Source: Acidobacteriota bacterium (lineage in GTDB: Bacteria > Acidobacteriota > Terriglobia > Terriglobales > Acidobacteriaceae). Taken from it: a stretch of DNA of 37,119 nucleotides. Position 1 is the stretch's first letter. Each line of letters begins with the position of its first letter. The stretch covers positions 1 through 37,119 of the forward strand of contig JAHFUA010000013.1 in assembly GCA_023265315.1 (NCBI GenBank). The letters run 5' to 3'. Of the stretch, positions 1 through 37,119 are shown one piece after another. The notes beneath the pieces were generated by a model. It was not told the origin of the DNA. It made no database searches and saw nothing but the letters and a program-made list of their open reading frames with translations. A program made the translations under genes and the position numbers.

Positions 1-2
1 GC

Positions 3-572
3 CGCTCCAGCGGTCTGGCCGAGTTCAACCACGCCATCGAAGGCGAGGAAGGCCTGCGCATCCTCGACCTGGGCCCCACTTCTCCCGCCAACATCGCCTA
101 TCTCACCGGCCTGGGGCACAAGGTCTATAACGAAGACGTGCTCCAGGAATCGGAAGACCCCTCGCTGGTGGTGCCGGCCGAGGATGGCCGTTCTACCCGC
201 GACGCCGACCGCTTCCTGGCCGAGAACCTGGTGTACGGCAACGCTACCACCTTCGATGCCATCCTGTGCTGGGACATCCCCGACTACTTGCACGAGGCCC
301 TGGTCAAGCCCATGGTGAACCGCATTCACCGCCTCCTGCGCCCCAAGGGCATCCTGCTGGCCTTCTTCCACACCCGCGACGCTGGCCCCGACGCCCCCTA
401 CTACCGCTACCACATCGCCGGGGAAGACACGCTCGAGCTCCAGATCGGGCCCTGCTTCCGCCTGCAACGCGTCTTCAACAACCGCCACATCGAAAACCTC
501 TTCCGCGACTACTCGTCGATCAAGTTCTTCCTCGCCCGCGACAACGTCCGGGAAGTGCTGGTACTCAGATAA
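3..572 (+). CDS. SAM-dependent methyltransferase-like protein, 5' end outside window
   Basis: The reading frame is open from the left edge to a TAA at 570-572, giving at least 189 residues; the real start lies upstream, and the GTG at 138 is only an internal codon. Near the N-terminal end of the visible part, RILDLGPTSPANIAYL resembles the SAM-binding loop (motif I) of class I methyltransferases. It is followed by an acidic position (NEDV) and a later AILCWDIPDYL, in the place of motif IV. A 'RIHRLLRPKGILLAFFH' segment matches the post-motif strand. The substrate cannot be read from the sequence. The gene converges on the FAD reductase to its right, and the gap between the stops is filled by an inverted repeat. 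Assignment as a methyltransferase is inference from fold motifs; a SAM-binding but inactive homologue is possible. Confidence 0.7.
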   Translation, partial: RSSGLAEFNHAIEGEEGLRILDLGPTSPANIAYLTGLGHKVYNEDVLQESEDPSLVVPAEDGRSTRDADRFLAENLVYGNATTFDAILCWDIPDYLHEALVKPMVNRIHRLLRPKGILLAFFHTRDAGPDAPYYRYHIAGEDTLELQIGPCFRLQRVFNNRHIENLFRDYSSIKFFLARDNVREVLVLR

Positions 573-650
573 TCGGGAGATCGGATCATCGGGTCATTGA
601 AACTCGCTTTTTTCGATCACCCGATGACCCGATCACCCGATGTCCCGATG
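571..650. repeat. Intergenic inverted-repeat mosaic, ATCGGG/CCCGAT unit
   Basis: The unit ATCGGG or GATCGGGT recurs in both orientations. Bases 584-602 pair with 611-633 (16 of 19 match in the aligned core GATCATCGGGTCATTGAAA), with a T-rich loop. It lies between convergent genes and could terminate both. The last residues of the minus-strand FAD reductase (GDRVIG) are encoded by the repeat itself. A related short run (CATGACCCGATCCGCCGATG) occurs again near 1859-1880. Confidence 0.7.
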
Positions 651-1714
651 GGCACAATTGACACGCGCGTTTTGCCGATCAGGAACGACGTCACCCGGGG
701 CGATTGCAAGGCCGCCATCACCAGCCCCTGGAACGCGCGCGGGACCGACGCCAGCCGCCGCAACCATCCCGCATGGCGGAACAACGGACGCAACTCGCGC
801 TCATACTGGCTGCGATAGATCGCAGCCGCCTCGACCACTGACCTCTTCCCCGCCAGCGCCGACGCGGCCATCGCGCCGCTGCGCAGCGCCAGCGAGATCC
901 CGTCGCCCACGAAGGGATCGATGAACCCGGCGGCGTCGCCCGCGAACAATACCCCGCCCTCTTCCGCCTGGGGAGGCGCGAAGACCAGGGGCGAGGTGGC
1001 CACTGTCTCCGATGCCTGCTGCCACGCCCGGCTGCGCTCCGAGAGCTTGGGTTGGAGCGCCAGCACCTGCTCGATCGAATGGGCGCTCCCCGCCCGCACC
1101 ATGGCGCATGCATTCACCTGTCCGTCGCCCAGCGGCTGCACCCCGCAGTAGCCGCCGGCGAAAAAGTACAGGTCCACGGACGAGGCCGGCCCTTGCTCGC
1201 GGAAGTGCGCCTTCCAGCCCACCCATTTTTCCCGCTGCCGCCGGGCGAGCCGGCTGCGCCGCAGGTTCGACCAGCGTCCGCTGGCGTTGACCACCCCCCG
1301 CGCGCTGTAATCCCCCGCCGTAGTTTCGATAACGAAGGGTCCCGCGCCGGTGATGGCGCGCGCTTCCACCTGCTGGCGGCAATCGGCGCCACATTCGGCC
1401 GCCAGGCGCCACAGTGCGTCGTCCAATTCGTAGCGCGAGATGGCCGCCCCTGCCGGCGAGAGCGCGGCTTCCGCCACCGCAGTCGCGGCAAAGATGCGGG
1501 CGTGCGCGATGCGCGGCGCCCGATGGACGAGATCGTCCAAACCCAGGGCCGCGAGCAGCGCCACTCCCTCTGGCGAGATGAATTCACCGCAGACCTTGTG
1601 GCGGGGGAAGCGTCCGCGCTCCAGCAGCAGCACCCGCGCCCCACGCCGCGCCGCGGTGATGGCCACCGCCGTCCCCGCCGGCCCGCCGCCGATGATGGCT
1701 AAGTCGAACCACAT
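617..1714 (-). CDS. FAD-dependent oxidoreductase, geranylgeranyl reductase family
   Basis: A 365-residue flavoprotein. The N-terminal FAD dinucleotide-binding motif is GGGPAG at residues 9-14, followed by the family's VCGEFISPEG segment at 41-50. A second FAD-contact motif, FAGDAAGFIDPFVGDGISLA, lies near residue 256. This layout matches the COG0644 family, which includes geranylgeranyl reductases and halogenase-like or PKS-associated dehydrogenases, so the reaction is likely reduction or oxidation of a lipid or polyketide-like substrate, but the substrate is not readable. The ATG at 1712-1714 directly precedes the FAD-binding strand (MWFDLAIIGGG), which supports this start. The gene converges on the methyltransferase-like gene; its C-terminal GTSGDRVIG comes from the intergenic repeat, so the native C-terminus probably ended earlier. 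Confidence 0.85.
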   Translation of the reverse strand: MWFDLAIIGGGPAGTAVAITAARRGARVLLLERGRFPRHKVCGEFISPEGVALLAALGLDDLVHRAPRIAHARIFAATAVAEAALSPAGAAISRYELDDALWRLAAECGADCRQQVEARAITGAGPFVIETTAGDYSARGVVNASGRWSNLRRSRLARRQREKWVGWKAHFREQGPASSVDLYFFAGGYCGVQPLGDGQVNACAMVRAGSAHSIEQVLALQPKLSERSRAWQQASETVATSPLVFAPPQAEEGGVLFAGDAAGFIDPFVGDGISLALRSGAMAASALAGKRSVVEAAAIYRSQYERELRPLFRHAGWLRRLASVPRAFQGLVMAALQSPRVTSFLIGKTRVSIVPIGTSGDRVIG

Positions 1715-1773
1715 GAGTTCAGACGCGCTCTCCGCGTCAGATTGTAAGCCGCGGCCCCACCCGCGGCGGGCGA

Positions 1774-1803
1774 GAGCCTGCCCTGAGCCAAGCCGCAGGG
1801 GCG
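1774..1803. repeat. REP-like palindromic repeat, copy 1 (degenerate)
   Basis: Contains GAGCCTGCCCTGAGC followed by a degenerate AAGCCGCAGGGG arm. Better copies are at 4736-4763 (inverted) and 8601-8629. The consensus GCCTGCCCTGAGC...GTCGAAGGGG folds on itself through CCCT/AGGGG. This copy is in the gap between the divergent FAD reductase and the secreted hypothetical gene. Confidence 0.65.
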
Positions 1804-1990
1804 CCCGCCCCGCTGATCTATCCCATCATGACTCAAGGACGCATCCGGTCAATGGCCCCATGACCCGATCCGCCGATGTTCCGATTCGACTAAGATGTTG
1901 TACTCTCTTCCTTATAGGCGGCGTCGCCGAACCAACCAAAGCTGCCGCGCCGACATCTGGGTGGATATCGCTCCCCCAACGAGGCTTGCT

Positions 1991-2929
1991 ATGAAGCGCA
2001 CAGCGTCTCTCATCGTCATTTCTGTGGTGCTGGTTGCCGTCCCCGGCTGGGGAGCGGCGCTGGGCACGGCCGCCGGCACCGTGATCCCGTCGCAAGTGCA
2101 GCAGATCATCAGCGTCGACTACCGCCAACTGGCGGCATCTCCCACCGCGCTGGCGCTCAAGGCCAAAGTGCTGCCCCAGAATCTGAAAGAACTGGAGACG
2201 GCGCTGCACGGCGTGGGCATCGATCCCGACAAGGACGTGGATTCGCTGACCTTCGCGTCCTTCCGCACCCAGGACAAGGCGCTGCACGTCATCGGCATTG
2301 CCCAGGGACAATTCAGCCGCCCCAAGATCATCAAAAGCATGCGCGCTAAGAAGATCAAGCCCACCAAGTATCACACCTCATTCCTCTACCCCATGGCGGG
2401 CGGCATGCAGGTCACGTTCCTGGATAGTTTCACGATGTTGTTTGGCGACAACTCCGCCGTCGAGGCCTCGCTGGATGCGCGCGACGGCAACGCCGAGAGC
2501 CTGGCCGCGAACAGCCAGATGTCCGACCTGGTGCGCTCCGCCGACCAGGGCGCGGTGTGGAGCGTGCTCGACGCCGCCGGCACCCAGAACATGATGCGCT
2601 CCACCCTGGGCGACGCCGCCCGCCTGGCTGACTACGATACTGTCAAGAAACGCCTGCTGGGCTCTATCTACACCATGGACTTCACCCACGGCGTCAAGTT
2701 CGACCTCAGCGTGCTGACCTCCGACTCCATGACTGCGGCCACCATGTCGTCGCTGCTGCGCGCCGGCATGATGTTCAAGAGGATGAACGCCACCGGGGTG
2801 GAGAAGATGGCGCTCGACAACGTCACCGTAGACAACGACAGCGAACACCTGCTGGTCCACTTCAAGACCGACGACGACAAGTTCCAGTCGCTGTTGCAGT
2901 CACCCCTGTTCACCGCGATCGCCAGATAG
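1991..2929 (+). CDS. Secreted hypothetical protein
   Basis: A 312-residue protein from the ATG at 1991, chosen because ACGAGG lies just upstream and the protein then begins with a signal peptide (MKRTASLIVISVVLVAVPGWGAA). In-frame sequence before this ATG is Arg-rich and not signal-like. The mature part contains no cysteine-rich or catalytic motif that I recognise. It is alpha/beta in character, with several segments such as QQIISVDYRQLAASP, FLDSFTMLFGD and FDLSVLTSD that look like repeated strands of a periplasmic scaffold. A periplasmic or surface location is inferred from the signal sequence. It stands alone, with repeat-rich gaps on both sides. I do not recognise the family. Confidence 0.75.
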   Translation: MKRTASLIVISVVLVAVPGWGAALGTAAGTVIPSQVQQIISVDYRQLAASPTALALKAKVLPQNLKELETALHGVGIDPDKDVDSLTFASFRTQDKALHVIGIAQGQFSRPKIIKSMRAKKIKPTKYHTSFLYPMAGGMQVTFLDSFTMLFGDNSAVEASLDARDGNAESLAANSQMSDLVRSADQGAVWSVLDAAGTQNMMRSTLGDAARLADYDTVKKRLLGSIYTMDFTHGVKFDLSVLTSDSMTAATMSSLLRAGMMFKRMNATGVEKMALDNVTVDNDSEHLLVHFKTDDDKFQSLLQSPLFTAIAR

Positions 2930-3020
2930 GAGTCAGCGGGTCGAGACTTAGCTTGCTAGTTTCCCCGGGTTGGTGCCAGGGCCCGGCCTTCAGCCGTGCA
3001 GCAACCCTCATCAAAGAGGG

Positions 3021-3179
3021 GTGTCATTCCGAGCGAAGCGAGGAATCCATGCATTAGACTATCGAGGGATGGTGTAGGGACAAAACCCATCTTCTTTAGC
3101 CTGCCGAGTTCCTTAAAGCGATTCGTCATTTGCACGCATAGAAAGATACATAGATTCCTCGCTTCGCTCGGAATGACAC
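3021..3179. repeat. MITE-like element with perfect 27-base terminal inverted repeats
   Basis: The left end, 3021-3047 (starting GTGTCATTCCGAGCGAAG), is the exact reverse complement of the right end, 3153-3179: 27 of 27 bases match. The 105-base interior has no plausible gene. Each arm also carries an internal palindrome (CGAGCGAAGCGAG). No clear target-site duplication flanks it. It could be a non-autonomous mobile element or a paired REP-type element (BIME-like). Confidence 0.75.
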
Positions 3180-3292
3180 TTTGGAGGGATGGATGGTTCC
3201 GCGCGCGTGCAGCGAGGGCGGTTATGGCTGATACGAACTGAATGCCAACTGCTCCCCCTGAAACTTCCTTCCGCTGCCCACATCCAATCCCC

Positions 3293-3904
3293 ATGCTCTT
3301 CGAAGGCAACGAGCGCAAGCAACTCGAGCGCAAGATGCTGGAGGCAGGGCGTCTGCCGCCGGGCCAGGCCGCCACGTTGAAATGGCCGGTGCTGCACGAA
3401 GGATCGGTGCCGCGCTTCGATCCCGCGCGCTGGGACTTCCGCATCGCCGGACTGGTGGAGGAGCCGGTGCGGCTCACCTGGGAAGAATTCAACCGCCTGC
3501 CCAAATCTACCGTGACCAGCGATTTCCACTGCGTCACGCGCTGGAGCCGCTTCGACAACCGCTGGCAGGGCGTGCTCTTCCGCGACCTGCTGAAGCTGGT
3601 GAAGCTCCAGCCGGGCGCCGCTTACGTGCTGGTGCACGCCGAGCAGGGCTACACCGCCAACGTGCCCCTGGCCGACCTCGACCGCGACAATGTCCTGTTC
3701 GCCACCCACCACGACGGCCAGCCGCTCCTGCCTGAGCACGGCTATCCGCTGCGGCTGATCGTGCCCCACCTCTATGCCTGGAAATCAGTGAAGTGGGTGC
3801 GCGGCCTGGAGTTCGGCGACCGCGACCTGCCCGGCTTCTGGGAGCAGAACGGGTATCACATGTACGGGGACCCGTTCCGAGAGCAGCGATTTGATACGGA
3901 TTGA
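3293..3904 (+). CDS. Sulfite oxidase-like molybdopterin oxidoreductase
   Basis: A 203-residue protein with the oxidoreductase molybdopterin-binding fold of COG2041. The motif TSDFHCVTRWSRFDNRW places the molybdenum-ligating cysteine at residue 80. LPPGQAATLKWPVLHEG at residues 21-37 and YPLRLIVPHLYAWKSVKWVRGLEF near the C-terminus are family hallmarks. There is no heme domain, dimerisation domain or twin-arginine signal, so it is the short cytoplasmic type rather than YedY/MsrP. The electron acceptor and substrate are unknown. I prefer the ATG at 3293 because the protein then begins MLFEGNERK, the usual family start; an ATG at 3242 is also in frame and neither has a good Shine-Dalgarno sequence. 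A decayed copy of this gene's end lies at 4778-4850. Confidence 0.85.
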   Translation: MLFEGNERKQLERKMLEAGRLPPGQAATLKWPVLHEGSVPRFDPARWDFRIAGLVEEPVRLTWEEFNRLPKSTVTSDFHCVTRWSRFDNRWQGVLFRDLLKLVKLQPGAAYVLVHAEQGYTANVPLADLDRDNVLFATHHDGQPLLPEHGYPLRLIVPHLYAWKSVKWVRGLEFGDRDLPGFWEQNGYHMYGDPFREQRFDTD

Positions 3905-4160
3905 GTCATTTGGCCATTGAGTCATTGAGCAAGAACATCGTGCTGGAGAATCACTTCTTCCAGCATTGCAGAAGTCCAGGGCTGCCTTCTATTGATCTGG
4001 GCCCGGCGGCGGCTTAGCAGACCTACTGTCTTGAAAAGGGCAGGCTCCAGGTTGGGCACTCGCGGGAGTCTTGGGCACAAAGCCCCACGCTTGCGGGGTA
4101 GATGCATTCTCCCTCGACTCAGGGCTAAAGCCCCTCGCTCGGGATGACAGTCGCATCAGG
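3905..4160. other. Repeat-rich gap between convergent genes
   Basis: No gene is supported here. The gap starts with a GTCATTGAG/GGCCATTGAG direct repeat (about 3904-3930). Near 4095-4150 there is a fragment of REP-like sequence, with GGGCTAAAGCCCC as a short perfect hairpin and CTCGGGATGACAG resembling the 3021-3179 element ends. It separates the molybdoenzyme and trmO, which converge. Confidence 0.5.
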
Positions 4161-4619
4161 TCATTCGCTCCGCCGCGCTTCGGCTTCCGCCAGCCAGCCA
4201 CGCCGTAACCCTTCCGCAGGCACGCTCGACAGGTAGGGCTTGATATCCAGGATGGGCGTGCCGTCGAGCATATCGACGCCCCGGACGTGCAGCGTCCGTC
4301 CCTCCCGCCGCAGGAGTTCGACGACCGTGAGGCCAACGGGATTCGGGCGTCGCGGGGAGCGCGTCGCGAACACGCCGTGCGGCCGGTCGTCGCTCGGCGG
4401 CGTGCTCAGCAGGTCGAAGCCCTGGGCGCGGTCGAATTCCCAGAGAACAAACAGGTGGGAGAAACCCTCGATGTCAGTGAGTCCCGGCTCGAACTCGGGC
4501 AAAACGTCCAGCGTTCCCTCGGCCTCGTGCTTAGCGCCGAGTCCTTTGGGGATTTCCCTGGATTCTTTGAAGGGACCTCGCACAAATCCGATGGGGCGTG
4601 AGGTAAACATGCGGAACAT
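4161..4619 (-). CDS. trmO: tRNA (N6-threonylcarbamoyladenosine-37)-methyltransferase TrmO
   Basis: A 152-residue TsaA/TrmO-family protein. It methylates N6 of t6A at position 37 of certain tRNAs using SAM, through a beta-barrel fold rather than a Rossmann fold. Visible family motifs are PIGFVRGPFK near the N-terminus, FSHLFVLWEFD in the middle, the very characteristic FATRSPRRPNPVGLTVVEL, and GVDMLDGTPILDIKPYL near the C-terminus. The ATG at 4619 is chosen because family members start a few residues before the PIG motif. The frame can be read back to 4709, but the extra 30 residues are low-complexity and run into the repeat cluster at 4701-4763. The gene converges on the molybdoenzyme. Confidence 0.85.
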   Translation of the reverse strand: MFRMFTSRPIGFVRGPFKESREIPKGLGAKHEAEGTLDVLPEFEPGLTDIEGFSHLFVLWEFDRAQGFDLLSTPPSDDRPHGVFATRSPRRPNPVGLTVVELLRREGRTLHVRGVDMLDGTPILDIKPYLSSVPAEGLRRGWLAEAEARRSE

Positions 4620-4700
4620 TCTATCCGCCGTACTTCGCTCGCGTTCAGTCGCCCGCCGCGGCGGGCTCCCTGGCGCTCCCTGAGCTGTCAGGATCAGCGA

Positions 4701-4763
4701 ACCCACCACTGACGTGGTGGGCTAACATACGCCGCGCCCCTCGACTTCGCTCGGGGCAGGCTC
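4701..4763. repeat. Hairpin plus REP-like repeat, copy 2
   Basis: A perfect hairpin, CCCACCAC-tgac-GTGGTGGG (4702-4721), is followed by an inverted copy of the REP-like repeat (4736-4763; GCCCCTCGACTTCGCTCGGG). The cluster lies immediately before the molybdoenzyme pseudogene fragment and probably marks the break that removed the rest of that copy. Confidence 0.7.
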
Positions 4764-4777
4764 TACAGCGCTGGTGT

Positions 4778-4850
4778 GGCTTCTGGCAGCAGAATAGGTA
4801 CCACATGTATGGAGATCCGTTCAGAAGGAGGGGTTTGATACGGATTTGTA
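4778..4850 (+). pseudogene. Remnant of a second sulfite oxidase-like gene, C-terminus only
   Basis: Bases 4778-4850 align with 3835-3904, the 3' end of the intact molybdoenzyme, at about 80% identity by eye. In frame the remnant reads GFWQQNRYHMYGDPF against GFWEQNGYHMYGDPF in the intact gene. A one-base deletion just after that shifts the frame, and restoring it gives GFDTDL and a TAA. Nothing upstream of 4778 belongs to the gene; the REP-like cluster begins there instead. This is a truncated, frameshifted duplicate. Confidence 0.85.
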
Positions 4851-4936
4851 ATTTCAAATTTGTAATTTTGTAATTTGGGGGCGTGCGTCGGCGCGCCTCT
4901 GAATTTGCAAATTACCAATTACAAATTACCAATTCT
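4844..4936. repeat. Intergenic inverted-repeat mosaic, AATTTGTAATT unit
   Basis: The left arm (about 4844-4878) repeats ATTTGTAATTT three times. The right arm (about 4901-4935) repeats its complement, AAATTACCAATT. The AT-rich arms could form a long hairpin around a GC-rich loop. The mosaic reaches the stop codon of the SPOR gene. Confidence 0.7.
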
Positions 4937-5513
4937 ACTTTTTGACGATCGGGCTATAGCCCTCGCCGGCCAGGCGGCCGCGCATGGCTTCCGCGTCTTT
5001 GATGTCGTTGAACGGCCCCACCTGCACGTGAAACAGCGAGTCGCTCGGCGGGTTGCCGGCCAGGAAGACGGGATAATTCTTCTTCCGCAGGGCGCCCGCC
5101 AGCGCTTCCGCATCTTCCTTCTTGCTTACCGCCGCCACCTGCACTACGTAGGCGGAAGCATGCGGCGTCTCCGGCGCTGGCGCGCTGGCTGCCGGAGCTG
5201 GGGCCGGAGCCGATGCGGGCGGCGTGAGCTGCGGGTTGGCCTCCTTCTGCTCCACGGTCTTGTAGAAGGTGAGGTCATTGGCCGGCGCGGCATTGGCAGC
5301 TTCCGCCGGAGCGCCGCTGGTGGCCTTGGGTTTGGCGGCATTCGTTGCCGCTCCCGGTGACCCCGCTTCCGCCGTCATGGCGGTCGGGCCCAGGCTGCGT
5401 CCCAGCGTATATCCCAGCCCGAAGAAGATCCCACACACCACTACCAGTGCGAAGAACAATCCCACCAGCCGTCCCGTTCCCAAGCTGATCTCGACTTCCT
5501 GACTCGCGCCCAT
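4935..5513 (-). CDS. Membrane-anchored SPOR-domain protein
   Basis: A 192-residue protein. The ATG at 5513 is preceded by GAGGGAGG and gives MGASQEVEISLGTGR, then a single transmembrane helix (about residues 15-40, LVGLFFALVVVCGIFFGLGY). A long Ala/Pro linker follows. The C-terminal ~75 residues form a SPOR domain (YVVQVAAVSKKEDAEALAGA...VQVGPFNDIKDAEAMRGRL). SPOR domains bind peptidoglycan lacking stem peptides, typically at division sites, so a cell-envelope or septal role is likely. The in-frame extension to 5555 lacks a ribosome site. It is divergent from the Fur-family gene, sharing a 124-base promoter region. Confidence 0.85.
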   Translation of the reverse strand: MGASQEVEISLGTGRLVGLFFALVVVCGIFFGLGYTLGRSLGPTAMTAEAGSPGAATNAAKPKATSGAPAEAANAAPANDLTFYKTVEQKEANPQLTPPASAPAPAPAASAPAPETPHASAYVVQVAAVSKKEDAEALAGALRKKNYPVFLAGNPPSDSLFHVQVGPFNDIKDAEAMRGRLAGEGYSPIVKK

Positions 5514-5637
5514 ATGCCTCCCTCTGGGGGCATGATATGCCAGCGCCGCAGCCAATGCTTATTGGCGCAATTGGTTCAGGGGAAAGCAGCCGTCAGTGCT
5601 CCCCGCCGCGTGTTATGCTTTTCTTATCCGTGGAGAC

Positions 5638-6135
5638 ATGTTGCAGAAGCGCATCGACGATCACGCCATCATCTCGCCCGAATCCATGCGCGAGGCGGAG
5701 GACATCTTTCACACCCATCTCAAGCGGGTGGGGCTGAAGCTGACCGATCAGCGCGACACCATCCTGTGCACCTTCCTGGAAACCCGCGCCCACCTCTCCA
5801 CCGACGAACTCCACGGGTTGGTGAAGAAAAAAGACGCGCGTATCGGCATCACCACCGTCTATCGAACGCTCAAGCTGCTGGCCGCCTGCGGCCTGGCTAG
5901 CGAGGTCGCCTTCCACGACGGCGTGGCCCGCTTCGAGCACCAGTACAACCGCCGCAGCCATCACCACATGGTGTGCACCGCTTGCGGCAGCTCCGTCGAG
6001 TTCTTCTCCCCCGAGATCGGCCGCCTGGAGCAGGAGATCGGCCGCAAACACCACTACTTCACCACCCGCCACACCTTCCAGATCTACGGCATCTGCGAAA
6101 ACTGCCGTAGGAAATCATCTTCGCGCACGGCGTAG
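5638..6135 (+). CDS. Fur-family metal- or peroxide-responsive repressor
   Basis: A 165-residue Fur/PerR/Zur-family regulator. The winged-helix recognition helix is at about 69-82 (IGITTVYRTLKLLA). A His-rich regulatory-metal region, FEHQYNRRSHHHMVCTACG, leads to the structural-zinc pairs C113/C116 and C153/C156 (GICENC). FEH at 99-101 has Glu where PerR-type sensors usually have Asp, which leans towards Fur or Zur over PerR, but the metal cannot be fixed from sequence. The ATG at 5638 follows GTGGAGAC; upstream in-frame sequence is not Fur-like. A candidate extended -10, TGTTATGCT, lies about 20 bases upstream. groES follows on the same strand with its own promoter, so co-regulation is not implied. 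Confidence 0.88.
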   Translation: MLQKRIDDHAIISPESMREAEDIFHTHLKRVGLKLTDQRDTILCTFLETRAHLSTDELHGLVKKKDARIGITTVYRTLKLLAACGLASEVAFHDGVARFEHQYNRRSHHHMVCTACGSSVEFFSPEIGRLEQEIGRKHHYFTTRHTFQIYGICENCRRKSSSRTA

Positions 6136-6237
6136 AGCCGCCGCCCCGCAGCCCTGGTAGCCCCTGGCACTGAGTGTCGCCTGGGATTGGTGCATCCGAT
6201 CGACTCTACCCGCCCGGATTTCTTCCCGCCTTACCTC

Positions 6238-6267
6238 TTGACACAAAGCAGGGCGCCTCCGTATACT
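6238..6267 (+). promoter_or_regulatory. Sigma-70 promoter of groES-groEL
   Basis: TTGACA at 6238-6243 and TATACT at 6262-6267 are separated by 18 bases. The -35 box is perfect and the -10 box has one mismatch. The CIRCE operator begins at the last base of the -10 box, so repressor binding would cover the transcription start. Confidence 0.88.
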
Positions 6268-6293
6268 TAGCACTCCTTACTGCTGACTGCTAA
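6267..6293 (+). promoter_or_regulatory. CIRCE operator (HrcA site)
   Basis: TTAGCACTC, a 9-base spacer, then GACTGCTAA. This is the CIRCE inverted repeat (consensus TTAGCACTC-N9-GAGTGCTAA) with one mismatch in the right arm. HrcA binds CIRCE and represses groE under non-stress conditions. hrcA itself is not in the window. Confidence 0.92.
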
Positions 6294-6365
6294 CAATGCT
6301 GGACAGGAAACTTAACTGTTTTCAAGTGACAGAAAATACACTGGTTATGAAAGGAGTACATCAGA

Positions 6366-6704
6366 ATGGCAACCAAGTTTACTCCCCTGCATGACCGCAT
6401 TCTGGTCAAGCGGATCGAGGAACAGGAGACCGTCCGTGGCGGCATCATCATCCCCGACACGGCCAAAGAGAAGCCGCAAGAGGGCGAAGTGATCGCCGTG
6501 GGCAAAGGCAAAATCAACGAAGACGGCAAGGTTTTCCCGCTGGACGTCAAGCACGGCGATCGCATCCTGTTCGGCAAGTACGCCGGCACGGAGGTCAAGA
6601 TCGACGGCGAGGAATTCCTGATCATGAAGGAGGACGAGGTCCTGGGCATCGTCTCGGGTGCGTCCAAGCCGGCCGAGCGCGAGAAGGCGGGAGCGCGGCG
6701 ATAA
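6366..6704 (+). CDS. groES: Co-chaperonin GroES
   Basis: A 112-residue co-chaperonin that caps the GroEL ring and closes the folding chamber. [17 protein letters not shown] at the N-terminus, the mobile loop [18 protein letters not shown], and [33 protein letters not shown] are all standard. The protein ends with about 14 extra charged residues ([13 protein letters not shown]), longer than the usual ~97. The ATG at 6366 follows GAAAGGAG. It is the first gene of the groES-groEL operon; the long leader after the promoter contains the CIRCE site. Confidence 0.97.
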
Positions 6705-6784
6705 GCCACACATCCAGCCCAGGCGGAAACGGCAACACATCCGGGCACCCAGCGCCCAAAGCAAAGTTTCACGAGGAGAGATAA

Positions 6785-8452
<1,668 letters not shown>

Positions 8453-8494
8453 CGCAGTCGTCGGTCGTGGGCCGTTGGTCGTCGGCCAAGTCAA

Positions 8495-8525
8495 GCCCCG
8501 CGCGCAAGCGCGGGGCGTTTTTCTT
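8495..8525 (+). terminator. Intrinsic terminator of groES-groEL
   Basis: A perfect 9-pair stem, GCCCCGCGC-gcaa-GCGCGGGGC, is followed by GTTTTTCTTT. Just upstream (8458-8490) there is a short TCGTCGGTCGTGGGCCGTTGGTCG mosaic of the type seen elsewhere in the window; its unit matches the GGTCGTTGG units at 26.5 and 27.6 kb. Confidence 0.93.
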
Positions 8526-8629
8526 TGTCGCCGCGGATTTCCGCGGATAAACGCGGATGCAAGCCAAAGCGGCGGAGATGCCGAGGCACTGAGGTCCGTA
8601 GAGCCTGCCCTGAGCAAAGTCGAAGGGGC
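8526..8629. repeat. CGCGGAT direct repeats and REP-like repeat, copy 3
   Basis: CGCGGATTTCCGCGGATAAA followed by CGCGGATG (8532-8560) is a triple CGCGGAT direct repeat. At 8601-8629 is the clearest REP-like copy (GAGCCTGCCCTGAGC, AAAGTCGAAGGGG). No gene is supported in this stretch. Confidence 0.65.
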
Positions 8630-8654
8630 CGAAATAAATTAGCCCAGGGCGGAA

Positions 8655-8762
8655 GTGTGTGCGTGAGAACTCAATTTTGCCTAGGCCGAACATAATATGT
8701 TGGGCTTGCTGGAAGCTCCGAGCACAACATGTGACCGCGAAACCTGGTTTTCACGCACACAC
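8655..8762. repeat. Nested 108-base inverted repeat
   Basis: The outer arms are 8655-8669 (GTGTGTGCGTGAGAA) and 8748-8762 (14 of 15 complementary). The inner arms are 8697-8706 and 8721-8730 (ATGTTGGGCT with AGCACAACAT, one mismatch). The nested arms suggest either a structured RNA or a small MITE-like element. It lies about 115 bases before the ABC transporter start; no gene is supported inside it. Confidence 0.55.
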
Positions 8763-8848
8763 GAAAGTCCTCGGTTCCCCTTTTCGTTTTTTGCCGGTTT
8801 TTGGCGACGCGCACCAGCCACGTCATCAGGTGCAATTCTTCCTCGCTT

Positions 8849-8854
8849 TATAAT
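8849..8854 (+). promoter_or_regulatory. Candidate -10 box of ABC exporter operon
   Basis: TATAAT at 8849-8854 is a perfect -10 box, 24 bases before the ATG at 8879. No good -35 box is present at the usual spacing (TCAGGT at 17 bases). Confidence 0.5.
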
Positions 8855-8878
8855 CGATGAAGCACGACGCACCTTGCC

Positions 8879-9811
8879 ATGCCTGCTATCGAAACCGTCC
8901 AACTGGAGAAGAGCTATACCGTCGGATTCTGGCGCAAGCGCCGGGTGGCGGGGCTGAAGCCCCTGAACCTGTCGGTCGAATCGGGAGAGGTCTTTGGATA
9001 TCTGGGACCGAACGGTGCGGGCAAGACCACCACGCTGAAGCTGCTGATGGGCCTCATCTTCCCTACTGGCGGTTCGGCCCGCATCCTGGGGATGGAGATC
9101 GCCGACCCCCGCATGAAGTCGCTCATCGGCTTCCTGCCGGAGCAGCCGTATTTCTACGACTATCTGACGGCCTCGGAACTGCTCGAGTACTACGCCCAGC
9201 TCTCCGGCGTCTCCGGGCGGGAGCGCACGCCGCGAGTGCGGCAGGCGCTGGCGCTTGTGGGCATGACGGAGTCGGCGCGCACGCAGCTGCGCAAGCTCTC
9301 CAAGGGCATGCTGCAGCGGGTGGGCATCGCGCAAGCCATCCTCCACGATCCCAAGGTGGTCTTCCTCGACGAACCCATGTCGGGACTCGATCCCCTGGGC
9401 CGCCGCGAGGTCCGCGACCTTATCCAGACCCTGAAGGACGAAGGCAAGACGGTTTTCTTTTCCACCCACATCCTTTCCGACGCCGAGGCGCTATGCGACC
9501 GGGTGGCCATCCTGCACAAGGGCGAGCTGCACGGGGTGGGAGCGGTGGAAGACCTGACCGCGCGCACCGAGAGCAAGGTCGAGATCCTTTTCCACGGCCT
9601 GGAGGCCATCACGCTGCTCTCCGCTCTGGGCGCTGAATGTCACGCCACCGGCGAGACGGTGCGCGCCGTCATCGCCGAAAGCCGACAGGACGCAGCCCTG
9701 GACACGCTCCGCCAACAGGGAGCGCGGCTGATCTCACTGACCCCCGTGCGGGCCACACTCGAGGACTATTTCATCGAGCGGCTGGGCGAGAAAGTGGAGG
9801 CCGGGCGGTGA
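8879..9811 (+). CDS. ABC-2 type transporter ATP-binding protein
   Basis: A 310-residue ATPase. Walker A GPNGAGKT is at 43-50, the signature LSKGM at 140-144, Walker B VVFLDEP at 160-166, and the switch histidine at 197 ([16 protein letters not shown]). The domain layout and the C-terminal ~90-residue tail, which follows the nucleotide-binding domain, match ATPases of ABC-2 exporters and of CcmA/NatA-like systems. It works with the membrane protein encoded 109 bases downstream. The substrate is unknown. There is no clear Shine-Dalgarno sequence; the start is chosen because [13 protein letters not shown] matches the family's first strand. Confidence 0.92.
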
Positions 9812-9814
9812 GCC

Positions 9815-9887
9815 GAGGAAGCAGGAAGCAGGGGGCAGGAGGCAGGGATGCGTTCCCGGCTTCCTGCATCCTGCTAGCTGCTTCCTC
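9815..9887. repeat. Intergenic inverted-repeat mosaic, AGGAAGC unit
   Basis: The left arm, GAGGAAGCAGGAAGCAGG (9815-9832), pairs with 9870-9887 at 15 of 18 positions. Intervening sequence continues the AGCAGG/CAGGAGGC theme. One-armed copies of the same unit are at 12388-12420 and 30057-30095. Confidence 0.75.
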
Positions 9888-9920
9888 GAATAGCTGCTTC
9901 AACAGAGAAAGTCAAAGAAC

Positions 9921-10694
9921 ATGAACCGCATCTCCGCCGTTGCGTCGAACACCTTCCGTGAAGCCGTGCGCGACCGCGTCCTCTACAACTTGATCTTCTT
10001 TGCGCTGCTGCTGGTGGGCGCGGCGCTGTTGTTCGGCCAGATCTCCATCGGCATCCAGCGCATCGTGCTCATCAACCTGGGCCTGACGGCTATCTCCATC
10101 TTCGGGGTAGTGATCGCCATCTTCATCGGCATCGGGCTGGTCTCGAAAGAGATGGAGAAGAAGACGCTCTACACCATCCTCTCGCGCCCGGTGCGGCGCT
10201 GGGAATTCATCGTAGGCAAGTTCGGGGGGCTGGCCTGGACGCTGGTGGTGAACACCTTCTTCATGGCGGTTGGATTTTTTGCCGCGCTGCTCTTCCTGGC
10301 TCACCGCTTCGAGCGCGCCGATGGCTGGCTGCTGGTGGCGATCTACTTCATCATCCTGGAATTTGTGGTGGTGACGGCTCTGGCGCTGCTGTTCTCGACC
10401 TTTTCCTCCCCGGTGCTGTCGGCGGTGCTGGCGCTGGCCCTGTTCGTGATCGGGACTTTTGCCGAAGACCTGCGGGCGTTTGCCGCCATGAGCCAGGGCG
10501 CGACCCGAGCGTTGGCCACGCTGGCGGCCTATGTGGTGCCGAATTTCGCCTCGCTCAATGTCATCTCGTCGGTCGCCCACGGACAGCCGATCGCCGCCTC
10601 CCTGATCCTCTACAACACCGTGTACTCGCTGTTGTACGCGGGTGCGGCGGTGTGCGGCGCCATCCTGGTGTTCGAATATCGGAATCTCAAATGA
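9921..10694 (+). CDS. ABC-2 type transporter permease
   Basis: A 257-residue polytopic membrane protein with about six hydrophobic segments, starting IAVASNTFREAVRDRVLYNLIFFALLL. The VSKEMEKKTLYTILSRPVRRWEFIVGK segment between helices is typical of ABC-2 permeases (the 'ERE(K)..T..L..P' loop). It is the membrane half of the exporter whose ATPase lies upstream. The substrate is not known. Its stop overlaps the next start by four bases (ATGA at 10691-10694), so the downstream TPR-like gene is translationally coupled and probably functions with the exporter. Confidence 0.88.
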   Translation: MNRISAVASNTFREAVRDRVLYNLIFFALLLVGAALLFGQISIGIQRIVLINLGLTAISIFGVVIAIFIGIGLVSKEMEKKTLYTILSRPVRRWEFIVGKFGGLAWTLVVNTFFMAVGFFAALLFLAHRFERADGWLLVAIYFIILEFVVVTALALLFSTFSSPVLSAVLALALFVIGTFAEDLRAFAAMSQGATRALATLAAYVVPNFASLNVISSVAHGQPIAASLILYNTVYSLLYAGAAVCGAILVFEYRNLK

Positions 10695-11617
10695 CCGCGC
10701 GGGCAACCACGGCTCTGGTAGCGGCGATGGTGCTCACGGCCGCGCTGGCCGGCGCCAGCCTGACGGTGCGCCGCCTCGACCGTCTCCGCGCCGGGGCGAC
10801 AGCGGAGGAAGCGCTTTACGTGCCTTCGCCCAAGTTCCTCCAGCGCATGAGCTTGGGTTACACCGGCCTCGTGGCCGACATCTACTGGACACGCGCGGTG
10901 CAGTACTTCGGCAGCCGTCACCACGCGCGCTCCGGGGAATACAAGCTGCTCGAGCCGCTGCTCGACATTGCCACCACGCTCGATCCGCACTTGACGGTGG
11001 CCTATGAATTCGGGGCAACCTTTCTGGCGCAGAAGCCGCCGGAGGGTGCCGGCGATCCCGATGCCGCCGTCCGTTTGGTGGAACGCGGGGTGCGCGAGAA
11101 TCCCTCCGCGTGGAGGCTGTACTACAACCTGGGATTCATCCATTACTTCGAGCGGCGTGACTACGCCGCCGCCGCCGCTGCCTTCGAGCGCGGCTCGCGC
11201 GTCCCGGGGGCGCTGCCCTGGATGAAGGTGATGGCCGCCCACATGTCGCAGCATGCCGGCGCCCTCGAGACCGCACGCTTCCTGTGGTCGAGCCTTTATG
11301 AGACCACGGAGAACGATGATATCCGCGCTAATGCCGCCAAGCATCTGCGGGCACTCCGGGTGGACGAGGAAGTCTCTCTCCTGGAGAAGTTGGTGACCGG
11401 CTTCCACCAGCGTACTGGGCGCTGGCCCGCAAACTGGGCAGAGATGGTGGCGGCGGGGTATCTCCGCTCCGTCCCCCACGATCCCACCCGCAGACCCTAC
11501 CGGCTGTCTCCAGGCGGGCGGGTGCTGGTGCAAGTTCCGGAGGATTTGCCGTTCATCACCCAGGGACTGCCGCCGGGGGAGGAACCATCCAACCAGCGTC
11601 AGCCTGAATCCAAGTGA
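10691..11617 (+). CDS. Membrane-anchored TPR-like protein
   Basis: A 308-residue protein. The ATG at 10691 is set by the ATGA overlap with the permease stop. An N-terminal hydrophobic anchor (about residues 5-22) is followed by RAGATAEEALYVPSPKFLQRMSLGYTGLVADIYWTRAV, then helix pairs resembling tetratricopeptide repeats (DPHLTVAYEFGATFLA, NPSAWRLYYNLGFIHYFERRDYAAAAAAFERG). The helical region probably works as a protein-protein scaffold on the periplasmic face. Co-translation with the ABC permease suggests an accessory role in that exporter, an inference from position only. I do not recognise the precise family. Confidence 0.8.
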   Translation: MTARATTALVAAMVLTAALAGASLTVRRLDRLRAGATAEEALYVPSPKFLQRMSLGYTGLVADIYWTRAVQYFGSRHHARSGEYKLLEPLLDIATTLDPHLTVAYEFGATFLAQKPPEGAGDPDAAVRLVERGVRENPSAWRLYYNLGFIHYFERRDYAAAAAAFERGSRVPGALPWMKVMAAHMSQHAGALETARFLWSSLYETTENDDIRANAAKHLRALRVDEEVSLLEKLVTGFHQRTGRWPANWAEMVAAGYLRSVPHDPTRRPYRLSPGGRVLVQVPEDLPFITQGLPPGEEPSNQRQPESK

Positions 11618-11627
11618 GGGAATTTCG

Positions 11628-11667
11628 CTTTTGGCTGTTAGCTGTTGGCTCTTAAGGTTTTGGCTCG
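11628..11667. repeat. GGCTGTTAGCTGTTGGCTC repeat
   Basis: GCTTTTGGCTGTTAGCTGTTGGCTCTTAAGG is a run of GGCTNTTAG-like units. A copy in opposite orientation is present at about 24100-24135 (GCTAAGAGCCAAGAGCTAGG and on), so this unit is dispersed rather than local. Confidence 0.6.
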
Positions 11668-11707
11668 ACCGCTTTCGGTGGGTGCGAACAACCCGGCGTG
11701 CAAATCA

Positions 11708-12388
11708 ATGGCTCTCGATTTCCCATTCGGGGCCACGCGCTTGCTTCAGGCTGTGGCGATGTTCCTGTTGACGGCGACCACGGGAAAGGCGGTCACGGTA
11801 CCGGAGATCGCCGCCAAAGTGGACCAGCGCTACAACCATCTGCAGACGCTCCAGGCCGATTTCACCGAGACTTATCGCGGCGCCGGGGTGTCGCGCAGCG
11901 AATCCGGCGTACTCTGGCTGAAGCGTCCCGGCAAAATGCTTTGGGACTACCGCGAGCCGCGGCCGAAGGTGTTTGTCACCGATGGCAAGTCGGCGTGGTT
12001 CTACGTGCCGGGGGAGCGGCAGGCGCGCAAGGCAGCGGTGAAGAAACTGGACGACCTGCGCTCGCCCTTGCGCTACCTGCTGGGTAAGACCAAGCTGGAA
12101 AAGGAGTTGGTTGGGCTGTCGCTGGCGACCGAGGTTCCCCCCGGGAGGCCGGGCGACGTCGTGCTGCGCGGCGTCCCCAAGGGCATGGAGGACCGGGTTT
12201 CGAGCGTGGTACTGGAGGTAACCCCGGCAGGGGAGATCGTGCGCATGGTGGTCAACGAGGTGGATGGGTCGAGCACGGAGTACCGCTTCGGCAACCAGCG
12301 CGAGAACCAACCCATTGCCGATCAACGATTCCATTTCTCTCCTCCCCCCGGGGTGGAGGTCATCGAGGCGGAGGGCCTGACGCCGTGA
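11708..12388 (+). CDS. LolA-family outer-membrane lipoprotein carrier
   Basis: A 226-residue protein from the ATG at 11708. The N-terminus, FGATRLLQAVAMFLLTATTGKA, works as a signal peptide. The mature part has the LolA pattern: a helix QRYNHLQTLQADFTETY, then strands SESGVLWLKRPGKMLWDYREPRPKVFVTDGKSAWFYVPGERQARK. LolA carries lipoproteins across the periplasm in a hydrophobic beta-barrel half-shell. The exporter genes upstream might deliver a related lipid cargo, but this is positional inference. An ATG at 11645 is in frame, but the extra residues would place the signal peptide too deep; neither start has a good ribosome site. Confidence 0.83.
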   Translation: MALDFPFGATRLLQAVAMFLLTATTGKAVTVPEIAAKVDQRYNHLQTLQADFTETYRGAGVSRSESGVLWLKRPGKMLWDYREPRPKVFVTDGKSAWFYVPGERQARKAAVKKLDDLRSPLRYLLGKTKLEKELVGLSLATEVPPGRPGDVVLRGVPKGMEDRVSSVVLEVTPAGEIVRMVVNEVDGSSTEYRFGNQRENQPIADQRFHFSPPPGVEVIEAEGLTP

Positions 12389-12420
12389 GAAGGCAGGAAG
12401 CAGGAGGCAGGAGGCGGGTG
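12388..12420. repeat. AGGCAGGAAGC repeat, single arm
   Basis: GAGAAGGCAGGAAGCAGGAGGCAGGAGGC directly follows the LolA-family stop. It is the same unit as at 9815-9887 and 30057-30095, with no inverted partner here. Confidence 0.65.
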
Positions 12421-12493
12421 CATGCGTTCGATTCCCGAAAGTAACTTATCCCTTTGGGTCCCGGAGACTTCTAGAGAAGCAGAACCAGCTACT

Positions 12494-12512
12494 TAGGAGT
12501 GTTACACTCCTA
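12494..12512. promoter_or_regulatory. Perfect 19-base palindrome, candidate operator of the pil operon
   Basis: TAGGAGTGT-t-ACACTCCTA: nine of nine pairs around one central base, 13 bases before the pilC start. There is no T-run, and the single-base centre argues against an RNA hairpin, so a dimeric-regulator binding site is more likely. The regulator is unknown. Confidence 0.55.
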
Positions 12513-12525
12513 CAAACAAGGTCCC

Positions 12526-13737
12526 ATGGCAGAGTTCCTCATACGGATGGCGGATGAGCGCGGCCGCGTGCTCGAGCAATTAGAGAACGGTCCCTCGCAG
12601 GAAGATGTGTGCGAGCGTTTCGCGCAGGCTGGATACCTGGTTTATTGGGTGAAGCCGCGGGGCATTCTTGCCGGGGGGGGCTTGCACCGCCGCCGCAGAG
12701 TCAAGCTCGACGAGTTCGTGATCTTCAACGCGCAGTTTCTGACCCTGATCAAAGCCGGGCTTCCCATCCTGACCTCGCTGGACCTGCTGCTGAAGCGGCA
12801 AAAGAGCCCCGTCTTCCGCGCCGTGCTGGAGAACGTGCGCGATCGCGTGCGCAGCGGCGAGTTGCTTTCCGACGCCTTCCTGGCCCAGGGTATCTTCCCC
12901 AAGATCTACACCACCACGCTGCTGGCGGGGGAGAAGAGCGGCAACCTGGAGGAAGTGCTCAGCCGCTACATCGCCTTCCAGCGGGTAGCGTCGGCGGTGC
13001 GGAAGAAGCTGCTGGCATCGCTGGTGTATCCGGCGCTGCTGGTGAGCGGCGTGATCCTGATCCTGACCGTGCTGCTGAACTTCGTCATCCCCAAATTCCA
13101 GGCCTTGTTCGCCGATTTCGGGGCCGACCTGCCGAAGATCACCGTGTTCACCCTTACGGTCGGGACTGCGGTCCGGAACTACTTCTTTATCATCTTCCCC
13201 GCGATCTTTGCAGTGTTGTTCCTGGTGTGGCGCTGGAGCAAGTCGGAGAGCGGATCGCAACGGCTGGATAGGATCCGGCTGGCGCTGCCCCTGCTGGGAT
13301 CCATCTGGCTGAAGTATCAGATCGGGATGTTCTCGCGCATGCTTTCGACGCTGCTGGCGGGCGGCATCCCCCTGATGCCGGCACTGCAGACCGCTGCCGA
13401 TTCCATGCAGAGCCGGCTGATCTCCCGTGCCACTATGGCGGCCGCAGAAAAGGTGCGCGAAGGCAGTCCGCTGGCGCGCAGCCTGGAAGAAACCAGGGTC
13501 TTCCCCGACCTGGCGGTGGAAATGATCGAGGTGGGTGAGTCCACGGGAGCTTTGCCGGCGATGCTGACCTCGGTGGCCGAGTTCTACGAAGAGGATGTGC
13601 AGACCGCCCTGGTGGCCGCGCTGTCGCTGATCGAGCCTGCCATCCTGATCGTCATGGGCGTCATAGTGGCATTTGTGCTGATATCGTTGTACCTTCCCAT
13701 CTTCAGCTTGGGCGCAGGCGGCATTCGGCCCACCTAG
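12526..13737 (+). CDS. pilC: Type IV pilus / type II secretion inner-membrane platform protein PilC
   Basis: A 403-residue GspF/PilC-family protein. Two T2SSF domains are visible, each helical and ending in hydrophobic segments: first around residues 55-180 (FNAQFLTLIKAGLPILTSLDLL...LLAGEKSGNLEEVLSRY), then around 260-385 (FSRMLSTLLAGGIPLMPALQTA...MIEVGESTGALPAMLTSVAEFY). The paired GE.SG.L motifs and a C-terminal membrane anchor are diagnostic. It forms the inner-membrane platform on which the PilB motor acts. The ATG at 12526 follows AAGG; an upstream in-frame start at 12499 falls within the palindrome at 12494-12512. First gene of the pil operon. Confidence 0.93.
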   Translation: MAEFLIRMADERGRVLEQLENGPSQEDVCERFAQAGYLVYWVKPRGILAGGGLHRRRRVKLDEFVIFNAQFLTLIKAGLPILTSLDLLLKRQKSPVFRAVLENVRDRVRSGELLSDAFLAQGIFPKIYTTTLLAGEKSGNLEEVLSRYIAFQRVASAVRKKLLASLVYPALLVSGVILILTVLLNFVIPKFQALFADFGADLPKITVFTLTVGTAVRNYFFIIFPAIFAVLFLVWRWSKSESGSQRLDRIRLALPLLGSIWLKYQIGMFSRMLSTLLAGGIPLMPALQTAADSMQSRLISRATMAAAEKVREGSPLARSLEETRVFPDLAVEMIEVGESTGALPAMLTSVAEFYEEDVQTALVAALSLIEPAILIVMGVIVAFVLISLYLPIFSLGAGGIRPT

Positions 13738-13762
13738 GAAGTTGGGAGGGTTTGGGAGTTCG

Positions 13763-15412
13763 ATGGCTGGCAAGATACCATTGTTCGTGAACGGCAATCC
13801 TGGCGGTCCGATGGACCACAGCGCGGAAGAGACCCGGGCTCGCGACCTGGCGCGCCGCTATCGCTGCGAGTTCGTGGACCTGCGCAGTTTTCATATCCAC
13901 CACGACCTGTTCCGCTCCGTGCCCGTGGACCTGATGTTCCGCTACAACTTCGTGCCCCTGGAGGAACGTGACGGCAACCTGGTCATCGCCCTCGCCGACC
14001 CCAGCCAGCTCATGATGATCGACGAGGTCGGCCTGCTGCTGGGTAAGCGGCTGGTGACCAAGGTAGCCACCCTGTGGCAGATCTCCGACCTGCTGAAGAG
14101 GATGGAACAGTCACAGCGCGTGCTGGAGGAAGCCAGCGAGGGCTTCACCCTCGACGTCATCAAGGAGGACGAAGCCAGCGACGAGACCATCTCCATCGAG
14201 CGGCTGACGGCCGAGGGCGAAGCTAGTCCCATCATTCGCCTGGTAGACACCACCATCTTCACCGCCCTGCAGCGCCGGGCCAGCGACATCCACATCGAGT
14301 CGCGCGACGACTCCTCGGTCATCAAGTACCGCATCGACGGCGTGCTGCAGCAGGCCATGCCGCCCATCGGCCGGGAGCACCATTCCACCATCATCAGCCG
14401 CATCAAGGTGATGAGCGAGCTGGACATCGCCGAGCGCCGCGTGCCCCAGGACGGGCGCTTCCGGGTGCGCTACAGCGGCCGCTCCATCGACTTCCGCGTC
14501 TCCATCATGCCTTCCATCCACGGCGAGAACGCCGTGCTGCGCGTGCTGGACAAAGAGTCGATGAGCGAAAAGTTCCGCAATCTCACCCTCGACGTGGTGG
14601 GCTTCGGCGACGACGATCTGCGCCGCTTCCGCCGCTACATCGCCGAGCCTTACGGTATGGTGCTGGTCACCGGACCGACGGGCAGCGGCAAGACCACCAC
14701 CCTCTACGCCGGGCTCAACGAGATCAAGAGCGAGGAGGACAAGATCGTCACCATTGAGGACCCGGTCGAGTACCAGATCCGCGGCGTCACCCAGATCCCG
14801 GTGAACGAGAAGAAGGGCCTGACCTTCGCCCGCGGCCTGCGCTCCATCCTGCGCCACGACCCCGACAAGATCATGGTGGGCGAGATCCGCGACACCGAGA
14901 CGGCGCAGATCGCCATCCAGTCCGCGCTCACCGGCCACCTGGTGTTCACCACCGTGCACGCCAACAACGTGGTGGACGTGATCGGACGCTTCCTCAACAT
15001 GGGCGTGGAGCCGTATTACTTCGTCTCCGCCCTGAACTGCATCCTGGCGCAGCGGCTGGTGCGCGTGATTTGCGAGGCCTGCAAAAAAAAGGTTTACTAT
15101 CCTCCTGAAGTGCTGGAGGCCAGCGGCCTGGACCCGCAAGTCTGGGGCAGCGTGCCCTTCTACGAAGGGGAGGGATGCATGGAGTGTGGCGGCACCGGCT
15201 TCCGCGGCCGCACCGCAATCCACGAGTTGCTGGACCTGACCGACCGCATCCGGGAGATGATTCTGGAGAAGCGCCCGACCTCGGAGATCCGCCGCGCCGC
15301 GCGCGAGGAAGGCATGCGCTTCCTGCGCGAGTCGGCGCTGGCCAAGGTGAAGGCCGGCACTACCACCCTGAAGGAGATCAACAAGGTCACCTTCATCGAG
15401 ACGACGAGATAA
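13763..15412 (+). CDS. pilB: Type IV pilus / type II secretion assembly ATPase PilB (GspE family)
   Basis: A 549-residue secretion ATPase. An N-terminal GspE_N/MshE-like domain (residues 1-120) precedes the motor. Walker A GPTGSGKT is at 304-311, followed by the Asp box (IVTIEDPVEYQIRGV), Walker B (ILRHDPDKIMVGEIRDTETA) and His box (TGHLVFTTVHAN). The zinc-binding four-cysteine site is present: C437/C440 and C472/C475 (CEAC, CMEC). A four-cysteine site and an N-terminal domain point to an assembly (PilB/GspE) rather than retraction (PilT) ATPase. The start at 13763 is chosen for GGGAG five bases upstream; a TTG at 13742 is in frame. Confidence 0.95.
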   Translation: MAGKIPLFVNGNPGGPMDHSAEETRARDLARRYRCEFVDLRSFHIHHDLFRSVPVDLMFRYNFVPLEERDGNLVIALADPSQLMMIDEVGLLLGKRLVTKVATLWQISDLLKRMEQSQRVLEEASEGFTLDVIKEDEASDETISIERLTAEGEASPIIRLVDTTIFTALQRRASDIHIESRDDSSVIKYRIDGVLQQAMPPIGREHHSTIISRIKVMSELDIAERRVPQDGRFRVRYSGRSIDFRVSIMPSIHGENAVLRVLDKESMSEKFRNLTLDVVGFGDDDLRRFRRYIAEPYGMVLVTGPTGSGKTTTLYAGLNEIKSEEDKIVTIEDPVEYQIRGVTQIPVNEKKGLTFARGLRSILRHDPDKIMVGEIRDTETAQIAIQSALTGHLVFTTVHANNVVDVIGRFLNMGVEPYYFVSALNCILAQRLVRVICEACKKKVYYPPEVLEASGLDPQVWGSVPFYEGEGCMECGGTGFRGRTAIHELLDLTDRIREMILEKRPTSEIRRAAREEGMRFLRESALAKVKAGTTTLKEINKVTFIETTR

Positions 15413-15415
15413 CGG

Positions 15416-15497
15416 CGTTTCACGTTTCAAGTTTCACGTTTCGAGTAGCCTGATGGTGCTGCGCAACGTGCAACGCGAAACGTGAGATGTGAAACGT
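15416..15497. repeat. Intergenic inverted-repeat mosaic inside the pil operon, GTTTCAC unit
   Basis: The left arm, CGTTTCACGTTTCAAGTTTC (15416 onward to 15444), is answered by GCAACGCGAAACGTGAGATG and TGAAACG (to 15497). The 85-base gap between pilB and pilM is wholly built from this unit, while the following pil genes are 2-6 bases apart or overlap. It replaces the ribosome-binding region of pilM. Confidence 0.75.
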
Positions 15498-16388
15498 ATG
15501 CCCACCATCACCAAATCGACTGCGCGTCCGCATCTGGCCTGCGAAGTGGCGGCCGACCGTGTGCTGGCGGCGCGCGCCTCCGGCGGCCGCGTCGAGCTCT
15601 ACACCAGCCATTCGCTGCCGGCGGGGGCCGTGGTGCCCAACCTGGGCAACGTCAACGTGCTCGACGGGCAGGTGCTGCGCCTGGCCATCGCCGAGGCGCT
15701 GGCGGCGGTGCAGGACCGCTCCCGCGACGTGATCGCCATCCTGCCCGACGCTGCTGTCCGCGTGGTCATGGTGGATTTCGATACCCTGCCCGACAAGCCC
15801 GCGGACGCCGAAGCCGTTATCCGCTTCCGCCTGAAGAAATCCCTCCCCTTCAACGTGGACCAGGCGGCGCTTTCCTACGAAGCCCACCGCCTGAACGCGC
15901 ACGTGAAGGTGCTGGCGGCGGTGTCGCCGCAGCCCGTGCTGGAGGAGTACGAATCGGCGTTCCGCGATGCCGGCTACACTCCCGGGGTGGTGGTGCCCTC
16001 GATGCTGGCAGCACTGGGCCTGGTGAATGCCGGCGCGCCCACGCTGGTGGTCAAGGTGGATTCGGTCAGCATCAGCGTGGCGGTGGTGGACGGGGACGAA
16101 CTCCGCCTGCTGCGCACGCTGGAGAATGCCAGCGGCGCCGCCGTCACCGGGGCGCAGATCGCGGCCGACGTTTATCCCTCCGTCGTCTTCTACGAGGACA
16201 CCTACGGCGCCAAGGTGGAACGCGTGCTGGTGGGCGGACTGCCCTCGATGGCCGATATCAGCTCGGCCCTGGAAGCGCAGATCGGCTTGCGCGTCCACAG
16301 CCTGGTCACCGGACGCCATCTCGAGGGCAAGGAAGGCTCTGCGCCAGCTTCGCTGCTGGCGGCGGTTTTGGGAGCACTAGTGGTCTGA
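15498..16388 (+). CDS. pilM: Type IV pilus assembly protein PilM
   Basis: A 296-residue actin-like protein. The N-terminal ARPHLACEVAADRVLAARASGG matches the first strand pair of the PilM/FtsA fold. VDFDTLPDKPADAEAVIRFRLKKSLPFNVDQAALSY is the typical PilM 1C-like region, followed by a second actin-like lobe (TLVVKVDSVSISVAVVDGDELRLLRTLEN). It is shorter than the usual ~350 residues. PilM binds the N-terminal tail of PilN and forms a cytoplasmic ring. The ATG at 15498 lies just after the mosaic and has no Shine-Dalgarno sequence; an in-frame GTG at 15489 is an alternative. Confidence 0.9.
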   Translation: MPTITKSTARPHLACEVAADRVLAARASGGRVELYTSHSLPAGAVVPNLGNVNVLDGQVLRLAIAEALAAVQDRSRDVIAILPDAAVRVVMVDFDTLPDKPADAEAVIRFRLKKSLPFNVDQAALSYEAHRLNAHVKVLAAVSPQPVLEEYESAFRDAGYTPGVVVPSMLAALGLVNAGAPTLVVKVDSVSISVAVVDGDELRLLRTLENASGAAVTGAQIAADVYPSVVFYEDTYGAKVERVLVGGLPSMADISSALEAQIGLRVHSLVTGRHLEGKEGSAPASLLAAVLGALVV

Positions 16389-16390
16389 AG

Positions 16391-16969
16391 ATGCGTACCC
16401 GGATCAATCTCGCGACTCAGCCTTACGAGGATGCGCGGCGCTTCTACCTGCAGTGGGGCGGGCTGTTGCTGCTGCTGGCGGTGATCGCCGCCGTGCTGCT
16501 CAGCCTGGGGGTGAGGTCGTACCACGCCTCGCGCGACATCGCCAGGAAGGTGGCGCAGGAACGCCGCCAGATCGCGGAGATCGACCGCGAGCGCGCCGCC
16601 GCTGAAGCCATCCTCAACCGGCCGGAGAACCGCGACGTGCGCGACAAGTCGCGCTTCCTCAACGCCCTGATCGTGCGCAAGGCTTTTTCCTGGACGCAGG
16701 TCTTCTCCGACCTGGAAAAGATCGTGCCCCCGCGGGTGCGCATCGTCTCCATTCGTCCCGACGTGAACCCCAGCAACCAACTGGAGATCCACCTGGAGGC
16801 CATCGGCGATTCGCGGGAGAAGGCCATCGAGCTGGTGCGCCGCATGGAGGAATCGCCCACCTTCCGCGAGCCCCAGGTGCGGGTGGAGCGCCCCGAGTCC
16901 AACGCGCCCGGGGTCGACTTCACCATTGTGGCCCAGTACATTCCGCAGCTACCGAAGGAGAACCGCTGA
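16391..16969 (+). CDS. pilN: Type IV pilus assembly protein PilN
   Basis: A 192-residue inner-membrane protein. The short cytoplasmic N-terminus RTRINLATQPYEDARRF contains the INLAT motif that docks onto PilM. One transmembrane helix (about residues 19-42) is followed by a coiled coil (REQER-like: VAQERRQIAEIDRERAAAEAIL) and a periplasmic ferredoxin-like domain (VRIVSIRPDVNPSNQLEIHLEAIG). It starts 2 bases after the pilM stop and its TGA overlaps the pilO ATG by one base. An upstream in-frame reading of the pilM region is only a shadow. Confidence 0.92.
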   Translation: MRTRINLATQPYEDARRFYLQWGGLLLLLAVIAAVLLSLGVRSYHASRDIARKVAQERRQIAEIDRERAAAEAILNRPENRDVRDKSRFLNALIVRKAFSWTQVFSDLEKIVPPRVRIVSIRPDVNPSNQLEIHLEAIGDSREKAIELVRRMEESPTFREPQVRVERPESNAPGVDFTIVAQYIPQLPKENR

Positions 16970-17511
16970 TGGCGAACCTGCGCCCGGCACGCAAACGGTT
17001 TACGACGGTCGCCATCGTTTTAGTCGTGCTGGGTGTGGCCGCCGCGGGCTTCCTTCTGTCGCCGCTCGGGCGCTCGCGCAGCGCGCGGGAAACCGAGTAC
17101 GCCGAGGCGCGCCGCGAGCTGCAAACCAAGATGCGGGACGCCGTCCCCCTGCGCGGCATGGACAAGAAGCTGGAGCTGGCGCGGCAGGAGATCGCCGCCT
17201 TTTATCGCGACCGCTTCCCTGCCCAGTACTCCGCCGTCTCCAGCGAGCTGGGCAAGGTGGCGAGCCAAAACGGGGTCCGCATCTCCCAGATCGCCTATGA
17301 GCCCAAGGCGGCGGAGGTCCCCAACATGCAGCAAGTGGTGATCAACGCCACTCTGGACGGCGACTACCTCCAGGTGGTGAAATTCATCAATGCCCTGGAA
17401 CGCGACCGCATGTTCTTCATCGTGGACAGCCTGACGCTGGCGCAAGAGCAGGGCGGCATGGTGCGGCTGCAGGTGAGGCTGGAAACCTATTTGAGGTCCG
17501 AGGCGGCATGA
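16969..17511 (+). CDS. pilO: Type IV pilus assembly protein PilO
   Basis: A 180-residue inner-membrane protein with the PilO layout: an N-terminal membrane helix (about residues 10-30, FTTVAIVLVVLGVAAAGFLL), a periplasmic coiled coil (ETEYAEARRELQTKMRDAVPLRG) and a C-terminal ferredoxin-like domain (VVINATLDGDYLQVVKFINALERDRMFFIVDSLTL). PilO pairs with PilN to form the alignment complex between platform and secretin. It overlaps pilN by one base and the next gene by four. Confidence 0.9.
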   Translation: MANLRPARKRFTTVAIVLVVLGVAAAGFLLSPLGRSRSARETEYAEARRELQTKMRDAVPLRGMDKKLELARQEIAAFYRDRFPAQYSAVSSELGKVASQNGVRISQIAYEPKAAEVPNMQQVVINATLDGDYLQVVKFINALERDRMFFIVDSLTLAQEQGGMVRLQVRLETYLRSEAA

Positions 17512-18086
17512 AGCTGGGCGCGGAAAGCCGGGGTAAGGTCATCGTGCTGGCGGTGCTGGTGGTGGGGGCGGTGATCTCGGTGGCTTACATGTTTAGCGTG
17601 CTCGGCAGCCGGCCGGCGCCGGCGGTGGCCGTACCCATCTCCGCCGGAAGCGCCGCTGCACAGCCGGCGCGGCGTCCCCCGAATCGCGGACCCGCGGTGG
17701 CCGTGGCGGCTCCCACCCTCGACCCCGAGCTGCGCCTCAAGTTGCTGGAGTCCAGCGAGGGCACCAAGTACGAAGGCACCGGACGCAACATCTTCGTGCC
17801 CGCGCTCGAGGCCATTCCGCAGCCGGTGGACAAGGGCCTGAAGAAACCAGAACCGCCGCCGGGTCCGCCGCCGCCCCCGCCCATCAACCTGAAGTTCTTT
17901 GGCTTTGCCAGCCACGCCGGCGAGCCCAAGCGCATCTTCCTGGCGCAGGGTGACACCGTGTTCATTGGGACCGAGGGCGACATCGTGGACCGCCGCTACA
18001 AAATTGTGCGCATCAATCCTACTTCGGTGGAGATTGAGGACGTGCTCAACAACAATCGCCAGACTATCCCCCTCACGCAGTCGTAG
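17508..18086 (+). CDS. PilP/GspC-like inner-membrane protein
   Basis: A 192-residue protein. An N-terminal membrane helix (about residues 10-32, VIVLAVLVVGAVISVAYMFS) leads into a Pro/Ala linker. The C-terminal half, NLKFFGFASHAGEPKRIFLAQGDTVFIGTEGDIVDRRYKIV, has the homology-region fold shared by PilP and GspC. Unlike classical PilP there is no lipobox cysteine; a membrane helix anchors the protein, which is the GspC arrangement. Its place after pilO is that of pilP. In both systems this protein contacts the secretin N-terminal domains. A PPPGPPPPPP tract precedes the folded domain. ATGA overlap with pilO. Confidence 0.83.
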   Translation: MKLGAESRGKVIVLAVLVVGAVISVAYMFSVLGSRPAPAVAVPISAGSAAAQPARRPPNRGPAVAVAAPTLDPELRLKLLESSEGTKYEGTGRNIFVPALEAIPQPVDKGLKKPEPPPGPPPPPPINLKFFGFASHAGEPKRIFLAQGDTVFIGTEGDIVDRRYKIVRINPTSVEIEDVLNNNRQTIPLTQS

Positions 18087-18092
18087 TCGCGC

Positions 18093-18995
18093 ATGAAGCT
18101 GCATCCTTATCTCCGCAGGCAAGCCAGCCGCTCGCGGCAGGATGGCTACGTGCTCATCGTGATGTTGCTGTTTCTCACCCTGCTGGCGATCGGCCTGACG
18201 GCGGTGGCGCCGGCAATGGCGCAGAGAATCCGCCGCGAACGGGAGATCGAGCTCATCCACCGCGGAAAACAGTACGCCCGCGCCATCCGGCTCTACTACA
18301 GGAAATTCGGCCGTTACCCGGTGCGGCTGGAGGAGTTGGAGAATACCAACAACATCCGCTTTCTCCGCCGGCGCTACAAGGACCCGATGACGGCCAGCGG
18401 GGAATGGCGCCTGATCCACTACGGAGAAGCCCAGCTCACCCCGGCCGGCGCCGCCCCGGTGCTTCCCGGAGCGACAACCCCGGGTGCGGCCGCTTTGGGC
18501 GTCGCGGGCCTGGGCAGTGCTGCTGCTTCTCCGTTCGCTTCCACGTTTTCCAGCTCCCCGCAGCCCGGGTCAGGGCAAGCGAGCACCACCCAGGGTCAAA
18601 CCGGCACGACCCAGAGTCAGGCTGGAACGACGCAGGGTGCGTCGTCGGAGTCTTCTCAATCGGGGCAGTCCAGCGGGCCGCCAGGACAGCCCGGAACACC
18701 AGCTTCGCAATTGGGCTCGCCCTTGGGAGGCCGCACCTTCGGCGGCGGACCTGTGGTGGGAGTGGCGAGCACGAGCAAAAAAGCGTCCATCAAAGAACTC
18801 AACACCAAGAACCACTACAACGACTGGGAGTTCGTGTACGACCCGCGTCTTGATCTGACCGTGGCCCAGCCCCTGGCCGGCGTCCCGGGTCAGAATCCGC
18901 TTGCCCCGGGAGCGCAAGCGCCGGGTATGCAGCCCGGCACTACCTCCCCGGGCGTGCCCGGGATGCAACCCACCACTCCCACACGCCAGCGCTAA
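18093..18995 (+). CDS. Atypical type II secretion pseudopilin-like protein
   Basis: A 300-residue protein. A basic leader (RRQASRSRQDG) precedes a hydrophobic helix YVLIVMLLFLTLLAIGLTAV, the usual arrangement for a type IV prepilin. The conserved Glu at position 5 after the presumed cut (G18/Y19) is a Val here. The following helix RREREIELIHRGKQYARAIRLYYRKFGRYPVRLEELE is typical of pseudopilins and includes the GRYP motif. Residues about 145-215 are a low-complexity Gly/Ser/Thr/Gln linker with repeated TTQ-type units. The C-terminal ~90 residues contain KNHYNDWEFVYDPRLDL and a Pro/Gly tail. Last gene of the pil operon. Whether it is processed by prepilin peptidase is open. Confidence 0.78.
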   Translation: MKLHPYLRRQASRSRQDGYVLIVMLLFLTLLAIGLTAVAPAMAQRIRREREIELIHRGKQYARAIRLYYRKFGRYPVRLEELENTNNIRFLRRRYKDPMTASGEWRLIHYGEAQLTPAGAAPVLPGATTPGAAALGVAGLGSAAASPFASTFSSSPQPGSGQASTTQGQTGTTQSQAGTTQGASSESSQSGQSSGPPGQPGTPASQLGSPLGGRTFGGGPVVGVASTSKKASIKELNTKNHYNDWEFVYDPRLDLTVAQPLAGVPGQNPLAPGAQAPGMQPGTTSPGVPGMQPTTPTRQR

Positions 18996-19043
18996 AACTG
19001 AGTATCAGGGCACGGTTTTTGGCCGCGACGAATGCCGTTTGTC

Positions 19044-19072
19044 TTGCAAACCGGGGGCAACGGCGCTAGGCT
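19044..19072 (+). promoter_or_regulatory. Weak candidate promoter before the STAS gene
   Basis: TTGCAA (19044-19049), 17 bases, then TAGGCT (19067-19072). Four of six and three of six positions match sigma-70 boxes, so this is only suggestive. It falls in the 121-base gap after the pseudopilin gene. Confidence 0.25.
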
Positions 19073-19116
19073 TGCTCAAAGTTCCGCGGCTTGGGCACCG
19101 CGCCGGGAGGCAGGCC

Positions 19117-19473
19117 ATGGCTTTGAAGATCTCGACCCGCGATGTGGGTGGCGTTACGGTGGTCAGTTGCAGCGGACGGATCGTCTTCGGGGACGAGGCG
19201 GCGGACCTCCGCGAAGTGGTCAAAAGCCTGTTGCAGCGCGCCAAACAGATCGTCATCGATCTGGGCGGGGTCAGCTACATCGACAGTGGCGGCCTGGGAA
19301 CGCTGGTCGGGCTCTACACCTCGGCCCGCAATGGGGGAGGCGAGATCAAGCTGGCTAACCTGACGCAGCGTGTGCACGACCAGCTCCAGATCACCAAGCT
19401 GATCACTGTATTCGATTGTTACGACAGCGTGCAAGCGGCCGTGAACGCCTTTCCGCGGCGAGCCACTGCCTGA
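19117..19473 (+). CDS. STAS-domain anti-sigma factor antagonist
   Basis: A 118-residue single STAS domain of the SpoIIAA/RsbV type. IVIDLGGVSYIDSGGLGTLVGLYTSARN carries the phosphorylatable serine at residue 57 in the DSGGLG motif. In such systems a kinase/anti-sigma factor phosphorylates the serine and the unphosphorylated form releases the sigma factor. The kinase partner is not in the window. The ATG at 19117 is chosen for GGGAGG six bases upstream; the frame is open to 18901 but that part lies in the preceding gene in another frame. A link with pilus regulation is positional inference only. Confidence 0.9.
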   Translation: MALKISTRDVGGVTVVSCSGRIVFGDEAADLREVVKSLLQRAKQIVIDLGGVSYIDSGGLGTLVGLYTSARNGGGEIKLANLTQRVHDQLQITKLITVFDCYDSVQAAVNAFPRRATA

Positions 19474-19594
19474 TGCTTCCGGCGGCTACGCGAGGATGCG
19501 CGTGCCCTTGGCGATGAGAGTGGTCGTCTAACAGCCTTCCCGGTGGATGCGTGACGAGCGGATGATCGGTCCCAGGGTCCGGTTGGATGCGTTT

Positions 19595-19825
19595 CTAGGC
19601 CTGGCAGCCGTGAGTGACAACGTGGGCCACGATGCGCGCCGTGCTCTTGCTCAAACGGCGTTGCAGGTAGGCTTCAAAATCGCCGCGACGCACCAGCGCC
19701 CAGCCGAGCCTGGCCTCGCCGGTGTTCGCGGCAGCGTATTCGTGAGCGCGGCGCCGGCGCAGGGTAAGCTCTTTGAACACCCCTGTGGCCTCCTGGCGCA
19801 GGGCCTCTAATGCGGCGCATTCCAT
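19595..19825 (-). CDS. Small hypothetical protein
   Basis: A possible 76-residue protein, charged and helical (LEALRQEATGVFKELTLRRRRAHEY...FEAYLQRRLSKSTARIVAHV). No family is recognised. There is no Shine-Dalgarno sequence, but TATAAT on the minus strand (19834-19839) ends 8 bases before the ATG, which would yield an essentially leaderless transcript. It lies in a gene-poor region. Confidence 0.4.
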   Translation of the reverse strand: MECAALEALRQEATGVFKELTLRRRRAHEYAAANTGEARLGWALVRRGDFEAYLQRRLSKSTARIVAHVVTHGCQA

Positions 19826-20082
19826 GGAGGCGCATTATACCCGGGACAGGGGAAAAGCGGGCCGATCCCTCGATACCGCGGGCGGGAACAAAAAGTAACT
19901 ACACGGAAGTACGGACGCTACCGGCGCTGCCCATGCGCCGGATCGGGATGGTAGAAGTGTTCAGCTCGCGGTCGCGAATCGACCCACCCGATCAAGTTGA
20001 CGTGTTGGGCTTCCGCCGTTCCGGCTTACCCATGGAGGCTTCTACTGGCAGGGAAACACAGGCGCGGGCTCGCGCGGGGCGG

Positions 20083-20286
20083 CTATGGTTCGCGGCTCGG
20101 CCCTTTCGCTTTGGACTCCGCTTCCTGCTCGGCCAGCAGGCGTTCCCGCATGGCGATGCGGCTAAACACCGCATTGAGGACGAATCCACTTACGGTGCGG
20201 CGTTCCGCTTGGGCAGTGCGGCGGACCCTCTCCGCTTCTTCTTCAGTACAGCGCACGAAAAGAGCGGCTTTCTTGATGCGTGGCAC
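20083..20286 (-). CDS. Ribbon-helix-helix (CopG/Arc-like) DNA-binding protein
   Basis: A 67-residue protein with a strand-helix-helix pattern: AALFVRCTEEEAERVRRTAQAERRTVSGFVLNAVFSRI. This fits ribbon-helix-helix proteins of the DUF1778/CopG type, often antitoxins or small repressors. I choose the GTG at 20286 because AAAGGGAG lies five bases upstream; the ATG at 20307 is in frame but has no ribosome site and encodes the SD itself. No convincing toxin gene is beside it. Its upstream region is part of a duplicated ~160 bp unit (20318-20565), which may hold the operator. Confidence 0.7.
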   Translation of the reverse strand: MPRIKKAALFVRCTEEEAERVRRTAQAERRTVSGFVLNAVFSRIAMRERLLAEQEAESKAKGPSREP

Positions 20287-20317
20287 GGTTACTCCCTTTC
20301 TCGGCATATCACCGTCC

Positions 20318-20565
20318 TAGCGTTGGCAATCACCAGTACAACCTATCCGCACCCGGCACAGCCAGATTCCTAAGGTCACCGAGATTCCTAAAGTAACGTG
20401 CGGTCATGTGCGGGATGGTGCGGTGGTTGCATCCGAAAGGCTTTGCCTACATCGCTATGCTCTCCAAGGATATTATTATCTAGCATTAGCAATCCTCAGG
20501 ACAACCCTCCCCACCCAGCGCATCCACATTCCTCATCCACATTCCTAAAGTAACGTGCTGTCATG
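20318..20565. repeat. Degenerate direct duplication, ~160 bp period
   Basis: ATTCCTAAAGTAACGTGCGG and TCATG at 20384-20408 recurs at 20541-20565 with one mismatch in 25. A second pair, TAGCGTTGGCAATCACCAG (20318) and TAGCATTAGCAATCCTCAG (20481), is offset by 163. A third partial ATTCCTAAGGT is at 20366. The first unit overlaps the promoter side of the ribbon-helix-helix gene. No gene lies inside. Confidence 0.7.
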
Positions 20566-20628
20566 AACGGGATCGGGTGCAAGGTACTTTTTCCGTTTTG
20601 CGAAAGGGAGGCGAGGTCGAGTTCCTAG

Positions 20629-20718
20629 GTGCCCGTCGTCATCTTGAGCGACGCCATCCGGGGGAAAGTCGCGGAGCTGTTGCGCAACCCGAACGAAGGC
20701 GGCTTGATCGCACCCTAG
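20629..20718 (+). other. Short coding-like remnant
   Basis: GTG at 20629 to TAG at 20716-20718 gives 29 residues starting VPVVILSDAIRGKVAELLRN and ending EGGLIAP. The composition is protein-like and the frame is closed by a stop just upstream. It may be the eroded end of a gene. The rest of 20566-20735 shows nothing I can support. Confidence 0.25.
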
Positions 20719-20735
20719 TCTTGCGGCACCCGACC

Positions 20736-20767
20736 GAAAAACTGAAGGGCCACCTCTGCGGCGGCCC
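20736..20767 (-). terminator. Intrinsic terminator of the secreted repeat-protein gene
   Basis: Read on the minus strand: GGGCCGCC-gcaga-GGTGGCCC (one G-U pair) followed by TTCAGTTTTT. It lies 28 bases after the stop at 20795. Confidence 0.85.
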
Positions 20768-20794
20768 TCCGTTACAGCGCGGTTGTAGCCCTAC

Positions 20795-21352
20795 CTACCA
20801 CCCTCTCCCAAAGCCGGAGCGGTACCCGGCCATGTATCCGCTGCGATAGGTCTGCTGATAAACGCCTTTGTTGCCGTAGGCCTTGTTGTAGCCGTGATCG
20901 CCATGTTTGTAGTTGCCGTTGCCCTCGGCACGGAACCCGCGGTTGGCGCGCCAGTCGATGCGGCCATCGTTCAGGCCATCGTTGTATCCGGTCTGGTAGG
21001 CATAGTTATACCCACCGTTGGGACCATAGCCCCAGACGCCCGACGGACCGTAGCCCCAGGTCGAGCCCCAGGTGCGCTGATTGGGGTAGGGATTATAGGT
21101 ACCGTTGGGGTAGTAGCCCCAATTGCGGTTGCGGTAGTAGCCATCATCCCGGTCGTGGTCGCCATCACCGCGGCGATAACGCCAGTCGCGATCACGGTCG
21201 CGATCATGGTCGCGGTCATGATCACGGTCACGCACGCGGTGGTCATCGCGGTCATGATCCCCGTCACGATGACCCCAATCCTGCGCCCAAGCACCCCCAC
21301 AGAGCCCTGCGACCAGGGCCAAAGCAAACGCCATTTTCTTCCACTGATTCAT
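20795..21352 (-). CDS. Secreted Asp/Arg/His-rich repeat protein
   Basis: A 185-residue protein. The ATG at 21352 follows GAGGAA and gives a clear signal peptide, KKMAFALALVAGLCGGAWAQ, with cleavage expected near residue 24. Residues 29-70 are almost only Asp, Arg and His in short DHDR/DRD repeats. A Tyr/Gly/Asn-rich middle follows (NWGYYPNGTYNPYPN, YGPNGGYNYAYQ), and the C-terminal part has GYNDGLNDGR and YRSGYMAGYRSGF. The composition suggests an extracytoplasmic, polyelectrolyte-like or metal-binding surface protein. No enzymatic motif is visible. The upstream in-frame codons to 21418 are not signal-like. It has its own terminator. Confidence 0.8.
   Translation of the reverse strand: MNQWKKMAFALALVAGLCGGAWAQDWGHRDGDHDRDDHRVRDRDHDRDHDRDRDRDWRYRRGDGDHDRDDGYYRNRNWGYYPNGTYNPYPNQRTWGSTWGYGPSGVWGYGPNGGYNYAYQTGYNDGLNDGRIDWRANRGFRAEGNGNYKHGDHGYNKAYGNKGVYQQTYRSGYMAGYRSGFGRGW
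21143..21268. repeat. Hexamer-based tandem repeat encoding the Asp/Arg tract
   Basis: Repeats of GTCGCG/ATCACG/GTCATG type hexamers on the plus strand encode DHDR/DRD on the minus strand. Such an array is liable to expand or contract, so tract length may vary between strains. Confidence 0.7.
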
Positions 21353-21507
21353 GGTCTTCCTCACTTTCGACCCTCGGCCTTTCGAGCGCCTGGCGGTCGT
21401 TTCGACTCTGCTTGCCACTTCCTACTGGGTAGAACACGGGCGGGAGCGGGGAAAATGTAATGATTTGTAAAGCTGGCGTGAATTCTCGTGGTTCTGTGTT
21501 TCGGCGC

Positions 21508-22728
21508 TTACTTGCGGCCGGAACGCTTCTGGGCGACCACCAATCCGCGGGGGGTGGGAATGAGGACCACGGAGAGGAGACCTTCGGCTTCCAGGCGCAG
21601 GGCGGCTTCGCGCACCACTTTCTGGTGGGAGCTCGAGTCGTGGATGAGGATCAGGCCGTTGGGCGAGATCTGCGGCAGCAGGTGGCGGACCTCGCGCTCG
21701 CGGATATTGATGTCGCTGTCGCTGAAGAGGAGGTCGATGGGGCCGTCCACGCGCAGGTCAAGGCTGGACTGGTTGCGGACGTCGATCCAGGAGGCGAGCC
21801 CGGAGGCGTCGATGCGCTCCTTCGCCTTGGCGAAAACCTTGGGGTCGAATTCCACGGTGATGACGCGGCCGAAGCCGTTCTGCTTGAGACCCTGGGCGAT
21901 GGCGAGCGTGCTCACGCCCATGAACGTCCCGGTCTCGACCACCAGGCTGGGCTTCAGCGCAATGACTAGGGATTTAAGGAAGTCGAGCACTTCGGCTTCG
22001 GCGCTCATGGAGTCGTACATCTTCCACCGCTCGGGATGAGGACATTCGGGCGTGGCCGGCGTGTATTCGGGCTGGAGGGATTCGCCGGTGGCGCTGACGT
22101 CCGCGATGATGCGGTGCTCTTCGCGCGTGCGCAGGAAACGAGGCACGATGATGGCGAGGAGGATGGAGCCAGCGAGGATGGAGAGCAGCACGTCGATTTG
22201 CGAAGACCGGAGAGCTAGCACAGGGACGAACCCAAGGTAGATCCAATACGCAAGAAACTCCAGTATGCCGCGGAGCACGAGAAATTCGCCGAACACGATT
22301 CCGCGTGGACGCTGCCACTGCACGGTGCGGCGTCCTTCCTGCCACAGCCAGATGAGGATGACGACGCCGAGAAGGCCCTTGGTTCCCCCGACGGTGTCGT
22401 GGAAGCTGCCGGAGCTCCACCGAACCAAATGGCCGGCGGCAAGTGCAAGCGCGAAACAGGCGGCAGCGACATCGAGCAGCACGAGTGCGGGAACTCGATA
22501 GGCACGGGCTAAAAGAAATGCGGCGACGATCACCCCGGGCAGAGGCTCCATAAGCCTCGCATATTTCCAAAGAAGAACGGCTCCCATTAGCGCGCCGGCC
22601 GCGAGCACGAGGGTTACGAGAATCGCATTCGCTGAGACGCGGCGACGGCGAATATCGGCGCGGACGGCGAAATACCCACATATCACCGCAATCGCCGTCG
22701 CGATGGGAAGCGCAAACACCCCGCTCAT
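21508..22728 (-). CDS. Polytopic membrane domain (Lgt-like) fused to a SAM methyltransferase
   Basis: A 406-residue protein. Residues 1-200 form about six hydrophobic segments. LDVAAACFALALAAGHLVRWSSGSFHD, TKGLLGVVILIW and GIVFGEFLVLRGILEFLAYW resemble the layout of prolipoprotein diacylglyceryl transferase (Lgt), but the expected catalytic RxGNFxNxE-type motif is not preserved. Residues 235-400 are a class I methyltransferase: motif I VVETGTFMG at 263-271, acidic VEFD at 292-295 and LLFSDSD at 333-339, ending with LILIHDSSSHQKVVREA. The start at 22728 is set by an ATGA overlap with the TolC-like gene, so translation is coupled. The function is unknown; a membrane-tethered O-methyltransferase is the simplest reading. 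Confidence 0.72.
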   Translation of the reverse strand: MSGVFALPIATAIAVICGYFAVRADIRRRRVSANAILVTLVLAAGALMGAVLLWKYARLMEPLPGVIVAAFLLARAYRVPALVLLDVAAACFALALAAGHLVRWSSGSFHDTVGGTKGLLGVVILIWLWQEGRRTVQWQRPRGIVFGEFLVLRGILEFLAYWIYLGFVPVLALRSSQIDVLLSILAGSILLAIIVPRFLRTREEHRIIADVSATGESLQPEYTPATPECPHPERWKMYDSMSAEAEVLDFLKSLVIALKPSLVVETGTFMGVSTLAIAQGLKQNGFGRVITVEFDPKVFAKAKERIDASGLASWIDVRNQSSLDLRVDGPIDLLFSDSDINIREREVRHLLPQISPNGLILIHDSSSHQKVVREAALRLEAEGLLSVVLIPTPRGLVVAQKRSGRK

Positions 22729-24008
22729 TTCTGCGCCAGGGCCCACTTTTCCAACTCGCCGGTGGAGCGCAGAAGCTGCATCTGCGCGTGTTCCAACTGG
22801 TAGATGGCGTCGAGGTATGCGGAGTATTTCTGGCCCTCCGCCAGCCGGGCGTTGGCTTCGTCGCGCAACGTGGCGCTGCCGGCCTGGACTTTGGTTTGCA
22901 CGGTGTCCACGTCGGCGCGCGCCAACTGGTATTCCAGGCGGGCGACCTCGCGGGCAGCGGCCAGCTGCGCCACCTCGCGCTGCAGCTTGCGCGTCTCATT
23001 GGACACTTTGTTCTTCACGTCTTCGGCCTGGCGGCGGGCTTGCACGGCTTCAGCATCGGCGGCCCCGGCGTGGGCGCGCTGCGACAGGTTGAAGAAGGGG
23101 AAGCGGATGGCCACGCCGATGTTGCCGTTGTTGCGCTGGAAGCTGGAAGGTTGAAAGAACTGGTCGTAGTTGTTGTACCTGGTCAGCAGGCCGTACTGGC
23201 CGATGAAATCCACGGCTGGCAGGAGCTGCTTGTGCTCGCCGCGGGCGCGGAGCTGCTTGGCGTCGGCCTGAGCGAAGGCCAACTTGACGGCCGGGCTGGC
23301 GGAAACGGCTTGGGAGGCGAGGTCGTCGCTCTGGCTGACGTCGGGAAGCTTCGGGATCGACTCGGTGACGGTTTCGATCCTTGCCGCGGGCACGCCGGTG
23401 AGCTGCGAGAGCAGGTTGCGGAGGACGTCCACATTGCCTTCCACCTGGGCAAGGCTCATGCGCACGCGCGCGGTGGCCAGTTTGGCGCGCGTGAGCTCGA
23501 TCTGGGGTTCGACCCCCCCCTGCACGCGCTCGGTGGTGATCTGCTCGGCGCGCACCGCTTCCTGCTCCTGCTGGCGGAGAAGATGGAGCGCCGTGACCAG
23601 GCGGTCGAGCTGGGTGTAGCTGACGGCGGTCTCGAGGATGGCCTGCTGGCGCCTGTCCTCGGTGCTGAAAGCGGTGGCGTCCCACTCGGTGCGCGCGGCG
23701 CGCACGAAGTAACGCTGCGCGGGATTGATGAGATAGCCCATGGTGTTCACGCTTACTGCCGTCGGCGCCGAGCCTTCAATGCTCAGCGGGAATCCGAAAG
23801 ACTTGGCCAGACCCGAGCCCACGATCACCTGCGGGATGTACATGCGCGCCGCCTCGAGGTACATCTGGTGGGCGCGCATCTGGTCGGTGGCGCTGCTGAC
23901 GGTGCTGCGCTTGGCCGCCAGTTCGATGGCCTGGCGGAAAGGAAACGGCTCGGCGTGGACAACAGACGCGAACAGGACGAGAACGATGCTCCAGCGAAGG
24001 ATCTTCAT
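22725..24008 (-). CDS. TolC-family outer-membrane efflux protein
   Basis: A 427-residue protein. The ATG at 24008 follows AAGGTGG and begins a signal peptide (MKILRWSIVLVLFASVVHAE). The mature part has the duplicated helical-hairpin layout of outer-membrane efflux proteins: FRQAIELAAKRS, AVSYTQLDRLVTALHLLRQQEQEAVRAEQITTERVQGGV, then DLASQAVSASPAVKLAFAQADAKQLRARGEHKQLLPAVDF and the final long helices. It would form a trimeric outer-membrane channel and periplasmic tunnel that docks to the HlyD-type adaptor encoded two genes upstream. Its stop overlaps the next gene (ATGA). Confidence 0.9.
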   Translation of the reverse strand: MKILRWSIVLVLFASVVHAEPFPFRQAIELAAKRSTVSSATDQMRAHQMYLEAARMYIPQVIVGSGLAKSFGFPLSIEGSAPTAVSVNTMGYLINPAQRYFVRAARTEWDATAFSTEDRRQQAILETAVSYTQLDRLVTALHLLRQQEQEAVRAEQITTERVQGGVEPQIELTRAKLATARVRMSLAQVEGNVDVLRNLLSQLTGVPAARIETVTESIPKLPDVSQSDDLASQAVSASPAVKLAFAQADAKQLRARGEHKQLLPAVDFIGQYGLLTRYNNYDQFFQPSSFQRNNGNIGVAIRFPFFNLSQRAHAGAADAEAVQARRQAEDVKNKVSNETRKLQREVAQLAAAREVARLEYQLARADVDTVQTKVQAGSATLRDEANARLAEGQKYSAYLDAIYQLEHAQMQLLRSTGELEKWALAQK

Positions 24009-24061
24009 AAAGCCCACCTTGGATAGTGTGAGTCGAATGGCGAGTATAGAGCAGGGGTAGT

Positions 24062-24165
24062 GCCGAGTACCAAGTAGCGAGTACCGAGCCAGCACCGCAG
24101 AAGCTAAGAGCCAAGAGCTAGGAGCCAAAAGCAGTCTTAAACGGTACTTGGTACTCGGTACTCTA
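24062..24165. repeat. Intergenic inverted-repeat mosaic, GAGTACC and GAGCCAAGAGC units
   Basis: GCCGAGTACCAAGTAGCGAG at the left is answered by GGTACTTGGTACTCGGTACTC at the right. Between them, GCTAAGAGCCAAGAGCTAGG is a GAGCCAA run whose inverted copy is at 11628-11667. The mosaic reaches the TPR gene's stop codon. Confidence 0.75.
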
Positions 24166-25137
24166 CCGCGCTACTCGCTGGAGTGCGGTCTGCGCTTGAC
24201 CGAATTCATGCGCTAGAGAAAACGCGGTGCGATACTCGGCGGCGGCGGCCTGCCGGTTGCCTTGCTTCTCGAAGATCTGCCCCAGCAAATAGTGCGCCTG
24301 GTAAGCCGGCGCGGCTTCGGGTTGAAAAGCGCCGGCGAGGTGTTTCTGAAGCAACTCGATGGCGCCGGGAGAATTCCTGCCGGCCTGGAACAACAGCATG
24401 GCGGCTTCGTAGGGGACGGTGCTCGGACCGATGTCTTCGGAGACGGCCTTGTTGACGGCGTCCTCCATCTGGTCGAGATGCCCGCGGCTGCGGTAGAAAC
24501 CGGCGAGGTCGAGCCAGCGACCACCGGGATGTTGGCTGGCGGCGATGGCGGCGCGATACTCCTGCTCGGCGGTGTCGAACTTCTTGGCGCGCTCGGCGAG
24601 CTGCGCCTTGACCCAGTGGGCGGCGGCCGCGTCCTGGGTAGCGAGCGCATCGGCCTGCGCCAGGGCTTTGTCCTTGCCGCCACCGAGAAATCCCGGGGCT
24701 TCCATGTAGAACTCGGCGAGATCGGTGCGTGCGGCAGCGCTCGAGCCATTGAGTTGGACGGCACGCTCGAATGCGCCGCGGATCCTGGGAACCATGCGCA
24801 CCGCGGTAACGAAGCTGGAATGCGCAGCCTTCTCACCGACGGCGCGCGCCAGCCACAACTGGTAGTCGCTGGTCGAGGGTTCGAGCGCAACCGCGCGCTC
24901 GGCGGCGGCGGCAGCGTCGTCCCAGCGTCCCATGTAGAAGTAAGTGCGGGTGAGCAGGTTGTAGGCCTGGGCATCTTTGGGCACCGCCTGCAGGCGGTCC
25001 AAGAGCAGGCGGATGGCGTCGTCCACTCGCCCGAGAGCGAGCAGCTCGGCGGGAGACGCAGGTTCAGCCGCGGCCGAGATACTCGCCGCCAGCAGCCCCA
25101 GGAACCAAGCGAGAAGAGGGAGAATGCGCCGGCGCAT
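24163..25137 (-). CDS. Periplasmic TPR protein of efflux operon
   Basis: A 324-residue protein with a signal peptide (RRRILPLLAWFLGLLAASISAAAE) and at least six tetratricopeptide-type helix pairs, for example DAQAYNLLTRTYFYMGRWDDAAAAAERAVALEP, FDTAEQEYRAAIAAS, and AHYLLGQIFEKQGNRQAAAAEYRTAF near the C-terminus. It probably works as a protein-binding scaffold in the periplasm. The ATG at 25137 overlaps the adaptor's TGA by one base (TGATG), so it is co-translated with it; the preceding TTG at 25140 is less likely. A role in assembling or regulating the adaptor/TolC complex is inferred from the operon. Confidence 0.82.
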   Translation of the reverse strand: MRRRILPLLAWFLGLLAASISAAAEPASPAELLALGRVDDAIRLLLDRLQAVPKDAQAYNLLTRTYFYMGRWDDAAAAAERAVALEPSTSDYQLWLARAVGEKAAHSSFVTAVRMVPRIRGAFERAVQLNGSSAAARTDLAEFYMEAPGFLGGGKDKALAQADALATQDAAAAHWVKAQLAERAKKFDTAEQEYRAAIAASQHPGGRWLDLAGFYRSRGHLDQMEDAVNKAVSEDIGPSTVPYEAAMLLFQAGRNSPGAIELLQKHLAGAFQPEAAPAYQAHYLLGQIFEKQGNRQAAAAEYRTAFSLAHEFGQAQTALQRVAR

Positions 25138-26363
25138 CAACGCTGCACCACCCGCACCGCCAGGCCGTCCATCAGCGGATGGTTATCGACTGCGCTGAGG
25201 GCGACCCAGGCGTCGTCGGGCAGGCCGCTGGTGATCTCGATGCGCGTGGGATTGGAAACCGAAGTGGTGACGTTGCGGCGCTTCAGTTCGCCGTTGACGA
25301 TCTCGAAGACGTACTGTTTGCCGTTGTCCTGGCGGATGGCTTCGCGCGAGACGGTCAGCACATTGTTTTCCTGGGTGGTGGTGATGGTGACGTTCACGTT
25401 GACGTTGGGCAGCAGCTTCAGGTCGCTGTTGTCCACGGTGCAGGTAATGTCACCCACGTTGCGCGTGCCGAGCTGGGTGACGCTGGTGGGAACACGGGTG
25501 ATGGTCCCCTGCCAGGTGCGGCCAGGGAGCGCGTCCCAGGTGACGGTGACCTTCAGGCCGGTTGCCAGACGGCCGATCTCCGGTTCGTCCACGTAGCCCA
25601 CGACTTGGACTTTGTGCAAATCGGCAACCTGCACCAGCAGGTCGCCGGGATTCACATAAGCGCCGACGCGCACCGGCAGCGAGTACACGATGCCGGCGCG
25701 GGGCGCGCGCACATTGGAGCGGTGCAGCGTGTCCTGTGCTGCCTGATAAGCGGTTTCGGCTTCCTCCTGCTGGGCTTTGACCTTGGCGATCTCCGGGCGC
25801 GAGTAGCGGGAAGTCTCCTTCTGCTGCAGCAGGTTGACCTCGGCCTGGGCGCGCTTGAGGCGATTGCGCGCGTCCTCGACCTCGGCGGCAGAAGCGGCGC
25901 CGCGCTGCTGGAGCTGCTGCATGACGGTGAGATTGCGGTTGGCGGCCTCCAGCTCGGCGCGCGCCTTCACCAGCTCGGACTGGGTGGTGAGAACCTCTTC
26001 GTGTGTCCCGCCCGCCTCGATGGAGTGCAGGTCGGCTTGGGCAGCCTTCAGACGGGCCAGGGCCTTGGCCGCTTCGGTGCGGGCCCCGGCGTCATCGAGC
26101 TGGAGGAGCAACTGCCCGGCCTTCACGCGGTCGCCCGCATGCACCAGCACGCGGTGCACGGTGGTGGCAGCAGGAGCGTGAGCCTCGAAATTGTCCACTG
26201 GGCGGACCTTGCCGTTGGTGGCGATAGTGTTGGTGATGTTCTCGCGGAGGACGTGATCGGCGCGCACCGGGACCTCGTTCCCGCGCAGGGAAGCGAACGC
26301 CGCCAGCAGGATGACCGCTACTGCCGTCCCAGCTACGATCAACATCAACCGCTTGCTATGCAT
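25137..26363 (-). CDS. HlyD/RND-type periplasmic adaptor protein
   Basis: A 408-residue membrane-fusion protein. One N-terminal membrane helix (about residues 6-25) leads into the split lipoyl domain (VHRVLVHAGDRVKAGQLLLQLDD ... VRAPRAGIVYSLPVRVGAYVNPGDLLVQVADLHKVQVVGYVDE). Between these lies a long coiled-coil hairpin rich in Ala/Glu/Gln. A beta-barrel and a membrane-proximal domain follow. It bridges an inner-membrane pump and a TolC channel. No pump gene (RND, MacB or other ABC) is found in this operon. The start at 26363 is an ATG; a TTG at 26372 with AAGG upstream is an alternative. Confidence 0.9.
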   Translation of the reverse strand: MHSKRLMLIVAGTAVAVILLAAFASLRGNEVPVRADHVLRENITNTIATNGKVRPVDNFEAHAPAATTVHRVLVHAGDRVKAGQLLLQLDDAGARTEAAKALARLKAAQADLHSIEAGGTHEEVLTTQSELVKARAELEAANRNLTVMQQLQQRGAASAAEVEDARNRLKRAQAEVNLLQQKETSRYSRPEIAKVKAQQEEAETAYQAAQDTLHRSNVRAPRAGIVYSLPVRVGAYVNPGDLLVQVADLHKVQVVGYVDEPEIGRLATGLKVTVTWDALPGRTWQGTITRVPTSVTQLGTRNVGDITCTVDNSDLKLLPNVNVNVTITTTQENNVLTVSREAIRQDNGKQYVFEIVNGELKRRNVTTSVSNPTRIEITSGLPDDAWVALSAVDNHPLMDGLAVRVVQR

Positions 26364-26420
26364 GTAGTCCAAACTGCCTTACCCTTCAGGCGATTAGAGG
26401 CGGTGATTCCAGCAAAGCCC

Positions 26421-26426
26421 AGTATA
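26421..26426 (-). promoter_or_regulatory. Candidate -10 box of efflux operon
   Basis: TATACT on the minus strand, 57 bases before the adaptor ATG. No clear -35 box at 16-18 bases upstream. Confidence 0.35.
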
Positions 26427-26544
26427 GTCCCGGGCCCTCGACAGATGTTACCTCCGCGCGCAGAAAATGCGTGCCGGGAAGGCATGTTGGCGAACTCGGT
26501 TCCCTGAAATGTATCCGTAGTCGGTTGGATGCGGCGAAAAAGTC

Positions 26545-26620
26545 GTTGGTTGTTGGTCTTTGGTCATGGGCAAGAATGTCCGGGGCAAACGACCAACCAC
26601 TTCCGACCAACCAGCTGCTT
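26545..26620. repeat. Intergenic inverted-repeat mosaic, GGTTGTTGGTC unit
   Basis: GTCGTTGGTTGTTGGTCTTTG at the left is answered by CGACCAACCAC and CGACCAACCAG at the right. Reading frames through it are only shadows. It lies just before the queF -10 box. Confidence 0.7.
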
Positions 26621-26638
26621 CTGCCCTACAATGTGCGC

Positions 26639-27067
26639 ATGCCGAAGAAGCCCTCCTACACGCCGCAGCATGCGCGCTCGGGGCTGAGCGCGCCTTTCCC
26701 GCAGATCGAGACCTGGCCCAATCAGTTTCCCGCCTACGAGATCGTGATCGACGCGCCCGAGTTCACCGCCGTGTGTCCCAAAACAGGGCTGCCGGATTTC
26801 GGCGTGATCACCCTGCGCTACATGCCCGACCGGCGCTGCCTGGAGCTGAAGTCGTTCAAGGAATACCTGCTGCGTTACCGGGAGCTGGGGATCTTCCAGG
26901 AGAACGTCGTCAACCGCGTGCTGGAGGACGTAGTGCGGGCGGCGCGTCCGGTGTGGGCGGTGGTGCGGGGCGAGTTCCGGCCGCGGGGCGGCATCGGCAC
27001 CGTGGTGGAGGCGCGCTGGCCGCGTCCTGACGAACGCCATGGACCGCCGCCGAGGAAAGAGAAATGA
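26639..27067 (+). CDS. queF: NADPH-dependent 7-cyano-7-deazaguanine reductase QueF
   Basis: A 142-residue unimodal QueF (T-fold), which reduces preQ0 to preQ1 in queuosine biosynthesis. FTAVCPKTGLPDFG carries the nucleophilic cysteine (C46) that forms the thioimide with preQ0 and the conserved Asp (D53). LELKSFKEYLLRYR is the QueF family motif, and IFQENVVNRVLEDV holds the substrate-binding Glu (E89); the residue before it is Gln where B. subtilis has His. FRPRGGIGT closes the fold. The ATG at 26639 has no Shine-Dalgarno sequence, but TACAAT at 26627-26632 suggests a leaderless message. It overlaps the DinB-fold gene by four bases. Confidence 0.92.
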   Translation: MPKKPSYTPQHARSGLSAPFPQIETWPNQFPAYEIVIDAPEFTAVCPKTGLPDFGVITLRYMPDRRCLELKSFKEYLLRYRELGIFQENVVNRVLEDVVRAARPVWAVVRGEFRPRGGIGTVVEARWPRPDERHGPPPRKEK

Positions 27068-27582
27068 ACGACCTGCTGCGCTTCGTGCTCCACCACGTCG
27101 AGGACGAATGGGACCGCTTCCTGCATGAGTTCGTGCAGTTCACCCCCGAAGCCTTCATTTGGCAACCGGACCCGAACCTGCACTCTATCGGCTGGCACGT
27201 GCGGCACGTCATCGAGTGGCGCTACGCGCTGGTGCACGTGTGGATCGGCGGCCAGCCCAACGAAGAGAAGCTCTGCTGCCTGGGTTGGGAGAACGATGCG
27301 CAGATCGGCAAGCTGGCGGCCAATCCCGGCCAGTGGTACGAGCCGAAGTTCACGGTGCAGGAAACGGTGCAGTTCGCCGACCGCGTGCGCGCGCTGACCA
27401 ATCCCGAGATTGCAGCGCTTCCGCCCGCGCGCTTCTCGGAGGAGATTGTCTTCCCCTGGCGGCCCAACCGGGTGCTGGACGAGATCTTCGAGGAGACGCG
27501 GCACTCGGCGCTGCATCGTGGCCAGGTGCGCGAGCTGAAGAAGCTGTATGCCCGCAGGCAGTCATTGGTCGGTGGCAGTTAG
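27064..27582 (+). CDS. DinB-fold protein
   Basis: A 172-residue protein of the DinB/YfiT four-helix fold. HSIGWHVRHVIEWRYALVHVWIGG places two candidate metal-binding histidines at residues 45 and 48, and EETRHSALHRGQVRELKKLY near residue 145-160 supplies the other histidines. Family members include metal-dependent thiol transferases (mycothiol or bacillithiol), but many have no known role. Its start overlaps queF (ATGA), suggesting shared expression. The last residues (RRQSLVGGS) and stop are encoded by the mosaic that follows, so the native end was probably slightly shorter. Confidence 0.85.
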   Translation: MNDLLRFVLHHVEDEWDRFLHEFVQFTPEAFIWQPDPNLHSIGWHVRHVIEWRYALVHVWIGGQPNEEKLCCLGWENDAQIGKLAANPGQWYEPKFTVQETVQFADRVRALTNPEIAALPPARFSEEIVFPWRPNRVLDEIFEETRHSALHRGQVRELKKLYARRQSLVGGS

Positions 27583-27640
27583 CCGTTGGCACGGCAAGAA
27601 AAGGCTAACGACCAACCGCCAACGACTAACGACAGTTGGC
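27560..27640. repeat. Intergenic inverted-repeat mosaic, TTGGTCG/CTAACGAC unit
   Basis: CATTGGTCGGTGGCAGTTAG and CCGTTGGC at the left are answered by GCTAACGACCAACCGCCAACG and ACTAACGAC at the right. It includes the DinB-fold gene's stop codon and abuts the MFS promoter. Confidence 0.75.
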
Positions 27641-27641
27641 G

Positions 27642-27650
27642 TGCTATAGT
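27642..27650 (+). promoter_or_regulatory. Extended -10 box of the MFS-glycosyltransferase operon
   Basis: TGCTATAGT: an extended -10 (TGn) with TATAGT, 11 bases before the ATG at 27662. The transcript would have a leader of only about five bases. Confidence 0.55.
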
Positions 27651-27661
27651 CGCCCGACTGG

Positions 27662-28897
27662 ATGGCGCGAAAAACCTATCCCCTGGCCACGCTGGCGTTG
27701 CTGACGGCGATCAACTTTGTCAATTACATCGACCGCTCGGTTTTGTTCGCAGTTCAGCCGCTGGTGCAGGCGGAGTTCAAGTTCAGCGACACCGAATACG
27801 GGCTGCTGACCACGTCCTTCTTCATCTTCTACATGGCGGTGGCGCCGTTCATCGGCATGGCCGCCGACCGCTACTCGCGCAAGTGGATCGTTTTCACCGG
27901 CATCTTCCTGTGGAGCGGCGCCACCCTGCTGACCGCGGTCGCGCATGATTACTCGACCTTGCTGGTGCGGCACACCGTGGTGGCCATCGGGGAATCGAGC
28001 TACGCCACCATCGCCCCGGCGCTGCTCGCCGACCTGTTCCCCGAAGAGCGCCGCGGACGCATGCTCTCCATCTTCTACCTGGCGATCCCGGTGGGCACGG
28101 CCATGGGATACATCCTGGGCGGCTCGCTCGGCCACCACTTCGGATGGCGCGCGCCGTTCTACGTGGCCGCGCTGCCGGGATTCCTGTTCGCGCTGGTCTT
28201 CCTCTTCCTTCCTGAACCGGAGCGAGGAGCGAGCGATCATCTGACAGCCACGCCCGACCGCGCCACACTCCGCGGACTCGCGCACAACGGCGCCTTCTGG
28301 ACGGCAACGCTGGGCATGGCCATGATGACCTTCGCCTTGGGCGGCATCTCCGTCTTCCTGCCGAAGTTCCTTTCGCAATACCGGGGGATGTCGCTGGACC
28401 GCGCCAACCTGCTGCTGGGCGCCAGCATCGGCGCCAACGGCATCGTGGCCACGCTATTCGGCGGCTGGCTCGGCGACCGCCTGCTGGGCAAGACGGATGC
28501 GGCGTACTACCTGGTGTCGGGAGCGGGCATGGCGCTGGGAATTCCGGCGATGGCGGTGGCGCTGTACGTGGCCGGGCCGCCGATGATGCCGGCCATCGTG
28601 GTGGCGGAATTCTTGCTCTTGATGAACACCGGGCCGCTGAATGCCGCGATCGTGAACTCGGTGAGCGCGCCGATCCGCTCCAGCGCCATCGGCGTGAACC
28701 TGATCGTGATCCACCTGCTGGGCGACGCTTTTTCGCCGCCGCTGATGGGCTACATTTCGGACCGCAGCTCGCTGCCCGCGGCGTTCATCGCCGCCATCGT
28801 GGCCATCGCGCTCTCGGCCGGGGTGCTGTTCTACGGCATGCGCTATGCGCCGCGCCTGGGAGCGGTTCGGCTGGATGCGGTGGAAGCGGAAATCTGA
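27662..28897 (+). CDS. Major facilitator superfamily transporter, Spinster-like
   Basis: A 411-residue, 12-helix transporter. INFVNYIDRSVLFAVQPLVQAEF in the first helix, the loop 2-3 motif GMAADRYSRKWIVF and GESSYATIAPALLADLFPEERRGRMLSIFYLAIPVGTAMGYILGG match the Spinster branch of the MFS, whose members export lipids such as sphingosine-1-phosphate in animals. Bacterial substrates of this branch are mostly unknown. There is no Shine-Dalgarno sequence; the start follows from the -10 box and the standard N-terminus. TGATG overlap with the glycosyltransferase gene implies coupled translation, so a lipid or glycolipid substrate is possible. Confidence 0.88.
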   Translation: MARKTYPLATLALLTAINFVNYIDRSVLFAVQPLVQAEFKFSDTEYGLLTTSFFIFYMAVAPFIGMAADRYSRKWIVFTGIFLWSGATLLTAVAHDYSTLLVRHTVVAIGESSYATIAPALLADLFPEERRGRMLSIFYLAIPVGTAMGYILGGSLGHHFGWRAPFYVAALPGFLFALVFLFLPEPERGASDHLTATPDRATLRGLAHNGAFWTATLGMAMMTFALGGISVFLPKFLSQYRGMSLDRANLLLGASIGANGIVATLFGGWLGDRLLGKTDAAYYLVSGAGMALGIPAMAVALYVAGPPMMPAIVVAEFLLLMNTGPLNAAIVNSVSAPIRSSAIGVNLIVIHLLGDAFSPPLMGYISDRSSLPAAFIAAIVAIALSAGVLFYGMRYAPRLGAVRLDAVEAEI

Positions 28898-30093
28898 TGC
28901 ACATCTTCTGGTGGCTGCTCGGCGGAGCGCTCGCGGGGGTCTGGGTGGACCGCATGCAGGACGCCGTCCGTGGCATGCGGCATGTGGCCGACATCACGCG
29001 CCCGGAGTGGGACCGGCGTCTCCGGCACATGCCGCGCGTGAGCATCGTCGTGCCGGCTCGCGACGAGCAGGAGCAGGTCGCGGCGGCGCTGGCGTCGTTC
29101 GCCGCTCAGGATTATGAGAATCTCGAGATCATTGCCGTCGATGACCGCTCGCGCGACTCGACCGGCGAGGTCATGGCGCGCGCGGCGCGCGCGGCGATCG
29201 CAGCCCGCCCCGGGCTGCGCTTCGAGGTGCTGCACGTCCGCGAGCTGCCTGCCGGCTGGCTGGGCAAAACGCACGCCATGTGGCTGGCAGCCGGGCGCGC
29301 GACCGGCGAGTGGATCCTGTTCACCGACGCCGACGTCAAGCTGCACCCGGACGCCCTGCGGCGGGCCATCGCCCACGCCGAAGAAGTGAAAGCTGACCAC
29401 CTCGTCCTGTTTCCCACCCACGCCCTCGAGACCGTGGGCGAGAGCATGGTGATCGCCGGCTTTGGGATGTTGTTCGTCTTCGGCAACCGGCCGTGGAAGG
29501 TCTCGGATCCCAAGGCGAAGGACTCCATGGGGCTGGGATCGTTCAACCTGGTGCGCAAGAGCGTGTACGAAAGCATCGGGACTTTTCGCGCCCTGCGCCT
29601 GGAAGTGGTGGATGACATCAAGCTGGGACAGTCGGTGAAATTGCGCGGCTTTTCACAGCACAACGTGCTCGGTCGCGGACTGCTCGAGTTGCACTGGGGA
29701 CACGGCGGGCTGGGGATCGTGCGCAACCTGACCAAGAACCTGTTCGCGGTGTTGGACTATCGCTGGCCGCGTGCGCTGGGAGCGTGCCTGCTGCTGGTGG
29801 TGCTGAACGTCCTGCCGTTCCTGGGCGTGTGGCTGGCGCCGGGGAGGTCGAAGATCGCATTCGCAATTGCCATCGCCGCCATCGCGGTGCTGTACGTCGG
29901 GATGTACCGAACATCACGCATCTCTCCGGCGTACGTCCTGCTGCATCCGTTCAACAGCCTTATCATCGCCTACGCGCTGCTGCGCTCGATGGCGGCGACG
30001 CTGTGGCACGGCGGCGTAGTGTGGCGCGGGACGAAATATGAGCTGGAGGAATTGAGAGGAGGCAGGAAGCAGGGAATAGGGAGTAGGGAGTAA
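28897..30093 (+). CDS. Family 2 glycosyltransferase, membrane-bound
   Basis: A 398-residue GT2-family enzyme. VSIVVPARDEQEQ (residues 48-60) begins the nucleotide-sugar fold; the Asp pair VDD is at 81-83, the metal-binding TDAD at 143-146, and EVVDDIKLGQSVK at 236-248 holds the likely catalytic acid. KTHAMWLAAGRATGEWILFTDAD is typical of HpnB-like (hopanoid-associated) and carotenoid-type transferases. N- and C-terminal hydrophobic helices (about 4-18, 290-350) anchor it in the membrane. It likely transfers a sugar to a lipid acceptor. Coupled to the MFS gene by a one-base overlap. The last ~12 residues (GGRKQGIGSRE) are encoded by an AGGAAGC mosaic. Confidence 0.85.
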   Translation: MHIFWWLLGGALAGVWVDRMQDAVRGMRHVADITRPEWDRRLRHMPRVSIVVPARDEQEQVAAALASFAAQDYENLEIIAVDDRSRDSTGEVMARAARAAIAARPGLRFEVLHVRELPAGWLGKTHAMWLAAGRATGEWILFTDADVKLHPDALRRAIAHAEEVKADHLVLFPTHALETVGESMVIAGFGMLFVFGNRPWKVSDPKAKDSMGLGSFNLVRKSVYESIGTFRALRLEVVDDIKLGQSVKLRGFSQHNVLGRGLLELHWGHGGLGIVRNLTKNLFAVLDYRWPRALGACLLLVVLNVLPFLGVWLAPGRSKIAFAIAIAAIAVLYVGMYRTSRISPAYVLLHPFNSLIIAYALLRSMAATLWHGGVVWRGTKYELEELRGGRKQGIGSRE

Positions 30094-30095
30094 GA
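30057..30095. repeat. AGGCAGGAAGC / GGGAGTAGGG repeat at glycosyltransferase end
   Basis: GAGGCAGGAAGCAGGGAATAG and GGAGTAGGGAGTAAG continue the AGGAAGC unit of 9815-9887 and 12388-12420. The transferase stop codon (TAA, 30091-30093) is part of this repeat. Confidence 0.65.
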
Positions 30096-30112
30096 CCCCT
30101 AGGCAGATCAAA

Positions 30113-31015
30113 TCACTGCCGCCGCGCGAATCCCTTCGTGTCCTCGTACGCAACCGTGGGCTTCGCCTTGCCGTTGGCGGCGCGCACAGGTCTCTGCGGC
30201 ACGGGGTCCCCATCGCGCGCCGCTTTTGCGCGTGATGGGGTGGCAGGCAGCGCGCCGATCAGCTTCTGGGTGTAGGGATGTTGCGGCGATTCCAGGATCT
30301 TCTCCGTGCTCCCGCACTCGACGATGTCGCCCTCGTGCAGGATGGCGATGCGGTGGCAGATGGAGGCCACCGAGAGCAGGTCGTGCGAAATATAAAGGAT
30401 GGCTGTCCCCAACTCGCGGTTCAGGCGCGCGAACAGCCCCAGGATCTCGGCCTGGGTGATGACGTCGAGCGCGCTGGTGGGCTCGTCGGCGATCAGCAAC
30501 GCCGGGCGGTGCAGCACGGCCATGGCGATGAGCACGCGCTGCGCCTGTCCCACGCTCAATTGCGAGGCATGGCGGTGCAGAAACTCTTCATGGGCGGGAA
30601 GGCTCACGTTGGTGAGCGCCGCCGCGATGCTCGCCTGGCAATCGAAGGATGGTCCCGTGGCGTGCGCTTTCCAGGCCTCCCGCAACTGTGTGCCGATGCT
30701 CAGCGCCGGGTTCAGCGAGGAGAGCGGGCTCTGCAGCACCAGGCCGATCTGCTTGCCGCGCAGGGCGCGCAGCTCGCGCTCCTTCATTTTCATCAGGTCG
30801 TTGCCCTGGAGGTAGATGCTGCCCTCGGCCCTGCCCCCCTTCAACTCCAGCAGCCGCAGGATAGCCAGCGCCATCGTGCTTTTCCCCGAACCGCTCTGCC
30901 CGATCAGCCCGAGGATCTCTCCCCGCCGCATCTGCAGGAATGTATTGCGCAGCACCGGCAGCTTGTTGCGGTAGCCCGCCGTGAGGCAAAGGGAGAGGAA
31001 TGGCTGTTCGCGCAC
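30113..31015 (-). CDS. Peptide-type ABC importer ATP-binding protein
   Basis: A 300-residue ATPase of the OppD/DppD type. Walker A GQSGSGKST is at 39-47, the Q-loop is in IGLVLQSPLSSLNPALSIG, the signature is LSVGQAQR, Walker B is ALLIADEPTSALD, and the C-terminal HPYTQKLIGALPATP is the OppD/OppF hallmark. I choose the GTG at 31015, two bases after the upstream stop (31018); a TTG at 31021 overlaps that stop. The frame runs on to 31330 but that part shadows the substrate-binding gene. It is the only ATPase in the operon, whereas OppDF/DppDF systems have two, so it probably works as a homodimer or with a distant partner. Confidence 0.9.
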   Translation of the reverse strand: MREQPFLSLCLTAGYRNKLPVLRNTFLQMRRGEILGLIGQSGSGKSTMALAILRLLELKGGRAEGSIYLQGNDLMKMKERELRALRGKQIGLVLQSPLSSLNPALSIGTQLREAWKAHATGPSFDCQASIAAALTNVSLPAHEEFLHRHASQLSVGQAQRVLIAMAVLHRPALLIADEPTSALDVITQAEILGLFARLNRELGTAILYISHDLLSVASICHRIAILHEGDIVECGSTEKILESPQHPYTQKLIGALPATPSRAKAARDGDPVPQRPVRAANGKAKPTVAYEDTKGFARRQ

Positions 31016-31017
31016 GA

Positions 31018-32643
31018 TCAACGTTTGCCCGCAGTCTGGACGCCCACGCTGAGCGTCTCGATGTTCCAGTAAGTCTGCGGCCGCAGCACTACCGGGCTGG
31101 CGTTGGCCACCGTGGCCGCCACAGCCGAGAGCGCATTCTTGTTGACTAGATAAATAAACGGCTGCTGCTCGACCGCGATCTCCTGCACCCGGTCGAAGCA
31201 GGTCTTGCGCCTGGCGGGCTCGAGGCTGGCGGCTTGCTCTTTCATCAGGCGGTCGATCTCGGCTTCCCAGGCGGTCTCCGGCAACTTCTGCCGCGGGTTC
31301 CACTGGTGGTTCTCGGCCGAGCTCAGCCACAAGTTCATCTGCGCGTTGGGATCGAGGTCCATGTTGACCATGCCCAGCAGCGCTCCTTCATAGTTGTAGG
31401 ACTCGGTGATGCGCTCGATCAGCGACGCGAAGTCGAGCGTCACCACGTGCACTGTGATCCCCACCTTGGCCAAGTCCTGCTGGATCATGGTAGCCATGCG
31501 CTCGCGCGGCTTGTTGCCGGCGTTGGTGATGATGGAGAATTCGACGGCGTGCCCCTCGCGGTCGCGCAGCGAAGCGCCTTGCAGGCGGAAGCCGTCCTGC
31601 TGCAAGAGGCGCAGGGCGCCGCTGGGATCGTAGGCCGGGGCGTGCAGCTTGGCGTTGAACCAGAACTTGTTCGCCGACGAGATCGGGCCAACGGCCGGCT
31701 GCGCGTGTCCGCCATAGACCACACGGCTGAGATCGGCGCGGTTGACGGCCGCAGAGACGGCGCGACGGAAATTCGTGGAGCGGAACCACGCGCGCTTGTA
31801 AGCTGGGATGGGCGCGTTCGGCACCTGGTTGAACCACATCTGCTCGGAATCGAGGCCCGGCCCAGCATCATGGACCAGCGACGGCGACTGCTTCGCCAGC
31901 CGGTCGAAGTACTCGCTGTCCAGCCAGTTGATCAGGTCGATGTCGCCGCGGCGAAAGTTCATCATCTCGATATCGCGGTTGGGCTGAATGCCGAGGCGGA
32001 CGGAGTCGAGATAGGGCAGTTGGCGTCCGGCCGCGTCGCGCCGCCAGTAATTGGGATTGCGCTTCAAGAGCACGTAGGAATCGGGCTTGTAGTCGGCCAC
32101 GTAGAACGGCCCCAGGGCCGCGCGCTGCTTGTTGGCCGAGCGCGAGGAGACGATTGCCACCTGGTCGAAGAGCTTGTCCAGGCCGGCAACCGGCGCGGGA
32201 AAGGCGATGGTGATGCGCGCCGGCGAATCCACGTGCGTGCGCACCGCGCCCGCGCCGGAGCGGAAGGAGTCGGCGGTGGGCGAGTGCAGCGCCGGATCCA
32301 TCAGCCGCTGGACGGTCGCGGCCACGTCCGCAGCGGAGAACGGCGTGCCGTCGGAATAGTAAACGCGCTCGCGCAGGTCGAAGGTGATGCTGCGGCCGTC
32401 GCGCGCGATCTTCCAGGAGGCGGCCAGTTCGGGCTCAGCCTGCTGCGTCCGCCGGTTGACGCGCACCAGCACCCCGCCGGTCAGGTAGCGGATGGTCTCG
32501 GAAGCGTCATCGGCCACCAGCAGCGGGTCGAAGGTCTTGGGGTCCGAGTGCAGGTAGAACCGCAGTTCCCCGCCGGACTGGCCCAGGGCTGCCGAGAGCG
32601 AAAGCAACAGGAACACCACCAACGCCAGCGGACGGCGCTTCAT
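31018..32643 (-). CDS. Peptide/nickel-type ABC transporter substrate-binding protein
   Basis: A 541-residue extracytoplasmic binding protein of the SBP_bac_5 family. A signal peptide (KRRPLALVVFLLLSLSAALG) is followed by FYLHSDPKTFDPLLVADDASE, WKIARDGRSITFDLRERVYYSDGTPFSAADVAATVQRLMDP and PYLDSVRLGIQPNRDIEMMNFRRGDIDLINW, all typical of the family. There is no lipobox cysteine, so it may be periplasmic rather than a lipoprotein. The ligand may be an oligopeptide but cannot be read. The four-base ATGA overlap with the permease and the near-touching ATPase make this one transcription unit. Confidence 0.93.
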   Translation of the reverse strand: MKRRPLALVVFLLLSLSAALGQSGGELRFYLHSDPKTFDPLLVADDASETIRYLTGGVLVRVNRRTQQAEPELAASWKIARDGRSITFDLRERVYYSDGTPFSAADVAATVQRLMDPALHSPTADSFRSGAGAVRTHVDSPARITIAFPAPVAGLDKLFDQVAIVSSRSANKQRAALGPFYVADYKPDSYVLLKRNPNYWRRDAAGRQLPYLDSVRLGIQPNRDIEMMNFRRGDIDLINWLDSEYFDRLAKQSPSLVHDAGPGLDSEQMWFNQVPNAPIPAYKRAWFRSTNFRRAVSAAVNRADLSRVVYGGHAQPAVGPISSANKFWFNAKLHAPAYDPSGALRLLQQDGFRLQGASLRDREGHAVEFSIITNAGNKPRERMATMIQQDLAKVGITVHVVTLDFASLIERITESYNYEGALLGMVNMDLDPNAQMNLWLSSAENHQWNPRQKLPETAWEAEIDRLMKEQAASLEPARRKTCFDRVQEIAVEQQPFIYLVNKNALSAVAATVANASPVVLRPQTYWNIETLSVGVQTAGKR

Positions 32644-33446
32644 GCATACACCTCGTCACGAGAAAGGATGATCTGGAAACTGCTCACCACCAGTATCAGC
32701 AGCCCGAGCGGCACCAGCTTCCACGCCTCAAAGCCGAAGCTGGTGAAGCTCTCCAGCTCCCGCAGCAAGCTGCCCCAGGAAGGCAGCGGCTCCTCCACGC
32801 CCAGTCCCAGGATGCCGAGATTGGCCTCGCTGATGATGAACACCGGGATGGAGATCCAGAACTGCGCCAGCAGCACCGGCTTCAGGTTGGGCATCACGTG
32901 GATGGCCAGCAGGCGCAGTCCGCGCAGCCCGGAAGCGCGCGCCTGCAACACGAAATCGGAATCGCGCAAGCCGCGGGCGCCGGCGCAGAGCACGCGCGCC
33001 GAAGCCGCCCAGCCCAGCAGTCCCAAAAGCAAGAAGGTGACGGCGACCGAGGTGATGGGCGCGATGTTCAGCGGCAGCATGGCCCGTACCGCCAGCAGCA
33101 GGAACAACCAGGGCATGGAGAGGAACAGGTCGGTGGCCGCCATGGCGGCGCGCTCCCACCATCCCCCCAGATAGCCGGCAACTCCGCCCACCAGGGTCGC
33201 CAGCAAGGTCGAGAGCAGGGCGGCGGCCGGCGCCATCAGCAGCGATACGCGGGTGCCATAGAGGACGCGCGAGAAGCGGTCGCGCCCCACTTCATCGGTG
33301 CCCAGCAAGTGCTGGTGCGAAGGCGGAGAATTTGGCGCCTCGCGGAACTGGGTCGCGTAATCGGCCGGCGCCCAAAATCCTGCCCCGAGTGATGCCAGCG
33401 CCACCAGCACCAGGAACAGCCAGGCGGATTTGCGCAGGTATCTCAT
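32640..33446 (-). CDS. Peptide-type ABC transporter permease, OppC/DppC-like
   Basis: A 268-residue permease. APADYATQFREAPNSPPSHQHLLGTDEVGRDRFSRVLYGTRVSLLM is the diagnostic OppC/DppC N-terminal segment (HxLGTDxxGRD). Five or six membrane helices follow, with the EAA-type loop around FVLQARASGLRGLRLLAIHVMPNLKPVLLAQF contacting the ATPase. It overlaps both neighbours by four bases (ATGA), forming the permease pair with the gene upstream. Confidence 0.93.
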   Translation of the reverse strand: MRYLRKSAWLFLVLVALASLGAGFWAPADYATQFREAPNSPPSHQHLLGTDEVGRDRFSRVLYGTRVSLLMAPAAALLSTLLATLVGGVAGYLGGWWERAAMAATDLFLSMPWLFLLLAVRAMLPLNIAPITSVAVTFLLLGLLGWAASARVLCAGARGLRDSDFVLQARASGLRGLRLLAIHVMPNLKPVLLAQFWISIPVFIISEANLGILGLGVEEPLPSWGSLLRELESFTSFGFEAWKLVPLGLLILVVSSFQIILSRDEVYA

Positions 33447-34303
33447 GCTTCACTTGTCCTGAAACTCTGTCCCGCGAACTCCGATCCCCAATTGGCGGCC
33501 AGAGTGATCACTGTGACCAGCACCGTCAGATTCACCAGCAAGGGCAGGTCGCGACCTAGGGCCGCCTGCCACGCGAGCTGGCCGATGCCGGCAATGCCGC
33601 ACAAGGCTTCCACCGGGATGGCCGCGCCCAGCGCAATGCTGACTGAGATCCCCGCCACAGCCAGCAACTGCGCGCCCGCCACCGGCAGCACGTGCCAGAT
33701 GAGAACCTGCAGCCGACCCACGCCCTTGGCGTAGGCGGTCAGCAGGTGCGGCAGGTTGTAGCTCTTGGCCAGCAGGTTGCGGGTGTAGGAGAACACTTTC
33801 GGGAACACCACCAACGCGATCACCAGATACGCGGGCGCATTGGCGAACACGAACAGCAAGGCCAGCACGGCCGCGGGCAGGGAGAGGAAGATCCCGCCCA
33901 GCACGGTGGCGGCCAGGTCACAAGCCACTCTGCGGGTCATGGTGGCGCCCAGCGCCAGCAGTACGGCGCACAACCAGCCGACCAGCAGCCCAAAGCCGGC
34001 CAGGCGCGCGGTCACCGGTAAACGTTCGGCCAGCAGCTTGCGTACTGGACGGTTCAGGGTGCGGGACTCGCCGAGGTCGCCGCGCAGGGCGCGTCCCAGA
34101 TAGTGAAGGTAGAAGCCGGCGATGTTGCGGTCGTGGGCGCGTGCCCGGCGCAGCGTGGCCACGCTCTCCGAGCTCAGGCGCGCGTCCAGTTGCTGCTCGT
34201 CCACGTCGAAACCCGGCGCAAGACGCACCAGCGTGGCCGACAGCAATCCGCCGACGAGCACGACCGCCGCCATCGTTGCCAGGCGCCGGACAATTTTGGG
34301 CAT
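33443..34303 (-). CDS. Peptide-type ABC transporter permease, OppB/DppB-like
   Basis: A 286-residue permease. An N-terminal helix (TMAAVVLVGGLLSATLVRLAPGF), a periplasmic loop with YLHYLGRALRGDLGESRTLNRPVRKLLAERLPVTARLA (the OppB/DppB pattern GDLG.S.....V...I..RLP.T..L) and five further helices. The cytoplasmic EAA-type loop is around LLTAYAKGVGRLQVLIWHVLPVAG. GGGGGGAGGG lies just before the ATG at 34303 and overlaps the end of the HD-GYP gene, 13 bases upstream, so these genes form one operon. Confidence 0.92.
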   Translation of the reverse strand: MPKIVRRLATMAAVVLVGGLLSATLVRLAPGFDVDEQQLDARLSSESVATLRRARAHDRNIAGFYLHYLGRALRGDLGESRTLNRPVRKLLAERLPVTARLAGFGLLVGWLCAVLLALGATMTRRVACDLAATVLGGIFLSLPAAVLALLFVFANAPAYLVIALVVFPKVFSYTRNLLAKSYNLPHLLTAYAKGVGRLQVLIWHVLPVAGAQLLAVAGISVSIALGAAIPVEALCGIAGIGQLAWQAALGRDLPLLVNLTVLVTVITLAANWGSEFAGQSFRTSEA

Positions 34304-34316
34304 CGCCCTCCCCCCT

Positions 34317-36908
34317 TCAATTCACCGACGCGGAAGGCGCCGTGAGGCCCTGCATCCGCGCGACGCGCTCCCGTTGCGCGTGCTTGATGATGTACATTCT
34401 GCGGTCGGCCTCGGTAAGCAACTGTTCGGCGTCGGAGCCGGCATCGGGATAGAACGCGCAGCCGATGCTGAGCGATAGGAAGTCGTGACCGCAGACCTGG
34501 CGTCCGGCTTCCCGCGCCAGCGACAGCAGGTGGGCACCCTTCTCTTCCGCCGCTTTGGGCGTCAGCCCGGGGGCGACGATCACGAACTCGTCGCCGCCCA
34601 TGCGGGCCACGTAGTCGTACTCGCGGCACACCGCCTTCATGAAATCGGCGAACAGGCGCAGCACCTTGTTGCCTTCCAGGTGGCCGAAGCGGTCGTTGAT
34701 CTGCTTGAAGCCATCCAGGTCGCATACCATGACGGCCAGCGGAGTATTGGTGCGCTTGCAGCGCGCCAGCTCGCGGTCCAGGTGCAGGAACAGGGAGCGG
34801 GTGTTAGGCAGCCCGGTGAGATAGTCGGTGGTGGCCGAGCTCTCCGCCTGCTGATACTTCAAGGTGTTCTCGATGCAGATGCCGACCTTGGAGGCGATGG
34901 CCAGCAGCACCCGCAGGTGGTCGGTGGTGAAGGCGTCGCGTTCCGCCTTGTAGAGCGCCAGCACGCCCACCACTCCGGTCACGCCCTCCAGCGGCACGGC
35001 CAGCGCCGAGCGCAGAGTGCTAAACTTAGATTCGTCGTTGAGGTAGCCGGGCTCGACCGAAGGATTGCCGTTGATGATGGGCTTGCGGTTGTGCGCCACC
35101 CATCCCGACAAGCCCTGCCCCATAGGGATCTCCAGCGCGGAGAACAACCGGAAGTTATCGCCGCTCACGTACTGCGGCACCAGGTTGTCGCCCCGGCACA
35201 CGTAGATGGCGACGGAATCGTAGGGCACCAGTTTCTTCAGCCGCACCGAGAGCACGGACAGGGTTTCGTCCAGGCTGAGGGAGTTGCCCAGATCGTGGCT
35301 GAGCTCGAACAGGGTTTGCGCTTCCTGGCGCGCGGCCGCGATGCAGGTGAGGAAGCTCTCGGAATCAGCGGCGGGCGCAGAGGGCGCCGTGCGCTCAAAG
35401 CCGGCGGAGGGCTCGAGGCCACGCTCTACCTTGACGTCGGTGGAGAGCCGGGGCTGCAGGGGTTCGGAGGAGGTGCTCTGCGCCAGGCGCTCCAGCTCGA
35501 TGTAACGGCGCTTCAGCACTTCCACCACGCGCGGGTCGAACTCTATGCCGGCGGCGCGCGCCACGTGCTCCATAGCCTGGTCGAGCGGCAGCGCGCGGCG
35601 GTACTGGCGGTCGGAAGCCAGGGCGTCCAGGCAATCCACCGCGGCGAGAATGCGCGCGCCGATGGGGATCTCCGTCCCCCTCAACCCGTCGGGGTAGCCG
35701 CTGCCGTTCCACTTCTCGTGGTGCGAGCGCACGATGGGCACCACCGGGTAGGGAAAGCCGACGCGCTTGAGGATCTCCGACCCCACCACCGGGTGGATCT
35801 TCATCTTTTCGAATTCTTCCGGGGTCAGGCGGCCGGGCTTGTTGATGATGTGCTCGGGCACGGCCAGCTTGCCGATGTCGTGCAGCAGGGCGGCGGCGCG
35901 CAGCGCTTCGATCTCCGCCTCGCTCAGTTCCAGCTCCTTGGCGATCTCGATGGCGTACACGCGCACCCGCTGCAGGTGGTCGTGGGTGGTGTGGTCCTTG
36001 GCTTCGATGGCCAGGGCCAGGGCTTCGATGGTGCGCAGGTGCAGGCCAGCCATTTCTTCCACGTGCCGCTTCTCGTCCTCCAGCCGCCCCAGGTACAGAC
36101 GATAGGAGCGGTACATCCAGTACATGATGGGCAGCACCAGCAGCGAGGTCTGCCAGCCGACCCAGTGGTTGAGGACAGCCACCATGCCGGCGATGGCCGC
36201 TCCCACCAGGTAGTAAGGGAACGACCAGAAGTAGCACTCAGACCAGACCTTGCGAAACGGCTTGCCCTCGGTGAGGCAGATGACGATGGCCACCGGGATA
36301 GTGTTGCTTAGGAAGTAGGCGCAGGCAGCGGCGATCAGCAGCAGCGGCACGCTGTTGTGCAGCACCGGCGCCAGCCGGTGATAGGCGAAAGCCGAGAGCG
36401 CGATGGCCGGCGCCATCATGCCGAACACGTTGAAAATTACCTTGATGGACGCGGGCGCGGTCCGGGTGTTCCACAGGCACTGCACCAAGCCGGAGGCGCA
36501 GCCGATCAGCAATGTCTCCGGCAGCGACAGCTCCAGAATGCCGATCAGGATGAACAGGAAGTTCACCGACATGGTGCCGTCGATGCCGGGCAAATGCACT
36601 TTCAAGCCGGAGGCCAGCAGCGCCACCAGCAGATAACAGAAGAAGCGCAGCCCATCGTGCGATTCCCAGCGCAGCAGCCCGCCGGCCAACACGGCAGCTC
36701 CCAGGGCCGACGTCAGGAAGATGAACGCTAGCGCTCGTTTGGGCATGGACGGGTTGCTCTCCACCTTTAGCGGCAAATGGGCGGCCAGTCGCGAGAGCCC
36801 GCGGACGAGAACATCCCCTAGCGTTCTTAGTGACTTAAACATTGTTGCTCGCGCGCGTCTCTGGGGGAAAGCGACAATCTGTCGCAACAGGGCGGGCACC
36901 GCAGGCAT
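34317..36908 (-). CDS. Membrane HD-GYP / GAF / GGDEF cyclic-di-GMP protein
   Basis: An 863-residue protein from the ATG at 36908 (CAGGACAAA upstream; a TTG at 36950 and an ATG at 36842 are alternatives). About seven or eight membrane helices (residues ~58-270) form an unassigned sensor. The HD-GYP phosphodiesterase domain follows: HD and K in LLHDIGKLAVP (343-347), HHEKWNGSGYPDGL with the GYP triad at 404-406. A GAF domain spans about 530-680. The C-terminal GGDEF cyclase domain has an intact RMGGDEF motif (771-775) and an RxxD inhibitory site (REYD, 762-765). Both c-di-GMP synthesis and breakdown look possible. It is first in the transporter operon, with 13 bases to the OppB/DppB-like gene. 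Confidence 0.92.
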   Translation of the reverse strand: MPAVPALLRQIVAFPQRRARATMFKSLRTLGDVLVRGLSRLAAHLPLKVESNPSMPKRALAFIFLTSALGAAVLAGGLLRWESHDGLRFFCYLLVALLASGLKVHLPGIDGTMSVNFLFILIGILELSLPETLLIGCASGLVQCLWNTRTAPASIKVIFNVFGMMAPAIALSAFAYHRLAPVLHNSVPLLLIAAACAYFLSNTIPVAIVICLTEGKPFRKVWSECYFWSFPYYLVGAAIAGMVAVLNHWVGWQTSLLVLPIMYWMYRSYRLYLGRLEDEKRHVEEMAGLHLRTIEALALAIEAKDHTTHDHLQRVRVYAIEIAKELELSEAEIEALRAAALLHDIGKLAVPEHIINKPGRLTPEEFEKMKIHPVVGSEILKRVGFPYPVVPIVRSHHEKWNGSGYPDGLRGTEIPIGARILAAVDCLDALASDRQYRRALPLDQAMEHVARAAGIEFDPRVVEVLKRRYIELERLAQSTSSEPLQPRLSTDVKVERGLEPSAGFERTAPSAPAADSESFLTCIAAARQEAQTLFELSHDLGNSLSLDETLSVLSVRLKKLVPYDSVAIYVCRGDNLVPQYVSGDNFRLFSALEIPMGQGLSGWVAHNRKPIINGNPSVEPGYLNDESKFSTLRSALAVPLEGVTGVVGVLALYKAERDAFTTDHLRVLLAIASKVGICIENTLKYQQAESSATTDYLTGLPNTRSLFLHLDRELARCKRTNTPLAVMVCDLDGFKQINDRFGHLEGNKVLRLFADFMKAVCREYDYVARMGGDEFVIVAPGLTPKAAEEKGAHLLSLAREAGRQVCGHDFLSLSIGCAFYPDAGSDAEQLLTEADRRMYIIKHAQRERVARMQGLTAPSASVN

Positions 36909-37119
36909 TTTGTCCTGGGCCGGCGAGCCCAGGCTTAACAATCCGTCCAATGTAACCGCTTGTATACGTTACAAAGGTGGCTGAACGGCGGGAGCCAGGA
37001 CCGCCGCCGCACGGGCTCGTCGCTCCTCATCACGCGACGGGCCGCCTCTAACTCGATCGCCGGTCGCTGCCTCTGCCCACAGGCCGGGCGACAAGTTGGC
37101 GCACGCGCCCCGCCACATG
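36909..37119. other. Right-edge non-coding stretch
   Basis: Probable promoter region of the HD-GYP operon (minus strand). TTTGTAACGTATACAAG is present around 36962-36978, with GTATAC as a possible -10, but I see no convincing -35 box. Bases 36985-37119 are GC-rich with no reading frame or RNA that I can support. Confidence 0.3.

Follow-up and report, generated by a model that had tools for sequence, protein, structure and literature searches.

The four-gene set and its surroundings

The stretch of DNA analysed here, referred to as the window, comprises 37,119 nucleotides from an Acidobacteriota bacterium of the class Terriglobia and carries a set of four genes on one strand with a divergent transporter gene nearby. 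In what follows, G-numbers denote genomes (G000 being that of the window), f-numbers other families and L-numbers loci from named records. The features are:

25137..26363, reverse strand: MacA/HlyD-type periplasmic adaptor, ATG at 26363, N-terminal membrane anchor (by eye), Pfam HlyD_D23 E 2.7e-21
24163..25137, reverse strand: TPR protein, presumably periplasmic, signal-peptide-like N-terminus (by eye), Pfam TPR_14 E 1.5e-15, 21 sequences aligned
24009..24162, reverse strand: intergenic gap of 154 bases between the TPR and TolC genes, with hairpin-capable GAGTACCAAGTACC-like repeats
22725..24008, reverse strand: TolC-type outer membrane channel, Pfam OEP in two stretches, E 2.3e-26
21508..22728, reverse strand: gene for an Lgt-methyltransferase fusion, accessory to the set and no stable part of it, with TolC as its neighbour in just two of 25 genomes, G000 and G001
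22129..22728, reverse strand: membrane domain of the fusion, Lgt-derived and degenerate (BLASTP to the genome's own Lgt and to the G001 fusion)
21508..22128, reverse strand: SAM-dependent methyltransferase domain of the fusion, Pfam Methyltransf_24 E 7e-15
27662..28897, forward strand: MFS transporter, divergent neighbour, Pfam MFS_1 E 7.7e-54
28897..30093, forward strand: GT2 glycosyltransferase, HpnB-like (TIGR03469, 146.7 bits, below the curated cut-off of 379)

The adaptor and TPR genes overlap by one base (TGATG) and the TolC and fusion genes by four (ATGA). Coordinates and Pfam matches confirm the preliminary description of an overlapping, one-strand set with these four identities, in which the gap had been given as 155 bases. 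The GAGTACCAAGTACC-like repeat has three matches in the window, two of them overlapping, against 0.06 expected; they sit inside the gap or on its border, and the gap has a folding z of -3.5. The frames are conserved in relatives, with best identities reaching 62% for the adaptor and 56% for TolC and amounting to 58-72% for the fusion (over the whole or a portion of residues 119-406), and they are therefore real genes. No RND, MFS or ABC exporter is encoded among or directly behind the four genes, which bears out the remark that the set comes without an inner-membrane pump, with the qualification that the divergently transcribed MFS gene lies 1.3 kb away.

The fusion gene behind TolC

The preliminary description proposed that the polytopic domain of the fusion protein might replace the pump, which would make the fusion the inner-membrane partner in a new kind of tripartite export system. 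The overlap with TolC and the same position of the gene in G001 speak in favour of this, but the membrane domain is, judged by its homology, a degenerate Lgt (prolipoprotein diacylglyceryl transferase) domain and not a pump. It matches the Lgt of the same genome (BLASTP E 8e-15) and the fusion of G001 (E 1e-24), which in turn matches PF01790 (E 1.1e-41); for the fusion of the window, a Pfam search at E 0.01 does not report LGT. In the alignment, the Lgt half of the window carries deletions over the GRIGC..GDGDYG and HPTPxYE stretches and an altered FxxEFIR, stretches that we take to have a catalytic role in Lgt. Lgt is the source of the domain, the window copy differing from it in the loss of signature stretches and in being joined to a methyltransferase, a part that occurs as standalone ORFs of 215-235 aa in G009, G012, G015, G016 and G017. 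The gene is also not conserved with the set: it adjoins TolC in 2 of 25 genomes and lies beside the set in none of 80 HpnJ loci (the best 80 of at least 522 confirmed stretches, some of them short), G024 carries it on a different contig, and G006 has it although no TolC orthologue was found there. When the fusion protein was the query in the contig search of genomes, no relative was found. Lgt homology and distribution together rule out the fusion as a pump, and the new kind of system is left unsupported and exceedingly improbable.

A MacB-type permease in the operons of relatives

Elsewhere in the class, outside the window's family, the operon encodes a MacA-type adaptor, the TPR protein, a MacB-type permease without ATPase domain, TolC, HpnJ and two small EamA/SMR-like membrane proteins (gene calls at the compared loci come from our own ORF choice and may include spurious ORFs). 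The permease gene lies between adaptor/TPR and TolC at 9 of 15 loci outside the family of the window, or 10 of 16 when G039 is included. Relatives with a MacB gene adjacent in the operon, which the preliminary description had regarded as a sign of simple loss here, were thus found. The operon permease has about 400 aa and consists of the permease part only; MacB_PCD and FtsX domains were confirmed on the permease copies of G020 and G000.

Within the family, 23 of 25 genomes keep a related permease gene outside the operon (38-62% identity to the G020 copy, G020 counted). On this ground we reject the idea that the genome simply lost every MacB-type permease. In G020 the gene is antisense beside TolC, and in G012 it is a contig-end fragment. 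Operon-linked permeases and the unlinked ones of the family form one clade of 33 rows (100/100) versus six outgroup rows, in which the unlinked clade of the family joins the permeases of f3, f8 and f12 weakly (82/69). Homologues of the gene that adjoins the G129 operon permease, matching at 40-47% over 485-518 residues, stand near the unlinked permease, one to three genes away, in G003, G010, G013 and G024, and one is present as a contig-end fragment in G021, a total of 5 of the 11 family loci compared; the window's own permease locus is without such a neighbour. From these comparisons the pump absence in the window's operon looks derived, and in this family the permease gene seems to have been relocated, a direction that we infer.

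In the G006 genome (89% complete) the unlinked permease is kept although no orthologue of SHC (squalene-hopene cyclase), the adaptor, TolC or HpnJ was found; the permease therefore has another role or partner there. Conversely, G001 (90% complete) and G015 (81%) keep the set, and no close MacB-type permease was found in them. Because of these three genomes, the link between permease and set is not a strict one. The suggestion that the pump is recruited from elsewhere fits the gene arrangement, with a permease in the operon outside the family and a related, unlinked one in most family genomes, a functional pairing with the set being putative.

In contiguous loci, no ATPase gene was seen in the interval from the adaptor to HpnJ, the flanking ORFs having been read in part, and none on the same strand was noticed when the ORF listings of the operons were read. 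An ABC ATPase is encoded upstream on the opposite strand in G137, and a candidate ATPase locus was noticed in L154.

Association with hopanoid biosynthesis

HpnJ, HpnE and HpnC/D adjoin the set in relatives, so that linkage to hpn genes is found there, and TolC and HpnJ are neighbours in 19 of the 25 genomes holding a TolC orthologue. In the window's genome this linkage is broken, HpnJ and the two SMR genes lying on another contig (C138). In the sample of HpnJ loci (the best 80 of at least 522 confirmed stretches, 25 with less than 5 kb upstream and 7 with less than 1.5 kb downstream), adaptor, TPR and TolC are all upstream of HpnJ in 40 of the 55 named loci with at least 5 kb upstream, two SMR genes follow HpnJ in 68 of 73 with room downstream, and a divergent MFS gene is a frequent neighbour of the set (21 of 35 with room to see). 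Among the genera with the linked operon are those of Granulicella mallensis, Terracidiphilus gabretensis and Edaphobacter modestus. This named-record sample overlaps with that of the G-genomes; L200/G282, L212/G009, L237/G019, L258/G052 and L260/G039, for example, are the same contigs as judged by their length. At all five f6 loci the adaptor is without an orthologous TPR, permease or TolC gene as neighbour, and G024 has SHC, adaptor and TolC, with HpnJ not found.

SHC scores over the cut-off in G000 (E 9.1e-224), which points to a host with the capacity to make hopanoids. Across 399 genomes the adaptor broadly tracks SHC. Both are present in all 110 family genomes listed, and the 289 genomes outside the family divide into 193 with both, 54 with neither, 33 with SHC only (17 of them in f5 and 3 in f9) and 9 with the adaptor only, so that 42 of 289 disagree (Fisher test p 3.8e-26, which ignores phylogeny). 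The two class searches scored the first candidates per genome, three or fewer in one and four in the other, and absences are not proof; the 54 include unlisted no-match genomes inferred from the totals and assumed to be non-family, the kinship-ordered lists showing none of the family. SHC, HpnJ, adaptor and TolC are missing together in G006, and 14 f2 genomes of the same order have no close adaptor or TolC orthologue and also lack SHC.

The RND transporter HpnN brings hopanoids to the outer membrane, as described in PMC12583986. No genome of 41 exceeds the cut-off for HpnN (TIGR03480), although G002 and G005 each give a weak partial match, and HpnN was detected in none of the 399 class genomes at E 1e-60, with two candidates scored per genome and absence again not proof. 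As a control, the search gave 1002 bits on the Mycetohabitans plasmid pBRH01 and none on a Paraburkholderia plasmid (one of two plasmids).

Hopanoid export as the probable function of the set

The reading that we favour, with a probability of roughly 0.55, is that adaptor, TPR and TolC are the components with which a MacA/MacB/TolC-like exporter, kept with hopanoid biosynthesis genes in the Terriglobia, spans the envelope, and that this exporter handles hopanoids in place of HpnN. The ancestral order is likely to have been adaptor, TPR, MacB-type permease, TolC, hpnJ and the two EamA/SMR-like proteins. The permease gene would then have left the operon in the window's family, with hpnJ and the SMR pair separated from it as well in the genome of the window, where the position behind TolC is now taken by an unrelated gene, the Lgt-methyltransferase fusion with its decayed Lgt half. 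The SMR pair may flip a hopanoid polyol, or what HpnJ makes of it, across the inner membrane to the outer face, from where the adaptor and the MacB-type permease, now encoded elsewhere and possibly driven by an ATPase in trans, would pass the substrate via the TPR/TolC path to the outer membrane.

This arrangement has several known counterparts. The best matches of the adaptor profile (22 orthologues) are MacA structures (5nik_D over 11-401, E 2.5e-23), and RND-type adaptors are matched as well (E 4e-20). With MacA-MacB-TolC the set shares a MacA-type adaptor, a TolC-type channel and, in the operons of relatives, a MacB-type permease; it differs by the extra TPR protein, the lack of an ATPase half in the permease, the adjacent hopanoid genes and the missing permease gene in the window operon. 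A MacB with fused ATPase and permease is absent from the window, and the relatives' operons have the permease part only. Adaptor, MacB-like permease and TolC-type channel also make up the cyanobacterial DevBCA-HgdD system, described in PMC8277102 as an exporter of heterocyst glycolipid. In contrast to it, no DevA-like ATPase was recognised in the operon, TPR, HpnJ and the SMR pair are added, and the hopanoid substrate is a proposal. HpnN, an unrelated protein, delivers hopanoids to the outer membrane, which is the role proposed here for the set.

The set could instead export something unrelated (e.g., drugs, peptides or siderophores), the hopanoid cluster being an inherited neighbourhood only. 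Drug export is common among MacA/MacB relatives, and the 9 genomes with adaptor and no SHC, the 33 with SHC and no adaptor and the five f6 loci whose adaptor gene is separate from orthologous TolC and from hpn genes all fit such a function. The TolC-HpnJ neighbourhood in 19 of 25 genomes, the joint absence of SHC, HpnJ, adaptor and TolC in G006 and the f2 genomes that lack SHC together with close adaptor and TolC orthologues argue against it, leaving an appreciable but minor possibility. Less probable is a pump in the immediate vicinity, either the SMR/EamA pair or the divergent MFS transporter, giving an SMR-driven or EmrAB-TolC-like tripartite system. The frequency of both neighbours in the best 80 of at least 522 HpnJ loci (SMR 68/73, MFS 21/35) would suit it, as would G001 and G015, in which no close MacB-type permease was found, whereas the adaptor profile is nearer to MacA than to EmrA (E 4.3e-13) and several genera have no MFS near the set. 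Moreover, the SMR pair occurs together with the MacB permease in operons and is therefore no substitute for it, which weakens the case for the pair as a permease replacement in the family; we regard a neighbouring pump as unlikely.

Concluding remarks

Hopanoids are sterol-like lipids and major geological biomarkers, and Acidobacteria are abundant producers of them in soil. The set bears on the route by which they come to the outer membrane where HpnN is missing. The main text of a study of acidobacterial hpn clusters (PMC5462960) is without the words transporter, efflux, outer membrane and tetratricopeptide. According to this study, cultured strains such as those of the three species named above possess hpnI and hpnJ and are without hpnK. 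Titles and abstract starts among the literature matches listed, a scope that mostly leaves out subscription papers, include no paper tying the set to hopanoids, which is weak evidence of novelty. Speculatively, Acidobacteria without HpnN may carry hopanoids to the outer membrane through a dedicated adaptor-TPR-TolC conduit which, with an SMR-type heterodimer and an ATPase-less MacB permease in trans as its inner-membrane stage, would constitute a tripartite exporter dedicated to lipids and distinct from the RND route. The adaptor, the TPR protein, TolC, the MacB-type permease and the SMR pair provide a short list of candidate genes for hopanoid localisation.

The Adaptor-TPR-TolC Genes of the Window

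The four genes under study lie together on the minus strand of the window, with an MFS gene beyond them:

25137-26363, minus strand: adaptor, HlyD (Pfam)
24163-25137, minus strand: TPR protein (Pfam TPR)
22725-24008, minus strand: TolC-type channel (Pfam OEP)
21508-22728, minus strand: fusion, SAM methyltransferase (Pfam)
27662-28897, strand opposite to the set and 1.3 kb away: MFS gene

The preliminary description of four same-strand frames with small overlaps, one gap and no pump among them was confirmed, the overlaps being of 1 and 4 bases and the single gap of 154 bases; no exporter pump is encoded among the adaptor, TPR, TolC and fusion genes. The gap between TPR and TolC (24009-24163) contains three GAGTACCAAGTACC-like matches, two of them overlapping (0.06 expected in the window), folds well (z -3.5) and resembles a small REP-type element. 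A STAS gene (19111-19473), located upstream of the set in many relatives, is on the opposite side in the window, which is a sign of local rearrangement. Also present are an apparently secreted protein that carries a long Asp/Arg/His repeat and has no Pfam match (20795-21376), an operon resembling pilus or type II secretion (12499-18995; T2SSF, T2SSE, PilN, PilO/T2SSM-like) and, on the plus strand, a row of ABC ATPase, ABC-2 membrane protein, TPR protein and LolA (8879-12388).

Conservation of the Set and Nature of the Fusion Protein

The adaptor, MacA-like by profile, has orthologues (E < 1e-79) in 22 of 25 genomes of the family Acidobacteriaceae, including the window's own genome (G000), and in the relative G039; the next matches fall to E about 1e-29. 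The TolC orthologue is held by 25 genomes, and in 15 of these, G000 and G016 included, adaptor, TPR and TolC are contiguous on the same strand. The TolC orthologue of G016 is in two overlapping frames (L115:7194-8644), possibly because of a frameshift. In the remaining ten the set is interrupted by an insertion (G003, G005) or by an interposed permease (G039), TolC is inverted relative to the set (G013), or the TPR gene is not in place (G024, G007, G015). In G001 adaptor-TPR and TolC sit on different contigs, TolC close to the end of its own; in G019 they occupy two small contigs; and the contig of G002 begins before TolC.

Conservation of all four genes as a set was not borne out, since the fusion adjoins TolC only in G000 and G001. 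The fusion query matched in 21 of the 41 genomes searched, many matches being merely weak methyltransferase or Lgt ones, and the Lgt-methyltransferase fusion is present in G000, G001, G006 (TolC orthologue not found) and G024 (fusion and TolC on separate contigs). Standalone methyltransferases of 215-235 aa occur in G009, G012, G015, G016 and G017. The N-terminal half of the G001 fusion (locus L041) matches Pfam LGT (E 1.1e-41) and NCBIfam Lgt models, the latter with scores below their cut-offs. The window fusion has no Pfam LGT match at E 0.01; its N-terminal 200 residues align with the G001 half (E 1e-24) and with the separate Lgt of its own genome (L050, PF01790 E 1.1e-39; alignment E 8e-15). 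In the alignment, its GRIGC..GDGDYG and HPTPxYE stretches are hit by deletions and the FxxEFIR stretch is altered. From these alignments and the damaged signature stretches, the membrane half is read as a decayed Lgt. On homology and distribution the fusion was rejected as a transporter, and the earlier proposal that its membrane domain takes the place of the pump is unsupported.

A MacB-type Permease Inside and Outside the Operon

The possibility that a pump gene is sometimes inserted in the operon of relatives proved correct: a gene for a MacB-type permease, about 400 aa long, separates adaptor/TPR from TolC in G039 and in 9 of 15 further loci from outside the family. TPR is missing from the three f8 loci with the operon permease, and antisense ORFs are interposed in the permease-bearing loci of G129, G164 and G125. 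The non-family genome G108 has adaptor-TPR-TolC without permease, and in five f6 loci the adaptor is present with none of the orthologous TPR, permease and TolC beside it. Within the family, five extra genomes examined have no operon permease, and among the 25 genomes of the first sample the permease is linked to the set only in G020, in antisense, with a related copy in 23 of the 25. The copies confirmed (G020, G000) are MacB-like without ATPase, consisting of MacB_PCD plus FtsX.

A tree was built from 39 permeases. The copies linked to the operon and the unlinked copies of the family group in one 33-row clade (100/100), whose internal order is partly unresolved, and six outgroup permeases fall outside it. 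Of 11 family loci compared, 5 have, close to the unlinked permease, a homologue of the gene that adjoins the operon permease of G129 (f7): G003, G010, G013, G024 and G021, the last a fragment. No such homologue is near the permease of G000, whose flanking genes match those at the permease in G014 and G008. The single clade and the shared neighbour gene are taken to mean that the permease moved out of the operon in the family. The permease contig of G024 also carries a TPR relative (37%). Against strict functional pairing of permease and set count G006 (89% complete), in which the permease is kept and SHC (squalene-hopene cyclase), adaptor, TolC and HpnJ orthologues were not found, and G001 (90%) and G015 (81%), in which the set is kept and a close permease was not found. 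In G000 the unlinked permease opens a DevBCA-like gene group (L154:2358-8070, contig C12), in which genes for a second HlyD adaptor, an ABC ATPase, an FtsX-type permease and another weakly MacB-like protein come after it on the same strand.

Link to Hopanoid Genes

HpnJ is next to TolC in 19 of the 25 TolC-holding genomes, counting those in which the fusion (G001), the antisense permease (G020) or an antisense ORF (G018) lies between them and G013, where TolC has the opposite orientation. It is away from TolC in G000, G007, G009, G011 and G039, and G024 has none in this search. Downstream of HpnJ are two small EamA/SMR-like proteins (HpnJ-SMR-SMR sit on contig C138 in G000), followed in many loci by antisense hpnE/hpnD/hpnC. 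By NCBIfam, L041 encodes HpnJ (767 bits vs cut-off 577.6), HpnE and HpnC above cut-off and HpnD slightly under it; of four small-pair proteins scanned from G000 and G001, three exceed the EamA cut-off, and there is a weak ArnE-like match.

The best 80 of 522 loci were taken from an HpnJ profile search; some of these records are contigs of genomes already compared, so the two samples overlap. Among these 80, 55 loci have at least 5 kb upstream of HpnJ: TolC lies there in 45 of them, the adaptor in 42, and adaptor, TPR and TolC together in 40. Two SMR genes follow HpnJ in 68 of the 73 loci with room downstream. The order adaptor-TPR-TolC-HpnJ-SMR-SMR is common to seven organisms among the 80: Silvibacterium bohemicum S15, Terracidiphilus gabretensis S55, Acidobacteriaceae KBS 83, Granulicella mallensis, Granulicella aggregans, Edaphobacter modestus and Acidipila sp. 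EB88. A recognised HpnE was not found in the S. bohemicum and G. mallensis loci.

SHC scores above cut-off in 23 of 41 relatives (24 counting a partial match in G002): in every family member but G006 and G019 (76% complete), and in G039, with none in 14 f2 genomes nor in G040. Across 399 genomes of the class Terriglobia, SHC is found in 336 and the adaptor (profile, E 1e-70) in 312. Both occur in all 110 family genomes listed; the 289 others have both (193), neither (54), SHC only (33) or adaptor only (9), which gives an odds ratio of 35 with phylogeny ignored. The SHC-only genomes belong to f5 (17), f9 (3) and, for the remainder, f4, f6, f7, f8, f11 and f13.

HpnN, which according to PMC12583986 serves hopanoid transport to the outer membrane in alphaproteobacteria, exceeds its cut-off in none of the 41 relatives (weak partial matches in two). 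At E 1e-60 it is found in 0 of 399 class genomes in a search whose own controls gave no match; of two plasmids used afterwards as controls, one from Mycetohabitans reached 1002 bits with the same model and one from Paraburkholderia gave no match. A 2017 study of acidobacterial hopanoids describes hpn clusters with hpnJ and, for subdivisions 1 and 3, reports hpnI plus hpnJ but no hpnK; the word "transporter" is absent from its main text (PMC5462960).

The underlying system is a predicted MacA-TolC-type conduit tied to hopanoid genes. The set is a putative lipid export route, comparable to DevBCA-HgdD as described in PMC8277102, with hopanoid as candidate cargo. Such a conduit would bring hopanoid to the outer membrane, the role that HpnN has in alphaproteobacteria.
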